A stretch of 64,000 nucleotides of DNA, from contig DVJE01000015.1 of assembly GCA_018716975.1 (NCBI GenBank), positions 1-64,000 of the forward strand, read 5' to 3'. Position 1 is the first letter of the stretch. Each line of letters opens with the position of its first letter. This document shows, piece after piece, positions 1-64,000 of this stretch. The position numbers and the translations under genes are program-made. The stretch comes from Candidatus Gallacutalibacter stercoravium (GTDB taxonomy: Bacteria; Bacillota; Clostridia; Oscillospirales; Acutalibacteraceae). Below the pieces are notes generated by a model. It searched no databases and was not told where the DNA came from. It saw nothing but the letters and a program-made list of their open reading frames with translations.

Positions 1-137
1 GGAGAGGTTCCACTCTTGTATTCAGCGGACTCTGCCGCAAGGAGGAAAAGGAAGCCTCACCCATACGACGGTATTATATCATCAGCCTACTGGCTGCTGA
101 TACCAAATCTTAATCTTTATAGTAGGAGGAAGAATTT
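1..137. other. Upstream stretch, no assignable gene
   Basis: Two forward frames are open from the window edge for 30 to 45 codons, but neither translation resembles a known C-terminus. This could be the tail of an upstream gene or simply leader sequence. A weak 5-bp hairpin (CAGCC/GGCTG) lies at about 83-96 and has no U-tract. An AGGAGG ribosome binding site at 124-129 serves the next gene. Confidence 0.3.
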
Positions 138-614
138 ATGAGCAAAACCTTAGTAGCCTTTTTCTCAGCCAGCGGCAGGACAAAACGCATTGCAGAAAAG
201 CTGGCAGCCGCCACCGGCAGCGACTTATATGAAATCAAACCTGCAGTGCCTTATACCAGGAGCGATTTGAATTGGCAGGATAAACATTCCCGCAGTTCCG
301 TGGAAATGAACGATCCGTCTTCCCGCCCAGAGCTGGCAGATACCGAAGCTAATATTGTAGGCTACGACCGGATTTTTCTGGGGTTCCCCATCTGGTGGTA
401 TACCGCGCCCACTATCATCCGTTCCTTCTTGGAAAGCTATGATTTTGCTGGAAAGACCATTGTCCTGTTTGCCACTTCCGGCGGCAGCGGACTTGGAAAA
501 ACCGAGGGGGGACTTGCATCCAGTTGCCCTGGAGCGAGAATAACAGGTGGACGGATGCTCAACGGATCCCCTTCGGAAGCGGAGCTGAAGCAGTGGGCAG
601 AAAGCCTTAGATAA
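138..614 (+). CDS. Flavodoxin family protein
   Basis: This is a 158-residue single-domain flavodoxin-fold protein that should bind FMN and act as a cytoplasmic electron carrier or quinone/flavin reductase partner. The N-terminal beta strand and phosphate-binding loop are visible (VAFFSASGRTKRIAE, residues 6-20), as are the aromatic flavin-stacking loop GFPIWWYTAP (82-91) and the second loop TSGGSGLGKT (113-122). Length and motifs fit the short flavodoxins found in clostridial redox clusters. The start follows AGGAGG with an 8-nt gap. It is the first of several flavodoxin-fold genes in the island; the lipoprotein at 3030 and the relic at 6487 share its signature loops, which suggests local duplication. 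The donor and acceptor cannot be read from the sequence. Confidence 0.85.
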   Translation: MSKTLVAFFSASGRTKRIAEKLAAATGSDLYEIKPAVPYTRSDLNWQDKHSRSSVEMNDPSSRPELADTEANIVGYDRIFLGFPIWWYTAPTIIRSFLESYDFAGKTIVLFATSGGSGLGKTEGGLASSCPGARITGGRMLNGSPSEAELKQWAESLR

Positions 615-726
615 AAAAGATGGTACGGACTATGGAGGCTTATTATCTGCTCTGAAATGGCTGGCGAAACGCCGCTGAATGTCCCCCGTCACTAGGAAAA
701 GGCAATGAATTAAGGAGAAGTAGGCA

Positions 727-1263
727 ATGAAGATTATTGTTTTAGAGGGCAGTCCCAACAAAAAAGGTTCTACGCATATACTGGCAGATTGTTTCCGACA
801 GGGGGCGGAAGAAGCGGGCCACGCCGTAGAACTGATTGATGTAACTCATGCCGATATCCATCCCTGCACCGGATGCATCCACTGCGGGTATGAAGGTCCT
901 TGTGTGCAAAAGGACGATGTAGAATCGATTCGCAAGAAGATTCTGGATGCCGATATGGTTGTATTCGCAACACCGCTGTACTATTACGGCATGTCCGCTC
1001 AACTGAAAATCATGATCGACCGATTTTGCGCCTTTAACAGCTCTATTCAACGCAAGCATATGAAATCTGCCTTGCTGGCGGTAGCATGGAATAGCGATAA
1101 CTGGACCTTTGAAGCTCTGGAATCCCATTACAAAACCTTGGTGCGGTATTTGAATCTGGAGGACACAGGTATGGTGCTGGGTTATGGCTGCGGCACCCCA
1201 TCCATGACACAGCATTCCAAGTTCCCGCAGCAGGCATATAATCTTGGAAACAGATTAAAATAA
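727..1263 (+). CDS. NADPH-dependent FMN reductase / iron-sulfur flavoprotein-like
   Basis: This 178-residue flavodoxin-like oxidoreductase has the GSPNKKGST phosphate loop (residues 8-16) and the LYYYGMSAQLK loop (about 84-94) that contacts the isoalloxazine ring. A compact cysteine motif (Cys47, Cys50, Cys53, Cys59) matches the arrangement that holds a 4Fe-4S cluster in iron-sulfur flavoproteins. The family usually moves electrons between ferredoxin or NAD(P)H and FMN. An AAGGAG site precedes the ATG. The gene runs with the flavodoxin upstream and the aldo/keto reductase downstream, consistent with one redox operon. Whether the cluster is assembled is inference from cysteine spacing only. 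Confidence 0.82.
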   Translation: MKIIVLEGSPNKKGSTHILADCFRQGAEEAGHAVELIDVTHADIHPCTGCIHCGYEGPCVQKDDVESIRKKILDADMVVFATPLYYYGMSAQLKIMIDRFCAFNSSIQRKHMKSALLAVAWNSDNWTFEALESHYKTLVRYLNLEDTGMVLGYGCGTPSMTQHSKFPQQAYNLGNRLK

Positions 1264-1336
1264 CGATGGAAATGGGTAGGGTTCTCAAACGTCCTGCCCA
1301 TTTTCTGCATTTCAGTTCAAGGAGGTTTGCCTTATT

Positions 1337-2200
1337 ATGGAAACGGTCAAATTGAGTAACGGTGTAATGATGCCAATGGAAGGGTTTGGTGTCTTTCAAA
1401 TTCCAAAAGAAACCTGCGAGCAGGTCGTACGTGACGCCATAAAAACAGGTTACCGGCTCATCGATACCGCCAGCTCCTACCAAAATGAAAAGGCGGTGGG
1501 GCGGGCAATTCAAACCTGTGGTGTTCCCAGGGAGGAGATGTTCATTACCACCAAAGCCTATATTCAGCAGATGGGTTATGAGAAGACTAAGGAAGCATTT
1601 CAGGAATCTCTGAACAATCTAGGACTGACCTATCTGGATCTGTATCTCATCCATATGCCGTTTGGGGATTATTATGGCTCTTGGCGGGCGCTGGAGGAGC
1701 TGTACCAAGAGGGCAAAATTCGAGCCATTGGCGTCTGCAATTTCCTGCCAGACCGCCTGTTAGACCTATGCTACAATGCTAAAATACTGCCCCAGATCAA
1801 CCAAATTGAGCGTCATCCTCATTATCAGCGTTCGGAAGAGCTTTCCCTGATGAAGGAGCTAAATGTGCAGCCGGAGGCATGGGCGCCTTTTGCGGAAGGG
1901 CTGAAGGGGATGTTCACAGAGCCTGTATTGTTGGAAATCGCTCAAAAACATGGAAAGACACCAGCTCAGGTGATCCTGCGCTGGAATGTGCAGCAGGGCG
2001 TCATTGTCATTCCCAAATCGGTTCACAAAGAACGGATGGAAGAAAATCTGGATATCTGGAATTTCCGTCTGGACAAAGAGGATATGGAAAGGATTGCCGC
2101 TCTTGATAAAGACTGCCCCTCGATGCTGGATACACGGAAAATCAGCGAGGTCAAGCGGGTGTACGACTATTTGAATAACCCGGTGTTGACCAGTTTGTGA
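1337..2200 (+). CDS. Aldo/keto reductase (AKR)
   Basis: This is a 287-residue (beta/alpha)8 NADPH-dependent carbonyl reductase. The AKR catalytic tetrad is complete: Asp43 and Tyr48 in the LIDTASSYQNE segment, Lys73 in ITTKAY, and His106 in LIHMP. The cofactor-binding IPKSV loop is near residue 230. The length matches the 2,5-diketo-D-gluconate/prostaglandin-F synthase type rather than the longer potassium-channel-like AKRs such as the one at 9421. The start is set by AAGGAGGT about 10 nt upstream. The native substrate cannot be told from sequence. Confidence 0.9.
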   Translation: METVKLSNGVMMPMEGFGVFQIPKETCEQVVRDAIKTGYRLIDTASSYQNEKAVGRAIQTCGVPREEMFITTKAYIQQMGYEKTKEAFQESLNNLGLTYLDLYLIHMPFGDYYGSWRALEELYQEGKIRAIGVCNFLPDRLLDLCYNAKILPQINQIERHPHYQRSEELSLMKELNVQPEAWAPFAEGLKGMFTEPVLLEIAQKHGKTPAQVILRWNVQQGVIVIPKSVHKERMEENLDIWNFRLDKEDMERIAALDKDCPSMLDTRKISEVKRVYDYLNNPVLTSL

Positions 2201-2383
2201 TTTTCGATAGAAAGGCAGAATTCGCCATGAAAAACATCGAAGTAAATAGAATCATTATTTTGATGTTTACATGACAACCTATACGCAGACCGCATACATA
2301 ACGATGAATTATAAGTATTTTACATGAGAATCGAAGTTCAGTATACTTATGATTAGAACAAGGCCTATAAAGGAATTAATGGA

Positions 2384-3010
2384 ATGACCGAATTGGAAAA
2401 GAAGCAGAGCGGTCGAATTTATGATGCTCGGGACCCCAAATTAAGGAAACAGCAGAACCGGGCCAAAAATCTGATGCGAATCTATAATAACTTGCCCGCA
2501 GAAGACATCGAAGAACGCAACCGGGTGTTGTCTGAACTGCTTGGACAGTTTGGAAAAAACGCCCGTGTAAACCAGCCGCTCTATGTGGACTACGGATATA
2601 ATATTCATCTTGCGGATAACAGCTTTATCAATATGCACTGCACCTTGCTGGATACCGCACCGATTATCATTGGGGAAAACACCATGATTGGCCCGGATGT
2701 CAAAATCTATACTGCGGTCCACGCCTTAGACGGTGCAGAGCGTTTTTGGTTGGAACCGGATGGAACTGCTGCGGTGAAGACTTGGACTGAGCCGGTAAAG
2801 ATCGGCAGGTTCACATGGATTGGCGGCGGCAGCATTATCCTTCCCGGTGTTACCATTGGGGATAATGTGGTAATCGGCGCGGGAAGCGTGGTAACCGAAT
2901 CGATACCGGATAACGCGATCGCCTGCGGGAATCCCTGTCAGATTAAAAAGCGAAATCTTCGGCTCAACTTACAAGTCACTCAAAGCGGCGAAACAACTGC
3001 TCTTTCATAA
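2384..3010 (+). CDS. Sugar O-acetyltransferase (maltose/galactoside acetyltransferase family)
   Basis: This is a 208-residue left-handed beta-helix (hexapeptide) acetyltransferase that would use acetyl-CoA to acetylate a sugar hydroxyl. An N-terminal Mac-type segment (residues 1-60) is followed by hexapeptide repeats ([11 protein letters not shown], then [15 protein letters not shown]), with the conserved catalytic His113 in the TAVHALD turn. The C-terminal [13 protein letters not shown] segment is characteristic of the LacA/Maa group. The start ATG at 2384 has AAGGAAT at 2370-2376. An upstream ATG at 2379 is out of frame and stops immediately. The 183-nt gap before it suggests that it may have its own promoter. 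Confidence 0.88.
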
Positions 3011-3029
3011 AAAGAAAGGAATGGCTGAT

Positions 3030-3710
3030 ATGAAAAAATTGTTGTCACTTCTGTTATCTATGACACTGGTGTTCTCTCTCGCTGCATGCAGCGGTGGGAC
3101 AACCTCAAGTGGGGGAGGAACTTCTGAACCTGCTGCGAGTTCTTCCGCACCGTCCTCCCAAACACCTTCTGAACCAGAAGCTCCTTCCAGTTCTGAGGCA
3201 TCGGAGGAATCGGCAGAACCTGCGGAAGAAACCGGCGGAACACTCATTGCGTATTTCTCCTGGTCGGGCAACACGGAACAAATGGCACAGATGATTCAGG
3301 CCGAAACGAACGGCGATTTATTTGAAATTGAACCGGCTACCCCGTACACGGATGATTATGACACCCTTTTGGATGTCGCTCAGCAGGAACAGGCCGATAA
3401 TGCCCGCCCGGAATTAGCCTCCCAAGTAGAAAGCTGGGATAGTTATGATGTGGTGTTTGTGGGCTACCCCGATTGGTGGAGCGATGCTCCCATGCTCATC
3501 TACTCTTTTCTGGAAGCTTACGACTGGGAAGGGAAAACCCTTGTTCCCTTCTGCACCAGTGGCGGCAGCGGTTTTGGACGCAGCCTGGACAAATTGCCCG
3601 AAAGTGCGCAGGGGGCTACGATTGCGGAGGGACTTCACGTATCCGGAAGCAGTGTAGACGGAGCGTCAGAAGAAATCGCTTCCTGGATTGACAGCCTGAA
3701 CGTGACTTAA
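3030..3710 (+). CDS. Flavodoxin-domain lipoprotein
   Basis: This is a secreted, lipid-anchored flavodoxin of about 226 residues. A signal peptide ends in the lipobox LAAC, so Cys20 becomes the lipidated N-terminus. A Ser/Glu/Pro-rich linker (about 21-70) follows, then a full flavodoxin domain with AYFSWSGNTEQM, GYPDWWSDAP and TSGGSGFGRS. An ATG at 3021 is in frame, but it sits one base after the AAAGGA site; ATG 3030 has normal spacing and is preferred. An extracellular flavodoxin needs an electron source at the membrane, and the DUF4405 membrane protein immediately downstream (25-nt gap) is a plausible partner. That pairing is inference. Confidence 0.85.
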   Translation: MKKLLSLLLSMTLVFSLAACSGGTTSSGGGTSEPAASSSAPSSQTPSEPEAPSSSEASEESAEPAEETGGTLIAYFSWSGNTEQMAQMIQAETNGDLFEIEPATPYTDDYDTLLDVAQQEQADNARPELASQVESWDSYDVVFVGYPDWWSDAPMLIYSFLEAYDWEGKTLVPFCTSGGSGFGRSLDKLPESAQGATIAEGLHVSGSSVDGASEEIASWIDSLNVT

Positions 3711-3734
3711 CGCAAAACGAACGGAGGGAAACCA

Positions 3735-4430
3735 ATGAAACCAAAAGCTGCCCTTAAAATTGCGGTGGATATCGCGATGACGCTTGGCCTGCTCTTTTTA
3801 ATGGGCTACCAGTTTTGGGGCGATGTAGCCCATGAGTGGATAGGAGCAGGGATGTTTCTGCTATTCATTTTGCATCACATTTTGAACGGGAATTGGTACA
3901 AATCCCTCTTTAAAGGCCGATATACTCCCTCCCGTATTTTCCAATTGATTGTGGATTTACTGGTATTCCTCGCAATGATCGGGCTTATGGTCAGCGGCAT
4001 TATGCTCTCGAATCATGTTTTCAGCTTTCTGAATATCCATGGCGGCATGTCCTTCGCGCGCCTCACGCACATGGCCGCATCTCATTGGGGCTTTGTCCTG
4101 ATGGCGCTGCATTTGGGGCTGCACTGGGGCATGTTTTTGGGTATGGCTAGAAAAACGCTGAAGCTTCGGCAGCCCTCCCGCGTACGTAAAATCCTGTTGC
4201 CTGTTTTGGGAACTGGAATTGCAATTTATGGTCTGATCGTTTTTATTCAGCGCGATTTGCTTACCTATATGTTTTTACAGACGGAGTTTGTGTTCCTGGA
4301 TTTTGGCGAATCGATCCCGCTTTTCTATCTGGATTATCTGGCAATGATGGGTGCTTTCATTTTCCTGGCTTATTATATTTCGATGCTGCTGAAAAAATGG
4401 TCGGGGAAACGAACCCCTAGAAAGGGATGA
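3735..4430 (+). CDS. DUF4405 integral membrane protein (cytochrome-b-like)
   Basis: This 231-residue protein has about five or six hydrophobic helices and no signal peptide. Several histidines lie in or next to helices (HEWIG near 34, HHILNGNW near 47-54, THMAASHWGF near 110-119, LHLGLHWG near 124-131). Such pairs are where DUF4405/cytochrome-b-like proteins are expected to ligate heme, so electron transfer across the membrane is the likely role; heme binding is inferred. It lies between the flavodoxin lipoprotein and the DUF362 lipoprotein, and the three could form a membrane redox unit. GGAGG precedes the ATG. Confidence 0.75.
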   Translation: MKPKAALKIAVDIAMTLGLLFLMGYQFWGDVAHEWIGAGMFLLFILHHILNGNWYKSLFKGRYTPSRIFQLIVDLLVFLAMIGLMVSGIMLSNHVFSFLNIHGGMSFARLTHMAASHWGFVLMALHLGLHWGMFLGMARKTLKLRQPSRVRKILLPVLGTGIAIYGLIVFIQRDLLTYMFLQTEFVFLDFGESIPLFYLDYLAMMGAFIFLAYYISMLLKKWSGKRTPRKG

Positions 4431-4525
4431 AGATATGTTGTACGGCCGCCATGGAGGAAGCGATGGATGGAATCAAAAATCCGGCTCACGCATTAGAACA
4501 TCTTCAGCGTATCATTGAGTTATAG
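4427..4525 (+). CDS. Possible small ORF coupled to the DUF4405 gene
   Basis: This is a 32-codon frame whose ATG overlaps the stop of the preceding gene (ATGA), an arrangement typical of translational coupling. It contains two vicinal Cys near the start and ends with an amphipathic-looking KNPAHALEHLQRIIEL segment. It resembles no family that I can name. It may be a real microprotein, or the C-terminal scar of a deleted gene with similar architecture to its neighbours. It ends just before the ribosome binding site of the next gene. Confidence 0.25.
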   Translation: MKICCTAAMEEAMDGIKNPAHALEHLQRIIEL

Positions 4526-4541
4526 GGCAAGGAGGCTTCAA

Positions 4542-5603
4542 ATGAAAAGGTTATCTATTCTCTGTTTGGCAATGCTGCTATGCCTTGGCATGTTGGCAGG
4601 GTGCGCATCTGAGGAGGCCCCTGTTTCGTCTGATAGTAGTTCCTTAGAAACCAGCCAGCCGGCCTCCGAGCCGTCTCAGTCAGCGGAAGCAAGTGGCGGT
4701 GCATCAGAAGAGCTTCCAGCTGAATCTGGCGATACCTCTACCGGCACGCCAACCGTGTATATGACGACCGACATCAGCGCGGAAGGGATGATGGCCATTT
4801 ATGAGGCGCTGGGAGCTTCCCCCTCCGGCAATATTGCAATAAAGCTTTCCACCGGGGAACCGGGAAGCAATTATCTGCGGCCAGAGCTCATCGGCGATCT
4901 GGTGCAGTCTTTCGATAACCCCACGATTGTGGAATGCAATACAGCCTACGGAGGCCAACGGGCCAATACTGCCATGCACTATCAACTGGCGGAAGACCAC
5001 GGTTATACCGCTCTTGCCGATGTGGATATCATGGATGAAAACGGGTCTATGACGCTGCCGGTTACCGGCGGCAGTAATCTAACCGAAAACTATGTGGGCG
5101 CCAATTTTGCCAATTACGATTATTATATCGTCCTTTCCCACTTCAAAGGTCATGCCATGGCTGGCTATGGCGGAGCGATCAAAAACATCTCCATCGGTAT
5201 TGCTTCTTCAGAGGGCAAATCTCACATCCACAGCGGAGGAACCGGCGGCAGCATGTGGGGCGGTGACCAAGATGCCTTTTTGGAGAGCATGGCTGAAGCA
5301 GGGAAATCCGTTGTGGATTATCTGGACGGAAATATCCTGTACATCAATGTGATGAATCGTTTGTCGGTGGACTGTGACTGTGACGGCAGCCCGGCGGAGC
5401 CGGATATGCACGATATCGGTATTCTGGCTTCCTTTGACCCGGTGGCGTTGGATCAAGCGTGTGTTGACCTGGTTTACTCTGCCGAAGATGGAGATTCTCT
5501 CATTCAGCGAATCGAATCCAGAAATGGTTTGCACACACTGGAACACGCGGAAGCAATCGGCCTTGGCAGCCGCACGTATGAGTTGGTGAGTATCGATGAG
5601 TAG
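4542..5603 (+). CDS. DUF362 domain lipoprotein
   Basis: This is a 353-residue lipoprotein: a signal peptide ending in LAGC (Cys at about 20), a Ser/Glu-rich linker to about residue 70, then a DUF362 domain. The hallmark region HFKGHAMAGYGGAIKNIS and the following Gly-rich SGGTGGSMWGG stretch are clear. DUF362 is frequently fused to or found beside ferredoxin-like electron carriers, but its reaction is unknown. A longer reading frame begins at a TTG at 4515, but AAGGAGG at 4529-4535 places the start at ATG 4542. The downstream C39-like gene overlaps by 8 nt, so the two are co-translated. Confidence 0.82.
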   Translation: MKRLSILCLAMLLCLGMLAGCASEEAPVSSDSSSLETSQPASEPSQSAEASGGASEELPAESGDTSTGTPTVYMTTDISAEGMMAIYEALGASPSGNIAIKLSTGEPGSNYLRPELIGDLVQSFDNPTIVECNTAYGGQRANTAMHYQLAEDHGYTALADVDIMDENGSMTLPVTGGSNLTENYVGANFANYDYYIVLSHFKGHAMAGYGGAIKNISIGIASSEGKSHIHSGGTGGSMWGGDQDAFLESMAEAGKSVVDYLDGNILYINVMNRLSVDCDCDGSPAEPDMHDIGILASFDPVALDQACVDLVYSAEDGDSLIQRIESRNGLHTLEHAEAIGLGSRTYELVSIDE

Positions 5604-6453
5604 GCGGATACGTGGGTTGGCAGCCATTGGCGCATTGCTGTCTATATTGACATCCTGTAGCGCGGCATCTCTTTCAGAATCTCAAAACCAGGAAATGCAC
5701 ATTGCTCCCTGTGTCATGGAGAATAAAGATGCTATGCTGTTACAGGATACAGCGAAATTGGTGGTGTCTCCTGAAGAGGAAGAAGAGAGCGTTTCCAATC
5801 TTGTTCTTACGGAGGAGGCTCCAACAAAGGATACACAGCCGCCGGCAGAATATATCATCGAGGATCTTCCCTTGATTCTTCAAATGCCGGAGCTTCCTAC
5901 AGGATGTGAAATCACCGCTATGACTATGGCGCTGCAATACTACGGTTACGATGTAGATAAGACTACAATGGCGGCAGAATACCTGCCAACTGTCTCGGCA
6001 AATCGGTACTTTGGAGAAGATGGGCGTCTTTATGGGAGTGATTTAAGAAAGTATTTTGTAGGAAATCCGTTTACCCAAGCAGGTTACATTTGCGGACCAG
6101 AAGCCATTTTGACCGCTGCCAATGCGTATTTACAGGATGCTGGAAGTTCTATGCAGGCAGTAGACAAAAGCGGGGCTGCACCAGAAGAGCTCTATGCATT
6201 TGTGAGTGAGGATACGCCGGTTGTTGTGTGGATAACCATCGATATGGCAAATCGAAACACCCCGCAGGGATGGTACACGGAAGACGGCACCTATGTGGAT
6301 TGGAGCACCAACGATCACGGAGCAGTTTTGATTGGATATTCGGAAGATACGGTGACAATCGCTGATCCGATTTCCGGTATTGTGGAATACAGCCGAACTC
6401 AGTTCGAAAGTGTTTTTGCTTCCCGGTCCTATCAATGCGTTGTTCTGGAATAA
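5596..6453 (+). CDS. C39-family-like cysteine peptidase lipoprotein
   Basis: This is a 285-residue exported protein. A signal peptide with lipobox LTSC (Cys21) is followed by an acidic linker and a papain-like domain of the Peptidase_C39_2 type. The candidate triad is Cys104 (LPTGCEITAMTM), His241 (NDHGAVLIGY) and Asp257 (IADPISG). Members act outside the cell or on membrane substrates; they differ from C39 domains of bacteriocin exporters in being free-standing. The gene overlaps the DUF362 gene by 8 nt, which implies joint expression. The physiological substrate is unknown. Confidence 0.82.
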   Translation: MSRRIRGLAAIGALLSILTSCSAASLSESQNQEMHIAPCVMENKDAMLLQDTAKLVVSPEEEEESVSNLVLTEEAPTKDTQPPAEYIIEDLPLILQMPELPTGCEITAMTMALQYYGYDVDKTTMAAEYLPTVSANRYFGEDGRLYGSDLRKYFVGNPFTQAGYICGPEAILTAANAYLQDAGSSMQAVDKSGAAPEELYAFVSEDTPVVVWITIDMANRNTPQGWYTEDGTYVDWSTNDHGAVLIGYSEDTVTIADPISGIVEYSRTQFESVFASRSYQCVVLE

Positions 6454-6486
6454 AGATACATGCAAGCTGGTATCGAAGGAAAATGA

Positions 6487-6768
6487 ATGAAAAAATAGCG
6501 TAATTTTGTTCGCTTTTACGCTGCTGTTATCTATGGCGTCCTGTCGTTCAGGATCGCTTGCACAGGAATCATCCGAATCGGAGCAAAAACCGGCTTCCTC
6601 CATCGGGACAGATACCGCAGAGAAAACATCTTGATTGCCGATTCCTCCTGGGAAGCAATACCAGAGGGTTAGCGAAGGAAATCCAGCGGCAGACTGGTTC
6701 CAGACGCCACTATGGCGGAGGGACTTGCCATCAATTATTCCGACGGTTTCGGCATGGCTGGACGCTAA
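6487..6768 (+). pseudogene. Decayed flavodoxin lipoprotein
   Basis: A start ATG at 6487 with GAAGGA six bases upstream is followed by an A6 run (6490-6495) in which the frame breaks. The next frame encodes a signal peptide with lipobox SMASC and a Ser/Glu linker, ending in TAEKTS and a stop. A further frame gives ILIADSSW, another gives SNTRGLAKEIQRQTG, and a last one gives ATMAEGLAINYS. In the same order these match the start, phosphate loop and C-terminal part of the intact flavodoxin lipoprotein at 3030, with roughly 90-100 internal codons missing. It is therefore a duplicated copy ruined by frameshifts and one internal deletion. It is fused in frame with the upstream extension of the next gene. 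Confidence 0.75.
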
Positions 6769-6824
6769 TGGAATCGAGAGACAATAAACGGCAAACATCA
6801 TTATTTTCAGGGAGGTCACGAATC

Positions 6825-7367
6825 ATGAAAAAGAATATTGGAAATGCACTGGCGTTGTATCCCACCCCTCTTGTGGTGGTTGGCGCCATGGTAAACGGAA
6901 AGCCCAACTGGCTGCTGGTAGGGCATTTGGGCATTATGGGCCACGACCATGTGATGGTCAGCCTGGCAAAGCCTCACTATACCAATCAGGGCATCAAAGA
7001 AAATAAAAAGCTCTCTATCAATATTGTAGATGAGGCGATACTTGCCAAGGCGGACCGTTCCGGCTGTGTCAGCGGCAGCAAAGAAGATAAATCGGAGCTG
7101 TTTGCTTACAGCGTAAGCGAAGCAGGCGTCCCGATGATTACCGACGCACCGGCAGTGATGGAATGCAGTGTGGAAGATATTTATGAAACAAAAGGATTTG
7201 ACAACTTCATCTGCACCATCGACAACACCTATGCAGAGGAAAATGTGCTGACCGAAGACGGTAAGCTTAATTACCGCAACCTCAAGCCGGTGCTATTTGA
7301 GATGCCCACCTATGAGTACCTGAGAACTGGCGATGTGATTGGCAAGTGTATGTCTTTTGGAAAATAG
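6825..7367 (+). CDS. Flavin reductase family protein (flavin-binding split barrel)
   Basis: This is a 180-residue protein of the FMN-binding split-barrel flavin reductase family, which typically reduces free FMN or uses bound FMN as a cofactor. The N-terminal YPTPLVVVGAMVNGKPN and the following SLAKPHYTNQGIKEN block are the usual signature. An open frame extends back to 6558 through the flavodoxin relic, but AGGGAGGT at about 6809-6816 fixes the start at ATG 6825. Lying among flavodoxins, it may supply them with FMN or electrons; this is inferred from context. Confidence 0.85.
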   Translation: MKKNIGNALALYPTPLVVVGAMVNGKPNWLLVGHLGIMGHDHVMVSLAKPHYTNQGIKENKKLSINIVDEAILAKADRSGCVSGSKEDKSELFAYSVSEAGVPMITDAPAVMECSVEDIYETKGFDNFICTIDNTYAEENVLTEDGKLNYRNLKPVLFEMPTYEYLRTGDVIGKCMSFGK

Positions 7368-7424
7368 TGTTCGTGAAACTGCGGTTCACACATACAAAAT
7401 TTTGAGAATAGGGGGCGGAAATCG

Positions 7425-7955
7425 ATGAAAAACAGCGAGAAAAAATTGGAGTGCGACCGTCCGTTGATCGTTTCCTACTCCTATTCAGGCAATACCCATC
7501 GGATTGCGCAGGAAATTCAGAGGGCCACCGGCGGAGATTGGTGCGAGATTTATCCGTGGCAGCCATATCCAATGGCATTTCCCGAATTATTGAAGCAGGT
7601 AAAAAGGGAAGTGCAAGCCCACTACCGGCCGAGACTCTTGCCGGTGTCTTTTTCGCCGCATCCCTATTCCGTTATTTTTGTGGGCACACCAAACTGGTGC
7701 GGAACCATTGCACCGCCCTTGGCTTCCTGGTTATATCAGAACGACTTATCCGGCAAAATCATTCTCCCATTTTATTCCCACTGCGGTGGCGTTTCAGGAG
7801 ATCTTCGGGGAGATATTTTTAAGCTGTGCCCCAAAGCGGATGTACGGGAAACGCTCAGTGTAATAGACGATGGGGGAGAAGAGCTGCCGGATGCACTTCG
7901 CAAGTGGTTTGTAAAGAACAGGCTAATGGAATCCCGGGCATCTCATGCCGGTTAA
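7425..7955 (+). CDS. Flavodoxin family protein
   Basis: This is a 176-residue cytoplasmic flavodoxin. The phosphate loop SYSYSGNTHRIAQEI lies at residues 17-31, the aromatic loop is GTPNWCGTIAPP and the second flavin loop is YSHCGGVSGDL. Unlike the other copies it has Cys in both flavin loops (NWCG and HCGG) and a His-rich middle, so it has diverged more. It lacks a signal peptide. A purine-rich AGGGGGCGG precedes the ATG. It is co-directional with the flavin reductase upstream (57-nt gap). Confidence 0.85.
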   Translation: MKNSEKKLECDRPLIVSYSYSGNTHRIAQEIQRATGGDWCEIYPWQPYPMAFPELLKQVKREVQAHYRPRLLPVSFSPHPYSVIFVGTPNWCGTIAPPLASWLYQNDLSGKIILPFYSHCGGVSGDLRGDIFKLCPKADVRETLSVIDDGGEELPDALRKWFVKNRLMESRASHAG

Positions 7956-8028
7956 GCAATCCATGTCTGCACGTGGACGGCCCATATATGTAAATTAGAT
8001 CTATCATTTATATAAAGGAGTGTTTTTC

Positions 8029-8466
8029 ATGCGTATTAGCGACAAAGCAACATTTGACAAGGAAAATGTTTTTGGCTTAGGCAATGCCAATACGGCCTTT
8101 GCCCAGTATTTTATCGGGAATTCCTATTTGAATCCCCTAACCGAGGCGGGCAAATGCCCTGTGTTTTTAGCCAATGTCACCTTCGAGCCGGGCTGCCGGA
8201 ACAATTGGCATATCCACCACGCCAAGAGCGGCGGCGGGCAGCTGCTCATTTGCACTGCCGGCGAGGGCTGGTATCAGGAGGAGGGCAAGGAGGCAGTAAG
8301 TCTTACCCCCGGTACTGTTATCACGATTCCTGCGGAAGTTAAGCATTGGCATGGTGCAAAAAAAGACAGCTGGTTCTCCCACATCGCTGTGGAGGTACCA
8401 GGTGAGGCAACCTCCAACGAATGGCTGGAGGCTGTAGATGACAAAGCCTATGATGGGCTTGAATAA
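8029..8466 (+). CDS. Cupin domain protein
   Basis: This is a 145-residue single cupin barrel. Metal-binding residues of cupin motif 1 are visible in NNWHIHHAKSGGGQLL (His-x-His and the later Gln/Glu position), and motif 2 includes PAEVKHWHGA. Small cupins of this kind commonly travel with carboxymuconolactone-decarboxylase and aldo/keto-reductase genes, as here. Their role is unassigned (isomerase, dioxygenase or sensor are all possible). A GTG at 8020 is in frame but lies inside the AAGGAG site, so ATG 8029 is the start. Confidence 0.85.
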   Translation: MRISDKATFDKENVFGLGNANTAFAQYFIGNSYLNPLTEAGKCPVFLANVTFEPGCRNNWHIHHAKSGGGQLLICTAGEGWYQEEGKEAVSLTPGTVITIPAEVKHWHGAKKDSWFSHIAVEVPGEATSNEWLEAVDDKAYDGLE

Positions 8467-8517
8467 GAACATTTTATTCTGTGTTTCGTAGAACATAGAA
8501 AGTAAAGGTATGATTAT

Positions 8518-9396
8518 ATGGCTTTTTGTAATGTGGAGTTTTTCTCTCAATCCCTGAATCGTTCTGTACGGTGCGGTGTGTTTTTACCAACAGATCAGGG
8601 CCCATATAAAGAAATGCAGCAAAAGAATCCCTTTCCTACTTTATATCTGCTCCATGGAATGACCGGTAGCCAGGTAGGATGGTATAGCATGGAATCTCTA
8701 TGGAATATTGCAAATCAGTATTCCATGGCTATCGTCATGCCAAACGGAGAGAATTCTTTCTATGCCGATTCCCCATTGACTGGTTCGGCTTATGGAACCT
8801 TTGTTAGCCAGGAATTGGTGGAGTTTACCCGGAACACTTTCCAACTTTCCCATAAAAGGGAAGAAACCTTTATCGGTGGCCTTTCTATGGGCGGTTTTGG
8901 CGCGATTGTCAACGGATTGCGAAATCCGGAAACATTCGGCTATATCACCGCCTTTTCCTCAGCTTTGATCAAGCGGCTGATTTTGAGAGCCAACGAAGAA
9001 GAAGGACTGGACTACTTTACCCGTATTCAGTATCAGAATATGTTTGGGCTGAAGAATATCCAAGATTTTGAAGGGTCTGATTGGGATTACGATGCTTTGG
9101 CACGGAAGTTGGCTTCTTCTGAAAAGATAAAGCCGAAGATTTATATGGATTGCGGCACGGAAGATGTTTCCCTGTATCAAGCAAATCTTGATTTCAAAAA
9201 TCTGCTTCTGGAGCTTGGATATGATGTAACATGGGACAGCCGCCCGGGGCGTCATGACAATGTGTTTTGGAATGACAGCTTGAAAAAAGCGGCAGATTTC
9301 CTTCCAATCGAAAAACTGGAATATGCGCCAGATAGCTTCATAAATAGCAGGCTAAAAACCATGAATGAGGCTATGACACGAAAAATGATGAAATGA
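8518..9396 (+). CDS. Alpha/beta-hydrolase esterase (esterase D/tributyrin esterase type)
   Basis: This is a 292-residue cytoplasmic serine esterase. The nucleophile elbow is GGLSMGGFGA with Ser123; the expected acid is Asp216 (DCGTEDVS) and the base is His246 (PGRHDNVFW). The oxyanion region LYLLHGMTGS near residue 42 also fits the family, which includes S-formylglutathione hydrolases and small acetyl- or feruloyl-type esterases. It lies 51 nt after the cupin and 24 nt before an aldo/keto reductase in the same direction. The preferred acyl ester cannot be deduced. Confidence 0.87.
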   Translation: MAFCNVEFFSQSLNRSVRCGVFLPTDQGPYKEMQQKNPFPTLYLLHGMTGSQVGWYSMESLWNIANQYSMAIVMPNGENSFYADSPLTGSAYGTFVSQELVEFTRNTFQLSHKREETFIGGLSMGGFGAIVNGLRNPETFGYITAFSSALIKRLILRANEEEGLDYFTRIQYQNMFGLKNIQDFEGSDWDYDALARKLASSEKIKPKIYMDCGTEDVSLYQANLDFKNLLLELGYDVTWDSRPGRHDNVFWNDSLKKAADFLPIEKLEYAPDSFINSRLKTMNEAMTRKMMK

Positions 9397-9420
9397 ATAC
9401 GAAAAAAGGAGGATAGCTGA

Positions 9421-10467
9421 ATGCAGTATACAAAACTCGGCAATTCGGAATTAAAGGTGTCCCGCATCTGCATGGGATGCATGGGTTTTGGCGACGCCAA
9501 AAATGGCCAGCACAGCTGGACCTTGGATGAGGAGCATTCCCGCGAGATTATCAAGCATGGACTGGAATTAGGAGTCAACTTCTTTGACACTGCTATTGGA
9601 TATCAAAGCGGCACCAGCGAGCAGTACCTGGGCCGGGCGCTCCGGGACTTCGCAAAGCGGGAAGATGTGGTGGTGGCCACCAAATTCCTGCCCCGCACCC
9701 AGGAGGAGATCGCCGCCGGCATTACCGGCCAGCAGCACATAGAGCAAATGGTCAATACCAGCCTGAAAAATCTGGGACTGGACTACATCGACCTGTATAT
9801 CTATCACATGTGGGATTATGAAACGCCGCTCTATGACATTATGGAAGGGCTCGACCGCATGGTAAAGGCAGGCAAGGTGCGGTATATCGGCATCTCTAAC
9901 TGCTTTGCTTATCAACTGACCAAGGCCAACGCCCTGGCGGAGAAAGAGGGCTTTCAGAAATTTGTCTCCATTCAGGGGCATTACAATCTGATCTTTCGGG
10001 AGGAAGAGCGGGAGATGGCAAGGCTCTGCGCGGAAGACAACATTGCCATGACCCCATACAGCGCTTTGGCGGGAGGACGTCTCTCCAAGCATCCCGGTGA
10101 AACCTCCAAGCGTTTGGAAGAAGACAGTTATGCAAAGTTTAAATACGATGCTACCGCACAGCAGGACGCAGCCATTATCAATAGGGTTGCGGAGTTGGCG
10201 GAAAAGCGGGGCGTATCCATGACCGAGGTTTCTTTGGCGTGGTTGCTTACTAAGGTCACCGCCCCAGTAGTAGGTGCCACCAAGCTGCACCATATGGAAG
10301 GAGCAGCCAAAGCCACGGAGCTTATCCTGTCGCCGGAAGAATGCGATTATCTGGAGGAGCTTTATGTTCCTCATAAGCTGGTGGGAGTAATGGCACAGAA
10401 CACGCCGGCGGCCGCAAAACAGCAGCACGTATGGTCCACCGGCAATCAGAAAATTGAACAGGAATAA
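9421..10467 (+). CDS. Aldo/keto reductase, long type
   Basis: This is a 348-residue NAD(P)H-dependent aldo/keto reductase. The tetrad is Asp56 and Tyr61 (FFDTAIGYQSG), Lys88 (VVATKFLP) and His129 (IYHMWD). The SALAGGRLSKHP segment and the C-terminal PVVGATKLHHMEGA cofactor loop match the AKR11/13-like group, which reduces sugars and aromatic aldehydes. AAGGAGG sits just upstream of the ATG. Base composition is slightly richer in GC than the esterase before it, but nothing else suggests transfer. Confidence 0.9.
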   Translation: MQYTKLGNSELKVSRICMGCMGFGDAKNGQHSWTLDEEHSREIIKHGLELGVNFFDTAIGYQSGTSEQYLGRALRDFAKREDVVVATKFLPRTQEEIAAGITGQQHIEQMVNTSLKNLGLDYIDLYIYHMWDYETPLYDIMEGLDRMVKAGKVRYIGISNCFAYQLTKANALAEKEGFQKFVSIQGHYNLIFREEEREMARLCAEDNIAMTPYSALAGGRLSKHPGETSKRLEEDSYAKFKYDATAQQDAAIINRVAELAEKRGVSMTEVSLAWLLTKVTAPVVGATKLHHMEGAAKATELILSPEECDYLEELYVPHKLVGVMAQNTPAAAKQQHVWSTGNQKIEQE

Positions 10468-10480
10468 GGAGGAAATTATC

Positions 10481-11173
10481 ATGAACTATCGAACAACTGA
10501 TCCGGAATTTGCAGAACGCTTTGAGCATTTTGCTTTTGAGGAAGTCCCCAATGAAGAGGGGCAGCAGCTTGACGAAGTGACCCGCCATATGGCAATTTTG
10601 GCCACGCTGCTGGGCTGCCAGGGCGTGGATGAATTTAAGTTGGAGCTGCCCCGCGCTCTTGACGCAGGGATTTCACCCGTTATGGCAAAAGAGGTGGTCT
10701 ATCAGGCGGTGGATTATTTGGGCATCGGCCGGGTAAAGCCCTTTCTGGATGTCACCAACGACATTTTGGTAGAGCGTGGCGTAAAGCTGCCCTTGGAAGG
10801 ACAGGCGACCACCACCAGGGAGAACCGCCTGGAAAAGGGAATTCAGGCGCAGGTGGATATTTTCGGGGACGGAATGAAGGAAGCCTGGAAAAACGGCCAC
10901 ATCAACCGCTGGCTGGCGGCCAACTGCTTTGGCGATTATTACACCCGTACCGGTCTTGATTTGGCTCAGCGGGAGATGATCACTTTCTGCTTTCTGGCGG
11001 CTCAGGGCGGCTGTGAACCGCAGCTGATTGCCCATGCGGGCGGCAATATGAATTTAGGGAACGATAAGGAGTTTCTTGTCAAGGTCGTTTCTCAGTGCCT
11101 GCCTTATATCGGCTATCCCCGCAGCCTAAACGCCATTACCTGCATTAACAAGGCGGAGGAAGCAAGAAAGTAA
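10481..11173 (+). CDS. Carboxymuconolactone-decarboxylase-fold protein (AhpD-like), tandem domain
   Basis: This 230-residue protein has two CMD-type helical domains (about 35-105 and 135-220). The second keeps a partial active-site region, FLAAQGGCEPQLIAHAGGN, with a Cys and a His. The first lacks the Cys-x-x-Cys redox pair of AhpD (VYQAVDYLGIGR instead), so peroxidase-type disulfide chemistry is doubtful. Many family members of this length are of unknown function and sit beside AKR and cupin genes. AAGGAGG at 10466-10472 sets the start at ATG 10481 rather than the in-frame ATG at 10454. Confidence 0.85.
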   Translation: MNYRTTDPEFAERFEHFAFEEVPNEEGQQLDEVTRHMAILATLLGCQGVDEFKLELPRALDAGISPVMAKEVVYQAVDYLGIGRVKPFLDVTNDILVERGVKLPLEGQATTTRENRLEKGIQAQVDIFGDGMKEAWKNGHINRWLAANCFGDYYTRTGLDLAQREMITFCFLAAQGGCEPQLIAHAGGNMNLGNDKEFLVKVVSQCLPYIGYPRSLNAITCINKAEEARK

Positions 11174-11361
11174 TTATCATTTATAGAAAGCCGCATGAAA
11201 AACGCTGCGTATTGTGCGTGATATGCGGCGATTAAAATCACATTCTTACTCAAAAACGCCGCGATACAGGCTGGGACAAACTGGTGTTTCCCAGAGGACC
11301 ATGAGAAGCCGCAAAAAACTATATTGGCGGAAAATATCTGATTTTATAGAGGAGAGCACAG

Positions 11362-12261
11362 ATGGAAGTTCTCAGGCGGGAATTTATTTATATTTGGTAT
11401 TACTTTACCGTCCAGCTAGAGCAGATCTTCGGCTGGTGGGTACTGGGAATGGTGATTGGTTCCGCAGTCTCCGTCTTTGCCAAAGACTATATCCATCGTG
11501 CTTTCCGCTCTTTGCAGGGAAAACGGTTGGGAATTTTGGGCATAGTCGCGGCCAGCGCATTGGGAATTGCTTCGCCGCTTTGCATGTATGGAACCATTCC
11601 TATTGCGGCTTCCTTTTCCAAAGGCGGCATGAAAGATAGTTGGCTGGCTGCGTTTATGATGTCCTCCATCCTGCTGAACCCACAACTTATTATTTATAGT
11701 GCGGCGCTGGGTGGAACCGTCCTGACCGTACGCATTGTTTCCTGCTTTCTCTGCGGCATTGTTGCAGGGCTGCTCATCCTCTTTTTTTACAAGGACAAGC
11801 CCTTCTTTAACTTTTCCGGCTTTGACGAACCGAAAAGCCGGGATACTGCCCCCAATCTTTTGGTGCGCTATCTGAAAAATCTCTGGAGAAACGTAAAAGC
11901 AACAGGCCTTTATTTTCTCATTGGCGTGCTGCTTTCCGCCCTCTTTCAGCGGTATGTGCCGGCAGAAGCCATGACGGCTTTGTTCGGCGGAAATGAGGCG
12001 CTGGGTGTATTGATGGCAGCGACCATTGGCGTCCCACTCTACGCCTGCGGCGGCGGAACCATCCCATTGCTGCAGCAATGGCTGTGGGATGGTATGAGCG
12101 TGGGAAGCGCTGCTTCCTTCATGCTCACCGGGCCCTCTACAAAAATCACCAATTTGGGTGCTTTGAAAATTGTTTTAGGAATTAGGCGGTTCCTGTTGTA
12201 CCTGGCCTATGTGATGGTGTTTTCATTTCTTACAGGAGTGGTTGTAAACCTAATAATATAA
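11362..12261 (+). CDS. Permease of the ArsP/DUF318 type
   Basis: This is a 299-residue polytopic membrane protein with two related halves. Each half carries a hallmark loop: ASPLCMYGTIP near residue 72 and YACGGGTIPLL near residue 230. This is the PF03773 permease pattern. Characterised relatives export organoarsenicals (ArsP) or act with partner thiol proteins, and a cysteine lies in each loop here. The substrate is unknown. It starts 189 nt after the CMD gene, and the intervening stretch shows no recognisable product. Downstream lies a deletion scar with a transposase fragment. Confidence 0.78.
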   Translation: MEVLRREFIYIWYYFTVQLEQIFGWWVLGMVIGSAVSVFAKDYIHRAFRSLQGKRLGILGIVAASALGIASPLCMYGTIPIAASFSKGGMKDSWLAAFMMSSILLNPQLIIYSAALGGTVLTVRIVSCFLCGIVAGLLILFFYKDKPFFNFSGFDEPKSRDTAPNLLVRYLKNLWRNVKATGLYFLIGVLLSALFQRYVPAEAMTALFGGNEALGVLMAATIGVPLYACGGGTIPLLQQWLWDGMSVGSAASFMLTGPSTKITNLGALKIVLGIRRFLLYLAYVMVFSFLTGVVVNLII

Positions 12262-12299
12262 TTTGTATTGCCGTAGGGAATGAGTCCTCATGCCCAGCT

Positions 12300-12740
12300 C
12301 AAGCGCTCTCCTTTGAAACCGCCATCATAGAACGGTATCGCCGCCGGGAAAGCAGCGTAGAAGAAGCACTCATTGAGATATACCTGGCAGGCGTGTCGGT
12401 CCGACGTGTGGAGGATATTACGGAGGCACTGTGGGGCAGCAAGGTATCTCCGGCCATGATCAGTGAGCTGAACGTCCACATTGAGGATTGGCGGAACCGT
12501 CCCTTGCAAGGCGGGCGCTATCCGTATGTCTATGTAGATGGAATCTATGTGCGCCGCAACTGGAGTGAAGAGTTCGACAATGTAGCTATTCTGGTAGCAA
12601 TTGCGGTCAACGAGGACGGATACCGTGAGGTTCTGGGCGCCGCAGAGGGTATGAAAGAGGACAAGGCCGGCTGGGTCATTTTCTTCCAGTGGCTGCGTGG
12701 CCGCGGTCTGGATGGGGTTAAACTGGTGGTGTGCGACAAC
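12300..12740 (+). mobile_element. IS256-family transposase fragment
   Basis: An open frame entered without a start codon encodes an internal part of a mutator-type (IS256 family) transposase: the ALIEIYLAGVSVRRVEDIT helix-turn-helix-like segment, then the first catalytic Asp in YVYVDGIYVRRNW, and the GWVIFFQWLRGRGLDGVKL region. The N-terminal DNA-binding part, the second Asp, the Glu and the C-terminus are missing. About four codons also seem to be absent at SELNVHIEDW compared with the family as I remember it. No terminal inverted repeats are visible. It is a non-functional remnant. Confidence 0.75.
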
Positions 12741-12821
12741 AGAATCCTTGCTGCAGCCGTTTAATGCGAATACCAAGCAAAGCGCCACTGCGGCGGCTAT
12801 CAAATTCTTGCCTCGTTTCAC
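12740..12821 (-). pseudogene. Truncated lipoprotein, last gene of the ABC operon
   Basis: On the minus strand a GTG at 12821 follows a perfect GAGGAGG site (12829-12835). It encodes a signal peptide ending in the lipobox ALNGC followed by SKDS, after which the frame continues into the antisense of the transposase fragment. The signal peptide, ribosome binding site and position 13 nt behind the small membrane protein gene show a real lipoprotein gene. Its mature part was lost when the IS256-type fragment arrived or was deleted. Lipoproteins in this place are common in lantibiotic-immunity and bacitracin-type operons, where they bind the peptide outside the cell. Confidence 0.7.
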
Positions 12822-12834
12822 CCAAATTCCCTCC

Positions 12835-13116
12835 TCAGAACAGGTTGGTAATCGTCATGCAGAGAATCACAATGGCGCCAACCATATATATCCCGTTGAT
12901 CACAGTGCAGAGCTGCATCCACCTGTTTTTTACTTTGCCCTTGGTGTAGGCGAAAATGGAAAAAACGCCGGAGAAAATCATAAAGGCGGCATAGCTGTAA
13001 ACCATAATTTCTGCCACAGGGGATTCTAGCGCCCAGTCAAAGGTGCGTAGGGGAAGAATTGTCCAGGGAACGAAGAGCATAATGGTAGCAATTGCCGTAC
13101 AGATTTTGTTTTTCAT
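12835..13116 (-). CDS. Small membrane protein of the ABC operon
   Basis: This is a 93-residue protein with three hydrophobic segments (about 5-22, 38-60 and 70-90) and basic KGKVKNR in the inner loop. I do not recognise a family. It is read from AAAGGAGAT and lies 5 nt after the permease gene and 13 nt before the truncated lipoprotein gene, so it belongs to the transporter operon. It may be an accessory immunity protein. Confidence 0.65.
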   Translation of the reverse strand: MKNKICTAIATIMLFVPWTILPLRTFDWALESPVAEIMVYSYAAFMIFSGVFSIFAYTKGKVKNRWMQLCTVINGIYMVGAIVILCMTITNLF

Positions 13117-13121
13117 CCAAA

Positions 13122-13892
13122 TTATCTCCTTTCAGCAGCGCCGAACCGCACGCAGGCGATTCCCAGCGCAACAACCGTAATCAAAGCAGCCGCCGGCAGC
13201 CAGGGTAGCCAGGCGATCTGGGTCTCGTAAATTCCTTCAGCGCAACGTCCGTATTCCACCATCAGCAGGTAAAAGGGGTAGCTCATGGGATAGGCAAACC
13301 AGATTTTCGTATTAATGATTAAAACCGACGGTACAATAGAGGCCAAACCGATCCCCACCGAAAAGACAGGCGTTGTGATTAGGTTGGCAATCATCCAGAA
13401 CACCGCCGCCATAGGAATAGCCCCGGCGTAAATGCTCAAAGTGACCCGGCAAACATACAGTGGATCCAGAAAGAAGTTGTAGTTCTGCATCTGAGAGACA
13501 ATGGCCGCACAGATATAATACGCGGCGATAGTCATGACCATCTGTGCAAAGGCCAGCAGGATAAGCACTGCAAATTTTGCCAGACAGAGCTTGGCGGTAT
13601 TCACCGGCAGAGAGAGCATTTTTAAAATCCCCTTATTTGCGCGTTCTGTTTGTATGAGCAGCACAGTGCAGACCACCAAAGAAGCCGGAATCATAAACCA
13701 GACCATCCCCATAAAGCCCTGAATAAAGAAATTGTTTTCGGGCGTAATAGGGATACCCCGTGTATCGAAGTTCATGTCGGCATTGATGATGCTTGGAATC
13801 CACATAATGATAACCGGAATGAGTAGAATCAGCAGGATTTTGGAGCGGCGTATTTTTTTGAATTCTACGCCTATAAGCGAAAAGAAGTTCAT
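13122..13892 (-). CDS. ABC-2-type transporter permease (second)
   Basis: This 256-residue permease has six predicted helices in the pattern of lantibiotic-immunity permeases (SpaE/MutE-like): a cytoplasmic N-terminus FFSLIGVEFKKIRRSKI, then helix 1, a large extracellular loop with FDTRGIPITPENNFF, and five more helices. The frame extends to GTG 13901, but that lies inside the AGGAGG site; ATG 13892 overlaps the stop of the previous gene by ATGA and is the start. It forms the exporter with the other permease and the ATPase. Confidence 0.8.
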   Translation of the reverse strand: MNFFSLIGVEFKKIRRSKILLILLIPVIIMWIPSIINADMNFDTRGIPITPENNFFIQGFMGMVWFMIPASLVVCTVLLIQTERANKGILKMLSLPVNTAKLCLAKFAVLILLAFAQMVMTIAAYYICAAIVSQMQNYNFFLDPLYVCRVTLSIYAGAIPMAAVFWMIANLITTPVFSVGIGLASIVPSVLIINTKIWFAYPMSYPFYLLMVEYGRCAEGIYETQIAWLPWLPAAALITVVALGIACVRFGAAERR

Positions 13893-14614
13893 TCTGCGCA
13901 CCTCCTGATTTTTTGATAAACAAGCCCTAGCAACCCGAGAACTACCACCTCAGCGGCGCAGACGCCCAAAAACAGCGGGACACGACTGCTCTCTGCTGCC
14001 ATAGCTAGGGTTTGATAGGGGGAACTGAACGGGCAAAGGCTTAAGATTAGGTTATCTTGTGGAAAGATACACATGGTAAATACCAGAACCACGCCGATTC
14101 CAAGAGATACCCACATGTTTTTGCAGGCGGAAGCGATCACCAGCATCAGCATGACCGTGGGTAGGGTGACAAACCACTGGAACCCTGCGCCTTGCAAAAG
14201 CTCCAGCGCGTCAAATTCATATCCAGAGAACCAGTGAACAGCACACCAAGTAAGAGCGGCGGTTTCCAGGATGATCATCAAAGCAAGCGCCAACGCATTA
14301 ACCACAAACTTCGTCAAAAATAGCTTTCCTGCCCGAACAGGCAGCACATCCATTTTCTGCGCGCCGTTGTCGGCATATTCGGTGTGATACATCATGCAGG
14401 CGCCGCAGATGCAAACCAGAATGTTAAGCATGGCCATCATTTGCCAATTGGCATCCATTAGAATGGTAAAGGGTTCTCCCGGCAGGGCAGTAAAGCTTTC
14501 GGAGCGCACCAGCATATTGATAAGCGGAAATGCCGCCGCCAGCAGCCCGCCCGCCAGAAAGGCGGGAAAATACCTTGTCCGTTTCAGCTTTTTCGTTTCT
14601 AATCTTAGCGTCAT
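13889..14614 (-). CDS. ABC-2-type transporter permease (first)
   Basis: This is a 241-residue membrane protein with six helices. It begins with a short cytoplasmic basic segment (LRLETKKLKRTRYFP) and has an extracellular loop after helix 1. It is related in layout to the following permease and lies between it and the ATPase, with 4-bp ATGA overlaps on both sides. Such paired, slightly different permeases are typical of antimicrobial-peptide self-protection or resistance transporters. The peptide handled cannot be predicted. Confidence 0.8.
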   Translation of the reverse strand: MTLRLETKKLKRTRYFPAFLAGGLLAAAFPLINMLVRSESFTALPGEPFTILMDANWQMMAMLNILVCICGACMMYHTEYADNGAQKMDVLPVRAGKLFLTKFVVNALALALMIILETAALTWCAVHWFSGYEFDALELLQGAGFQWFVTLPTVMLMLVIASACKNMWVSLGIGVVLVFTMCIFPQDNLILSLCPFSSPYQTLAMAAESSRVPLFLGVCAAEVVVLGLLGLVYQKIRRCAE

Positions 14615-15366
14615 TTTCCGGCGCCTCCCTTGCGATTGTCCTCGTCAATCATGGCAAGAAAGGTGTCTTCCAGGTTGTCGGTGGGTAATCCAGCGCAGCG
14701 GGCGTTGGTTTTTAGCTCTTCCATTGTTCCCTCAAACAGCAACCGGCCGTGGTTGAGAATCCCGATATCGTCCGCCATCAACTCCACTTCCGGAAGCAGG
14801 TGGGAGGAAACCAGCACCGTGCAGTCATACTGCTGGGGTAGAGATTTAATCAGCGTGCGGATCTCATGAATGCCCACCGGGTCTAGACCATTGGTGGGTT
14901 CATCAAGGATAAGGATAGGCGGCCGCCCGATCAGTGCGCCTGCTAGCCCCAGCCGCTGCTTCATGCCCAGGGAGTATTTCTTTGCCAATCGTTTGCGGAA
15001 TTGGGTTAGCCCCACTAGCTCCAACGCGTCGGAAACGCTGCTTTTCGGCAGGCCGAGAATTTTACGGATGATCTCCAAATTTTCCTCTCCGGTGAGGTTG
15101 CCGTAGAAGGCGGGCGCTTCAATAAAGGAACCGATCTCCTTTAAAATGGGTACCCGATCGGCAGGATATGTTTTTCCATCAATTTGAAAACTCCCCTTAG
15201 TCGGGTGCGTCAAACCGAGAAACATCTTCATAGTGGTGGATTTTCCCGCTCCGTTGGGGCCGAGAAAACCGTAAACGCGCCCTTTCCGAATATGCAGATT
15301 CAAATGGGAAACCGCCGTAAAGTCGCCATAGGTTTTGGTTAAATTTTGTGTTTCGATGATATTCAT
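14611..15366 (-). CDS. ABC transporter ATPase, peptide-antibiotic type
   Basis: This is a 251-residue nucleotide-binding subunit. Walker A is GPNGAGKST near residue 40, the signature is SLGMKQRLGLAGALI, Walker B is ILILDEPTNGLDP, and the switch His is in VSSHLLPEVE. It is most like BcrA/SpaF-type ATPases. The frame extends to 15423, but AGGAG at about 15377-15381 points to ATG 15366 (MNIIETQNLTKTYG). It leads the minus-strand operon, and the divergent two-component system starts 149 nt away. Confidence 0.9.
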   Translation of the reverse strand: MNIIETQNLTKTYGDFTAVSHLNLHIRKGRVYGFLGPNGAGKSTTMKMFLGLTHPTKGSFQIDGKTYPADRVPILKEIGSFIEAPAFYGNLTGEENLEIIRKILGLPKSSVSDALELVGLTQFRKRLAKKYSLGMKQRLGLAGALIGRPPILILDEPTNGLDPVGIHEIRTLIKSLPQQYDCTVLVSSHLLPEVELMADDIGILNHGRLLFEGTMEELKTNARCAGLPTDNLEDTFLAMIDEDNRKGGAGK

Positions 15367-15397
15367 GCCGCATAGGCTCCTTTCCTGTGATGATGTC

Positions 15398-15494
15398 AGT
15401 ATAAGCCGGCAACCTTGCGCCAACCTTCTAGCTACCTTACATTTACTTTACATTTCAGCGTGCTGCGGCAGGCCTAGGGTTTCTATGCTATAAT
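15398..15494. promoter_or_regulatory. Divergent promoter region with direct repeats
   Basis: Two exact copies of TTACATTT (15437-15444 and 15448-15455) are spaced 11 bp apart, so they lie on one face of the helix. A second pair, CAACCTT (15410-15416 and 15421-15427), has the same 11-bp period. A minus-strand -10 box (TATACT, 15398-15403) for the ABC operon lies just inside these repeats. A TATAAT at 15489-15494 can serve the response-regulator gene. Tandem repeats with this period upstream of a -35 are the usual binding pattern of OmpR-type regulators, so this is the likely site of the regulator at 15515. Confidence 0.5.
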
Positions 15495-15514
15495 AGGTAG
15501 GGGAGGGGCAAACA

Positions 15515-16216
15515 ATGGAACAACATTATTTGAAACAGAAAAAAATCCTTCTTGTGGATGATGAGAAGGAACTTCTAAATATGGTTTCTGATTTTTTGCG
15601 CGCGGATGGCTATTCTCAGATCAAAACGGCAGGCACAGTCGCCAAGGCAATCACCACCGCTAAAGCTTGGAAGCCGGATTTTGCAATCCTGGATGTCATG
15701 CTGCCGGACGGGGACGGATTTTCGTTGCTGGAACAACTGAGGTTGTTTACCGAGATGCCGGTGCTGTTCCTAACGGCCCGGGGAGAGGACGAGGATAAAA
15801 TAAAAGGGCTTGGCCTTGGTGCCGATGATTATATGGTAAAGCCGTTTCTGCCCAAGGAACTGTTGTTGCGGGTGGGAATTATCCTCCGGCGGTATTATAA
15901 AGAGGAAAATCCGCTGGTGCAGCTTGCCGGGAGCCAGCTCGATTTTTCTCGGGCGGAGGTCATCAAAAATGGAACCCACCTGCCATTGACGGCCAAAGAA
16001 TATGACATTTTACAAGCGCTTTATCGCAACGCTGGTCGGATCGTTACCATCGATCAGCTGTGTGAAGCGGCTTGGGGCGATAACCCATTTGGTTATGAAA
16101 ACAGCTTGATGGCACACATCCGCCGGATTCGCGAAAAAATTGAAGAAAATCCGTCCAAACCCGTATCCCTGATTACTGTCAAGGGGTTGGGGTATAAGCT
16201 GGTACTGGAGGGATAA
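15515..16216 (+). CDS. OmpR-family response regulator
   Basis: This is a 233-residue two-domain regulator. The receiver domain has the acidic pair DDE near residue 15, phospho-acceptor Asp60 (FAILDVMLPDGDG) and the conserved Lys in MVKPF. The C-terminal winged helix contains LTAKEYDILQAL and the recognition helix ENSLMAHIRRIREKIE. GGGGAGGGG precedes the ATG. The partner histidine kinase starts 3 nt after the stop. Its probable target is the divergent transporter operon. Confidence 0.93.
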   Translation: MEQHYLKQKKILLVDDEKELLNMVSDFLRADGYSQIKTAGTVAKAITTAKAWKPDFAILDVMLPDGDGFSLLEQLRLFTEMPVLFLTARGEDEDKIKGLGLGADDYMVKPFLPKELLLRVGIILRRYYKEENPLVQLAGSQLDFSRAEVIKNGTHLPLTAKEYDILQALYRNAGRIVTIDQLCEAAWGDNPFGYENSLMAHIRRIREKIEENPSKPVSLITVKGLGYKLVLEG

Positions 16217-16219
16217 ACG

Positions 16220-17617
16220 GTGAAAAGCACCTTCAAACTCATCCGGCGTTTTGTAAAAATCTTACTTTTATCGGTTATCGGCCTGTTTGTGCTGAATATC
16301 CTGCTGCTTATTTTCGTTTTTTCCCGATCGGAGTCCCACTCCGGCGGTTGGAAGGCTACAGAACAGCTGGGGAACGAATTGACGGAAACCCAAAGCGGTG
16401 TATATACGCTCTCAGAAAAAGGACGAGAGCTTTTGCAGCAAAAAAACGCTTGGGCAATTTTGGTCGAGGATGAAACCGGTAACGTGGTTTGGCACAGCGA
16501 TAATCTTCCAGAAGGGGTTCCGCTTCATTATTCGGCGGCGGATATCTCTTACTATACACGCGGGTATATTGAAGATTATCCTACAACCACCGCCGCCCGC
16601 GGGGACGATCTGATATTTATGGGGCATCCCAAGGATATGTATTGGAAGCATATGTGGCCGGCCTTTGATTATCAACTGATTGCCAACTCACCCAAAATCA
16701 TCCTGATGTTCCTAGTGGTCAATTTATTGGCGATCCTTTTGATTTATTTTGTGTCCACATCGGGCGTTTTAAAATCGGTAAAGCCCATTGTTACAGGGAT
16801 TGAAGGTTTGCCGGAGGGTAAGGAGGTTTATATCAAAGAAAAGGGACTACTGTCGGACTTAGCCGCCGCAATCAACCGTGGTTCCGAAAAGCTCATGCGG
16901 CAGGATCGGGAGTTAAAGAAGAAAGAGATCGCCCGGGCCAACTGGATTTCAGGCGTTTCCCATGATATCCGAACCCCGCTTTCCATGGTGATGGGCTATG
17001 CCGGGCAGCTGGAAGAAAGCAGCGCACTCTCTGAAGAAGACCGCAGAAAAGCATCCATCATCCGGCAACAGAGCCTTAAAATGAAGAACCTAATCAACGA
17101 CCTAAACCTGGCTTCTAAACTGGAATACAATATGCAGCCGCTCCATCCGGAGCCGGTGAATCTGATTGCAGTGGTAAGGCAGTGTGCTGTGGATTTCATC
17201 AATGCCGATTTAGACAGCAAGTATCCGTTGGAATGGAAGACGGACGAAAACCTGACCGCCTGCGTGATACAAGGAGATAAGGGCTTGCTACGCCGTGCGG
17301 TTAACAACTTGCTAAACAACGCCCAGTCCCACAATCCGGAGGGATGCGCCATATCGGTGGAAGTCCGGGAAGAAAGAAACAGCTATATGATCTCCGTGGA
17401 GGATGACGGCGTGGGCATTTCGGATAAGCAGCTGGAAAAGCTACAGAACACGCCGCATTATATGATGAGCGACAACGGCACCGAAGAACCGCGTCATGGG
17501 TTAGGGCTGCTGATTGTCCAGCAGATCGTGCGGGCGCATCATGGCGACGTAGCTTTCGGGCATGGTTCTTCCGGCGGATTTCTGGTGCAGCTACGGTTTC
17601 CGATGAAAGAAGAATAA
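16220..17617 (+). CDS. Sensor histidine kinase
   Basis: This 465-residue membrane kinase starts at a GTG. Transmembrane helix 1 (about 13-35) and helix 2 (about 159-181) enclose an extracellular sensing domain of about 120 residues. A linker leads to the dimerisation domain with His248 (SGVSHDIRTPLS). The ATP-binding domain shows the N box (NNLLNNAQSHNPEG), the G1 box (VEDDGVGIS) and the G2 box (HGLGLLIVQQI). With the response regulator it should sense a peptide or envelope signal and switch on the ABC exporter. The sizeable sensor domain makes it unlike the very short-loop BceS kinases. Confidence 0.92.
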   Translation: MKSTFKLIRRFVKILLLSVIGLFVLNILLLIFVFSRSESHSGGWKATEQLGNELTETQSGVYTLSEKGRELLQQKNAWAILVEDETGNVVWHSDNLPEGVPLHYSAADISYYTRGYIEDYPTTTAARGDDLIFMGHPKDMYWKHMWPAFDYQLIANSPKIILMFLVVNLLAILLIYFVSTSGVLKSVKPIVTGIEGLPEGKEVYIKEKGLLSDLAAAINRGSEKLMRQDRELKKKEIARANWISGVSHDIRTPLSMVMGYAGQLEESSALSEEDRRKASIIRQQSLKMKNLINDLNLASKLEYNMQPLHPEPVNLIAVVRQCAVDFINADLDSKYPLEWKTDENLTACVIQGDKGLLRRAVNNLLNNAQSHNPEGCAISVEVREERNSYMISVEDDGVGISDKQLEKLQNTPHYMMSDNGTEEPRHGLGLLIVQQIVRAHHGDVAFGHGSSGGFLVQLRFPMKEE

Positions 17618-18088
17618 AGAAAATGCGATTTGTAAATGCCTCCCACCCGCAGAAAAGCTATTGGTGCGCCTAAAGCGTTTTGGGGCGTGTCACCTTCTAT
17701 TGGCCCGAAACTATTTTTAACTATTTGGGCAATAGAAGCTTCGGCTTTCACGCTGACGAATGCCCTCTCGTTTGGAACTTGCGGTTGTGTGCAACGCATC
17801 AAACGGCTTGTAAAACCTTTTGATGCGATATATAATTTAAAAGACGCAGAAAGAAGCAGGCACGCTCGGCGCAAGCTTTCTCATCTGTGTAAAACCCCTA
17901 ACGTGATTGTTTTTATGACGGCCGTGGCGTCTTATTAGACGTGGCGGCCGTTGTGCCGGTGTTTTGAAAAATAGCCGCTTGTTTATTGTTTAGAAATTTA
18001 CTTTGGGTTTGCTTGTGATACCGGCTGATAAGGGGCGCCTGCGCAACCATAGCGCCGTATGATGACAAATGAAGGGTATCGATGAATT
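17618..18088. repeat. Structured intergenic stretch, possible dispersed repeat
   Basis: These 471 nt have no convincing gene. They contain a hairpin of TCTATTGGCCC with GGGCAATAGA (17696-17736), another of GCATCAAA with TTTGATGC (17796-17826), and a third at 17918-17951 (ACGGCCG/CGGCCGT with an inner CGTC/GACG). A 111-codon minus-strand frame (17539-17874) that includes GPIEGDTPQNALGAPIAF resembles translations I remember from intergenic repeats of related genomes. I take the block as a possible dispersed, structured repeat rather than protein-coding. The uvrA-like start follows with only a weak ribosome binding site. Confidence 0.35.
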
Positions 18089-20560
18089 ATGATTGATAAA
18101 ATAAAAATTCGCGGAGCAAAAGTGCACAATTTAAAAAATATAGATGTAGATGTTCCGCTGAATAAAATTGTAGGTATTGCCGGGGTATCGGGTTCTGGAA
18201 AATCTTCGCTGGCTTTAGGCGTTTTGTATGCCGAAGGCTCCCGGCGGTATTTGGACGCGCTTTCCACTTACACCCGGCGGCGGATGACCCAGGCGGCAAA
18301 AGCGCAGGTAGATGAAGCGCTGTATGTGCCGGCCGCTCTGGCACTGCATCAACGTCCGGGGGTACCCGGTATACGCAGCACTTTTGGCACAGGTACAGAG
18401 CTGCTCAACAATCTTCGCTTGATGTTTTCACGGCTTGCCAGCCACCGGTGTCCCAATGGGCACTATCTAGCTCCCACATTGGCAGTGGCTGCGGGGCACG
18501 AACTCACTTGTCCGGAATGCGGCGCAAAATTTTATGCGCCGTCGGCAGAGGAACTTGCCTTTAACAGTCAAGGTGCATGCCGCACCTGTGATGGTACCGG
18601 CGTGGTAAGAACGGTGGACCGCGCAACGCTGGTGCCGGATGAGTCCCTTACCATTGATGAAGGCGCCGTGGCTCCCTGGAATTCCTTAATGTGGTCGCTG
18701 ATGACGGACGTTTGTAGGGAGATGGGCGTGCGCACTGACGTTCCCTTTTGTGATCTTACAGACAAAGAAAAAGATATTGTCTATAACGGCCCGGCGGAAA
18801 AGAAACATATTTTTTACAAACCTAAAAATTCTAACCAGGGCGGAGAGTTGGACTTTACCTATTTTAACGCGGTGTATACTGTGCAGAATGCGTTGGCAAA
18901 GGTCAAAGATGAAAAGGGCATGAAGCGGGTGGAAAAGTTTTTAAAGCAAGAGGCCTGCCCGGATTGCGGTGGCACCCGGCTATCTGAAAGTGCCAGAGCA
19001 CCAAAACTTTGCGGCATTTCGTTAGATGAGGCCTGCCAAATGACCCTTTCGGCGCTGGTGGAGTGGGTGAAAAGGGTGCCGCCGTCGCTTGCGCAAGAAA
19101 TGCGCCCTATGGCCGAAAGTATTTGCGAGTCGTTTCAAACTGCCGCTAAACGGCTTTTAGATTTGGGGCTTGGATATTTGACCCTTGACCGCGCCGGCGC
19201 AACGCTTTCCACCGGTGAACGGCAGAGGATGCAGCTGGCGCGTGCCGTTCGCAATCGCACAACCGGCGTTCTTTATGTGCTGGACGAACCGTCCATTGGA
19301 TTGCATCCGGCTAATATGGTGGGCTTATTGGGCGTAATGCGCGATTTGGTGGCGGACGGCAATTCGGTTGTATTTGTGGATCATGACACCCAAATTTTAG
19401 CACAAGCAGATTGGCTCATCGAAATGGGGCCGGGCGCCGGCGCCCAGGGGGGTAGAATGGTTGCAGAAGGCTTGCCCACGGATTTGGCCCAAAACCCCAA
19501 TTCTAAAATAGGCCCCTTCCTTTCCGGCGCCGCCGCTATACACAGGGAACGTCCTGCCGGTGAGGTGTTTGCCGGTGGAACAATTGCACTTTCTACCGGC
19601 GCCATTCATACGGTGCAGCCGCTGGAGGTCGCGATTCCCAAAGGAAGGCTAACCGTGGTAACGGGCGTATCGGGTTCCGGTAAAACGACCTTAATTTTAG
19701 AAAGCCTTGTGCCCGGGTTGGAGGCCATAACCCACGGAAAAAAGCTGCCGGAACATGTGCGTTCCATTCAAGCCGACGGCATTACGCAGGTGAAGCTGAT
19801 AGACGCTACGCCTATTGGGATCAATGTTCGTTCAACCGTTGCCACTTATGCCAACATACACGACGAATTGCGTAAGGTTTTTGCTAGAACGCCAGACGCC
19901 AAACAACTGGGTTACAAGGCCGGAGACTTTTCTTATAACACCGGTAAGCTGCGCTGCCCTGTTTGCGACGGTACCGGTGTAATTAGTTTGGATGTGCAGT
20001 TTTTACCTGATGTGGAGATTCCATGCCCGGAGTGTAGAGGATCCCGGTATGCAAAAGCGGCTGCTCAAGTGCGGCATCAGGATAAAACCGGCCGTAGTTA
20101 CTCCCTGCCTGACCTAATGGCAATGGACGTGAATACGGCGTTGGATGTTTGTAAGAATTTAAAATTAGTTTATCAACGTTTACAGGTGCTGCAAGGGCTT
20201 GGCCTTGGATACCTAACGCTGGGAGAAGAAACCCCCAGCCTATCCGGCGGCGAAGCACAGCGCTTAAAGTTGGCAAGCGAAATGGGCAAGGCGCAGTCGG
20301 ATTCGGTGTTCGTGTTTGACGAACCGACGATTGGCCTGCATCCGCTGGATGTGCAAACCCTGTTGGGCGTATTTCAAACGCTTATCAAAAACGGCGCTAC
20401 GGTCGTTGTGATCGAGCACGATTTAGATGTTATCCGCAATGCGGACTATGTGATTGATATGGGGCCGGGCGGCGGCACCGAAGGCGGCCGGGTTGTTGCG
20501 GCCGGCACGCCGGCAGAAATTCAAAGTAGTCCGCAAAGCCGCACCGGTAAGTTTCTCTAG
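18089..20560 (+). CDS. UvrA-like excinuclease ABC ATPase (short paralogue)
   Basis: This is an 823-residue protein with the tandem ABC architecture of UvrA, about 120 residues shorter than housekeeping UvrA. ATPase half 1 has GVSGSGKSSL near residue 31 and the signature LSTGERQRMQLARAV. Half 2 has GVSGSGKTTL and LSGGEAQRLKLASEM, followed by VFDEPTIGLHP. Zinc-binding CPECGAKF and Cys-rich CPVCDGTG motifs are present. The shorter class is found in drug-producer self-protection (DrrC-like) and as UvrA2 in many Firmicutes. No uvrB or uvrC is nearby, and the role may be DNA protection against an intercalator. Confidence 0.88.
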   Translation: MIDKIKIRGAKVHNLKNIDVDVPLNKIVGIAGVSGSGKSSLALGVLYAEGSRRYLDALSTYTRRRMTQAAKAQVDEALYVPAALALHQRPGVPGIRSTFGTGTELLNNLRLMFSRLASHRCPNGHYLAPTLAVAAGHELTCPECGAKFYAPSAEELAFNSQGACRTCDGTGVVRTVDRATLVPDESLTIDEGAVAPWNSLMWSLMTDVCREMGVRTDVPFCDLTDKEKDIVYNGPAEKKHIFYKPKNSNQGGELDFTYFNAVYTVQNALAKVKDEKGMKRVEKFLKQEACPDCGGTRLSESARAPKLCGISLDEACQMTLSALVEWVKRVPPSLAQEMRPMAESICESFQTAAKRLLDLGLGYLTLDRAGATLSTGERQRMQLARAVRNRTTGVLYVLDEPSIGLHPANMVGLLGVMRDLVADGNSVVFVDHDTQILAQADWLIEMGPGAGAQGGRMVAEGLPTDLAQNPNSKIGPFLSGAAAIHRERPAGEVFAGGTIALSTGAIHTVQPLEVAIPKGRLTVVTGVSGSGKTTLILESLVPGLEAITHGKKLPEHVRSIQADGITQVKLIDATPIGINVRSTVATYANIHDELRKVFARTPDAKQLGYKAGDFSYNTGKLRCPVCDGTGVISLDVQFLPDVEIPCPECRGSRYAKAAAQVRHQDKTGRSYSLPDLMAMDVNTALDVCKNLKLVYQRLQVLQGLGLGYLTLGEETPSLSGGEAQRLKLASEMGKAQSDSVFVFDEPTIGLHPLDVQTLLGVFQTLIKNGATVVVIEHDLDVIRNADYVIDMGPGGGTEGGRVVAAGTPAEIQSSPQSRTGKFL

Positions 20561-20837
20561 TCCATTGCACAAACTTCGCGATGTAATGGCGCCACAGCGG
20601 GTGAAAGCAAATGGTACTTAAATAGAGCGTAATCGCATTTTGTTATGTAGATATAGAAATAATTGCCGAAAAGCCGCTGTTTGTTGGCTTGTTTACAAAA
20701 GATCATCCATTTTAATTCTGTGTTTTCTAGAACAGTTTCCTAAAATTTTTGGGAAAATAGTATCTTGTGTGAATACACGAAATGCTATATGATTAATGTA
20801 TATGGAATTGTTTAGCTTTTTGGGGGGAGATGGCAAG
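20561..20837 (+). promoter_or_regulatory. Promoter region of the kinase/FHA operon
   Basis: A TTGTGT at 20765-20770 and a TATGAT at 20788-20793 are separated by exactly 17 bp, a good vegetative promoter. Transcription would begin near 20800 and leave a leader of about 38 nt before ATG 20838. A short hairpin (TTTCC/GGAAA with an A/T-rich centre) at about 20736-20756 lies just upstream. No further promoter of this quality was noticed before the end of the operon at 32392. Confidence 0.55.
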
Positions 20838-23495
20838 ATGGATGTGGAAAAACTATGCCCGGGCTGTATGCGTGAGAGGCAAAGCATGGAAGGGCCTTGC
20901 CCGTTTTGCGGGTATGATGCCTCTGCGGCACAGGTAGAAGCGCACCAGCTGCCGCCGGGCACCATCCTGTCGGGCAAATATTTGGTAGGCAAGCTGCTGG
21001 GCGAGGGTGGTTTTGGCATTACATATTTGGGCTGGGATTTAAACCTAGATATGAAGGTAGCCATCAAGGAATATTACCCGGCCGGCTTTGTTATGCGCGA
21101 AAATACCTCTAGCAATACGGTTTTGAGTTTTACGGGGGAAAAGGGCGAGTTTTACCAGGCAGGCAAAGATAAGTTCCTCAGCGAAGCCAAAAGTTTGGCA
21201 AAGTTTTTTCTTTTGCCGGGCATTGTGTGTGTAAAAGACTTTTTCTTGGAAAACAACACAGCTTATATCGTGATGGAATACATAGACGGCGTAACGCTGA
21301 AAACCAAGCTGGCGCAAAGCGGCGGCAAAATGCCTGTTGGGCCTTTGTTGGAGCTGATGCGCCCGCTCATGTCGTCGCTATCCACGGTGCATAAGGCTGG
21401 GCTAATCCACCGGGATATTAGTCCCGACAATATTATGGTGTCGAATGCCGGGCAGGTAAAACTGCTGGATTTTGGCGCCGCGCGCGATGTTACAGTGAAC
21501 GGCGGCAAAAGTTTGGCGGTGGTGCTTAAACCTGGGTATGCGCCAGAAGAGCAGTATCGCACCCAGGGGCAGCAAGGACCGTGGACCGACGTTTACGCCT
21601 TGTGCGCCACTATTTATAAATGCATTACCGGTGTAACTCCGCCGGAGCCGATCGAGCGTATGGCGAACGACAAGCTGGTGCCGCCGATTGCCCTTTGCCC
21701 GGTTACCCCGGCGCAAAATGCAGCGCTGCTGAAGGGGCTGGCAATCTATGCCGCGCAACGGTTCCAAAGCATAGAAGAGTTGTACCGAGCTTTGTATGGC
21801 AGTCCGGTTTCACAAACGCCTCCTCCAACTGGTGCGGCTATGCCTACTGGAGCGGGCGTGAATGGCGGCCAGCAAGTAAACCCGGCGGTTAACCAACAGC
21901 AGGAACAAGAGCGGCAGGCTCGCGAACGGGCGGCGCAGGAAGAAGCGGCGCGCAGGCAGGCGGCTATGGCAGCGGCACAGCAGCAACAAGCAGAAGCAAA
22001 GGCAAAACGCAACCGCATCCTTTTGGTGGCGGGCATAGCGGTGGCCGCTCTTTTGATAATCATATTGCTCGCTTCTCAAAGCTGCGGTTCCAGTGCGGGT
22101 TCCGATTCGTCTTCTTCCAGTTCGCGTGCGGAGACGGTTTCTTCACAGGTGAGCGAGTCTCAACCCGCGGGCTTTTCACAGGGACGGTATCAAGATAACG
22201 ATATCGGTTTCTCGTATTCGGAGGATTGGTTACCGTCCACTGCGCAAAACGGCGGACCGTGCCTGACGGGTATCTTAGGCGGTGTAGAGTACGAATTTAC
22301 TGTGCTGGATATAACCGACGATACCGCCCAGGATATTAACGACTATCTGGCAGATGCCTATGATTATCTAGAAAGCACCTATGGCATTACTCCCGTAGCG
22401 GGCGGCACAGGCTCGTTGAGCAACGGCACGGTGGGCAGCTATTCCGCTAGGGTGACCGGTTGCCTGTATGAAGATGGTGGAGAGGTGTGTTCTCTGAATT
22501 TGTATATCGTCACCGATGGAGCTAAAAGAGTGGCGATTATGACCCGGGCCCCCGGTTTAAGCAGCGACAGCACGCAGTATGACGGCAGTGTATTTGATTC
22601 CATATTCGACTCTTTTGAAATTTACCGCAGCGCAAGCGGTGGCGGCCAAGAGAGCAGCGCGGCTGCTTCCTCTGCCGAGAATGTCGATGCTCTTGCAGAG
22701 ATATTATACGATCAGGCTCAAAGCATGTGGAGCGCCGGCCAAAAGGAAGAGGCTGTTGAATATTTCATGCAGGCAGCTGAAAGCGGATATGCGCCGGCCC
22801 AAAACACAGTCGGCTATCTTTATGAAAAAGGCGATACCTTAGAAAAGGATATGGACGAGGCGCTGTATTGGTATGAAGAAGCCGCCAATCAGGGTTATGC
22901 AATGGCGCAGCACAATCTGGGCGTTCTGTATCGAGAAGGCGACGGCGTTGAGCAGGATTACGAATTATCCTTCGAGTGGTTGACAAAGGCTGCCGAGCAA
23001 GGCTATGCGGATTCTCAAAACGACGTGGGCTACGCCTATCAATACGGCCTAGGCGTGAGCAAAGATTTAGAAAAGGCTTTTGAATGGTACATGAAAGCAG
23101 CTGAGCAAGGGTCTGATATCGGCCAATGTAATGTGGGTATTTGCTACCGCGACGGTATCGGCGTGGAACAAGATTATGACGAGGCATTTCAGTGGCTGTT
23201 AAAGGCCGCCGAGCAAGGATTCGCCTCGGCCCAAAATGATGTGGGCTTTGCCTATCAAAACGGCCAAGGTGTGGAAGAAGACATGGCAGAGGCCTTTGAT
23301 TGGTATATGAAAGCTGCCGAACAGGGATTTAGCGTTGGGCAGTACAATGTGGGCATCTGCTATAAGATGGGCCGTGGTGTAGAGCAAGATTACGAGGAAG
23401 CTCTTGCGTGGTTTAAAAAGGCGGCGGATCAAGGCTATGAGGATGCGCAAAAACAAATTGATAGCTATGAGCAGCTCGGTGGCTGGGATTCCTAA
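20838..23495 (+). CDS. Ser/Thr protein kinase with zinc ribbon, TM helix and Sel1 repeats
   Basis: This 885-residue protein begins with a zinc ribbon (Cys7, Cys10, Cys21, Cys24). A protein kinase domain follows (about 45-325): GEGGFG at 55-60, Lys77 in VAIKE, HRDISPDN with Asp193, DFGAA with Asp211, and YAPEEQY. The usual Lys of HRDxKxxN is Ser. A Gln/Ala/Glu-rich coiled segment leads to one membrane helix (about 394-413). Outside lie a Ser-rich linker, a globular region and about seven Sel1-type repeats with AAEQG signatures. The kinase is thus cytoplasmic and the Sel1 solenoid probably extracellular. GGGGGGAG at 20822-20829 selects ATG 20838 over an earlier in-frame ATG at 20796. First gene of the operon. 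Confidence 0.88.
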   Translation: MDVEKLCPGCMRERQSMEGPCPFCGYDASAAQVEAHQLPPGTILSGKYLVGKLLGEGGFGITYLGWDLNLDMKVAIKEYYPAGFVMRENTSSNTVLSFTGEKGEFYQAGKDKFLSEAKSLAKFFLLPGIVCVKDFFLENNTAYIVMEYIDGVTLKTKLAQSGGKMPVGPLLELMRPLMSSLSTVHKAGLIHRDISPDNIMVSNAGQVKLLDFGAARDVTVNGGKSLAVVLKPGYAPEEQYRTQGQQGPWTDVYALCATIYKCITGVTPPEPIERMANDKLVPPIALCPVTPAQNAALLKGLAIYAAQRFQSIEELYRALYGSPVSQTPPPTGAAMPTGAGVNGGQQVNPAVNQQQEQERQARERAAQEEAARRQAAMAAAQQQQAEAKAKRNRILLVAGIAVAALLIIILLASQSCGSSAGSDSSSSSSRAETVSSQVSESQPAGFSQGRYQDNDIGFSYSEDWLPSTAQNGGPCLTGILGGVEYEFTVLDITDDTAQDINDYLADAYDYLESTYGITPVAGGTGSLSNGTVGSYSARVTGCLYEDGGEVCSLNLYIVTDGAKRVAIMTRAPGLSSDSTQYDGSVFDSIFDSFEIYRSASGGGQESSAAASSAENVDALAEILYDQAQSMWSAGQKEEAVEYFMQAAESGYAPAQNTVGYLYEKGDTLEKDMDEALYWYEEAANQGYAMAQHNLGVLYREGDGVEQDYELSFEWLTKAAEQGYADSQNDVGYAYQYGLGVSKDLEKAFEWYMKAAEQGSDIGQCNVGICYRDGIGVEQDYDEAFQWLLKAAEQGFASAQNDVGFAYQNGQGVEEDMAEAFDWYMKAAEQGFSVGQYNVGICYKMGRGVEQDYEEALAWFKKAADQGYEDAQKQIDSYEQLGGWDS

Positions 23496-23552
23496 TTTTA
23501 CAAGTTCAATTTTTACATATTCAAAAATTATATTTGACGGAGGTTTATCATT

Positions 23553-24167
23553 ATGGAAATGAAACGTTGCCCCAACGGTCATTATTACGATCACTCGAAA
23601 AACCCCACTTGCCCTTATTGCAGCGGCGCCAGCGCCAACGCAAATGTAACTTTGCCCTTGGATAACGGCAGAACGGTGGCACAAAATGTGGCTCCTGGTA
23701 CGGTAGGCCCTACTGTGCCGGTTAGTCCCGTTCCTCAGGCAACCCCAACGGCTCCCGTTTATTCGCCGGCGCCCGCCTCTAATTCCGATGGAGAGCGGAC
23801 GGTTGCGGTTATTCGCCAAAAGATCGGGATAGATCCGGTTGTTGGATGGCTTGTTTGTATCGAGGGTAAGGATAAAGGCACCGATTACCGTATTCATTCC
23901 GACAACAATTATATTGGCCGCGGGGAAAAGATGGATATTTGCATCCACGGTGACGATACCATTTCGCGGGAGAATCACGCGATTGTTAGCTATGATATGC
24001 GGGATAAAATTTTCTACTTTTCGCCCGGCGACGGCCGCAGCATTGTGCGCCTCAACGGCAAGGCGCTGTTTATGACTGCAGAGTTGGCTCCTTATGATCG
24101 AATTGAACTCGGAGGGACCGTGCTGATGTTTATTCCCTTCTGTGGGAAGGAGTTTGATTGGGAGTGA
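23553..24167 (+). CDS. Zinc-ribbon FHA domain protein
   Basis: This 204-residue soluble protein starts with a Cys/His metal-binding segment (CPNGHYYDHSKNPTCPYC). A Thr/Pro-rich linker (about 35-85) contains several Thr residues that could be kinase targets. A C-terminal FHA domain carries the phosphothreonine-binding residues in IGRGEKMDI and TISRENHAIVSYD. In mycobacterial and corynebacterial analogues (GarA/OdhI) a small FHA protein phosphorylated by the neighbouring kinase acts as a molecular switch; that is an analogy here. It lies 57 nt after the kinase and overlaps the start of the phosphatase gene. Confidence 0.85.
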   Translation: MEMKRCPNGHYYDHSKNPTCPYCSGASANANVTLPLDNGRTVAQNVAPGTVGPTVPVSPVPQATPTAPVYSPAPASNSDGERTVAVIRQKIGIDPVVGWLVCIEGKDKGTDYRIHSDNNYIGRGEKMDICIHGDDTISRENHAIVSYDMRDKIFYFSPGDGRSIVRLNGKALFMTAELAPYDRIELGGTVLMFIPFCGKEFDWE

Positions 24168-25366
24168 GTCGCAAGAGGAGGGGCTATACTTTTTTTCTGC
24201 TGCTGCTGTGCCTGTCGCTGTTGACGGCCTGCTCTAGCTTTACACAGGGCGCTGAGGAACCGGCAGTAGTACATGAGGAGGTCAGTTCTGCATCTTCTTC
24301 TCTGGATTCCGAGGAAGAATCAGGACCGCTTTCCTCCTTTGAAGCGGAATCTTCCCAATCCGTTGGAGAAGGGCAAAATTCGGCGCCGAGCGGCATCGTA
24401 TCGCAAACAGAGCAAGAAGGCGGCTTTTCTTTTGCCCAGCTGCTTTGGCCCGCTGTGGCGGTGGTAGTTGTTTTGATAATTGTGGCTGTGTGCCTAATTG
24501 TGCATAAAAAGAAACATACGGTGCCGCCTGTGTCGGTAGAGCAACCTCAAGAGCAGGGGCCTGCTGGTGTTGCGGTAGAAAATGTTGTGCAAGCGCAGGC
24601 ACCCGGCGTTTTTTCACTGGCTATTGGTAATGCACACCATATCGGTAAACGCAGCAGCCAGCAAGATTGTTTTGCTGTTTCAGATGTGACAAATCCGGCG
24701 CTCTGCGCACAAAAAGGAGTGCTAGCGGTGGTGGCGGATGGAATGGGCGGTTTGTCCAATGGAGCGCAGGTGAGCGCTCTTGTCACATCTACAATGATGG
24801 GGTATTTTGATACCCATACCATGCGCGACGCTCCTGCCACCCAGTTACTCACCATGATCAATGAAGCCAACCGGCAGGTACTGCGCGGTTTGGGCAATGC
24901 GCAAGGGCAAAGCGGTTCCACCGTGGTGGCGGTATTAATTCAAGACGGAGGGCTGTACTTTGCTTCGGTGGGAGATAGCCGCATTTATCTATTGCGCGGC
25001 GGCGTGCTTATGCAGATTAACCGGGAGCATACTTATGCAGCCGAACTGGATGAGAAAGTGGCGCGAGGCGAAATTTCGCAAAAAGCTGCCCAGGAGGATC
25101 CGCAGCGCAACGCCTTAACCAGCTATATCGGTATGGGCGCTTTAGAAAAAGTCGATCACAGTTTAAATCCTCTGGCATTGCAGCAAGGGGATCGCATTTT
25201 GTTAATGAGCGATGGCGTATTCGGCACCCTTTCCTCTCAGGAAATTGCGTCCGCAGCCCAAAATGGAGATGCTTTTGAGGCGGCTCAAAGACTGGAACAA
25301 GCCGTGCTGGCAAAGGACAAACCGGGCCAGGATAATTTTACGGCGGTTATTTTGCAGTGTGTTTAA
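24164..25366 (+). CDS. Membrane-anchored PP2C-type protein phosphatase
   Basis: This protein of about 400 residues has an unusual N-terminus: a signal peptide with a lipobox (LLTAC), a short extracellular Ser/Glu-rich segment, then a membrane helix (WPAVAVVVVLIIVAVCLIV) and basic residues. It ends in a cytoplasmic PP2C domain. Metal-binding motifs are SQQDCFAVSD, VADGMGG, SVGDSRIYLL, LMSDGVFG and the final DNFTAV. It should remove phosphate from the operon's kinase targets. Two starts are possible: TTG 24158 (5 nt from AAGGAG) and GTG 24164, which overlaps the previous stop; I chose the latter. Lipidation plus a TM helix would tether both ends of the extracellular loop. Confidence 0.85.
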   Translation: MSRKRRGYTFFLLLLCLSLLTACSSFTQGAEEPAVVHEEVSSASSSLDSEEESGPLSSFEAESSQSVGEGQNSAPSGIVSQTEQEGGFSFAQLLWPAVAVVVVLIIVAVCLIVHKKKHTVPPVSVEQPQEQGPAGVAVENVVQAQAPGVFSLAIGNAHHIGKRSSQQDCFAVSDVTNPALCAQKGVLAVVADGMGGLSNGAQVSALVTSTMMGYFDTHTMRDAPATQLLTMINEANRQVLRGLGNAQGQSGSTVVAVLIQDGGLYFASVGDSRIYLLRGGVLMQINREHTYAAELDEKVARGEISQKAAQEDPQRNALTSYIGMGALEKVDHSLNPLALQQGDRILLMSDGVFGTLSSQEIASAAQNGDAFEAAQRLEQAVLAKDKPGQDNFTAVILQCV

Positions 25367-25402
25367 CAGTAGAGTATTGTGAGATGAGGAAGGGATGAAG
25401 CG

Positions 25403-26818
25403 ATGAAAAAGCGTTTGGCGGCGCTGTTGCTGGCTTTTGGGGTAGTTTGGTGCTTGGGCGGCGCCTCAATGGTGCGGTCTCACGCGGATGCAGGCGCAGT
25501 AGATGAGGCGCGTTACGGCGTAGTGCGGGTGGTATGTGATAAAGAGCCGGGGCAAAGCGTGAGTACAGGCACCGGCTTTGTGGTGGCTCAGGGCACCGAT
25601 AGTACTTTGTTGGTAACCAATATGCATGTGGTGCAAGATGCCCCCGATGCAATTTACATACCGCTGGACTACTGGGACTGGGGTCGCGGCGGCGGTACAA
25701 AAGTTGCCGCTGAGGTTATTGCCCCCTATGAAGATATCGACCTGGTGTTTTTGGAAACACAAGGGCCCTTAGAAGGTTATGAACCGTTGCCCTTGTTGGC
25801 ATCGGAAGAAGTTACCGTAGGCGAAACCGTGTATGCGTTGGGCTATCCCGGCGCGGCGGATTCCATTTTGGATGACGGCAACAACTTGCCTTCTACCATT
25901 GATGATATATCGGTGACGAAGGGGATTATTAGCAAGCAAAACGCCACCATTAATACGGCCGAAGCGTTTCAGACGGATGCCACTATCAACCACGGAAATT
26001 CCGGCGGCCCGCTCATTAACGACGTGGGCAGCGTGGTGGGGATTAACACCTGGGGAACCGAACCGGGCACCAATTTTGCCATCCACGTAGATTATATAAT
26101 TGATGTTTTGGAACAAAGCGATATTCCCTATGTGCAGGGAACGGCCGCCGATGGATCGTCTTCTTCTCAACCGGCGTCCCAGCCGGATGAGGAACCAGCG
26201 GGTGAATCTTCCGCTATGCCTGAAGAATCACCGGCTTCTGATGGAGAAGAACCGACTGAGCCTGTTTTAGGGCCTGTAACGTCACAGCCTGCTGAGGATC
26301 AACCGGAACAGCCGCAGACAGAAGAGCAGAACTCAAACCGCAATATCCTTATCGGAGCTTTAGCCGCTGTTATCGTGGTGATAGCTGTGGTGCTGATTGT
26401 GGTGTTGCGTAAGAAGAAAACACCGGCTCCTGTTAATGCGGCTCCGGCTCCGGCGGCGCCTCCTGCTCCCGCGCCCGCACCGGTGCCTCAGGTAGCGGCT
26501 CCGGCGGCCAGCAGCGTGAAGTTGGTGGGCGTTTCCGGCCAGTTTGCCGGGGTGGAAATTTCGGTTGCGAATGTGTTGGTAATTGGGCGTGATCCGGCGC
26601 GTTGTAGTGTGGTTTTTGCCAAAGATGCGCCCGGCGTCAGCTCGGTGCATTGTGAAGTGCGCGCCAGTGAGGGCGGCATATTGCTTACAGATAAAGGGTC
26701 AAGTTACGGCACCTACGCTTCCACCGGCGGCAAACTAACGCCGCAGCAGCCTGTTTTTGTGGCTCGTGGCGGCTGGTTCTACTTAGGCGCAGAGAGTAAC
26801 CGCTTTACGGTACAATAG
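25403..26818 (+). CDS. Secreted HtrA-like serine protease with TM helix and cytoplasmic FHA domain
   Basis: This is a 471-residue fusion. A signal peptide (1-29) is followed by a trypsin-like protease domain (about 35-245) with His75 in VTNMHVV, Asp113 in YEDIDLVFLE and Ser200 in HGNSGGPL. No PDZ domain follows. An extracellular Ser/Pro/Glu linker (250-310) leads to a membrane helix (about 314-335), a cytoplasmic Ala/Pro linker and an FHA domain (about 375-471) with VIGRDPARCS and VSSVHCEV. The protease thus faces outside while its FHA domain can read phosphothreonines inside, a transmembrane link between the kinase network and extracytoplasmic proteolysis. The spacing to its neighbours is 36 and 15 nt. 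Confidence 0.87.
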   Translation: MKKRLAALLLAFGVVWCLGGASMVRSHADAGAVDEARYGVVRVVCDKEPGQSVSTGTGFVVAQGTDSTLLVTNMHVVQDAPDAIYIPLDYWDWGRGGGTKVAAEVIAPYEDIDLVFLETQGPLEGYEPLPLLASEEVTVGETVYALGYPGAADSILDDGNNLPSTIDDISVTKGIISKQNATINTAEAFQTDATINHGNSGGPLINDVGSVVGINTWGTEPGTNFAIHVDYIIDVLEQSDIPYVQGTAADGSSSSQPASQPDEEPAGESSAMPEESPASDGEEPTEPVLGPVTSQPAEDQPEQPQTEEQNSNRNILIGALAAVIVVIAVVLIVVLRKKKTPAPVNAAPAPAAPPAPAPAPVPQVAAPAASSVKLVGVSGQFAGVEISVANVLVIGRDPARCSVVFAKDAPGVSSVHCEVRASEGGILLTDKGSSYGTYASTGGKLTPQQPVFVARGGWFYLGAESNRFTVQ

Positions 26819-26833
26819 GAAGGGGAGGACCGT

Positions 26834-28183
26834 ATGGGCAGCCGATACAATGGGAATACCGAGTTCTTTCAAAAGGCGGCGCGTTCTACGCTGCATTTTG
26901 GCGATATTTTTTCCGGCGTTTTTAAAAAACACACCAAAGCCGATTGGGAAAAATTGTTTTTAGCAGGAACAGCTAGCTCTACTCCTCCAGAGAGTGAGAT
27001 GCTAGCCCAATGGAGTAAACCGTGGCTTTTTGCCCGGGTGGCGCTGGTGGGAATTATCCTATCGGTTTTATTTTACGCTATGTCTTTTACAATGCGTGCC
27101 AGCGCTGCTTTTGTGTTGGTAGGTTCCTTTTGCTTACCGCTTGCCATCTTGTTCTTTTATTGGGAAATGAACATTCCCAGAAACGTGCCGATGTATGAGG
27201 TGCTGCTCATGTTTTTGTTGGGCGGTGTGCTTTCTTTAGGGGCAACGTGGCTGTTGTTGCTGTTGGGGTTAATGGACGGCAATACGCCGGCTTGTTGGGC
27301 GGCCTTTTTAGAAGAACCGGCTAAACTGCTGGCGGTAGCGGTTTTTTTGTACAAACCGGGTAAAAAATACATATTAACCGGGGTTCTGGTCGGTGGGGCC
27401 GTAGGCGCCGGATTTGCTGCCATGGAGTCGGCCGGTTACGCGGTGGATATTATGAACGAGGTGGCGTCAATTGCAGGCGTTGACGCCCAAGGCAGGGCTT
27501 TGCAGCTGCAATACGCCTTAGATTTGGTGCTGCTGCGCGGCATTCTTTCGCCAGGCGGCCATGTGGTATGGGCAGCCCTTTACGGGGGTACGTTGGCTTG
27601 GGCCAAAAACGGAGAAAAATTGCAGCCTCGCCATTTTACCGACTGGCGTTTTCTCGCTTCTTTTGGGTCGGCGGTTGCCTTGCATTTTTTATGGAACTAC
27701 GGCATTTCAATTGTGCCGATCCCTGTGGTGGGGGATCTTTCTTATGTTTTGCTGACGGTTGCGGCTTGGGTGATACTATTTTTCATCATCCGGCAGGGGG
27801 TACGCCAGGTGCTGATTGTTTCCTGCGGCGCGCCTCAGCCCGCTTATGCCGGGCAACCGGTGGGTGCCAGCGCCCCTATGCTGATGGGCGTTAAGGGATA
27901 TTATGCCGGGCAACAAATCCCGCTTTCGTCGGGCGCTGTGGTGTTGGGGCGCGATCCGCAACATTGCAATCTGATGTTTCCCAGGGAAGTGCCGGGCGTC
28001 AGCCGGCAGCATTGCCGGTTGGAATTCAGCAACGGTGCTTTATGGTTAAGCGATCTGGGGTCAACCTGCGGCACTTTTTTGGACGATGGCCGTCGGCTTC
28101 CTCCTAGCACGCCGGTCCGGCTTCAGTCGGGGCAGCGTTTTTACTTGGGGGATCGCAACGTTTTATTTGAGGTTAGGCAATAG
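26834..28183 (+). CDS. PrsW-family intramembrane metalloprotease with C-terminal FHA domain
   Basis: This is a 449-residue fusion. About eight membrane helices (60-325) carry the PrsW catalytic motifs: Glu160-Glu161 in FLEEPAKL, Glu198 in AAMESAGYA, His243 in GGHVVWAA and His284 in ALHFLWNYG. A cytoplasmic linker then leads to an FHA domain (about 350-449) with VLGRDPQHCN and VSRQHCRLEF. PrsW proteins cut anti-sigma factors or other membrane substrates at site 1. Attachment to a phosphothreonine reader suggests substrate recruitment or gating by the operon's kinases. I know of no characterised protein with this architecture. Confidence 0.85.
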   Translation: MGSRYNGNTEFFQKAARSTLHFGDIFSGVFKKHTKADWEKLFLAGTASSTPPESEMLAQWSKPWLFARVALVGIILSVLFYAMSFTMRASAAFVLVGSFCLPLAILFFYWEMNIPRNVPMYEVLLMFLLGGVLSLGATWLLLLLGLMDGNTPACWAAFLEEPAKLLAVAVFLYKPGKKYILTGVLVGGAVGAGFAAMESAGYAVDIMNEVASIAGVDAQGRALQLQYALDLVLLRGILSPGGHVVWAALYGGTLAWAKNGEKLQPRHFTDWRFLASFGSAVALHFLWNYGISIVPIPVVGDLSYVLLTVAAWVILFFIIRQGVRQVLIVSCGAPQPAYAGQPVGASAPMLMGVKGYYAGQQIPLSSGAVVLGRDPQHCNLMFPREVPGVSRQHCRLEFSNGALWLSDLGSTCGTFLDDGRRLPPSTPVRLQSGQRFYLGDRNVLFEVRQ

Positions 28184-28195
28184 GAGAGAAATCAG

Positions 28196-30046
28196 ATGGA
28201 CTTTGATAGGCTATGCCTTCGGTGTATGCGCGAGGGAGTGGATCCGCAGGCGGGCAGCTGTTCTCTTTGCGGCGCGCCGGTAGGCTTTAAACAAGATCCG
28301 CCCTTCGCTTTGCCGCCTGGCACGGTGTTGCACGGGCAGTATATCACCGGAGCAGCATTGGGTTGCGGTGGGTTTGGAATTACCTATATCGCTGTAGATC
28401 TGCGCCAGGAGCATCGTGTGGCCATAAAGGAGTTTATGCCCAGCGGGCTGTGCACCCGGCGGCCGGGGGAAACCGCCGTGCTGCTGCAAACCGGAGCGGA
28501 AGACTTTCGCTACGGAAAGGAGCAATTCCTACAAGAGGCGCGCACCATTTATGAATGCCGGGGTAATGCCGACATCATAGAGGTAGAAAAGCTTTTTGAA
28601 GAAAACGGAACCGCCTATTATGTGATGGAGTTTTTAGAAGGGGAGGATCTGCGCAAGTACCTCAACCGGCGGGGCGGTAAGCTTGCTTTTAATGAAGCGC
28701 TGAATCTGTTGCAGCCGGTTTTTCGGGCGTTGGAACGGGTGCATAGCCGGGGGATTGTCCATCGTGATGTGAGCCCAGATAATATTTTTATCTGCACAAA
28801 CGGCAAGGTAAAATTGCTGGATTTTGGCGCTGCCCGGGCAGCCCTAGGTGAGCGGAGCCAAAGCATAGATGTTATTCTCAAGCGGGGCTATGCGCCGGTG
28901 GAGCAGTACAGTTCGCATGGCAATTTGGGCCCCTGGACCGATGTGTATGCCTTGGCGTGCACCTTATATCATTGCTTGACCGGCCGGGTGCCGCCAGAAA
29001 GCATGGAGCGTATGCAAAAAGATTCTTGCTTTCCTTTGGCGCAATACAGTTTTAATGTGCCGATAGAAGCAGAACGAGTGTTGCAAAGGGCGATGGCGCC
29101 GCGCGCAGAATTTCGGTATCGCACCGTGGGTGAGTTTCGCGCCGAATTATATGCCACTACGCAGCAGCCTGGGGCGCCGCGTGTAGTTCAGGGCAACACG
29201 CAAGAGCCAACCCCCCAACAGGTGGTGAGCAGTTCTTCTGTTTCACAGCCGTCTGCTGCCAATGTATTGGGCAGGCGTGTTGGTGCTTATCTTTTGGATT
29301 CTTTGATTGTCGGCCTTCTTTCGGCCGCAGTTTTGCTGCTGATAGGCAAATATTTGTACATAGGCCTTTGGTTTGTTATCATTTTTTTGCTTTGCGTGCT
29401 ATATGGTTACGGTATGGAAAGCACCAGTAGCCATGCCACTTTGGGAAAACGCGCCGTGGGCCTCTCGGTGCAGGAACAAAACGGTGAAAGCCTTCAGCCG
29501 GGCGCGGCGCTGCTGCGCAATGTAATAAAATATTTGCCGATATTGGCCGGCTGCATTCCCAATACTTTTATTTGGCTGGGCGGGGCGCTTACCTTAGCGG
29601 ATGCGTTGTTTGCCCTGGGGGACACGGGATATACGCTGCATGATCGGGCGGCAAATTCGGCGGTGAGGCTGCCTGCCGTTTTCGCTGCGGAGATGGTGCC
29701 GGTGCAAATACCGCCGCAAGCGCGGGGCCGGCGCGGGGTGCTGTGTATCTCTGGTTTGTTTACTGGGAACTTTTTCCCGTTGGATGGCGGCAAATTGATT
29801 TTGGGCCGAGATACCGAAGCATGTAATGTGATTTTTCCAAGTGGAGCGGCAGGAATCAGCGCGCGGCACTGTGAGCTACTGTGGGATGCCAGCGCCAATA
29901 CGGCGGTGTTGCGTGATTTGGGTTCCACTTATGGCACGTTTGTGGCCGGCGGCCGCTTGGCGCCGCAGCAGTTGGTGATGTTGCGGCCGGGCGATAGTTT
30001 TACGATAGGAGAGAAAAATGTCTTCCTTGTAAAGAATGAAGCATGA
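28196..30046 (+). CDS. Ser/Thr protein kinase with zinc ribbon, RDD membrane domain and FHA domain
   Basis: This 616-residue protein has an N-terminal zinc ribbon (Cys7, Cys10, Cys22, Cys25) very like that of the first kinase (both contain CMRE). Kinase domain: loop GCGGFG near 56-61, Lys78, HRDVSPDN with Asp191, DFGAAR with Asp209, and YAPVEQYSS. A Gln/Ser-rich linker leads to an RDD domain (about 355-485) with membrane helices and the ALGDTGYTLHDRAA motif, then a C-terminal FHA domain (about 515-616) with ILGRDTEACNV and ISARHCEL. As in kinase 1, Ser replaces the catalytic-loop Lys. It should be able to dock on phosphorylated partners through its own FHA domain. Confidence 0.87.
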   Translation: MDFDRLCLRCMREGVDPQAGSCSLCGAPVGFKQDPPFALPPGTVLHGQYITGAALGCGGFGITYIAVDLRQEHRVAIKEFMPSGLCTRRPGETAVLLQTGAEDFRYGKEQFLQEARTIYECRGNADIIEVEKLFEENGTAYYVMEFLEGEDLRKYLNRRGGKLAFNEALNLLQPVFRALERVHSRGIVHRDVSPDNIFICTNGKVKLLDFGAARAALGERSQSIDVILKRGYAPVEQYSSHGNLGPWTDVYALACTLYHCLTGRVPPESMERMQKDSCFPLAQYSFNVPIEAERVLQRAMAPRAEFRYRTVGEFRAELYATTQQPGAPRVVQGNTQEPTPQQVVSSSSVSQPSAANVLGRRVGAYLLDSLIVGLLSAAVLLLIGKYLYIGLWFVIIFLLCVLYGYGMESTSSHATLGKRAVGLSVQEQNGESLQPGAALLRNVIKYLPILAGCIPNTFIWLGGALTLADALFALGDTGYTLHDRAANSAVRLPAVFAAEMVPVQIPPQARGRRGVLCISGLFTGNFFPLDGGKLILGRDTEACNVIFPSGAAGISARHCELLWDASANTAVLRDLGSTYGTFVAGGRLAPQQLVMLRPGDSFTIGEKNVFLVKNEA

Positions 30047-30063
30047 GGCTAGGAGAGGATGGT

Positions 30064-30780
30064 ATGCCTTTTATTTCAGCGCAGGTTTCGTTGCCGGGCG
30101 CGCGCTCGTGTAACGAGGATACGGTATTTTCTGATGAAGAGGGCGGTTTCTTCTTAGCCGCTGTTGCCGATGGGCTGGGGGGCCACGGTGGTGGAAGCAT
30201 TGCCTCTAGCACGGCGGTGGAAACGGTTGCCAGCGGTTTTTTTGCCGGCCCTAGCTTGGAGCCTGCCGCCCTTAACCAACTTTTTGTAAGTGCAAATAAT
30301 CAGGTGTACGGCCTGCAAAGCGCGCAAACACAGATGAAAACCACCTTAGCCGCCCTGTTTTCACAAGAAAAAAATGTAGTGATAGCGCATGTGGGCGATT
30401 CCCGGGTGTATTGGTTTCGCGGCGGCGCTATTATATTCCAAACCTGCGATCACAGCGTGCCGCAGATGGAGGTTTTGTCGGGCGCGATACGGCCGGAACA
30501 AATCAGGCATCACGCAGATCGGGCCCGCTTGCTGCGTGCTTTAGGGAGAGAAAACCCGCCTAAGCCGGAATTTCATGTTGGCACTTTACAAGATGGCGAT
30601 GTGTTTTTGTTGTGCTCCGACGGTTTTTGGGAGCCGGTGTGGGAAGGGGAGATGCTAATCGATCTATCAAAATCCCGCACGCCTCAAGAATGGCTCTCTT
30701 TTATGACGGCCCGTATCGGCGCGCAGATGACCAAGGAGCAGGATAATTTTTCGGCGGTTGCCTTATTCTACCGCGCGTAA
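30064..30780 (+). CDS. Soluble PP2C-type protein phosphatase
   Basis: This is a 238-residue cytoplasmic PP2C without membrane anchors. Metal-binding motifs are ARSCNEDTVFSD, AVADGLGGHGGG, HVGDSRVYWF, LLCSDGFWE and the final DNFSAVALF. An upstream ATG at 30043 overlaps the kinase stop, but AGGAGAGG at 30051-30058 fits ATG 30064. Having one tethered and one free phosphatase in the same operon suggests separate membrane and cytosolic substrate pools. It is 16 nt from the VWA gene. Confidence 0.87.
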   Translation: MPFISAQVSLPGARSCNEDTVFSDEEGGFFLAAVADGLGGHGGGSIASSTAVETVASGFFAGPSLEPAALNQLFVSANNQVYGLQSAQTQMKTTLAALFSQEKNVVIAHVGDSRVYWFRGGAIIFQTCDHSVPQMEVLSGAIRPEQIRHHADRARLLRALGRENPPKPEFHVGTLQDGDVFLLCSDGFWEPVWEGEMLIDLSKSRTPQEWLSFMTARIGAQMTKEQDNFSAVALFYRA

Positions 30781-30796
30781 AAGGGGAGTGGGAAAA

Positions 30797-32392
30797 ATGC
30801 TACGTTGGCTTAAGAGGGGAATCGCCCTAACGGCGGCGCTAACCTTGCTTTGCTGTACATCAGTTACATCTTTCGCGCAGGATCCGTTAACACTGTATAC
30901 GACACAGGCTCGCTTTGAAGACGGTAATCTTTCCGTGCTGTGCCGTTCTAATTTGGAAGATCCTACGCCGGAGGCCTTTACCGGCATGCTGGGAACAATT
31001 GATTTGCAGCCGGAGGAGGTGCGCCCGTACCAAGAAAGCGGGCTGGGCACCACTTGTTTGTTTTTGGCGGATGTTTCCGGCTCTATTAGCGAGCAAGATA
31101 TCACCACAATTCGAGAGATCGCCTTGCAGATTAACAGCGGCTTATCGGCAGAAGACAACGGCGCCGTTATGACCGTTGGGAATGAAGCCTATGGCAATCC
31201 GATTACCGACGATCCGGCGCAAAGAGAGCAACAGATTGCCGCCATCAGCGGTGTAGGGGAGGATACAAACCTTTATGCTTCTATGATTGAAGCATTAGAT
31301 TTGCTTACCACTTCGCAGGATGCTAATTTTCAAAAGTGCCTGGTGGTGCTTAGCGACGGGGAGGATGATTACACCACTGGTGTCACACGGGAAGAGGTAG
31401 AAAAGAAAATAGACGAAACCGGGATTCCTGTTTATACGGTGGCTATCGTGCGGGATTCGTATGATACCCAGAAGGTGGAAGCCGCCAAAGTTTTAGGCAG
31501 CTTTGCCAGGTTATCACCCGGTGGGCTAGATATAACTTTTGGCTTGGATGGTACCACTCCCCAAGAGGCGGGCCAGCAAATAGCGCAGGCCATGCAAGGT
31601 TCTTTCTTTGTGGATTTTTCTGTTCCGGCTTCTCCGGTTTTGGATCAAATGGCTCAACTCAAAGTAACAGTAGAGGATGCGGATCAAAAAGCGGAAGCAA
31701 GTTTTCGTTTTGACACTACTCAAGTAAGGCAGTGGCAACAGCAGCAAGAGGAATCCCAAGAAAGTGCAGTTTCACAAGATCCGGCTTCATCAGAAGATGC
31801 GGTTTCCTCTGAACCGGCTTCCGTCGGCGCGGTAGAAGAGGCGAACGATGCGCCTGGTTGGCTGCTATATGTTTGGATTGGCGCCGGGGCTGTTGTGGTT
31901 GTTGCCGCTGTTGTAATCATTTTACTGATTCGCAAGAAAAACAAAACACCGCCCGTTTTGCCGGTGGAAGAAGAAAGTGTGCCGGAGATGCCGGTACCGC
32001 CTACCGATTGGCAAGCAGACGCCCCGCAGACTACCATACCGGAAGCGGCGCCTCCCGTCGTTGTACCGGAGCCTCTTGAGGCGGTGGTACATATCAGTCT
32101 AACCCGGGTGGGTGTGCCGGAACGTGAGGTCTATGAATTGGATATGCCCGACTCTTTGATTATTGGCCGTTCTCCAGAACAGGCGGCGTTGGCTTTTGCG
32201 CAGGATATGCGCCTTTCTAGCCGTCACTGCAAGTTCACCTATGAAAACGGCGGGTTATACGTAGAGGATTTGGGTTCTACCAATGGCACCTATATCAACG
32301 GTATTCCGGTAACTGGTAAGCGGGGGCTCAATAAAGGAGATATTATTCTCATTGGGTCTATGGAGTTGCGCGTGGATTGGCAGGCTTTATAA
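30797..32392 (+). CDS. VWA-domain surface protein with TM helix and cytoplasmic FHA domain
   Basis: This is a 531-residue single-pass protein. A signal peptide (1-27) precedes an extracellular region with a von Willebrand A domain (about 85-270) holding the metal-ion adhesion site motif in LADVSGSISE (Asp92, Ser94, Ser96). An acidic Ser/Glu linker, a membrane helix (about 355-378) and a cytoplasmic Pro-rich linker follow. A typical FHA domain (about 430-531) ends the protein, with IIGRSPEQA, LSSRHCKF and GSTNGTYING. It may sense a surface ligand or partner and report through its FHA domain. Last gene of the operon; no clear hairpin terminator follows. Confidence 0.87.
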   Translation: MLRWLKRGIALTAALTLLCCTSVTSFAQDPLTLYTTQARFEDGNLSVLCRSNLEDPTPEAFTGMLGTIDLQPEEVRPYQESGLGTTCLFLADVSGSISEQDITTIREIALQINSGLSAEDNGAVMTVGNEAYGNPITDDPAQREQQIAAISGVGEDTNLYASMIEALDLLTTSQDANFQKCLVVLSDGEDDYTTGVTREEVEKKIDETGIPVYTVAIVRDSYDTQKVEAAKVLGSFARLSPGGLDITFGLDGTTPQEAGQQIAQAMQGSFFVDFSVPASPVLDQMAQLKVTVEDADQKAEASFRFDTTQVRQWQQQQEESQESAVSQDPASSEDAVSSEPASVGAVEEANDAPGWLLYVWIGAGAVVVVAAVVIILLIRKKNKTPPVLPVEEESVPEMPVPPTDWQADAPQTTIPEAAPPVVVPEPLEAVVHISLTRVGVPEREVYELDMPDSLIIGRSPEQAALAFAQDMRLSSRHCKFTYENGGLYVEDLGSTNGTYINGIPVTGKRGLNKGDIILIGSMELRVDWQAL

Positions 32393-32704
32393 CAGCCTTT
32401 TTATCTTCTTTTCGTCTTGAGAAATTACTACACTTCGTTCGCTTTCTTATCCTTCTTTATTCCTCTTTCCCAAAAAGTTCTAAGAATAGTACATGAAAAT
32501 TCTAAAAATAGTGCCTAAAAAGAAATAAAAGCTATTTACAAAAAAACATATGTGTTATAGACTGAATGAAGTTAACAGGATTTCCCTTTTATAACATCGA
32601 TGATTCTTTCCAGTACGGCTGAAAAAACGGAAATCTTCGAAACAGCCTGTCTTTACAGGCAGCAATCTGTCAAGAAAATAGAATGAGAAAGGCAGTGTGA
32701 AATC
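32393..32704 (+). promoter_or_regulatory. Intergenic region with paired repeats and possible promoter
   Basis: Two near-identical 15-mers (TTCTAARAATAGTRC) lie at 32478-32492 and 32500-32514. Their 22-bp period is two helical turns, which suggests an operator for a dimeric regulator. Downstream, TTTACA (32535-32540) and TAGACT (32558-32563) are 17 bp apart and could form a promoter for the glycosidase-like gene. A small hairpin GCCTG/CAGGC lies near 32645-32660. No gene is visible in the 312 nt. Confidence 0.35.
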
Positions 32705-35035
32705 ATGGGCTATATCAGAAGCAGAAAAGAAGAGCTAACCGGCTATCAGGAAGGCAGTCCTTGGTCTCCTTCGATTGACTTACAGTGCGACTTCGTCATG
32801 GTGTACGGGATAGATGACGGTATGCCAGAACGCGTGGCAAAATTCCGGGAAAAGGGCTATGTAGTCCATCTGATGACCGGAAGCGCCTGGGGTCAGTATC
32901 AGGATTATCTTTACGGTAAGTGGGACGGCAGAAACCATTGGGATGAAAGCCAGGCCGACCGGGACGGCAATCATATTCTCCATGGCAAGGATGTGCCTTA
33001 CATGGTGCCTACGATATCCTTCTCCGATTATCTCACAGAACGGCTGAAAATCGCCGTAGACGCCGGTGTAGAAGCAATCCATATGGAAGAACCGGAATTC
33101 TGGGATTACGGTGGATATTCTGAGGCGTTCCAACGGGAATACGAAATTTATTATCACGAAAAGTGGCAGCCCCCTCACACCTCTTTGGACGTGCGGTATA
33201 AAACTTCTAAGCTGAAAGCCTATCTTTACGCCCGCACCCTCAACCGAATGAGCGCGGCGCTGAAGGAGTATGCAAAGGTAAAGTACGGCAAAGACCTGCG
33301 CTTTTACGTACCTACCCATAGCTTATTAAACTACACGCAGTGGAAGATCATGAGCCCGGAAGGCGCTTTGATCGATATTCCTACTGTAGACGGCTACATC
33401 GCACAGATCTGGACGGGAACCAGCCGGGTAGGCAACGTTTATGCCGGTGTTTCCAAAGAACGTACCTTTGAAACTGCTTTTTTGGAATATGGCATCATGC
33501 AGGAGCTTGTTAAGGGTACTGGACGGGATATGTGGTTCTTGCACGATCCCATTGAGGATTGGCCGGAATACACCTGGGAGGATTACCGCAAAAACTACTT
33601 AAAGACAGCGGTGGCTTCCCTGCTCCACCCAATGATCCACACCTATGAGATCTGCCCCTGGCCTCACCGGGTATTTGATGGCATTTATCCCAGAAAGGCC
33701 GGCGTTGCGGGCGGTACCATCGCTACCTCCAAGATGGAAGGGGCAAAACCGATTCCACAGAGCTATTCTACCCTTCTTTCCAGCATGATCCAGCTCTTCG
33801 GCGACATGGATCATGAGGATTTCGCCTTTGAAGGCGTCAATTCCGGCGTGGGAATCCTGATGTCCGACTCCGGGCTTTATCAGCGTACTTATCCCGATGG
33901 TATCATAGCGGAGGAGCATTTTGAAGAAGCCCTCAATTCTCACACCCTGACGCAAGGAAAAGGCAAGCTCTCCAACAAACTCACCAATTTGTCCAAACGT
34001 CTCCATGAGGGAGAGGACGTCACTCAAGAGAGCAAGGCTTTGGCCAAAGAGATCCTCGGTGATGAAAATATGATGCTGGAGTATATTACTTCCGGCGTAT
34101 TCCCCAATTTCTTCGGCATGGCGCTGCCTCTGCTGAAGTACGGACTGCCGGTTCGCCCAGTGCAACTTGACAATGTCCGTCGATTCCCAGGATATTTGGA
34201 TGACTACGCTAACCTGATCTTAAGCTATGAATATATGAAGCCGGAATCTCCCGACGTGAACAACGGTTTGGCCGCATGGGTACGCCAGGGCGGAACTCTG
34301 ATTTATATCGGTGACGGCAGCGACCCCTATCACAACATCAAGGGTTGGTGGAATACCGGTAAAGCCGATTATCAAAACCCGGCAGAGCACCTATTTGAAA
34401 TGTTGGAGCTGCCCAGAGATCCGAAAGACGGCGTTTATTCTGTTGGCAAGGGACGTCTGGCAATTTGGAATATCGCTCCGGCCAAGCTGAGCCTCACCGA
34501 TGAACTTGCAGATCAGTACCGCACCTTTGTTAAGGATATTCTTTCTCAGGGCGGATCGAGCTGGGAATACGGCAACCAGCTCACCCTGCACCGCGGCCCC
34601 TATATCATCAGCGCAGTGATGGACGAAAGCGTAAATGAAGAAGCGAAGTCCTTTGAAGGACTTTTTGCCGATATGCTGGAAAATGATTACAAAATCGTTA
34701 CCAAGAAAGAAATCGGCCCCGACGGCAACGCTATTCTTTTTGATTTCTCCAAAATTGCAGATGTAGACACCCGTGTTATCGGATGCTCTGCAAGGGTATT
34801 TGCCTTAGACTGCACCGAAAGCGGCTTTACAATGGAACTGAAAGCCGCAGATCGGATCAAGGCTTTTGTCCGTGCCCGTCTGCCTAAAGTAGTAATTGGC
34901 GTCAAGGCGATGGATGAAGAGGGCAATGAAGTTCCAATGGAATTTTCTTGGGACGCAGCGACCCGCACCGTTCTGGTGTCTTACGACAGCACTGACAAGG
35001 CGGTTACCGTCACAGGTATTTTTGAGGAAAAATAA
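32705..35035 (+). CDS. Glycoside-hydrolase-like protein of unassigned family
   Basis: This is a 776-residue cytoplasmic protein without a signal peptide. The N-terminal 350 residues look like a (beta/alpha)8 barrel: alternating hydrophobic strands, an acidic strand end HMEEPEFWDYGG (126-137), and many exposed Trp and Tyr residues (HEKWQPP, MWFLHDPIEDWPEYTW) typical of carbohydrate binding. A middle region with GVGILMSDSG resembles the trimerisation-type domain of GH42 beta-galactosidases, and the C-terminus looks beta-rich. I cannot place it in a numbered GH family. It is flanked by possible regulatory repeats upstream and has no transporter nearby. Function is inferred from fold impression only. 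Confidence 0.45.
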   Translation: MGYIRSRKEELTGYQEGSPWSPSIDLQCDFVMVYGIDDGMPERVAKFREKGYVVHLMTGSAWGQYQDYLYGKWDGRNHWDESQADRDGNHILHGKDVPYMVPTISFSDYLTERLKIAVDAGVEAIHMEEPEFWDYGGYSEAFQREYEIYYHEKWQPPHTSLDVRYKTSKLKAYLYARTLNRMSAALKEYAKVKYGKDLRFYVPTHSLLNYTQWKIMSPEGALIDIPTVDGYIAQIWTGTSRVGNVYAGVSKERTFETAFLEYGIMQELVKGTGRDMWFLHDPIEDWPEYTWEDYRKNYLKTAVASLLHPMIHTYEICPWPHRVFDGIYPRKAGVAGGTIATSKMEGAKPIPQSYSTLLSSMIQLFGDMDHEDFAFEGVNSGVGILMSDSGLYQRTYPDGIIAEEHFEEALNSHTLTQGKGKLSNKLTNLSKRLHEGEDVTQESKALAKEILGDENMMLEYITSGVFPNFFGMALPLLKYGLPVRPVQLDNVRRFPGYLDDYANLILSYEYMKPESPDVNNGLAAWVRQGGTLIYIGDGSDPYHNIKGWWNTGKADYQNPAEHLFEMLELPRDPKDGVYSVGKGRLAIWNIAPAKLSLTDELADQYRTFVKDILSQGGSSWEYGNQLTLHRGPYIISAVMDESVNEEAKSFEGLFADMLENDYKIVTKKEIGPDGNAILFDFSKIADVDTRVIGCSARVFALDCTESGFTMELKAADRIKAFVRARLPKVVIGVKAMDEEGNEVPMEFSWDAATRTVLVSYDSTDKAVTVTGIFEEK

Positions 35036-35095
35036 AATGCTTAAATTCCCTGTCCGCTTAATCAATCAGACAGAGGATTGTGTTTCATAAGCTTT

Positions 35096-35445
35096 AGCGA
35101 AAAGAAAGCACCAGCTATGCTGGTGCGAATAAAAATCTTAAGATACAAGAAAACCTCCTTTTGCTAGAACGGAAGCCGGTTCGCCAACCGTACCAAAAGC
35201 AAAAGGAGGTTTTGTCGATGAACGACATACAAAGTTTAACGCATTATTATAAAGAGCGATAGAGGAATCCGTCAAGAATCAGTTGCAAGAAGATATTGCG
35301 GCAAACCAGATCAGTTTCAAGGAATATCTTGACCCGGTTTACAGGTAGCAAGAATAAGGCATAAAAGGACGCCCCTAAAGGGGCCCGCCATGAGTCAGCA
35401 ATGCAGTTGGCCGACCCATTCGCGGCCCCTTTAGGGGCGTTGTCC
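35096..35445 (+). mobile_element. IS200-like element relic
   Basis: A perfect 16-bp inverted repeat (35150-35165 and 35198-35213) encloses a small inner hairpin and buries the AAAAGGAGG site just before ATG 35218, the arrangement known for IS200 transposase leaders. The ATG frame begins MNDIQSLTH, as IS200 transposases do, and stops after 14 codons. Another frame then gives IEESVKNQLQEDIAANQ followed, after a shift, by FTGSKNKA and a stop at 35364, resembling the C-terminus of such transposases. The central catalytic part is gone. A second strong hairpin (GCCCCTAAAGGGGC with GCCCCTTTAGGGGC, 35370-35439) marks the right side. A GCACCAGC/GCTGGTGC hairpin at about 35108-35127 may be the upstream gene's terminator. 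Confidence 0.6.
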
Positions 35446-35502
35446 GTATCATACCCTTCCAGGGCTTTCTCAAGCCCACGGCTTTGCCAGGGGTCATGAC
35501 TC

Positions 35503-36354
35503 TTAAAATTTCGTGTGATCCGGATCCGGCGTTTCGCCGCAGCAGCCTTTAAGGCCAGAAATCAACGCTACATCTTCGGCAGACAGTTCAAAATCAAAAA
35601 TATCAGCGTTTTCTTTGATACGGGCGGGCGTTACCGACTTGGGTAGGGGCAAAAAGCCCATTTGCAAGCTCCAACGCAAGCAAATTTGCGCTACGGTTTT
35701 GCCGTATTTTTCTGCCAAAGCCTTCATCTCGGGAACATCGAACACTTTGCCGGTGCCCAAGGGGCTATAGGCCTCTACCAAAATATAGCGCTCTTTGCAG
35801 TAACGAACCGTTTCCTCTTGCGTTTCGCCCGGGCACAACTTAATTTGGTTTACCATGGGCAGATATTTAGCGGTCTTCAATAGCGGCTCAATGTGGTGGG
35901 GCATAAAGTTGCTCAGGCCGATGGCGCGCACTTTACCGGCGGTGTACAGTTCTTCCATCGCTTTCCAAGTGCCGGCGTTCGCTTCCTCCCAACAATCACG
36001 GAACTTGGCGGGATTTGGCCAATGAATGAGGTATAGATCCAGGTAATCCAAATCCAACTTCTTCATCGTGGTTTCAAAGGCTTTTAAGGTAGCGTCATAG
36101 CCGTGATCGGTATTCCATACCTTGCTGGTAATAAATAAGCGTTCCCGCTCTACGTCGCTTTCTTTAATAGCGCGCCCAACGCTCTCTTCATTGCCGTAAA
36201 TAGCCGCCGTATCGATATGACGGTACCCCACGGCCAATGCCTCTTTTACAGCCGCCACGGCGGTTTCACCGTCGGGCGTTTGCCAGGTGCCAAAGCCAAC
36301 GCAAGGAATCGATATCCCGTTTCGCAGCTGGTATCTGTCGGTTAACCTTTTCAT
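35503..36354 (-). CDS. Aldo/keto reductase
   Basis: This is a 283-residue AKR of the 2,5-diketo-gluconate reductase type. The tetrad is Asp48 and Tyr53 (HIDTAAIYGNE), Lys78 (ITSKVW) and His111 (LIHWP); PLPKSVTP is the cofactor loop. The frame runs upstream to 36432, but AGGAGG at 36364-36369 sets the start at ATG 36354. It follows a MATE exporter in the same direction with an 87-nt gap, so the two may be co-transcribed. The C-terminus contains a CCGE segment. Substrate unknown. Confidence 0.9.
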   Translation of the reverse strand: MKRLTDRYQLRNGISIPCVGFGTWQTPDGETAVAAVKEALAVGYRHIDTAAIYGNEESVGRAIKESDVERERLFITSKVWNTDHGYDATLKAFETTMKKLDLDYLDLYLIHWPNPAKFRDCWEEANAGTWKAMEELYTAGKVRAIGLSNFMPHHIEPLLKTAKYLPMVNQIKLCPGETQEETVRYCKERYILVEAYSPLGTGKVFDVPEMKALAEKYGKTVAQICLRWSLQMGFLPLPKSVTPARIKENADIFDFELSAEDVALISGLKGCCGETPDPDHTKF

Positions 36355-36441
36355 CTGAACAATCCTCCTAGCATTTTTGTTATGAGAGAGCCGGTAGCCC
36401 CGGCTGCAACACCGAAAAGCTCCCGGCGGCAACTGACATTG

Positions 36442-37803
36442 CTATGCGGCCTCTTCCTCGGGGGGATCGGGCGGCAGGCTGCGCCGCATTTTACGCATGG
36501 TAATGGCGTAAGCAATACACAACGGCACGCAGGATCCCAACCAAGCCAGCGGATTTGCCATACAAGCTCCCGCAAAGCCAAAATACTGAGCAAAAACCAA
36601 CGAAGCCAAGGTGCGCATGCACAACTCCATAATACCGGCAAAGGTAGGCACAAAGCTTTGCCCCAACCCTTGCAAAGTATATCGAAAGATAAACAGCAGC
36701 GCCAAAATAAAATAGCAGCAGCCGTTGATGGTTAAAAAGATTTTAGAAAGCTCAATCACCTGGGGCTCGTCGCCCACGAATAACCCCACCAGATAACGCC
36801 CGCAGGTAATGTTTACTATTCCCATCACAATGCTGAAGGAAACCGACATCAGACAGCATTGTTTAATTCCTTTGCGGATTCGGGCGATACGCCCGGCGCC
36901 AAAGTTTTGAGCGGCATATGTAGCCATGGTCATACCAAAAGACATCATAGGCATAGTGGCTAATGTGTCTATTTTTTGTGAAGCAGTATAGGCAGCCACA
37001 GAAGTTGCACCCAGCCCGTTTAAAGCGGTTTGTAAGATAATAGAGCCGATAGAAATAATGGAAGACTGAAAAGCCATCGGCAAACCCACTCGCAAATGCT
37101 GCGCAATTTCTACGCCTGTTAGCTTCCAATCGTCACGGGTTAGATGCAAAATGGGGAAGCGGTATTTTATATAAACCAAGCAAAGAACCCCTGAAAGCAA
37201 CTGAGAAATAACGGTTGCCCACGCAGCCCCCGCCACGCCGGAATGCAGCACCAGAATGAAAAAGTAATCTAATCCAATATTCACCAAACAAGCGATAACC
37301 AAAAAATAAAGCGGGGTGCGGCTGTCGCCTAAGGCGCGGATAATGTTAGATAGCAGGTTAAATAAAACAGAGGCGAAAATTCCCCCGTAAATCACCACAA
37401 TATAAGAATAGGCATCGTCTATAATTGCCGCCGGTGTGTTCAGCAGCTGCAAAAAAGGGCGGGCAAAAATGACGCCGATCGCGGTGAGCACAACGGTGAC
37501 TCCTAAAGAAATTAATACGCTGGCGGCAAAGCTGCGCCGCACACCTGTGTGGTTGCCTGCACCAAAATTTTGCGCTGTAACAATCGATAGGCCGGCCGTA
37601 AGGCCTTGAGCAAAGCCGATGATCAAAAACGATATGCTGCCTGTACAACCCACGGCAGCAAGTGCGTTTACCCCTAAGGTTCGCCCCACAATAAGAGTGT
37701 CGGCCATGTTATACATTTGTTGGAAGAGATTCCCCACCAACAAAGGTAGCGTAAAAAGTAAAATAAGCTTCGCCGGATTCCCTGAGGTAAGTGTTTTGGT
37801 CAT
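36442..37803 (-). CDS. MATE family efflux transporter
   Basis: This is a 453-residue inner-membrane exporter with twelve predicted helices in two homologous halves. It begins with TLTSGNPAKLILLFTLPLL, the usual MATE opening (few polar residues, then helix 1), followed by QQMYNMADTLIVGR, the signature of the DinF/NorM-like clostridial branch. These transporters use Na+ or H+ gradients to expel cationic drugs or metabolites. A second, only distantly similar MATE gene lies at 42964. Natural substrate unknown. Confidence 0.92.
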   Translation of the reverse strand: MTKTLTSGNPAKLILLFTLPLLVGNLFQQMYNMADTLIVGRTLGVNALAAVGCTGSISFLIIGFAQGLTAGLSIVTAQNFGAGNHTGVRRSFAASVLISLGVTVVLTAIGVIFARPFLQLLNTPAAIIDDAYSYIVVIYGGIFASVLFNLLSNIIRALGDSRTPLYFLVIACLVNIGLDYFFILVLHSGVAGAAWATVISQLLSGVLCLVYIKYRFPILHLTRDDWKLTGVEIAQHLRVGLPMAFQSSIISIGSIILQTALNGLGATSVAAYTASQKIDTLATMPMMSFGMTMATYAAQNFGAGRIARIRKGIKQCCLMSVSFSIVMGIVNITCGRYLVGLFVGDEPQVIELSKIFLTINGCCYFILALLFIFRYTLQGLGQSFVPTFAGIMELCMRTLASLVFAQYFGFAGACMANPLAWLGSCVPLCIAYAITMRKMRRSLPPDPPEEEAA

Positions 37804-38130
37804 TTTATGGTTTCACACTTTCTAACGATAGATTGTTTGGAATAAGCCGCAAATAGGCAAAACGAACCTGCCAATTGCCCTATAAAACAGGCAATTAATA
37901 CGGCACCGAAACTTATCATAATACAACCCCTCGCAAGAAAGCAAGGTTATCAAAAGAAGATAGCAATATACTAAAAAAAGAAAACGAGATTCTACATCTC
38001 TTGTCGCAGCGCCCCAAATTGAGTTCAACACAATGATAGGCGAAAGGCCGCCGCCCATTGCCAACCTGTTGTTGCGGCAAAAAAAACGTACCCTCCTTGG
38101 AGGGTACGCCGAAAATTTAGCAATGTAAAT
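37804..38130. other. Intergenic region containing a terminator
   Basis: There is no convincing gene in these 327 nt; an 80-codon minus frame at 37822-38064 lacks a ribosome binding site and family resemblance. The stretch holds the leader of the MATE gene on the minus strand and the terminator of the zinc-binding protein gene, listed separately. Confidence 0.5.
38080..38108 (-). terminator. Rho-independent terminator
   Basis: GTACCCTCC pairs with GGAGGGTAC, and the minus-strand transcript runs straight into a T8 tract. It ends the gene at 38131-38412 and insulates it from the MATE gene. Confidence 0.85.
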
Positions 38131-38412
38131 TTATCTTCTGTTTGCAAAGCACTCGCTGCAATAAACAGGGCGATCTTCTCTGGGCTGGAAAGGAACCTTG
38201 CAGGGCTTCCCGCACTCAGCGCAAACAGCATCGAACATTTCACGTCTGCCACCATTGGCATCGTTTCTTGCGCTCTTGCGAGCATCACGGCAGGCCTTGC
38301 AGCGCTGGGGCTCATTGGTGAAACCCTTTTCAGCGTAGAATTCCTGTTCGCCGGCGGTGAAAACAAATTCAGCGCCACAGTCTTTGCAAATTAAAGTCTT
38401 GTCTTCGTACAT
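38131..38412 (-). CDS. Small zinc-ribbon protein
   Basis: This is a 93-residue protein with four CxxC pairs: CKDC near residue 9, CKAC near 38, CAEC near 64 and CSEC near 84, interleaved with basic residues. It matches the clostridial zinc-ribbon family (two zinc-binding modules, FVFTAGEQEFYAEKGF between them). The function is unknown; members are usually abundant monocistronic proteins. It has a dedicated strong terminator and an AT-rich upstream region. Confidence 0.85.
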   Translation of the reverse strand: MYEDKTLICKDCGAEFVFTAGEQEFYAEKGFTNEPQRCKACRDARKSARNDANGGRREMFDAVCAECGKPCKVPFQPREDRPVYCSECFANRR

Positions 38413-38578
38413 GGAGCAGCATACCTCGTCTTTTAATAAAATATATGTTTAGGCACTTTGGCTAAACATCATCCTAAGTTTATTCCTAAAATATTCACTT
38501 GTCAAGCAGTTTTCAAAAAATATTCATTATAAATTTTAAAATATAGATAGATTAGTAAATATTGGGCAGGGTTTGGCC

Positions 38579-39487
38579 CTATAAGGAGAGGGGCTCAGCC
38601 TTATCTTTTGCGTTTAATAAAGCGTCAATTGAGCGCAACTTTTCTTGCGTATCGGCAATGCCCATTTGATAAATTTCTACCAACCGTTCCGGATCTTTTT
38701 CATACCGGCTCACCATGATGGGGCGGCTGGGCCGAATCACCACTGCGTTACCCAAATCTTCTTGCCGGCGGCAGAGCTTGGTTAAAGCATTGTAGCGCTG
38801 CGGCCTGCGGGCGATGGCGTCGGCTAAGCGGGGGTAACGGGGATAAGCGGCGCGCAGCAGAGGGCGGGGAAAATCCGGTTTGCTTTTTTGGTAGTGCAAA
38901 TCGCGGGTAAGCACCACAACGTTCAAATGGTTACCATCCTGGATGGATTGTTCTATTGGAATAGGGTCGGCAATACCCCCGTCGAGCAAATGCTTGCCTG
39001 CAAAATGCACCACTTTGGATACAAACGGCATAGACGACGAAGCCCGCACCACTTCCATGCGATCGGTAACATCCTCTTTCTCAAAATAGTAGGGTTGCCC
39101 GCTGTTCAAATCGGTTACCCCTACCCGAAAGCGTACGGTTGAAGAATGAAACGCCTCATAATCCAGCGGCAGCAGCTTTTGCGATAGTTCGCCGAATATA
39201 AAATCAAACCCAAAGATAGACCCCGTGGTAAGCAGGCTGCTTATACTGAGATAGCGCTTGTCCCGCAAATATTGGTAAAAAATATTGTAATTACGTTTAT
39301 ATTGGCCGGAAATATAGCTGATGGCGTTGCAGGCTCCGGCCGAAACGCCGTAAACACAGGGAAAGCGAATCCCTTCTTGCAAAAATACATCCAATACACC
39401 GGCGGTATATGCGCCGCGTGTGCCGCCTCCTTCTAAAACCAATCCAACCGGCAAAATACGCACTTCCTTATCGCTTGTTTTTTCCAT
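38579..39487 (-). CDS. Patatin-like phospholipase
   Basis: This is a patatin-family serine lipid hydrolase of about 300 residues. The oxyanion loop LVLEGGGTRGAYTAGVLD, the nucleophile motif GVSAGACNA and the catalytic Asp motif LDGGIADPIP are all present, giving a Ser-Asp dyad. The frame extends to a GTG at 39505, but a -10 element lies within that extension. ATG 39487 coincides with the expected transcription start (leaderless), and a TTG at 39454 behind AAGGAAG is an alternative that would start right before the patatin core. No membrane anchor is visible. Confidence 0.87.
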   Translation of the reverse strand: MEKTSDKEVRILPVGLVLEGGGTRGAYTAGVLDVFLQEGIRFPCVYGVSAGACNAISYISGQYKRNYNIFYQYLRDKRYLSISSLLTTGSIFGFDFIFGELSQKLLPLDYEAFHSSTVRFRVGVTDLNSGQPYYFEKEDVTDRMEVVRASSSMPFVSKVVHFAGKHLLDGGIADPIPIEQSIQDGNHLNVVVLTRDLHYQKSKPDFPRPLLRAAYPRYPRLADAIARRPQRYNALTKLCRRQEDLGNAVVIRPSRPIMVSRYEKDPERLVEIYQMGIADTQEKLRSIDALLNAKDKAEPLSL

Positions 39488-39493
39488 TTTCGT

Positions 39494-39523
39494 ATTATAC
39501 ATCACTGTTTAGAAGGAACGCAA
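39494..39523 (-). promoter_or_regulatory. Promoter of the patatin gene
   Basis: On the minus strand TTGCGT (39518-39523) and an extended -10 TATAAT (39494-39499, preceded by TG) are 18 bp apart. Transcription would begin at about 39487, exactly at the in-frame ATG. Confidence 0.5.
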
Positions 39524-40046
39524 GCATCCCATGTTTTGGCTCTGCAAGTTGCTGTTTTTATTCTGCCCAAAAGTGGTAAAACAGTTTTCGCTCAACAGTC
39601 TAATCTGGCATAATAAAAATGAGAAAATATTTCTCGGCTATTTATCTTTTTTATAAAATTTGATATAATTTTAATTATAATATAGGAATGATTTTAGGCT
39701 TGTTTTGAGCACGCGTGTGTTAACGGCAGAAGAAATGGCGGGCTTTCGTTTCAACTAACAGTTGAGCGGCGCGTTTTATATCAAATATCTGGTTATTGTA
39801 TGTAGGATGTTGGGTAGATTACAATGAAGTCACCATACAGAACCAGAGGTGTAATATGTTAAATAATAAAAGAATATGCCTGCTATCAAATTGGAGAAAT
39901 CAGCAGCGGGAACAAAAGGGTTCTTAATAAAAACCATGTTTTGTGGTAAAAGGGGGTATGCGGCAAGAATAGTATCGTCCCGTGAATGGGATATCGTAGA
40001 AAAAGCAGATAATGCGCAACAAATGCGCAAGAAAGGGGTTGAGGTT
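39524..40046. other. AT-rich intergenic region without a recognised gene
   Basis: This stretch of over 500 nt contains two TATAAT boxes (39664-39669 and 39676-39681), a TCAACT/AGTTGA hairpin (39751-39765) and a possible promoter TTGTAT-18-TACAAT (39796-39825) for the lipoprotein downstream. An open frame in phase with that lipoprotein runs back to 39876, but it has no signal peptide or family match and is better read as leader. No riboswitch class that I know fits. Confidence 0.4.
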
Positions 40047-41414
40047 ATGGTTAGGCGTTTACTTCGGCTATGGTTGGCGTTGGGCTTGGCGGTTTCTATC
40101 CTTCTCTCTGTGTGTTCTTGCGGCGAAGGGCAGGTAGCTCAGCCGGCAAATGAAGCGGATTCGGCGGGGCAGGAGGAATACTTGGCAACGTCGGGCGAGC
40201 AGCCCGCCGGTGGAACGGGCTCAGAAGAAGAGGAACCCCGGCAAGAAGTTACAATAACAAGCGTCAAGGGGAGCGAGCGGATTAACGGCGAGGTCTATTA
40301 CCAGGTTGCGTATCAGGCCGAGGATGCCGGTGGCAGCCAGGAAGGCTATATGAACGCCGACGGCGGTGTGATAACCGATAAGCGCGCCGTCCTCCGCTAC
40401 GAAAACAACCCCGATACAGGCACCTTTACGCTATATGACGAAAATGGGGAAGCAACTTACACCAGCCCGGAGGAAGAGGGGATACAGCGCCAAGTTCAGT
40501 TTTACGGCAAAAGCGACGATGCCTATTTGGTCTTGGAGCTGCGCAAAGCCGCTGTGGGTACCGATATCTATATCGGCATGATGAACCGGTATGGGGAATG
40601 GTTTTATCAGGATGTTGCTTCCGACGAATGGATTTCTGAGAATCAGGAACACCCGGTGGATATCACGTTGGATGTCTGGAAAACACAGCTGGAACCCGGC
40701 AGCGCCTTTTACTTGGGGGATGGAAAATACGGTCTGCGCTTTAGCGGCGAAGGCGGCGATTATATTGCCGTGGCAAACGCATATAGCGGCGGCGAGATTC
40801 TGGTTTTAGAGAATGTAAGCAACGAGCAGTTGCAATCCCACTCCGGTCAGATGGCGGTGCAGCAATGGGATGAAAACGGTCAAAAGGGGCCGATATCCTA
40901 TATTGCCGGTGCAGGCGAAACGCCGCTTGATGTAAAAGGAGAGTTGTTGGGGGCAAATAAAAACGGTTTTCTCATTTGGGAGGAAGACCGCTTGCTGTTT
41001 TACGATATGGTTGGGTCGTTGCAGTGGACCTTTGATCAATATGAATACGACGATGCGGTCGAACCGGTTTTCTGTGAGGATTACGGCGGATATGCGGTTG
41101 TATCTTTGCTTGACGACAGCGGAAAAAAGTATACTGGCTGCATTAATTTATTAAACGGCGAACTGGTTTTTAAGACGGAGGCCGACGGGTTTGTAGACGG
41201 AAAGTATATGCTGGCGCAAGTAGAGGGGCAAAACTGCTTTATCAATCTGTTAAACGGCGAAACGGTGGCCACCGCCTCTCATGATTTTACGCTCGACGAG
41301 GTTACTTACGGCCAAGAGGGTATTTACATTATTCAACATTCCAGCGGTGATGGCACGGCGCTTTATCTGTACACCCCTTGGGGGGACGAGGTTGTTCCCT
41401 ATTTGCTAGGATAA
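40047..41414 (+). CDS. Lipoprotein of unknown function
   Basis: This is a 455-residue exported protein. A basic N-terminus (MVRRLLRL) and a hydrophobic core end in a lipobox-like VCSC, then an acidic Ser/Glu linker. The mature part is rich in Tyr, Gly and Asp and looks built from beta repeats: recurrent GYMNADGGVITDK-, GCINLLNGELVFK- and CFINLLNGETVAT-like units suggest a beta-propeller or WG-like fold. I do not recognise a family. AAAGGGG and GAGG just upstream support ATG 40047 over the longer frame from 39876. It stands alone before the infC promoter. Confidence 0.7.
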   Translation: MVRRLLRLWLALGLAVSILLSVCSCGEGQVAQPANEADSAGQEEYLATSGEQPAGGTGSEEEEPRQEVTITSVKGSERINGEVYYQVAYQAEDAGGSQEGYMNADGGVITDKRAVLRYENNPDTGTFTLYDENGEATYTSPEEEGIQRQVQFYGKSDDAYLVLELRKAAVGTDIYIGMMNRYGEWFYQDVASDEWISENQEHPVDITLDVWKTQLEPGSAFYLGDGKYGLRFSGEGGDYIAVANAYSGGEILVLENVSNEQLQSHSGQMAVQQWDENGQKGPISYIAGAGETPLDVKGELLGANKNGFLIWEEDRLLFYDMVGSLQWTFDQYEYDDAVEPVFCEDYGGYAVVSLLDDSGKKYTGCINLLNGELVFKTEADGFVDGKYMLAQVEGQNCFINLLNGETVATASHDFTLDEVTYGQEGIYIIQHSSGDGTALYLYTPWGDEVVPYLLG

Positions 41415-41434
41415 GACTTTCTTACAGATTTTTC

Positions 41435-41463
41435 TTGACAATCCCGAAGCGGAGCGTTATACT
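41435..41463 (+). promoter_or_regulatory. Promoter of infC-rpmI-rplT
   Basis: A consensus TTGACA (41435-41440) and TATACT (41458-41463) are separated by exactly 17 bp. Transcription would start near 41470, leaving a leader of about 150 nt before infC. Confidence 0.85.
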
Positions 41464-41623
41464 ATATTGGTACAACAAAGCAGGGTAGAACCCTCACCTG
41501 TACGGCGTTCCGCTACGGGTCAATACCATCCCTTGTTGGGTTTATTTGTGTATTGGCGCGGGCGGAGTATATCTGCCCGCGCTTTGTGTTCTTTCACAAG
41601 ATTGGTTTTGGAGGTGCTTCACA
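41464..41623 (+). promoter_or_regulatory. infC leader with attenuator (L20-type leader)
   Basis: This 5' region contains a perfect 8-bp stem GCGCGGGC/GCCCGCGC (41556-41582) followed by a T-rich tract (41583-41594), a terminator placed inside the leader. Upstream sequence has further pairing potential (CCTGTACGG region with CCGCTACGGGT). In Bacillus and relatives L20 binds such a leader and promotes premature termination of infC-rpmI-rplT. Position and structure fit that model; the antiterminator fold was not computed. Confidence 0.7.
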
Positions 41624-42142
41624 ATTAGCAATAGGGAACTGCAGATTAACGACGATATCCGCGACAGAGAGCTGAGGGTAATTGGTCCTGACGGCGAACA
41701 GCTGGGCATTATGTCTGCGAGCCAGGCATTGGATAAGGCGGCGGAGCGGAACCTGGATCTGGTTAAAATTTCTCCCCAGGCAAAACCGCCGGTTTGTAAG
41801 ATTATGGATTACGGCAAGTACCGTTTCGAGCAGTCAAAACGGGAAAAGGAAGCCAGAAAGAACCAGCGTACCATCGAGCTTAAAGAGATCCGCTTGGGGC
41901 TGAACATTGATGTACACGATTTTAACACCAAGCTTGCGCAGGCGGAGCGCTTCATTAAAGAGGGGAACAAAATAAAGGTTTCCATCCGTTTTCGCGGCCG
42001 TGAGCTTGGCCATCCGGAAATCGGCCATGAAGTGATGCGCAAATTTTCAGATGCATGCGCGGGTTTTGCCAATGTAGAAAAGCCGTCTAAACTTGAAGGA
42101 CGGAATATGCTGATGTTCCTTGCCCCAAAACCGACGAAGTAA
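41624..42142 (+). CDS. infC: Translation initiation factor IF-3
   Basis: This is the 172-residue IF-3, which binds the 30S subunit and checks initiator-codon pairing. The N-terminal domain begins [20 protein letters not shown], a linker passes through [18 protein letters not shown], and the C-terminal domain contains [12 protein letters not shown] and [12 protein letters not shown]. The start is read as ATT at 41624, 9 nt after GGAGG. No ATG, GTG or TTG lies at the right place, and infC commonly uses AUU to autoregulate. The frame also extends upstream through the leader, but that part is not IF-3. It heads the classic infC-rpmI-rplT operon. Confidence 0.95.
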
Positions 42143-42162
42143 AATATAGGAGGAGCAATATC

Positions 42163-42363
42163 ATGCCTAAGATCAAAACGCACAGCGGCGCTAAAAAGCG
42201 CTTCAAGCTTACCAAAACCGGTAAGGTCGTTCGCGCTCATGCCAATAAGTCTCATATCCTCAACAAAAAGACCACGAAGCGTAAGAGAGGCCTGCGCCAG
42301 ACTGTGGTGGCCGATAAGACCAATGTGAAAGAGATTAAGCGCCTGCTTCCTTACGGCAAATAA
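42163..42363 (+). CDS. rpmI: 50S ribosomal protein L35
   Basis: This 66-residue, strongly basic protein shows the L35 signature [16 protein letters not shown] near the N-terminus and KRKRGLRQ later. GGAGGAGC lies just before the ATG. It sits between infC and rplT, as in most bacteria, and is probably controlled by the same leader. Confidence 0.97.
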
Positions 42364-42415
42364 GCGTAACTTTGACGGCGTTGTTGAAATAACCAATAAT
42401 CGGAGGTATTAGAAT

Positions 42416-42769
42416 ATGGCACGTATTAAGGGCGCTATGATGACCCGTAAAAGGAGAAAAAAGGTATTAAAGCTGGCGAAGGGCTATTGGGGCTCTAAGA
42501 GCAAGCATTTTAAAATGGCCAAACAGGCCGTAATGAAATCCGGCAATTATGCTTATATCGGCCGTAAGCAGCGTAAGCGTGATTTTCGCCGTTTGTGGAT
42601 TACCCGTATTTCTGCCGCTTGCCATAACAACGGCATGAACTATTCCACCTTTATGAACGGCCTGAAAAAGGCTGGCATTACCCTCAACCGCAAGATGCTT
42701 TCTGAAATTGCAATTGCGGATCCGGCGGCGTTTGCAGAGTTGGTCAATAAGGCTAAGGCCGCGCTGTAA
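42416..42769 (+). CDS. rplT: 50S ribosomal protein L20
   Basis: This is a 117-residue primary 23S-rRNA-binding protein and the operon's autogenous regulator. The basic N-terminal arm ([20 protein letters not shown]) and the globular part containing [20 protein letters not shown] are typical. A strong terminator follows at 42811-42845. Confidence 0.97.
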
Positions 42770-42810
42770 GAACCGGCCATATACCGGCTTAACAGAAACC
42801 ATATCCAATT

Positions 42811-42845
42811 GCGCCCGGTTACATCATGCCGGGCGCGTATTTTTT
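42811..42845 (+). terminator. Rho-independent terminator of rplT
   Basis: GCGCCCGG pairs with CCGGGCGC around a 10-nt loop and is followed by GTATTTTTT. Confidence 0.85.
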
Positions 42846-42963
42846 GCATATTTGTGCCGATATACAGATGATGCGTAATTGGCGTTTAGCAGCCCGATTG
42901 TTTGTTTTGGACTATCTGCGGTGGCTACCTGATTACGCCCGGAAAAAGGAAGGCTTTGCAAAC

Positions 42964-44340
42964 ATGGAAAACGCACAAAAAGTTACCCTATTTGAACAAA
43001 CGCCAGTGCCCCAGGCGGTGATGAAGTTAGCTGTTCCCACCATACTAAGTTCGTTGGTGATGGTGCTTTACAATCTGGCTGATACTTACTTTGTGGGTAT
43101 GTTAAACGATCCGATTCAAAATGCCGCCGTTACTCTTGCGGCCCCGGTATTGCTGGCTTTTAATGCAATCAACAATCTGTTCGGTGTGGGCAGCTCCAGT
43201 ATGATGAGCCGCGCGCTAGGGCGCAAAGATTACGATACCGTATACCGTAGCTCAGCCTTTGGCTTTTATTGTGCGGTGATTAGCGGCGTGATTTTTTCAG
43301 TGGTTTGTGCTGCTTGCAACCAGCCGCTGTTAACTTTGTTGGGAGCCGACGCCGAAACTAGCGGGGCGACTGAAGGTTATATGTTATGGACAGTTTATTT
43401 CGGCGCTGCCCCGGCAATCCTAAACGTGGTAATGGCCTATTTGGTGCGCGCAGAAGGTTCTGCGTTGCACGCCAGTGTTGGCACGATGAGCGGTTGCCTG
43501 CTTAATATTATTTTGGATCCAATTTTTATTCTGCCTTGGGGCCTCAACATGGGGGCAGAAGGGGCTGGTCTGGCTACCTTTCTGTCTAACTGTGTGGCTT
43601 GCTTGTATTTTTTTGTTCTACTGTTTGTAACGCGCAAACGCACCTATGTTTGTATCCGTCCCAAGATGTTTTGCTTTCACAAATCAATTGTTTTGGGTGT
43701 GTGCGGTGTTGGTGTGCCTGCTTCAATTCAAAACCTGCTCAACGTCACCGGTATGACGGTGCTAAATAATTTTACCTCGGTTTTTGGGGCAGATGCCGTG
43801 GCCGCTATGGGTATTACCCAAAAGCTGAACCAAGTGCCGATGAATATTGCAATGGGGCTTTCGCAGGGCATTATGCCTTTGATAAGCTATAATTACGCCA
43901 GCGGTAATGTAAAGAGAATGAAGAATTCGCTGCTGTTCGCCATAAAAATATCGATTGCCTTTTTGGTGGTGGTTGCGGCCGGATATTACATCTGGGCGGG
44001 CGATTTGGTTAGGCTGTTTATGCAAAACGAGAGTATTATCGCCTATGGCGCCAGTTTTTTGCGGGGTTTTTGCCTGGGGTTGCCTTTTTTGTGCATGGAT
44101 TTTATCGCCGTTGCGGTGTTTCAAGCTTCTGGCCTTGGAAAAAATGCCTTGCTGTTTGCCATTTTGCGCAAGATCGTTTTAGAAATTCCCGCATTGTACC
44201 TGCTTAACTACCTGTTCCCGTTGTATGGTTTAGCTTATGCCCAGTTTATTGCAGAATTTATTCTGTCAATCGTTGCAATATGCGTCTTGGTACGTTTGTT
44301 CAAAAATTTATCCAAGCAACAGGAAGTTTCTAAAACATAA
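42964..44340 (+). CDS. MATE family efflux transporter
   Basis: This is a 458-residue twelve-helix exporter. It opens with FEQTPVPQAVMKLAVPTILSS, followed by YNLADTYFVGMLND, the signature of MepA-like MATE proteins. The frame runs back to a TTG at 42826 inside the rplT terminator; AAAGGAAGG places the start at ATG 42964. MepA-type pumps remove cationic dyes, biocides and some antibiotics. It is not co-directionally coupled to another gene: a bidirectional terminator follows. Confidence 0.92.
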   Translation: MENAQKVTLFEQTPVPQAVMKLAVPTILSSLVMVLYNLADTYFVGMLNDPIQNAAVTLAAPVLLAFNAINNLFGVGSSSMMSRALGRKDYDTVYRSSAFGFYCAVISGVIFSVVCAACNQPLLTLLGADAETSGATEGYMLWTVYFGAAPAILNVVMAYLVRAEGSALHASVGTMSGCLLNIILDPIFILPWGLNMGAEGAGLATFLSNCVACLYFFVLLFVTRKRTYVCIRPKMFCFHKSIVLGVCGVGVPASIQNLLNVTGMTVLNNFTSVFGADAVAAMGITQKLNQVPMNIAMGLSQGIMPLISYNYASGNVKRMKNSLLFAIKISIAFLVVVAAGYYIWAGDLVRLFMQNESIIAYGASFLRGFCLGLPFLCMDFIAVAVFQASGLGKNALLFAILRKIVLEIPALYLLNYLFPLYGLAYAQFIAEFILSIVAICVLVRLFKNLSKQQEVSKT

Positions 44341-44425
44341 AAAGACAGCGGTAATGCCCGATATATTTTGCCATCCGATTGACTTTTTCGCGTATAAATT
44401 GCCGCTTTTATATGAGCGATGCAAA

Positions 44426-44465
44426 AGCCCTCTGAAGTTTTAACGCTTCAGAGGGCTATTTTACT
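44426..44465. terminator. Bidirectional terminator
   Basis: AGCCCTCTGAAG pairs perfectly with CTTCAGAGGGCT (44426-44437 and 44446-44457). A-rich sequence on the left and T-rich sequence on the right allow use by the MATE gene and by the convergent HEAT-repeat gene. Confidence 0.8.
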
Positions 44466-44494
44466 ATACAGCCATCAACAGCTTGCAGCATTGT

Positions 44495-44827
44495 TTACTG
44501 ATCCCCGCCGCGGTGCAGCTCATCCAATGCAGATACAATGGCTTCTTTAACAGTTTCGTCTTTCTCACGATCCAGTAAATAGTGCAAATGAGGACTAGCA
44601 TGATCATTTTTTAGCGTACCCAGAGCTTGCGCCGCGGCCTTGCGGATATCTGCATCTCTATTTTGCAGCATTGTAATCAATTGATTAAAGGAATCATCTT
44701 TTCCGATTTTACCCATACCGTCAATAGCGGCAAGACGGACCTCTTTATTCCGATGATAGGCCAATTTCATTAACTCTTGTTCCTTGCCTTTTTCAATGCA
44801 CTTTTCAATTTTATGCAGCTTGCTCAT
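44495..44827 (-). CDS. HEAT-repeat protein
   Basis: This 110-residue all-helical protein carries about three HEAT-type repeats: VRLAAIDGMGKIGKDDSFNQL, then IRKAAAQALGTLKNDHASPHL, then VKEAIVSALDEL. Such small solenoids bind proteins; PBS-lyase-like HEAT repeats are one possible affiliation. It has its own strong promoter and is divergent from a MarR regulator, which probably controls it. No enzymatic residues are visible. Confidence 0.82.
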   Translation of the reverse strand: MSKLHKIEKCIEKGKEQELMKLAYHRNKEVRLAAIDGMGKIGKDDSFNQLITMLQNRDADIRKAAAQALGTLKNDHASPHLHYLLDREKDETVKEAIVSALDELHRGGDQ

Positions 44828-44889
44828 AATATGCCTCCTTTTTCCTTGCTTTTAGCGGTGAAAAGATGTAAAATAATAGCATAAGCTTA

Positions 44890-44957
44890 TTGTAGCAAAC
44901 ATACTACAGTAAATCAAATGCTACTATTAGTATACTATCGAATTAGTGAACTGTCAA
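44890..44957. promoter_or_regulatory. Divergent promoter/operator between HEAT and MarR genes
   Basis: On the minus strand a consensus TTGACA (44952-44957) and TATACT (44929-44934) are 17 bp apart, promoting the HEAT gene. A palindrome TAGTATACTA (44928-44937) covers that -10. A second inverted repeat, TGTAG/CTACA, lies at 44891-44909. These are good operator candidates for the MarR-type protein, which would then repress both genes. Confidence 0.6.
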
Positions 44958-44978
44958 GAGCTTTGAGGGGGCATATTG

Positions 44979-45458
44979 ATGGAATCTACAAAAATTCAAG
45001 AATTGTTATTAAATTTATTGCCTGTTTGGAATTATCAGATTGCAAAACCGTTTAAACAACTGTTGGATGAAGGCGTTAGCCTGGAGATGTATTATTGCAT
45101 TCAAACGTTGCGCTGGGGCGGCGGCACAATGACGATGTCGGAGTTGGCACATTATACTCGTATGCCGAAACAGCAAATGACAAAAATGGTAAACCGGTTG
45201 GTAGAACAGGAATTTGTAGAGCGCGTATATGACCCGCAAAACCGTAGAATTATCAAAATCCGTCTTACCGACAGAGCTTTAGAGTATATCAATCATTTTT
45301 TAGAAAACGAAGCCAGCTTTCACGGTTTTTTGAGCCAGTTAAACCAAGAAGACAAAGATAAATTTCAGCAGGCGTTAGAAATGCTCTTTGAGGTATTTGT
45401 TAAGGTTCCCATTGATTTTGATGCTGCCAAATCAGACGGTGACTTTAAAGGAGAGTAA
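44979..45458 (+). CDS. MarR-family transcriptional regulator
   Basis: This 159-residue winged-helix repressor has its DNA-binding region in MTMSELAHYTRMPKQQMTKMVNRLVEQEFVERV and the wing in YDPQNRRIIKIRLTDRA, followed by dimerisation helices. GAGGGGG lies before the ATG; a TTG one codon earlier is less likely. A terminator follows at 45576-45606. It probably autoregulates through the palindromes in the divergent region. The ligand is unknown. Confidence 0.9.
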   Translation: MESTKIQELLLNLLPVWNYQIAKPFKQLLDEGVSLEMYYCIQTLRWGGGTMTMSELAHYTRMPKQQMTKMVNRLVEQEFVERVYDPQNRRIIKIRLTDRALEYINHFLENEASFHGFLSQLNQEDKDKFQQALEMLFEVFVKVPIDFDAAKSDGDFKGE

Positions 45459-45852
45459 GCCGCCCGGTTTTCTTTTGCGTGTGGGGGCGTTGCGACCGTG
45501 TGCTAAGGCGTATGGCTTGCCTGCCTGGTAAAAAGAATAGTAAATATGATGTGATAAAAGTTGTGGTATAAAGAGGCCGGCGCTCGTGTATGAGGCGCCG
45601 GCTTTTATGTCTGCCGCTCATTTTAGCCTATTCGCGGCTTAGATTGTGCTTGGGATTTCAACAGCTTGCCGCACGGTTGCAATACGGCTTTGCCAAATTA
45701 GGGTGCCGTCAAAAGATGCTGTTTTGCATAAGGAAGCGTGCGGTGGCCCATAAGCCCTTGCTTTACAAGGCCACTACGCCGTGATAAACTGATAGTCGTA
45801 CCTGAATGACGAGCCTGCGCGTTGCGAAGCAGGCGAAGGAAGGAGCAGCCCA
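45459..45852. other. Intergenic region with terminator and leader
   Basis: These 394 nt hold the MarR terminator and the leader of the methyltransferase gene, including a GCCTGC/GCAGGC hairpin shortly before its ribosome binding site. A 64-codon frame at 45590-45784 starts inside the terminator stem, has no ribosome binding site and is not accepted as a gene. Confidence 0.5.
45576..45606 (+). terminator. Rho-independent terminator of the MarR gene
   Basis: GCCGGCGC pairs with GCGCCGGC around an 11-nt loop, followed by TTTT. Confidence 0.75.
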
Positions 45853-47058
45853 GTGGAGGATAAAACGTTACAAGAAATTTGGCCGCAATGCTTTGGGGCG
45901 CAAACCTATAAGGCGGTATTTAGCGATCCGGTGGGCAAGGATTGCCCTTATCAAAAAATTGTACTAAACCGCTTAAAAGATGGCTTTCAAGCGGAGCAAT
46001 ACACCCAAAAGCAGGTGTTTCATAAAAATATAACAGTACAGCAAGCCGCGGCAATGGGTTTAGAACTGCTCAGCGGCGTTTATCGCCAGCTAAACGCTTG
46101 GGACGAAAGCTATGAATATAACCTGCGCATTAGCAAAAGCGGACGGGTGTTATACCGCCGAAAAGCGCGCGCTGCCCAAGCTCCGGCGCCCAAAACGGCC
46201 CACAACCGGGAAAAACGATATCTGTTAGAGCAAGGTACCGTTATCCCTCCCTTGGTAGATATGGGAATATTTACCTCCCAAGGAAAAGTTGTAGAGTCTA
46301 TGTATGATAAATACCGGCAAATTAATCGCTTTGTTGAGCTGCTTAGCGATGAGCTCGATCGGCTGGATTTGACAAAACCTTTAACGATTCTAGATTTTGG
46401 CTGTGGTAAATCTTACCTAACCTTTATTATGTACTATTATTTGGTGGAGGTTCGGGGATTAAAGGTGAACATGGTAGGGCTGGATTTAAAAAAAGAGGTC
46501 ATTGCCCACTGTAATGAAGCCGCCAGTAAATATGGCTATCGGGATTTGCATTTTGAACTGGGCGATATTAACGGCTACCGTTGTGACAGCCCGGTGGACA
46601 TCGTGGTAACGCTCCACGCCTGCGATCTGGCTACCGATTATGCTTTATGCAATGCGGTGCATTGGAACGCCCGGCTTATTCTGTCGGTGCCCTGCTGCCA
46701 GCATGAGTTAAACGGCCAGATGCAAAGCGAGGAACTTTCTATTTTAACCCGGTACGGCATTGTGCAAGAACGCACGGCGGCGTTGATGACAGATGCCATC
46801 CGGGCCAACCTTCTTACCTATTGCGGTTATAAAACCCAGCTGCTGGAATTTGTGGATTTGTCGCATACGCCTAAAAATTTGTTGATCCGTGCGGTGAAAA
46901 CAAAGATTCCCCTTTCGGCCAAACGACATGCGCTAGAAGAGGTGGAACGCTTAATGAAGGCGTTTTCTTTTTCTCCCACACTATACCGGCTGCTGGTGGC
47001 TAAGCAGGGAGAAGCGGGCGAAGAGGGTTGCGCGTGCGCCGGCACAGAGAACGGTTAA
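45853..47058 (+). CDS. SAM-dependent methyltransferase, GSTCD/class-I type
   Basis: This 401-residue protein starts at a GTG. Its N-terminal domain (1-140, with KAVFSDPVG and QVFHKNIT) is specific to this family; the C-terminal half is a class I methyltransferase with motif I LDFGCGKSYLTF (about 180-191), the acidic residue ending strand 2 in GLDLKKEV, and LHACDLATD followed by SVPCCQHEL. That last Cys-Cys pair is typical of the group, for which RNA modification has been suggested. AAGGAAGGAG precedes the start. The following genes are co-directional and closely packed. Confidence 0.8.
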   Translation: MEDKTLQEIWPQCFGAQTYKAVFSDPVGKDCPYQKIVLNRLKDGFQAEQYTQKQVFHKNITVQQAAAMGLELLSGVYRQLNAWDESYEYNLRISKSGRVLYRRKARAAQAPAPKTAHNREKRYLLEQGTVIPPLVDMGIFTSQGKVVESMYDKYRQINRFVELLSDELDRLDLTKPLTILDFGCGKSYLTFIMYYYLVEVRGLKVNMVGLDLKKEVIAHCNEAASKYGYRDLHFELGDINGYRCDSPVDIVVTLHACDLATDYALCNAVHWNARLILSVPCCQHELNGQMQSEELSILTRYGIVQERTAALMTDAIRANLLTYCGYKTQLLEFVDLSHTPKNLLIRAVKTKIPLSAKRHALEEVERLMKAFSFSPTLYRLLVAKQGEAGEEGCACAGTENG

Positions 47059-47088
47059 TTCCATGGGCGAAGAAGGGAGGATTACCCA

Positions 47089-47691
47089 GTGCAACAGATA
47101 GAAGGTCGTGTTTATACAAAAGAAACGCTGCGCGAGGAGGACTGGAGCGACGGCGCTTTTTTTAACTGCCGCTTTGAAGGATGCTTCTTTCGTGGGGCGA
47201 ATCTTTCGGGCATCTATACAAAATCTTGCCGGTTTATCGGCTGCGATTTTTCCTTCGCTTATTTAAACGAGTCCGTCCATGAATACACAGCCTTTGAAAA
47301 CTGCGATTTTTCTGCCGCCAGCTTGTTTGGCGCCCAGCTTCGCCAATGTAAATGCGTGGGTTCGGTCTTTACCGGCGCCAATATTACCGGCCTGGTTTTA
47401 CAGGGCGGGAATTATTCCTATGCGGTGCTGGCGGATTGCGACCTGCGCAAGATGGATTTGCACAACGCCTGCTTTGCCCATGCGAACATGCAAAATTGCA
47501 ACCTGCAAAAGGCAAATTTGCAGGAATGCGACCTAAGCCATGCGCTGCTGCAAGGGGCGGATCTTAGCAAAGCGGATCTGCGCGGCGCGCGGCTAGAAGG
47601 CGTGGATGTTGCGCGGCTGAAGTTTAATCAAACGAAAATTGAATTGGAACAAGCGGCAACGATTGCCGAAATGCTGGGATGTGTGTTTTAG
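47089..47691 (+). CDS. Pentapeptide-repeat protein
   Basis: This is a 200-residue right-handed quadrilateral beta-helix protein. Five-residue repeats of the A(D/N)LxX kind run through nearly the whole length, clearest in HANMQNCNLQKANLQECDL and GADLSKADLRGARLEG. Some relatives (Qnr, McbG) mimic DNA and protect gyrase, but most are uncharacterised, and nothing here shows gyrase binding. It starts at GTG 47089, 30 nt after the methyltransferase, and precedes the HAD gene in the same direction. Confidence 0.87.
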   Translation: MQQIEGRVYTKETLREEDWSDGAFFNCRFEGCFFRGANLSGIYTKSCRFIGCDFSFAYLNESVHEYTAFENCDFSAASLFGAQLRQCKCVGSVFTGANITGLVLQGGNYSYAVLADCDLRKMDLHNACFAHANMQNCNLQKANLQECDLSHALLQGADLSKADLRGARLEGVDVARLKFNQTKIELEQAATIAEMLGCVF

Positions 47692-47726
47692 CGCACAGTC
47701 GCATGCGGCCGTTAGGAGGATTGCAG

Positions 47727-48368
47727 ATGAAATGGATAATATGGGATTGGAACGGAACCTTATTTGACGACGCCATGGTGGCGGTAAACGCCCTGAACGA
47801 TATACTTGCCCGGTTGGGCCGGCCGGCATTGACGCTGGAGGATTACCAAAGGCAAATGGAAACCCCGGTGATTGGCTTTTATCAAAAGATTTTTGATTTG
47901 CACCAAGAACCCTTTGAAGCCCTTTCGGCGGAATTTATCGAAAATTACCGCCGGAGGGAAGACGAAGCGGGGTTGGCCCCTGGGGCGCGGCAATGCCTGA
48001 CGCATTTTGGTCAATTGGGATACGGGCAGGCGGTGGTTTCCTCTTTTGAACACGCGCGGTTACTGGGCTATATCCGGCGTTTCGGCCTGCAGGGGTATTT
48101 CCGGCAGGTAAGTGGCAGCGGAGATATTTATGGCGGCGGCAAGTTGGAACGAGCCCGCCTGCTGTTGCATGATGTGGGCGCTTGCGCAAAAGACACCTTA
48201 TTGATAGGCGATACGTTGCACGACGCCGAGGTAGCCCAAGCCTTGGGTGCGTCCTGCGTGTTGATTGCCGCGGGGCACCAGCGTAAGGAGGATTTGGCGC
48301 GCAGCGGTGTGCTGGTGCTGGAAAGCTTGCCTCATCTTATCGCGGACGGAACACCCTGGGAGGTTTGA
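47727..48368 (+). CDS. HAD-family hydrolase (phosphoglycolate-phosphatase-like)
   Basis: This is a 213-residue haloacid-dehalogenase phosphatase. Motif I is WDWNGTLFDD with nucleophile Asp7; the second acid of DxD is Asn9, an accepted variant in this subgroup. Motif II is VVSSFEH, motif III includes the Lys of GGGKLERA, and motif IV is IGDTLHDAEVA. AGGAGG before ATG 47727 rules out the longer frame from 47679. It ends 3 nt before the Tet(M)-like GTPase, suggesting joint translation. Confidence 0.87.
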   Translation: MKWIIWDWNGTLFDDAMVAVNALNDILARLGRPALTLEDYQRQMETPVIGFYQKIFDLHQEPFEALSAEFIENYRRREDEAGLAPGARQCLTHFGQLGYGQAVVSSFEHARLLGYIRRFGLQGYFRQVSGSGDIYGGGKLERARLLLHDVGACAKDTLLIGDTLHDAEVAQALGASCVLIAAGHQRKEDLARSGVLVLESLPHLIADGTPWEV

Positions 48369-48371
48369 TGG

Positions 48372-50330
48372 ATGGAGAGTAAGGCGATTATTAATTTGGG
48401 GCTGGTTGCCCATGTTGACGCAGGCAAAACAACGGTTACGGAGCAGCTGCTGTATCGCGGCGGCGTATTGAGGCAGGCGGGCAGTGTTGACGGGGGAACC
48501 GCCCAGACGGATTTTTTACCGGTGGAGCGCCAAAGGGGAATTTCGGTTATGGCCTCTTCGGCTATGTTAGAGGTTGACGGCGTACAGCTCAATATTATCG
48601 ATACCCCCGGCCATGTGGATTTTTCCGGCGAGGTGGAGCGGGTTTTATCTATTTTAGATTGCGCGATTTTGATAGTATCCGCTGTAGAAGGGGTGCAAGC
48701 CCAAACCGAGGTGCTTTTTGAGGCGTTGCAACGGGCGGGCATTCCTTTTATTGTGTTGGTAAATAAAATCGATAGGGCAGGCAGCGATACCTCAGGCGTT
48801 GTGCAGCGCCTTGCCCAACAGTACGAATGCAGGCTGCTGCCCATGCAGCGGGTGACTGCGGAAGGGGAGAACGCATGCGGTATACAGCCTCTGCCGCTAG
48901 ATGACAGCGCTTTTCAGGAGCAGGCTCTAGACCTTGTTCAAGGGGAGGACGAGCTGCTGGAGCGGTATTTGGAGCAAGGGGCACTCTCTGCGCAAGACAT
49001 GCTCCACGCGCTGGCACGGCAATTTACCGGCGGCCATGTGATCCCGGTGCTGTATTGTTGCGCTGCCAAAGGTATTGGCATTGACGAGCTGTTGCATTTT
49101 ATACCCGCGTATTATAAACAGCACGGCAGAAACCGCGACGATGATCAATTAAGCGCCGTGGTTTACAAAATTTCTCACGATAAAACTATGGGCAAGCTGA
49201 CCCACGTGCGGTTGTTCGGCGGCTGTTTGCATAATCGTGATAGCCTAGAAAGCCCCAGTGAAAACAAAATAGAAAAAATATCTCAAATCCGGCGTTGTCT
49301 TGGGGCGCGCACGGTGGATATCGGGCAGGTAAGCCGTGGGGACATTGCGGCGTTATGCGGTCTATCTTCTTTTCACATTGGGGATGTTCTCGGTGCGGAT
49401 CCCGGCATAGACGCAGCGCAAATTGCTACGCCGCTGTTGACGGTGCAGGCGTTGCCGGAACAGCCGGATCAGTTGCAAGCCCTGCTGCACGCCTTACAGG
49501 AGCTAAGCGAAGAAGATCCGCTGCTGGATTTGGAATTCGCCCCAGAAGAGAGAGAACTGCACATTAAGATTATGGGCAGCATCCAGTTAGAGATTTTGCA
49601 GGCCCTATTAGCTCAACGGTATGGGTTAAGCGCCTCCTTTTCGCCGCCGACGGTTATCTATAAAGAAACGCCTGCAAGCACGGCGGAGGGCTTTGAATCC
49701 TACACCATGCCAAAACCCTGTTGGGCGGTTATCCGTTTGCTAATTGAGCCGGGCCCAAGGGGATCGGGCTTGGTATACCGCTCTCAAACGCCCCCGAAAG
49801 AGATACCCTACCGTTACCAACACCACATTGAAACCACGGTGCCGCGGGCGCTTAAACAGGGAATGTATAACTGGGAGGTTACCGATTTACGGGTTACCTT
49901 GATAGGCGGCGGCTACCATCATGTGCACACCCACCCTATGGACTTTTTCTTAGCCACACCCATGGCAGTGATGGATGGGTTGCGCAATGCGGGCACCCTT
50001 TTGCTGGAGCCTATGTTGGCGCTTCGCATCTCTGCCCAAGAGGAGCTGGTCAGCCGGGTAATTGGCGATATTTTGGCGATGCGGGGCAGCTTTGACACCC
50101 CGGTAATGCACGACGGTAGCTTTACGCTAGAAGCCCGCGTGCCCTTGGCAACCTGTATGGATTATTCTGTTCGCCTAGCTTCTATGAGCGGTGGGCGCGC
50201 CCAAATGTTTACCCGCTTTTGCGGCTATGAGGAGTGCCCTTTGGAATTGGGTAAGGTAGCCAAACGTCGCGGCGTGAATCCTTTGGATCGATCCAAATGG
50301 ATTTTGCAACAGCGAAACGCTCTGGCATAA
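48372..50330 (+). CDS. Tet(M)-like translational GTPase (ribosomal-protection family)
   Basis: This 652-residue EF-G-related GTPase has P-loop AHVDAGKTT, G2 in RQRGISV, G3 DTPGHVDF and G4 NKIDRAG, then the five-domain layout of ribosomal protection proteins (Tet(M) is 639 residues). The end of domain IV, GMYNWEVTDLRVTLIGGGY, corresponds to the Tet(M) region that reaches the drug site but differs markedly in sequence. Such divergent chromosomal homologues are common in Clostridia and may serve normal translation. Resistance should not be assumed. No mobile genes flank it. Confidence 0.85.
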   Translation: MESKAIINLGLVAHVDAGKTTVTEQLLYRGGVLRQAGSVDGGTAQTDFLPVERQRGISVMASSAMLEVDGVQLNIIDTPGHVDFSGEVERVLSILDCAILIVSAVEGVQAQTEVLFEALQRAGIPFIVLVNKIDRAGSDTSGVVQRLAQQYECRLLPMQRVTAEGENACGIQPLPLDDSAFQEQALDLVQGEDELLERYLEQGALSAQDMLHALARQFTGGHVIPVLYCCAAKGIGIDELLHFIPAYYKQHGRNRDDDQLSAVVYKISHDKTMGKLTHVRLFGGCLHNRDSLESPSENKIEKISQIRRCLGARTVDIGQVSRGDIAALCGLSSFHIGDVLGADPGIDAAQIATPLLTVQALPEQPDQLQALLHALQELSEEDPLLDLEFAPEERELHIKIMGSIQLEILQALLAQRYGLSASFSPPTVIYKETPASTAEGFESYTMPKPCWAVIRLLIEPGPRGSGLVYRSQTPPKEIPYRYQHHIETTVPRALKQGMYNWEVTDLRVTLIGGGYHHVHTHPMDFFLATPMAVMDGLRNAGTLLLEPMLALRISAQEELVSRVIGDILAMRGSFDTPVMHDGSFTLEARVPLATCMDYSVRLASMSGGRAQMFTRFCGYEECPLELGKVAKRRGVNPLDRSKWILQQRNALA

Positions 50331-50364
50331 CGCCAGACAATCCCTGTCATAGCGCCAAATATGC

Positions 50365-50393
50365 TTGACACGGTTCACGCGGTAACGTACAAT
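50365..50393 (+). promoter_or_regulatory. Promoter of the xpaC-telA-lemA-TPM operon
   Basis: A consensus TTGACA (50365-50370) and TACAAT (50388-50393) are 17 bp apart, and transcription would begin near 50400. Confidence 0.8.
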
Positions 50394-50444
50394 GTTCTAT
50401 GAGTATAATGGATTTGCGCGTGCAGGAAAGGTGGGAAGCGCACG

Positions 50445-51371
50445 GTGTCTTTATTTGGCAATCGTAACCTTCGAGATGAATGGAAAAAGTCTTATACGCG
50501 CCAGGTCGCCCAAGAGGCGGCCGATAAACTGAACCAATATATGAAACAACAAGTTAACCAACGTGTAAATGGAGGCTACTCCAATGAACCCAGGCAAAAT
50601 GATACCGCGTCAAATCGCGGGCCGTCGCCGGAAGGAGTGAACAACACTACCTATCACTATTCCTACCGATCGGCTAAAAAGAAAGAGGAGCCAAAGCAAT
50701 CCGCTGCGCCGCAACAACCTGCGAATATGAAAGAGATTATTAAAAAATCCGCCGCGCCGTTTTATGCGGTGGGCATTACGTGGTTGCTATATGCAGCGCT
50801 GTTGCCCATGTACCGGTGGTTTGACTTTGTTATCGCCGCGGCTGTTTCTTTGCTGGTTTATTGGTTGGCGAAAAAGATCTTTAAAGATAAAAAAATTTAC
50901 GTGCCGGTTCCCCAAGAGCCGGTGCAAACAGGCAACAGCGAAGTGGATCGCATTATTGCAGAGGGTAAGGAGTATTTGGCCCAGCTGCGCCGGGCGGATT
51001 TGGATATTCCCGATGCAAAGATATCGGCTCAGATTGTGCGTATGGAGGATATTTCGAGCAAGATCTTTGCCTTTATTGCCGAGAATCCCAACCGTGCGCC
51101 GGAAATACGCAGGTTTATGAATTATTATTTGCCCACTACGCTGAAACTGCTCAAGTCTTACCACCGGCTGGATTCCCAAGGGATCCGCGGGGAAAATATT
51201 ACGGCTACTATGCGCAATATTGAAAAAATGATGGATACGATTGTGTTGGCCTTTGAAAAGCAACTGGATAACCTGTTTCAGGATGAAGCCATGGATATTT
51301 CAACCGATATTACCGTGTTGGAAGGTATGCTGGAGCGGGAAGGCCTGACCGGCGATCCAATGAACAAATAA
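50445..51371 (+). CDS. xpaC: XpaC-family protein (5-bromo-4-chloroindolyl phosphate hydrolysis family)
   Basis: This 308-residue protein begins at a GTG. A polar N-terminal region (1-100) with a basic KKKEEPKQ stretch precedes two hydrophobic segments (about 107-145), then a long helical domain containing EVDRIIAEGKEYLAQLRRAD and MRNIEKMMDTIV. This matches XpaC, named for an indolyl-phosphate phenotype in Bacillus but without demonstrated phosphatase activity. xpaC and telA are neighbours in many Firmicutes, as here, and are linked with envelope stress or toxic-anion tolerance. Confidence 0.82.
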   Translation: MSLFGNRNLRDEWKKSYTRQVAQEAADKLNQYMKQQVNQRVNGGYSNEPRQNDTASNRGPSPEGVNNTTYHYSYRSAKKKEEPKQSAAPQQPANMKEIIKKSAAPFYAVGITWLLYAALLPMYRWFDFVIAAAVSLLVYWLAKKIFKDKKIYVPVPQEPVQTGNSEVDRIIAEGKEYLAQLRRADLDIPDAKISAQIVRMEDISSKIFAFIAENPNRAPEIRRFMNYYLPTTLKLLKSYHRLDSQGIRGENITATMRNIEKMMDTIVLAFEKQLDNLFQDEAMDISTDITVLEGMLEREGLTGDPMNK

Positions 51372-51386
51372 AAGGAGGATACCAGG

Positions 51387-52547
51387 ATGGATAAGGAGAC
51401 GAACCCTTTGGTGTTGGAGGGCTTAGACAGTGTGCCCACCCCTTCGCTCACGTTGGAGCCGGCAGAAACGCAAGAACCGATGCAGCCGGTTAAAAAAGTG
51501 GAGCCTATCGAGGCGGAAGAAGAAAAACTAACCCCGCAGGAAAAAAAGATGGTGGAGGATTTTGCCCAAAAGATAGATATTACCAACACCAGCCAGGTGC
51601 TGCAATACGGCGCGGGCGCGCAAAAGAAAATAGCGGACTTTTCTGAAACAGCCTTGGACAACGTGAAAACCAAAGATATGGGCGAAGTTGGCGAAATGCT
51701 GACCAACCTGATTGGGGAACTTAAGGGCTTTAACGCCGATGAAGAAGAAAAGGGCTTTTTGGGTATTTTTAAGCGCGCCTCCAACAAAATACAAAATATG
51801 CGGGTGAAATACGATAAGGCGTCGGCCAATGTGGAGCGCATTTGCGGCGTGTTGGAAGAGCACCAGATCCAATTGTTAAAAGATATTGCTATGCTGGATA
51901 AAATGTACGATATGAACTTAGCTTACTTTAAAGAGCTGACCATGTACATTCTGGCAGGCAAAAAGAAGCTGCAAAGTGTGCGCGATAAAGAGCTGCCCGA
52001 AGCGGTTAGCCGGGCAAAGCATTCCGGGTTACCGGAAGACGCACAAGCCGCAAACGATCTGTCGGCCATGTGCAATAGTTTTGAAAAAAAGCTGCACGAT
52101 TTGGAATTGACCCGCATGGTGTCGGTACAAATGGCGCCCCAGCTTCGTTTGGTGCAAAATAACGACTCGATGATGGCGGATAAGATCCAGTCCACTCTGG
52201 TGAATACCATACCATTGTGGAAGAGCCAGATGGTGCTGGCGTTGGGGATCGCCCATTCGCAGCAGGCGATCGCCGCCCAGCGTGAAGTAACCGATATGAC
52301 CAATGAATTGCTTCGCAAAAATGCCGATACGCTTAAAATGGGCACTATTGAGGCGGCCAAAGAGTCTGAGCGCGGTATTGTGGATATCGAAACCTTGCAA
52401 CACACCAACGAGCAGTTAATCTCTACTTTAGATGAAGTGTTCCAAATTCAGCAAGAAGGCCGTCAAAAGCGGCATGACGCCGAGATTGAACTGCAGCGCA
52501 TTGAGGGCGAGCTAAAGCAAAAGCTGCTGGATGTGCGCGGCCAGTAA
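51387..52547 (+). CDS. telA: Toxic anion resistance protein TelA family
   Basis: This 386-residue, soluble, largely alpha-helical protein matches TelA. Conserved parts include FAQKIDITNTSQVLQYGAGAQ near residue 55, FLGIFKRASNKIQNM, and a C-terminal helical stretch with IGIAHSQQAIAAQREVTDMTN-like sequence (here LALGIAHSQQAIAA). An acidic, proline-containing N-terminus (1-45) precedes the domain. Family members affect tolerance to tellurite, some antibiotics and nisin, by unknown means. AAAGGAGG lies before the ATG, 15 nt after xpaC. Confidence 0.9.
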   Translation: MDKETNPLVLEGLDSVPTPSLTLEPAETQEPMQPVKKVEPIEAEEEKLTPQEKKMVEDFAQKIDITNTSQVLQYGAGAQKKIADFSETALDNVKTKDMGEVGEMLTNLIGELKGFNADEEEKGFLGIFKRASNKIQNMRVKYDKASANVERICGVLEEHQIQLLKDIAMLDKMYDMNLAYFKELTMYILAGKKKLQSVRDKELPEAVSRAKHSGLPEDAQAANDLSAMCNSFEKKLHDLELTRMVSVQMAPQLRLVQNNDSMMADKIQSTLVNTIPLWKSQMVLALGIAHSQQAIAAQREVTDMTNELLRKNADTLKMGTIEAAKESERGIVDIETLQHTNEQLISTLDEVFQIQQEGRQKRHDAEIELQRIEGELKQKLLDVRGQ

Positions 52548-52612
52548 AACCTAACAACGGCCTATCGAGAAAAAGGAGGTTAAACCGGCCCCGGCCGGTG
52601 CCGGCTCTATCA

Positions 52613-53161
52613 ATGAAAGCATTAAAAAACAGAAAAGTTGCAGTGGTTATCATGATCTGCATGATCCTCGTTTCTGTGCTGATAGGCAGCAGCCGCTCCC
52701 TAAGCCAGCTGGCAGGGCAGGTGAACGATGCCTTTTATCAGGGCGTGAATGGCGACGGGCTTTCGATTCAAAATGACTTGCAGCAGCGCATGAACGACGC
52801 TTACAACCTGGTGGTAGTGGGGCGCCGGTATTTGCAGGAGGATGACGCTGCTATTACGCAGGTGCTTACGGCACGAGAGGCGCTTGCCAATGCGCAAACG
52901 CCATCTGAAAAATACCAAAAGAATAACGACCTTACTGCTGCCACCACTGAGCTTTACTATAAACTGCAAGAACAGCAGCTTAGCGAAAAAGATGCGCAGT
53001 ATAATTCTCAACTTTATGCAGAGCTATCTTCGCGCAATACCACCATTCAAAACGATGGATACAACCAGATGGCGGAGGATTTTAACCGCACCTTGCAGCA
53101 GTTCCCGGCTAATTTGTTAAGTAAGGTGGTTTTTGTGCAGCCGGCTGAACTGTTTCGGTAA
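52613..53161 (+). CDS. LemA-family membrane protein
   Basis: This 182-residue protein has an N-terminal membrane anchor (about 9-26) followed by helical LemA-like sequence (RMNDAYNLVVVGRRYL; DLTAATTELYYKLQEQQL). LemA genes often precede TPM-domain genes, as here. The AAAAGGAGGT at 52571-52580 is over 30 nt from ATG 52613, and a GC-rich hairpin ACCGGCC/GGCCGGT (52584-52599) fills the gap. Folding would bring the site to a normal distance. A GTG at 52598 lies at the foot of that hairpin. Start confidence is moderate. Confidence 0.75.
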   Translation: MKALKNRKVAVVIMICMILVSVLIGSSRSLSQLAGQVNDAFYQGVNGDGLSIQNDLQQRMNDAYNLVVVGRRYLQEDDAAITQVLTAREALANAQTPSEKYQKNNDLTAATTELYYKLQEQQLSEKDAQYNSQLYAELSSRNTTIQNDGYNQMAEDFNRTLQQFPANLLSKVVFVQPAELFR

Positions 53162-53212
53162 GGTTTTGCATTGCGGTAGGGGATTAAGGCAATGAGCGGG
53201 AGGATATCGCCT

Positions 53213-54118
53213 GTGAAGAAATGGAGCTTAAGGTTTTGTACGCTGGCCATGGCGATTGCGCTTTTTTTGGCCACGGCTGTAACTGCCTTTGCAGTGGTAG
53301 AGCCCACAGAGCAGTTTTATGTGGCCGATTACGCCAATGTGCTACAGCAAGATACCAAAGACGATATTGTTGAAAAAAACGCTGTGCTGTACGAGCAAAC
53401 CGGTGCCCAGATTGTGGTAGTTACTGTGGATTTTTTGGACGGTATGGCAATTGAAGACTACGCGTTGGAACTTTTTAACGAGTGGGGGATCGGTTCGGCC
53501 GAAAAGAACAACGGCGTTTTGCTTTTGCTCGCCATTGGGGAAGAAAATTATTGGGTGTTGCAGGGCAAAGGGATTGAGCCGTACCTTTCCAGCGCCACTT
53601 TAAAGGGAATTTTAGATGAGTCGCTGGAACCGGATTTTGCCAAAGGGGATTATGACGCCGGCGTGCAAAAAACCTTTACGGCATTGCTGCAAGAGGTGGA
53701 AGAAATCTATGCAGGCGATACGTCTTTACCGTATACTGCCTCTCGCTATGAACCCTATGAGCCTTATGAAGAATATGAAACCCGAGCCTTCCGTTTTAGT
53801 ATGGGGCAGATGATCGGCCTGGTGGTAGTGCTCATTTTGGTAGTTTACGTCATAACGCGTTTCGCAGGCCGGGGTGGAGGATGCTGTTTATTCCCTATTT
53901 TTATCGGAGGGAGAAGGCCACGCCCTCCGCGGCCACCTTTTAGAGGAGGCTTTGGTCCGCGGCCGCCGCGTCCTCCTAGGCCTCCTTTTGGCGGCGGTTT
54001 CGGCGGCCATGGTAGCCGCGGTGGCTTCGGCGGTGGAGCAGGCCGGGGCGGTTTTGGCGGCGGTTCCCACAGAGGCGGAGGAGGTTCTTCACGCGGAGGG
54101 GGAGCAGGCCGGGGATAG
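53213..54118 (+). CDS. TPM-domain (YgcG-like) membrane protein with Gly/Arg-rich tail
   Basis: This is a 301-residue exported protein. A signal peptide precedes a TPM domain (about 30-165) with FYVADYANVL, QIVVVTVDFLDG and LELFNEWGIGS, and KNNGVLLLLAIGEE. A Tyr/Glu-rich linker leads to one membrane helix, then a cytoplasmic tail of Pro-Arg followed by Gly-Arg-Ser-rich repeats. The GTG at 53213 has GGGAGG 9 nt upstream; the earlier in-frame ATG at 53192 has a poor site. TPM proteins are linked to photosystem repair in plants and to envelope functions in bacteria; here it is paired with LemA and TelA. Confidence 0.82.
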   Translation: MKKWSLRFCTLAMAIALFLATAVTAFAVVEPTEQFYVADYANVLQQDTKDDIVEKNAVLYEQTGAQIVVVTVDFLDGMAIEDYALELFNEWGIGSAEKNNGVLLLLAIGEENYWVLQGKGIEPYLSSATLKGILDESLEPDFAKGDYDAGVQKTFTALLQEVEEIYAGDTSLPYTASRYEPYEPYEEYETRAFRFSMGQMIGLVVVLILVVYVITRFAGRGGGCCLFPIFIGGRRPRPPRPPFRGGFGPRPPRPPRPPFGGGFGGHGSRGGFGGGAGRGGFGGGSHRGGGGSSRGGGAGRG

Positions 54119-54172
54119 CCCGGTTATCAGCTATTTGTGCAGCGCAAAAGAAAATATGACTTGTTTTCTTCA

Positions 54173-54198
54173 AAGCCGGGGTATGCCCCGGCTTCTTT
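54173..54198 (+). terminator. Terminator after the TPM gene
   Basis: AAGCCGGGG pairs with CCCCGGCTT around a TATG loop and is followed by CTTT. Confidence 0.7.
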
Positions 54199-54290
54199 GC
54201 CGCCTTTGCTTCCAATTGTTCGCCGGTAAGCTTGCAGTCCGAATAAACATGCTCTTTCAAAAAAGGAACGTTTCAGTAAGAAAGTTATAG

Positions 54291-54330
54291 AAAAGGCCAC
54301 GGCAGGGTGTTTGCCCTATCGTGGCCTTTT
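54291..54330. terminator. Bidirectional terminator before spoIVA end
   Basis: AAAAGGCCACG and CGTGGCCTTTT (54291-54301 and 54320-54330) are perfect complements with a partly paired loop (AGGG/CCCT). It can end spoIVA transcripts on the minus strand and read-through from the TPM operon. Confidence 0.75.
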
Positions 54331-54398
54331 CACTATGCTGTTTAATAACCTGTTGTAAGCTAGAGCCCCGCTTGGTAACAAAAAGAGGAAGCGGTGCG

Positions 54399-55877
54399 TT
54401 ACAGAATAATGCAGATAAGCCCGTTGCAGCCGTCATTGATAATCCGTTCAATTGTTTCTTTGATTTTATCCCGAGCGTCGGCGGGCATACGGTATAGTTT
54501 GTTATGCAGCCCTTCGTTAACCAGCTCGTGAAGGTTTTTGCCAAAGATATTGGATTCCCAGATTTTGGCTGGGTTTTCTTCAAATTCTTTAAGCAAATAC
54601 ATCACCAGCTCTTCTGATTGCTGCTCAGAGCCGACAATGGGCGTTACCTCGGTGGTAATACTGGTGCGCAGCATGTGGATAGAGGGGGCGCCGGCCTTGA
54701 GCCGGATACCAAATTTGCCCCCTTGCTTTACAATCTCGGGTTCCTCCAAAGTGAGCTCGTCGATAGAAGGCATCACGATGCCGTAGCCGGTTTGCATAAC
54801 GTCGTCATAGGCGGCGCTGATTTTCTCAAACTTTTTCTTAACAGCCGCCAACTCCAGCACGCAATCCAACAAACCGCCCTCATCTTCAATATCCAGCCCG
54901 GTTTTTTCACCCAATACCTTATAAAAAAGGTTCGGATGCAGTTGGATAGAGAGGCGCGCTCTTCCGCTGCCCAGGTCTAGGCCAATGGTTTCCGCTCGCT
55001 TGATATGCTCGCAGGCGGCTATTTCATGGCTGATATTTTGTACCTGGCTGATTTTTTCCACCTGTTGTGCGGCGTTTTGAATGGCGCTGAATACCGCTGA
55101 GCGTAGCCAATGTTCTTTATCTAGGGTGGAAATCCAACGCGGCATTTCAACACAGATCTCTTTTACCGGGAATTCAAATAGGATACTGGCGAGGATCCGC
55201 TTGATTTCATTTTCATCCAGATCCATACAGCTGGCGGGAACAATGGGCACCTCATATTTTTGACTCATTTGTGCAGCCAGTTCCTGCACCTGCTCTGAAT
55301 TGGGATATAGGCTGTTGAGCAAGACGGCAAAAGGCTTGTTAAGCTCTTTTAGCTCTTGTATTACCCGCTCTTCCGCTTCCTCGTATTCTTCGCGGGGAAT
55401 ATCTGTGATGGATCCGTCGGTAGTAACCACTAGTCCAATGGTGGAATGATCGGTAATCACCTTTTTGGTGCCGATTTCTGCCGCCATATTAAAGGGGATA
55501 GGCTCTTCAAACCAAGGGGTTTTCACCATGCGCGGGGCTTCGTCCTCAATGTAACCCAAAGCGCTGGGCACAATATAGCCCACGCAGTCGATCATACGCA
55601 CCCGAAAAGAGGCGTTGTTTTCCAAGTGGACTTCCACGGCTTCTTCGGGTATAAACTTGGGCTCTGTGGTCATAATGGTGCGCCCCGAGGCCGATTGGGG
55701 CATTTCATCTACGGTGCGGTCCTTTTGAAAGCCGCTATCCATATTAGGGATTACCAACGTATCCATAAAACGCTTAATAAATGTAGATTTACCGGTGCGC
55801 ACCGGGCCTACCACGCCGATATAGATATCTCCGTTTGTGCGCTGGGATATATCCTTGTATATATTTCGTTCTTCCAC
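54399..55877 (-). CDS. spoIVA: Stage IV sporulation protein A (spore coat ATPase)
   Basis: This is the 492-residue SpoIVA, a TRAFAC-class ATPase that polymerises on the forespore surface to form the basement layer of the spore coat. The N-terminus reads IYKDISQRTNGDIYIGVVG, and the P-loop GPVRTGKSTF lies near residues 25-34. The C-terminal hydrophobic anchor region is normal length. The start is GTG 55877 behind AAGAGG. It follows sipL on the same strand with a 147-nt gap containing a large hairpin. Expression is expected under the mother-cell factor sigma-E. Confidence 0.96.
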   Translation of the reverse strand: MEERNIYKDISQRTNGDIYIGVVGPVRTGKSTFIKRFMDTLVIPNMDSGFQKDRTVDEMPQSASGRTIMTTEPKFIPEEAVEVHLENNASFRVRMIDCVGYIVPSALGYIEDEAPRMVKTPWFEEPIPFNMAAEIGTKKVITDHSTIGLVVTTDGSITDIPREEYEEAEERVIQELKELNKPFAVLLNSLYPNSEQVQELAAQMSQKYEVPIVPASCMDLDENEIKRILASILFEFPVKEICVEMPRWISTLDKEHWLRSAVFSAIQNAAQQVEKISQVQNISHEIAACEHIKRAETIGLDLGSGRARLSIQLHPNLFYKVLGEKTGLDIEDEGGLLDCVLELAAVKKKFEKISAAYDDVMQTGYGIVMPSIDELTLEEPEIVKQGGKFGIRLKAGAPSIHMLRTSITTEVTPIVGSEQQSEELVMYLLKEFEENPAKIWESNIFGKNLHELVNEGLHNKLYRMPADARDKIKETIERIINDGCNGLICIIL

Positions 55878-55892
55878 AAGAAACCTCTTTTC

Positions 55893-55949
55893 TCCGCCGA
55901 ATCTTTGGGATTCTTTGCTTGTTATGACGCAAAGATCACTTTCGGCGGA
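55893..55949 (-). promoter_or_regulatory. Hairpin in the spoIVA leader
   Basis: TCCGCCGAA (55893-55901) pairs with TTCGGCGGA (55941-55949), with inner CTTTG/CAAAG pairing. It lies a few bases upstream of the spoIVA ribosome binding site and has no U-tract, so it is more likely a leader structure or processing site than a terminator. Confidence 0.4.
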
Positions 55950-56024
55950 AAATGAGCTTTGCTCTCAGCGTACCGTTTTAATAGAAAGTGAATCCGGTAA
56001 CCCGAAAGGGATAAGCCGTTGGTA

Positions 56025-57563
56025 TTATACGGGAATCAACAGCATTTGGCGGTTTTCCAGCACCTCCTCAGTCAAATTGTTTTCTTGCAGAATTGCTTCG
56101 GCTGAGGTGCAGTAATCGCGCGCGATATTCCAAATCTTTTCGCCGGCGTCGGCGTAGTAGATGATCAAAGAAGCGCTTTCATCCCGAGCGCGCGGCTTGG
56201 TTTCGTCCGCTGAGGCGGCAGCAACCACTTGACAGGTTTCTGAGCGGAATACAAAGGCCTGCAAGCCCAGTTCGGCGCGGATTTCGATACCGGTGCCGCC
56301 CAAAAGGCGGTAACTGATAGATAGCATAGCCGCCTCGGCTTCACAGCGCAGGTTGCCGATTGCCTCGGACCATTCCCGTGCGTAGGTAAAATCAAACATC
56401 TTTTCCAGGTAAACGGGCTCTTCTTCTTGATTGAGAGCGAGTATGCAAATATTGAATTTGCCTTTGTAGATCAGCTGCCCGCCTTCTACTTGAGCGGTTG
56501 CGCTGCGAATTTCATTCCAAGCGTCTATCACCCTGGAAATGCCGGCTTCTCCAACCTCTACGGTATTTTTGCAAACATAATTGTCGTGCAGTGCGCCGGT
56601 CATGCTCTCTAGGCGGATTTGCTCGTATTCCAGTTGCAAGTCATAGCAGGTAGAGTAAGCGTCTGTTACCAGGTTTAAGGTGGTCTGTGCGTAGGCGATA
56701 ACCGTGGCAGTTAAACGAATATCGGCTTCTAACAGGCTATCCTGGCCGTCGCTGTCGGAGCGGATTTGCAGGGAGGCCGAGAGAATATCCAGATGAGCTT
56801 CGCATAGCCCGCCGTCATCAATACCCTCCACATCCACAATCTGGCTGACAGGAATGGTATATTCCATAGTTTCCAGCTCGCCGGAATCCATGTTGCCAGC
56901 ATACAGGGTCTTTATGAGGATATTGCCTTTTAAAATTACCTTATTGGCAATCGCCTTATAATCTTCCATTACAGCGCACACATCGGTGCGCACAATGGAT
57001 TCTGCTTCTGGCTTTCCTTGACCGATTTCTAAAACTTCGCTAACAGTAAACTGCTGTTGGCTGATACCGGTAACCGATCCGGTTTGCACCGGCTTAACTT
57101 TTTGTTGAATGTCATCGCCGGGGATGGAACAAACAATGTCTTGCTCAACACGGCTGAGAACACGCGCGCAGATAGAAAAAGCGCCGTGGATATCCAGTTT
57201 TCGTGGGCTTACTGCGCGGCAGTTTACATATTCCACCTGGGTTTTGGTGAGCGCTACGGCGTTTTGCGGCGATTTTTTCAGATTGAGCGAGGCCGAAAAG
57301 GATTCCGTATGCTCGCAGCAGCGCACAGCAGCCCTGTCTTCGTCCAGATAAAGGAGCTTGACCGTTACGTTTCCTTCGATCTCAAGGCGATCGCCGGAAA
57401 TACTGCGGCTATGGATTCGTGGATAGACCTGGCATTTTAGGATTCGTTGGATATCGGGGCAATAGTCGGGCAGGGTAAAGTCTAAATCCACCGGCTGCTC
57501 TTGCACTCCGTCAAACACTGTTTCGCAAACAGCCAGTGCCTCCTTGGTTACGTGATAATCCAT
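56025..57563 (-). CDS. sipL: SipL-like spore coat morphogenetic protein (DUF3794 + LysM)
   Basis: This 512-residue protein has DUF3794 repeats (the first includes DFTLPDYCPDIQRILKC near 27-43) and a C-terminal LysM domain (about 465-510: YYADAGEKIWNIARDYCTSAEAILQENN). This is the architecture of Clostridioides difficile SipL, which binds SpoIVA through its LysM domain and is needed to assemble the coat. Direct adjacency to spoIVA supports the identification. AAAGGAGAG precedes the ATG. A possible sigma-E-like promoter lies about 35-60 nt upstream but is weakly supported. Confidence 0.87.
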   Translation of the reverse strand: MDYHVTKEALAVCETVFDGVQEQPVDLDFTLPDYCPDIQRILKCQVYPRIHSRSISGDRLEIEGNVTVKLLYLDEDRAAVRCCEHTESFSASLNLKKSPQNAVALTKTQVEYVNCRAVSPRKLDIHGAFSICARVLSRVEQDIVCSIPGDDIQQKVKPVQTGSVTGISQQQFTVSEVLEIGQGKPEAESIVRTDVCAVMEDYKAIANKVILKGNILIKTLYAGNMDSGELETMEYTIPVSQIVDVEGIDDGGLCEAHLDILSASLQIRSDSDGQDSLLEADIRLTATVIAYAQTTLNLVTDAYSTCYDLQLEYEQIRLESMTGALHDNYVCKNTVEVGEAGISRVIDAWNEIRSATAQVEGGQLIYKGKFNICILALNQEEEPVYLEKMFDFTYAREWSEAIGNLRCEAEAAMLSISYRLLGGTGIEIRAELGLQAFVFRSETCQVVAAASADETKPRARDESASLIIYYADAGEKIWNIARDYCTSAEAILQENNLTEEVLENRQMLLIPV

Positions 57564-57653
57564 TTTTCGTTTCTCTCCTTTTTCTGTTTCTACCCCATGT
57601 GTATTCGCTATACAGATAGGATATGCCCCAATTTACCGGCGAAAAAGCGCAAC

Positions 57654-57682
57654 AAAAAAGAGCCTTGTAAAGCAAGGCTCTT
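57654..57682 (-). terminator. Rho-independent terminator
   Basis: GAGCCTTG pairs with CAAGGCTC around a 5-nt loop. On the minus strand it is followed by a T6 tract. It ends the gene at 57716-58657 and separates it from sipL. Confidence 0.8.
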
Positions 57683-57715
57683 AACGTTTGCAAGAGTAGA
57701 CACGACGGCTGTCGG

Positions 57716-58657
57716 TTAAGCAAAATATTGTGCAATGGCTTCTTCATCGCGCGGCGCAGGCCGGGGGCCGGGGGCTGGAAATACCGACCAATTTTCCACA
57801 TGCTTTATTGTCTCTTGGGGTTCCACATGGTAAAGGGGGCTAAAGGTTTCTATTTCTAATAGGTTGTCATCTACATAGGCTTCAAAAGAACAGCCAAAGT
57901 CGGTGTAGCGCACGTCTTTGTTGTGCACATAACGTTTGGTGAACACCATGCCTTGGTTTACATAGGCGCACCATCCGGCAAAGTTGTTGCAGCCCACCTT
58001 AAACCGGTTGCTGTTTTTACCGGCGCCCTGCACCTGATTTTGCTGCAATGTTATATAACGATCGCCCATATAAAACCTGTCATCGTTAATATGGGAGTAT
58101 GGCCAAAAGGCAAAAGCACGGTTGGCCAATAACGTGTCTTTTTCAGGATTTTGCGGCACATACAGCGTGCCGCCCGGCGCCATAGCGGTAATACCCCAAA
58201 GGGCAAACTGGCGCTTTTTATCAGAACAGTTTTGCCCTGCATGCAGAATCATAACATCTTGCGCCTGAGGCGCCATCATGATTTCTAAGCTTAGCTGTAT
58301 CTCGCTAGGCCGCTGACAGGGCGGGGTAAAACGAACGCCGTCGGGCAACAAAGAGTAAATAACAGGCTCATTGTCTGGGTAATAGCTTTCGGGTATTTGT
58401 TCGGGGGCCAACCAAAGGCGGTGCCCGCCGTATAGATGGTAACAAGAGCCCGGTCCAAAAACCTTGTCAAACGCTTCCCCTTGTTCGGTGTAGAGATCGG
58501 CGTTGTCTTGATAAAGCAAGTTTGGGCCGCCGTCAGGCCCAAACCAGATAATACGGGGGCCTACGTCAATCGTTACCAAGAGATTGAGCTTGCCGTTGTT
58601 CATGCTTAGGCATTTGCCGTAATTTTTTAATTGTACTTCTTTGATCTCGATAGACAA
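57716..58657 (-). CDS. DUF4380-like protein, aldose-epimerase-like fold
   Basis: This 313-residue soluble, beta-rich protein reads as a carbohydrate-binding beta-sandwich of the galactose-mutarotase type. Features include VTIDVGPRIIWFG near the N-terminus, YGGHRLWLAPEQIP in the middle and FSPLYHVEPQETIKHVENW near the end; the GGHRLW block is what I associate with DUF4380. The frame extends to 58705, but AAAGGAAG fits a TTG start at 58657. Catalytic His/Glu residues of true mutarotases cannot be assigned with confidence. It lies between a terminator and tmcAL. Confidence 0.65.
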   Translation of the reverse strand: MSIEIKEVQLKNYGKCLSMNNGKLNLLVTIDVGPRIIWFGPDGGPNLLYQDNADLYTEQGEAFDKVFGPGSCYHLYGGHRLWLAPEQIPESYYPDNEPVIYSLLPDGVRFTPPCQRPSEIQLSLEIMMAPQAQDVMILHAGQNCSDKKRQFALWGITAMAPGGTLYVPQNPEKDTLLANRAFAFWPYSHINDDRFYMGDRYITLQQNQVQGAGKNSNRFKVGCNNFAGWCAYVNQGMVFTKRYVHNKDVRYTDFGCSFEAYVDDNLLEIETFSPLYHVEPQETIKHVENWSVFPAPGPRPAPRDEEAIAQYFA

Positions 58658-58724
58658 AACAGGCACTTCCTTTCCGAACAGACAAATCAAACTGGCCCAG
58701 CGCATACGGCCGGAATACCGCAGC

Positions 58725-59939
58725 TTATGTTTTTAAAATGACGGGATTCACGGTGCGGTCTAGCCCGCAGGGGAAAACCTTAGGCGTGGTTAAGTGGTAA
58801 AAATCGCTGGCCAGGCTTTCTAAGGCAAAGTGTTCATATTCTGGGGTGCTTGGGGAGTAGCGGCTGAGGATATCCTTTGGGTGCATGACGACGGGCAGAG
58901 AAGCAGTTGTGCGGGCCTTTCGCAAAATTTCACGCCCGCGCAGGTTGCACCCCAATACGCGCAAATAAGGCGGCGGCAGCTCAAGCCGCCGGCGATCCAG
59001 CCCCAATACAGCCCCTAATATTATACGCCGGATTCGCGCGTGTGTATACCGTTTGGTTTTAATTTTATCAATGGCGTCGGGTAGAGAACAAGCCTGGCGC
59101 ACAGCTGCGCAAATGCGGTTTTCCAGCCCTTCGCCAACATCGGGCAACAAAAGAAAATCCTGCGGCAACATAGCGCGCAAACGGAGCAGCACGCCGCGTT
59201 CCAACCGGGATAGGCAAGCGGGGGCGCGGCCGCTTGCATATTCCTCTTGCAAAATGCGAATGGTGTCTTGCGGCAAATAGGGTAGGGTAGATTTAAAATC
59301 AGCCGGCTGCGCAAGCAAACGCTGCCGCAACCAAGAGGCGCTGGCGTATTGGCCTTGCGGAGCAGCATCGTGGCCCGCACCGGCACGGGGAAGAGCGATA
59401 GGGGTGATGGAGGACCCCAACTGGCGAAGGGCTTTTAGATATTCCACACCCAAGATATCGTTGGCACGGCCCAGCGTGGAGGCCCGCTTCTGTCCTATTA
59501 GTTGGGCCACGGCCCGCTGCCTTGCGGCGGCAAAGGGCAGGCCTAAGGCCAACCCTTGCTGAATAAGCGGCTGCGCCTGGGGACTTATTACTGCTTGCGC
59601 AATTTGAGTAAGTAGAGAAATATCACCGCATTCGCTGCCAAAGCTCAAAGTTTGCACGCAACCCAAGGCGTTTGCCAAAAAGACGCCGCCGTAGGCAAAA
59701 CGATCGGCACTGGCGCACGCCCAAGAAAGCGGTAATTCTATCACTAGGTCGGCGCCGCCGGCCAGGGCGGCGCGCGCACGCGCCCACTTGTTAAGCAAGG
59801 CGGGCTCTCCGCGCTGCACAAAATTACCGCTCATAATGGCAACCACGTGGGTGGCACCCAGCGCGCGGGTTTGCGCGATATGATAGGCGTGCCCTGTATG
59901 AAAAGGATTATATTCGCAAATAATTGCAGAAATATGCAT
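58725..59939 (-). CDS. tmcAL: tRNA(Met) cytidine acetate ligase (YlbM family)
   Basis: This 404-residue nucleotidyltransferase-fold enzyme uses acetate and ATP to make N4-acetylcytidine at the wobble position of elongator tRNA-Met. The N-terminus ICEYNPFHTGHAYHI contains the HxGH adenylylation motif, followed by IMSGNFVQRGEPAL, and KRYTHARIRRIIL near residue 300 supplies basic RNA-contacting residues. All match TmcAL. It is divergent from ackA with a 138-nt gap, a common neighbourhood in Firmicutes. Confidence 0.93.
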   Translation of the reverse strand: MHISAIICEYNPFHTGHAYHIAQTRALGATHVVAIMSGNFVQRGEPALLNKWARARAALAGGADLVIELPLSWACASADRFAYGGVFLANALGCVQTLSFGSECGDISLLTQIAQAVISPQAQPLIQQGLALGLPFAAARQRAVAQLIGQKRASTLGRANDILGVEYLKALRQLGSSITPIALPRAGAGHDAAPQGQYASASWLRQRLLAQPADFKSTLPYLPQDTIRILQEEYASGRAPACLSRLERGVLLRLRAMLPQDFLLLPDVGEGLENRICAAVRQACSLPDAIDKIKTKRYTHARIRRIILGAVLGLDRRRLELPPPYLRVLGCNLRGREILRKARTTASLPVVMHPKDILSRYSPSTPEYEHFALESLASDFYHLTTPKVFPCGLDRTVNPVILKT

Positions 59940-59968
59940 TCTGGTCTCCTTTTTTCTGAGAGAACTCC

Positions 59969-59997
59969 TTGAATTTGTCAGATGAATGTACTATTAT
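59969..59997 (+). promoter_or_regulatory. Promoter of ackA
   Basis: TTGAAT (59969-59974) and TATTAT (59992-59997) are separated by exactly 17 bp. Transcription would start near 60004, about 74 nt before the ackA start. Confidence 0.65.
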
Positions 59998-60077
59998 ATA
60001 TTACGGTAAAGAAACGATGGATGCAAGATTCCGTTTGTTGGGGAGGCACCCACCGTATTTTTTTGGGAGGAAAGAGA

Positions 60078-61286
60078 ATGAAAGTTTTGGTCATCAACGC
60101 CGGCAGCTCTTCTCTGAAATACCAGTTAATTGATATGGACGGGGAACAGATGCTTGCCAAAGGGAACTGCGAACGCATTGGTATAAAAGGCGGGCGGTTT
60201 TCGCATAAAACAGCGGATGGAAGAGAAAAGAAAATAGAAGTGGATATGCCCAACCATACGGCGGCTTTTATGCAGGTAAAAGAAGCTTTGCTTGACGCTG
60301 AGGTTGGCGTTATCCATGAGTTAAGCGAGGTTTCGGCTATTGGCCACCGAATCGTGCAGGGCGGCCCGCTGTTTAGCAAGTCTGTTTTGGTGGACGAAGA
60401 GGTTATTAAAGGCATTGAAAGCTTGATTCCGCTGGCACCCTTACATAACAGCGCCCACGTGCAAGGCATCCGCGCTTGTATTGAGGTGTTTGGCAAAGAT
60501 GTGCCTCAAGTAGTGGTGTTCGACACGGCGTTTCATTCCACAATGCCCCCCAAGGCCTATATGTTTGCCGTGCCTTATGAATATTACGAAAAGTATAAGA
60601 TCCGCCGTTACGGTTTTCATGGCACGTCCCACCGTTATGTCAGTGCCCGGTGCGCTGAGCTGATGGGCAAAGACATCCGTGATACCAAAATTGTTACCTG
60701 CCATTTGGGCAACGGTTCTTCCATTGCGGCGGTAGATGGCGGCAAGGTTATCGATACTACCATGGGTCTAACGCCTTTAGACGGCTTTATGATGGGCACC
60801 CGATCCGGGACATTGGATCCCTCTGTGGTAACCTTTATCGCAGATAAAGAGCATCTTTCGCCCCATGATATGGATGAGCTGCTGAACAAAAAGTCGGGCA
60901 TGCTGGGTATTTCAGGCGTGTCTAGCGACGATAGAGATGTTTGCGCCGCTGCTGCTGCGGGCAACGAACGTGCAATTTTGGCCCACCAGATGCTGGAGTA
61001 CCAAATCACCAAGTTTATCGGCGCCTTTATCACCGCCCTGAAGGGGTGCGACGCCATTGTGTTCACCGCCGGTTTGGGTGAGAACCAGCCCAGCCACCGC
61101 CAAAATGTGTGCGACGCTCTAAGCGTTTTCGGCGTAAAGATTGATTCTGCTTTGAATGATGAATATGTGCACGGCAAGGAAGGAAAGATTTCCACACCGG
61201 ATTCTAAAATTGAAGTGTACGTCATCTGCACGGATGAAGAACTGGTGATCGCCCGCGATACCAAAGAGATTGTAGAAAAAATGTAA
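60078..61286 (+). CDS. ackA: Acetate kinase
   Basis: This 402-residue ASKHA-fold enzyme converts acetyl phosphate and ADP into acetate and ATP, the energy-yielding end of fermentation. The signature VINAGSSSLKYQLI begins at residue 4; FHGTSHRYVSARCAE, THHLGNGSS-like CHLGNGSSIAAVDGG and GLTPLDGFMMGTRSG follow. GGGAGG 7 nt before ATG 60078 rules out the longer frame from 59982. No pta gene is in view. A strong terminator follows. Confidence 0.97.
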   Translation: MKVLVINAGSSSLKYQLIDMDGEQMLAKGNCERIGIKGGRFSHKTADGREKKIEVDMPNHTAAFMQVKEALLDAEVGVIHELSEVSAIGHRIVQGGPLFSKSVLVDEEVIKGIESLIPLAPLHNSAHVQGIRACIEVFGKDVPQVVVFDTAFHSTMPPKAYMFAVPYEYYEKYKIRRYGFHGTSHRYVSARCAELMGKDIRDTKIVTCHLGNGSSIAAVDGGKVIDTTMGLTPLDGFMMGTRSGTLDPSVVTFIADKEHLSPHDMDELLNKKSGMLGISGVSSDDRDVCAAAAAGNERAILAHQMLEYQITKFIGAFITALKGCDAIVFTAGLGENQPSHRQNVCDALSVFGVKIDSALNDEYVHGKEGKISTPDSKIEVYVICTDEELVIARDTKEIVEKM

Positions 61287-61313
61287 TTTTGCTATCGGCT
61301 CGTCAGATAGTAG

Positions 61314-61354
61314 AAAAGGCCCGGCAATATCGAGAGGGATATTGCCGGGCCTTT
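61314..61354 (+). terminator. Terminator of ackA
   Basis: GGCCCGGCAATATC pairs perfectly with GATATTGCCGGGCC around a short GAGAGG-like loop, flanked by AAAA and TTT. It may also serve the convergent DUF378 gene. Confidence 0.85.
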
Positions 61355-61372
61355 GTGCACCTATAAAGGCGG

Positions 61373-61585
61373 TTACGACGTTTTGTGAACCACCACTTCA
61401 TTGTCGCGAAATAGAAGAGAAATACACCAAATGGCGCTGAGGCCAACCAACGTATAAATAATACGGCTTACAATTGCGCCTTGTCCGCCACAGAGCCATG
61501 CGACAATATCAAACTGGAAGATACCGACGGAACCCCAGTTGATACCACCGATAATCAGCAATATCAGGGCGATTTTGTCCAGCAT
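61373..61585 (-). CDS. DUF378 family small membrane protein
   Basis: This 70-residue protein has two membrane helices. The conserved LLIIGGINWGSVGIFQFDIVA and GQGAIVSRIIYTLVGLSAIW define DUF378 (YuzA-like). The frame extends to 61657, but AAAGGAGCG places the start at ATG 61585. Function is unknown. Confidence 0.88.
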   Translation of the reverse strand: MLDKIALILLIIGGINWGSVGIFQFDIVAWLCGGQGAIVSRIIYTLVGLSAIWCISLLFRDNEVVVHKTS

Positions 61586-62012
61586 GATAGCGCTCCTTTC
61601 TTTGGAATTCGTAAATAATAGCTTGCGGAAACCTCCGCTTGTGTTAGTTTGGCCCAAGTACGGGTGGATATGCGCTATACCGAAGGTTCCCTGTAAGAAA
61701 AAGCTGGCTAAACAAGTTCTTGTAAATGAAATTTAACACTGCAGCCGGAGAATATCATCGCATAGACGGAAGCAAGGCCTGCGGGATAGCGGAATAGGAA
61801 GATTTTTATGCAGTGCCCATGTTGTAAAGATGATAAAAGCCCAATGCACAAAGGCGCAGTGCGGGGGCAACGCTTTGAAATGAATTGGTTCCCAGAAGGA
61901 AAGCGCCTGCCCTCAAATTATAATCGATTGGCAGGCGATGTCACCGGCGGCACGCCATACAGCGATACCAAAGGGGCAGACGTAGCCTCCTCTTGGTCAG
62001 TGTCTTTCGTGC
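61586..62012. other. Intergenic region with a small possible gene
   Basis: The 222 nt before 61808 show no gene. A hairpin CGCCTGCC/GGCAGGCG with an 18-nt loop at about 61905-61940 could end adhE transcripts on the minus strand, where it is followed by a short T run; it overlaps the small forward ORF listed separately. Confidence 0.4.
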
Positions 62013-62077
62013 TTAGGCTTGATAGCATTCCTGGGGCAGGCCTTTGCCGTAATAGGCCATGGTATATAGTTCCTTGA
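61808..62077 (+). CDS. Possible small zinc-binding protein (DUF6487-like), maybe truncated
   Basis: An AGGAAG site 6 nt before ATG 61808 leads into MQCPCCKDDKSPMHKGAV followed by FEMNWFPEGKRLP, the pattern of short DUF6487 zinc-ribbon proteins (CPxC, Met-x-Lys-Gly, then W-x-PEG). After about residue 40 the sequence loses resemblance and the frame runs 65 nt into the convergent adhE gene. The start looks real. The C-terminus is either divergent or replaced after a deletion. Confidence 0.4.
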   Translation: MQCPCCKDDKSPMHKGAVRGQRFEMNWFPEGKRLPSNYNRLAGDVTGGTPYSDTKGADVASSWSVSFVLRLDSIPGAGLCRNRPWYIVP

Positions 62078-64000
62078 TTTCGCTGATGAGCGGGTAACGG
62101 GGATTCGCAGTGGTGCATTGATCCTCGTGGGCCGCTTCAGAGAGACGGTCTAGATTATCGAAAAAGACGTTTTCCGCAACGCCGCATTCCTGAATGGTGG
62201 CCGGCATATTTAGATCGCGCAGCAGGCAGCAAATCTCACGCAGCAGATTGTTCACGCTTTCGCCCACCGAGCTACCCGGCACGCCGATATATTGGGCCAC
62301 CCGTGCCAATTTGCGATCGGCGACAAAAGTTTCATATTTGGGCCAGGATGGGAACTTTGTAGGCTTGCAGGCGTTATATTGCATTACATACGGCAGAAGG
62401 ATAGCGTTCGCCCGGCCGTGGGGGATTTGATGGTATTCTCCGCCCAGCTTATGGGCCATGGAATGGTTTAACCCCAAAAAGGCGTTGCTAAAGGCCATAC
62501 CGGCGATGCAAGAAGCATTGTGCATTTTTTCGCGAGCCTCTACGTCGTTGGCACCATTTTGATAGGCGCGGCGCAGATATTCAAACACCATGCCGATGGC
62601 CTGTAGCGCTAAACCGTCTGTAAAGTCGCTTGCCATTACAGAAATATAGGCCTCCAGCGCGTGCGTCAGCACATCCAAACCGGTGTCGGCTGTAGGTTCT
62701 TTGGGCAAGCTGAGCACAAACTGCGGATCGATAATCGCCACATCGGGGCGCAAAGCGTAATCGGTCAGCGGATATTTGATGCCGCCCCTGTCCTGATCCG
62801 TCACAACAGAAAAGGCGGTTACCTCGGAGCCGGTTCCCGAAGTGGTAGGAATAGCCACCATCTTGGCCTTGGCGCCCAGCTTGGGGAACTTATACGCCCG
62901 CTTGCGGATATCCATGAATTTTAGCTTCATGTCGTCAAAGTCGGCCTCTGGGTGCTCGTAAAACAGCCACATACACTTGGCCGCATCTATGGCGGAACCG
63001 CCGCCCAGGGCTATGATAACATCGGGGGCAAAATCCCGCATGGCCTTGGCGCCCCGCATGACCGTTGCCACGCCGGGGTTGGGTTCTACGTCGGCGTAAA
63101 TTTCGGAGTGGCAATAGGAGGGCCGCTTGCGCAGGTAATAGAGGATGCGATCCACATACCCCAAACGTAGCATAGTGGGATCAGTAACGATAAAGGCCCG
63201 TTCAATGCCGTCCATTTTCTCTAGATATTGAATAGAGCCCTGTTCAAAATAAATTTTCGGCGGGATTTTAAACCACTGCATGTTCACTCTTCTTTTGGCA
63301 ATCCGTTTTTTGTTGATAAGATTAACAGATGATACGTTGGAGGTGGTGGAATTGTGCCCATAGGATCCGCAACCCAGGGTAAGCGAAGGAGTATTGGTGT
63401 TGTAGATATCCCCAATGGCGCCCTGGGAGGAGGGCGCATTAGAGATAACGCGCCCCACCTTCATCCTTTCTCCGTAGGCTTTGATAAGCTCATCGTTACC
63501 GCTGTGGATGACGGCGGAATGACCAAGTCCGCCCAGATTCAGCATTTCGGCGGCGGCCGCAAAGCCCTGTTGGGCATTATCCACAACAAAATAGGCCAAT
63601 ACAGGCGAGAGTTTTTCCTTTGAAAGAGGATATTCCGCAGAGGGCTTGGGCAGGCGGGCAATCAGAATTTTGGTGTTTTCCGGCGCAACTATGCCGCATT
63701 GGCTGGCTATCCAATGGGCCGATTTGCCTACGGCGGCGGGATTGACGCCGGCTCGATCGGGTGGGAAGAGATAGGCGCTTAGACGCTGGATTTCCTCTTG
63801 GTTTAAAAAACGGCAGCCGTTTTCTTGCATAATCCGCTCAAACTCTTGGGCAATATCCCTATCAACAATCACCGCTTGCTCCGATGCACAAATCATACCG
63901 TTGTCAAAAGTTTTAGAAATCATTAAATCGGTACAGGCCCGCTGTAGGTTGGCAGATTTTTCAATATAACAGGGCACGTTGCCGGGGCCTACGCCTAACG
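62013..64000 (-). CDS. adhE: Bifunctional acetaldehyde-CoA/alcohol dehydrogenase, 3' part
   Basis: The visible 662 codons lack the N-terminus, which lies beyond the window edge. The rest of the aldehyde dehydrogenase half includes the catalytic Cys in NGMICASEQAV and the linker. The C-terminal half is an iron-type alcohol dehydrogenase with GGGSAIDAAK, TTSGTGSEVTAFSVVTD and the metal-ligand histidines in LNHSMAHKLGGEYHQIPHG. Together they turn acetyl-CoA into ethanol with two NADH, balancing the acetate route through ackA. The family forms filaments (spirosomes). The frame is open to position 64000. Confidence 0.95.
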   Translation of the reverse strand, partial: LGVGPGNVPCYIEKSANLQRACTDLMISKTFDNGMICASEQAVIVDRDIAQEFERIMQENGCRFLNQEEIQRLSAYLFPPDRAGVNPAAVGKSAHWIASQCGIVAPENTKILIARLPKPSAEYPLSKEKLSPVLAYFVVDNAQQGFAAAAEMLNLGGLGHSAVIHSGNDELIKAYGERMKVGRVISNAPSSQGAIGDIYNTNTPSLTLGCGSYGHNSTTSNVSSVNLINKKRIAKRRVNMQWFKIPPKIYFEQGSIQYLEKMDGIERAFIVTDPTMLRLGYVDRILYYLRKRPSYCHSEIYADVEPNPGVATVMRGAKAMRDFAPDVIIALGGGSAIDAAKCMWLFYEHPEADFDDMKLKFMDIRKRAYKFPKLGAKAKMVAIPTTSGTGSEVTAFSVVTDQDRGGIKYPLTDYALRPDVAIIDPQFVLSLPKEPTADTGLDVLTHALEAYISVMASDFTDGLALQAIGMVFEYLRRAYQNGANDVEAREKMHNASCIAGMAFSNAFLGLNHSMAHKLGGEYHQIPHGRANAILLPYVMQYNACKPTKFPSWPKYETFVADRKLARVAQYIGVPGSSVGESVNNLLREICCLLRDLNMPATIQECGVAENVFFDNLDRLSEAAHEDQCTTANPRYPLISEIKELYTMAYYGKGLPQECYQA

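Follow-up and report, generated by a model that had tools for sequence, protein, structure and literature searches.

The window analysed here, the whole stretch of 64,000 nucleotides from Candidatus Gallacutalibacter stercoravium, carries on its plus strand eight adjacent open reading frames, A to H, which according to the list of open reading frames occupy 20796-32392. The genes and the features associated with them are as follows.

20765..20793, + strand: promoter-like string TTGTGT-17-TATGAT, named in the earlier, sequence-only reading of this DNA; weak and putative
20796..23495, + strand: A, zinc-ribbon-like N-terminus, Ser/Thr kinase, TM segment and six Sel1 repeats; likely true start 20838
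23553..24167, + strand: B, zinc-ribbon-like part, disordered linker with Thr motifs, FHA; proposed phospho-hub
23649..23651, + strand: codon of B Thr33; T in 44/48 aligned proteins
23799..23801, + strand: codon of B Thr83, in ERTVAVI; T in 47/48 aligned proteins
24158..25366, + strand: C, putative signal/lipobox-like N-terminus, TM segment, cytosolic PP2C
25403..26818, + strand: D, signal, trypsin-like protease outside, TM segment, FHA inside; His and GNSGG motifs present
26834..28183, + strand: E, PrsW intramembrane metalloprotease and FHA; four PrsW motifs present
28196..30046, + strand: F, zinc-ribbon-like N-terminus, Ser/Thr kinase, RDD membrane domain, FHA
30043..30780, + strand: G, cytosolic PP2C; alternative start 30064
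30758..32392, + strand: H, signal, VWA with DxSxS outside, TM segment, FHA inside; likely start 30797
32382..32398, + strand: small, weak terminator-like stem with a run of T, where H ends

The sequence-only reading had described an eight-gene run with gaps of at most 57 nt, and this is confirmed for same-strand frames with gaps between -23 and 57 nt (in order, as called, 57, -10, 36, 15, 12, -4 and -23 nt; the last, between G and H, becomes about +16 nt if H starts at ATG 30797). The promoter-like string matches the consensus at 8 of 12 positions and is absent from the 20 promoter sites listed in the window scan, where the threshold was 9 of 12 and 11.2 sites (sd 3.8) are expected by chance. 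If it is used, it stands too near ATG 20796, so that A probably starts at 20838, and GGGGGGAG stands ahead of this candidate start. Terminator-like stems numbered 23 in the scan vs 15.9 expected.

Above the Pfam cut-offs, A has Pkinase and six Sel1 domains, F has Pkinase, RDD and FHA, both C and G have PP2C, and D, E and H combine FHA with Trypsin_2, PrsW and VWA, respectively. The sole Pfam match of B, Yop-YscD_cpl, is below cut-off (30.5 vs 33.2 bits), and its FHA fold is seen in the predicted structure model. With B assigned by this model, the domains of the announced two kinases, two PP2Cs, free FHA protein, protease-FHA, PrsW-FHA and VWA-FHA are all found; five of the eight products (B, D, E, F and H) carry FHA, and six (A, C, D, E, F and H) are membrane-bound or exported, as had been stated. 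The PrsW assignment of E is firm in score (PF13367, 75.8 vs a cut-off of 23.5 bits) and four motifs are recognised by pattern. The description of D as HtrA-like holds for the trypsin-like domain but not for the subfamily, as the HtrA/Do model gives 87.5 vs 416.2 bits and Pfam finds no PDZ domain. By score none of the window proteins belongs to the MADS, HtrA, TagH or OdhI model families.

The topology of A to H was deduced from the order of the domains together with a simple scan of hydropathy. On this basis the Sel1 region of A probably lies outside the cell, B is predicted to be cytosolic, C to be membrane-anchored with its PP2C on the inner side, and E to hold PrsW within the membrane and FHA inside. 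Two features were absent from the earlier reading, namely the RDD domain in F and the zinc-ribbon-like Cys pairs with which A, B and F begin.

A conserved unit with exchangeable parts

We show that a kinase, a PP2C, a zinc-ribbon FHA protein and at least one FHA-tagged membrane module form a conserved unit in several phyla, and that the window contains all four parts, with B as the zinc-ribbon FHA protein. A search with an alignment of B in a collection of 84,980 species gave 436 stretches matching one pattern, 418 of which encode relatives. The best 80 of these 418 were fetched and fall in about six phylum-level groups; by contig title there are 52 Bacillota (two of them titled only 'bacterium'), 19 proteobacterial loci (15 beta/gamma, 4 delta-type), 5 Synergistota, 2 Acidobacteriota, 1 Bdellovibrionales and 1 Rhodothermia-like. 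Culture-collection strains are among the relatives: Priestia abyssalis DSM 25875, Heliobacterium chlorum DSM 3682 and Thiohalocapsa marina DSM 19078. The P. abyssalis locus (L109) has the module in a compact form of five genes.

At least 6 kb is available on both sides of B in 49 of the best 80 loci. Within the stretch fetched, a kinase is present in 49/49 of them, a PP2C in 48/49 and at least two PP2Cs in 41/49; trypsin-FHA occurs in 25, VWA-FHA in 27 and PrsW-FHA in 5, with any of the three in 47/49 and trypsin-FHA together with VWA-FHA in 7/49. None of these 49 loci has all three FHA modules, which makes the window the fullest set seen; of all the loci fetched in which B was labelled, only the window combines the three. 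The predicted co-conservation is therefore borne out for the parts and not for the exact eight-gene set, which we have seen in the window only.

Searches made independently of B point the same way. In 321 genomes of the same class, that of the window included, the B profile is found in 25; all 13 unsplit full-length trypsin-FHA proteins (matches spanning profile positions <=56 to >=430 of 432), in 13 genomes, lie within 5 kb of B, and so do 8 of 9 full-length VWA-FHA proteins (<=16 to >=514 of 521). One split trypsin-FHA (G810:C9) and the VWA-FHA of G606 have no B match near. Since only the best 10 (B), 4 (VWA-FHA) and 5 (trypsin-FHA) candidates per genome were scored, the genome counts are lower bounds. 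At the order level B is found in 34/394 genomes and 28/169 genera, and the genus-level scan comprised the window's genome alone. This proximity and these counts together indicate a patchy but real unit.

With E alone as query, 20 stretches of the genome contig collection matched and no relative was confirmed among them; in the family scan 10/200 genomes matched E, 7 of them by FHA only, and in the order scan with a PrsW alignment 33/394 matched, 8 in the PrsW part. A membrane FHA protein and a PP2C are carried by 19 of the 27 loci found through E, and B was recognised among those 19 by pattern in 14 and by profile in L057, L066, L067 and L070. At L016, where PrsW-FHA occurs along with a kinase and a PP2C, the 20 kb seen contain no B. 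All PrsW motifs are present by pattern in 8/9 PrsW-FHA proteins, the ninth (L151) being PrsW by Pfam. L076, L077, L083, L087 and L090 were candidates for this class and were left out of the PrsW counts, as most or all PrsW motifs are missing; L076, the one of the five scanned with Pfam, has no PrsW there. The DxSxS pattern is present in 43/43 VWA-FHA proteins, and the trypsin His and Ser motifs in 50/58 trypsin-FHA proteins; the other 8/58 are without the catalytic His and/or Ser motif by pattern, so some loci may have an output other than proteolysis. Two duplicates, L056 (= L074) and L057 (= L137), were left out of the counts by protein class, both these and those of the longer Thr motif below.

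Among the nearest relatives, L075 matches each of A to G, in unchanged order and at 37-57% identity; it has two further kinases and one further trypsin-FHA, and VWA-FHA is missing; this contig is titled Murimonas intestini DSM 26524 but flagged UNVERIFIED_CONTAM. A matches its counterpart there over the kinase head only (residues 14-423), so that the two have no Sel1 part in common. In L074 (UBA1320) the set is A-B-C-D-E-G, with D matching only at the FHA end. A tree computed from the FHA region of B places the window with L074, L075 and L101 (support 0.70). In L082 the position of H is taken by a TM-FHA protein that shares 41% identity with the end of H, and L093 pairs PrsW-FHA with VWA-FHA. 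Further fusions are zinc-ribbon-PrsW-FHA proteins in L016 and L075 and, as single cases in Pfam, FHA with an M48 peptidase (L100), with an ABC transporter preceded by two FHA domains (L114) and with an FtsK/SpoIIIE ATPase (L089).

The kinases vary likewise. In 67 of them (A of the window and one from each of 66 loci) the additional domains, counted among the first 25 of 47 families, are PASTA in 7, FGE-sulfatase in 6, Sel1, TPR, Ank and Lectin_C in 5 each, and DUF5050 and LRR in 3 each. The PASTA domains bring in the possibility that the locus is an expanded housekeeping PASTA kinase/PrpC pathway of cell-wall control, and the best NCBIfam kinase model for A and F is indeed the PASTA kinase family, though at 163.9 and 144.1 bits against a cut-off of 450. 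According to Pfam, however, neither has PASTA, with Sel1 on A and RDD-FHA on F, and a separate kinase with three PASTA domains is encoded on contig C11 of the same genome; we regard this explanation as quite unlikely.

The threonine phosphorylation pathway PpkA-PppA-Fha of type VI secretion unites a membrane kinase, a PP2C and an FHA reader, as the window does, but the T6SS FHA model is far below cut-off in the eight window proteins. Kinase, PPM phosphatase, vWA and FHA genes are also often found together in the type VII subtypes T7SSc-T7SSj of Bacillota, as described in passages of PMC11217815, and L089, one of the best 80 B loci, has its FHA-FtsK/SpoIIIE protein in the same gene run, so that the module might be read as the regulatory arm of a type VII or type VI secretion apparatus. 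According to the same paper the new subtypes all contain TsxC/EssC and a WXG100 protein, and neither is found in the window's genome, where the best EssC match reaches 119.5 of the 778.4 bits required, over positions 465-661 only, and no WXG100 match appears at E 0.001. The FtsK part of L089, used as a query over 109 loci, matches L089 itself only, the TagH-type model is far below cut-off for E and H (31.3 and 35.8 vs 120.25 bits), and the module is present also on contigs titled proteobacteria, Synergistaceae and Acidobacteria. The secretion-system reading is disfavoured for this genome and in general we consider it very unlikely.

A conflict or defence system, with kinases that sense infection and FHA-tagged proteases as effectors, would agree with the PADLOC kinase models Mad6 and PD-T4-6, which match both kinases, with a putative TIR-like protein adjoining the L016 locus, and with KKP, a kinase-kinase-PP2C set with an FHA kinase that can be antiphage according to passages of PMC11341870. 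The PADLOC matches carry no cut-off, however, and many kinase models match alike; the MAD6 scores (113.3 and 136.2 bits) fall far short of the curated 460 bits, and the D protease and H VWA domains are predicted to face outwards. We hold a defence role to be highly improbable. KKP resembles the window in its two kinases, one with FHA, and its PP2C; the cold-shock-domain kinase PfkA of KKP has no equivalent here, with no CSD match in A or F (Pfam), and the membrane FHA modules are added in the window relative to the KKP of that source.

Protein B and a possible phosphothreonine circuit

B was passed over in the sequence-only reading as a free FHA protein, and our analysis suggests that it is likely the centre of the circuit. 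Its zinc-ribbon-like residues are C6, H10, C20 and C23. In the AlphaFold2 model the ribbon and FHA parts are confident, with pLDDT 94-98 in the FHA core, and the linker between them scores 51-58. This linker is rich in T[VIM][AGP]: 81 of 83 non-duplicate B proteins, named and unnamed, contain 165 such motifs there vs 22.5 after shuffling (sd 4.5, max 35, 200 shuffles). A terminal motif directly before FHA is present in 72/81 linkers and missing by pattern in 9/81, some of which have near variants.

The longer form of the motif shows where the excess sits. It occurs 171 times in B vs 11.3 expected (sd 3.7; 80 proteins) and shows no excess in module kinases (49 vs 62.1) and little or none in the PP2Cs (14 vs 11.1 and 21 vs 17.9) and in trypsin-FHA (36 vs 29.3, sd 5.5); VWA-FHA proteins have an excess of about twofold (42 vs 20.7, sd 5.2). 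The FHA-only class, which includes the B proteins of unnamed loci and of the window, has 34 vs 4.6.

New here are the near-invariant linker threonines of B, which stand in T-[VIM]-[AGP] motifs before a GarA/OdhI-like FHA. In an alignment of 48 B proteins (the window and 47 of 80 named proteins, picked for length and spread after the linkers had been inspected), Thr66 is kept in 38/46 ungapped sequences beside Thr33 and Thr83 at the frequencies listed above, while the commonest residue of a linker column averages 0.25, gap-majority columns being set to zero. The search pattern for B lies past Thr83, which is outside it. In the FHA domain R123 and S138 are kept in 48/48 and N168 in 47/48, positions that we take to be those contacting phosphothreonine. 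GR, SxxH and NG are given as the phosphothreonine-contacting FHA residues in passages of PMC1262709.

Foldseek on the model of B returns GarA or OdhI at ranks 1, 2 and 4-11 (E 1.1e-7 to 3.6e-7), and the closest folds include the FHA of DgcB, whose structure was determined together with a phosphorylated N-terminal peptide; since FHA domains of other families rank closely, a GarA/OdhI-type fold alone defines no membership. By HMMER against the PDB the best match is 3gqs (CT664, E 1e-4), just ahead of GarA, with GarA/OdhI entries at E 1.8e-4 to 7.3e-3. In the HMMER alignment the TVAV motif of B is not paired with the ETTS region of GarA, so the likeness is one of layout, and homology is not demonstrated by it.

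From these observations we propose, and give an even chance to, a transmembrane module for phosphothreonine signalling: sensor kinases would phosphorylate B, which in its phosphorylated form would recruit FHA-tagged membrane proteases or release them. The shared kinase head and the varied added domains of the module kinases are observed; transmembrane kinases so built, with Sel1 as the interchangeable part in A, would change their activity upon a cue. B would be the main local substrate, phosphorylated at T-[VIM]-[AGP]-hydrophobic sites of its disordered linker. Phospho-B may then be bound by its own FHA, closing the molecule as in OdhI/GarA, or by the inner-face FHA domains of D, E, F and H, which would gather these proteins at the membrane or release them; the kinases themselves may also be read by the FHA domains of the membrane modules. 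The output would be set by the fusion partner of FHA (trypsin-like and VWA domains outside, PrsW in the membrane, RDD here, and at other loci the M48 peptidase, the ABC transporter and others), and the PP2Cs, one at the membrane (C) and one cytosolic (G), would reset the system. By such steps a surface signal would assemble or gate membrane proteases. The route from kinase to B to FHA is drawn by analogy with PknG, whose autophosphorylated threonines recruit an FHA substrate, the ETTS motif of which then gets phosphorylated (passages of PMC8546545).

That recruitment would also agree with another arrangement, in which the only role of the FHA tags is to bring membrane proteins together on autophosphorylated kinases, while B acts as a passive or structural adaptor through Thr motifs that are not phosphorylated. 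The L016 locus, which keeps kinase, PP2C and PrsW-FHA with no B in the 20 kb seen, would fit it. Against it stand the Thr motif excess, which B shows and the kinases lack, and the conservation of R123, S138 and N168 of B, each present in 47-48 of the 48 aligned proteins; we rate this arrangement as unlikely. Phosphorylation coupled to membrane or exported proteases is supported as the most economical reading. Within it, conservation, the order of domains and the intact FHA domains are observed; phosphorylation, binding, the direction of control and any protease substrates are proposed. More tentatively, and short of an even chance, we suggest an unnamed widespread class of bacterial transmembrane signalling systems. 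Their hub would be a zinc-ribbon FHA protein, and phosphothreonine marks on it would turn proteases on or off, both intramembrane and exported ones (PrsW, trypsin-like and M48), together with adhesive VWA domains. If this is true, regulated intramembrane proteolysis would have a counterpart that is gated by kinases and whose inputs and outputs can be exchanged.

Inputs and direct targets of bacterial Ser/Thr kinases are often unknown, and their stimuli are called an outstanding question in PMC6069109. Here one conserved neighbourhood offers an input in the kinase domains that are swapped between loci, a candidate substrate whose threonines can be named, readers and the enzymes that these would control, so that the whole phospho-relay is open to direct test, with members in named culture-collection strains, and it would tie Ser/Thr phosphorylation to proteolysis at and within the membrane.

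Relation to described systems

Clustering of FHA, kinase and phosphatase genes has long been known, as passages of PMC1262709 attest. A search of open-licence PMC papers found no description of this gene set or module in the passages returned; because of this open-licence and passage-only scope, the absence of a prior description is weak evidence. With this reading of the literature, a modular signalling system of several phyla appears to be unstudied, and the window is a rich version of it.

The nearest parallel of B in layout is OdhI/GarA of Actinomycetota, with the kinases PknG/PknB, where a Thr motif near the N-terminus likewise precedes the FHA domain of a small cytosolic protein. That family is further characterised by closing on itself and by binding 2-oxoglutarate/glutamate enzymes in a phosphorylation-dependent way. 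B differs from it in having several Thr motifs, of TVAV/TVGV type and not ETTS, an additional zinc ribbon, and membrane FHA modules as neighbours; no NCBIfam model, that of OdhI included, matches B.

In Sulfolobus, ArnA-ArnB, with the kinases ArnC/ArnD, resembles the module as a zinc finger-FHA and a vWA protein under phosphorylation control. As far as the passages of PMC6509490 go, the zinc finger of ArnA is of RanBP2 type with four Cys, unlike B, the known phosphosites are on ArnB, archaellum genes are controlled, and no protease partner is seen; the phosphatase named for this system is PP2A. The VMAP ternary systems also mix vWA and trypsin but, according to passages of PMC7159879, centre on MoxR and vWA; Pfam finds no AAA domain among the eight window proteins.

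The combination had been presented as undescribed. This agrees with the exact set being seen only here, but one component is already in the literature: in 2012 PrsW-FHA and PrsW-zinc-ribbon fusions were proposed as likely 'signaling peptidases' (PMC3482391), and E is exactly such a PrsW-FHA fusion. In the available passages of that paper it figures as a domain fusion only, without operon, hub or other FHA proteases. Elsewhere in the genome of the window, the sole other FHA match is on contig C49, in a putative FtsW/RodA-type protein that adjoins a penicillin-binding protein.

Alternative FHA-fused proteins as candidate outputs

Coordinates with L-numbers count within fetched DNA stretches, mostly from other genomes that carry the module (a Ser/Thr kinase, a PP2C phosphatase, the small Zn-ribbon FHA protein B and at least one FHA-tagged membrane protein). 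Fusions of FHA with an M48 (HtpX-like) peptidase occur at two loci, one with Syntrophobacterales in its title and the other with Deltaproteobacteria (L100 8014-9189, assigned by Pfam; L106 7489-8682, by its HExxH pattern). Three module loci encode a membrane protein with two fused FHA domains (L114 12136-14457, L086 17733-20024, L119 7528-9885), and the L114 protein, the one scanned among them, is an ABC transporter by Pfam; this architecture resembles that of mycobacterial Rv1747. FHA proteins of 645-663 aa with TM segments are encoded immediately upstream of B in L076 (8006-9943), L077, L083, L087 and L090, four of the five titled Lachnospiraceae. The Pfam scan, run on the L076 protein alone, returned no family besides FHA, and these proteins may represent an output module of unassigned type.

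The trypsin-like-FHA protein of L074 (11417-12727; same as L056), whose operon is a close relative of the window operon, is likely a pseudo-protease because both its catalytic His and Ser motifs are missing.

Neighbouring genes

A MotA/ExbB-type protein (assigned by Pfam for L116 alone) and a small one-TM protein bearing a NIFN..LD motif are found repeatedly within proteobacterial and acidobacterial module loci (L116 9156-9962 and 14674-15450; also L149 and L142). In L089, genes for TM-FHA and FHA-FtsK/SpoIIIE (EssC-like) proteins (17415-20599) lie on the same strand two genes past a kinase-B-PP2C-VWA-FHA run, a layout in which a type VII secretion link in some Lachnospiraceae is possible. A repeat-bearing TIR-like protein with TM, recognised by eye only, is encoded by the gene that immediately follows PrsW-FHA and TM-FHA in L016 (12445-14643).

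The window operon's flanks and genome

18089-20560, upstream of the operon: UvrA-like protein, 823 aa
32705-35035, downstream of the operon: 776 aa protein

The former scores under both UvrA cut-offs (735.5 against 1147 and 718.5 against 729.8 bits) and is probably a UvrA paralogue; the latter had no match in Pfam or NCBIfam at E 0.001. Outside the operon, the sole FHA match in this genome is an FHA-FtsW/RodA-type protein on contig C49, adjoining a penicillin-binding-type protein (L024 6740-9881, both named by eye).
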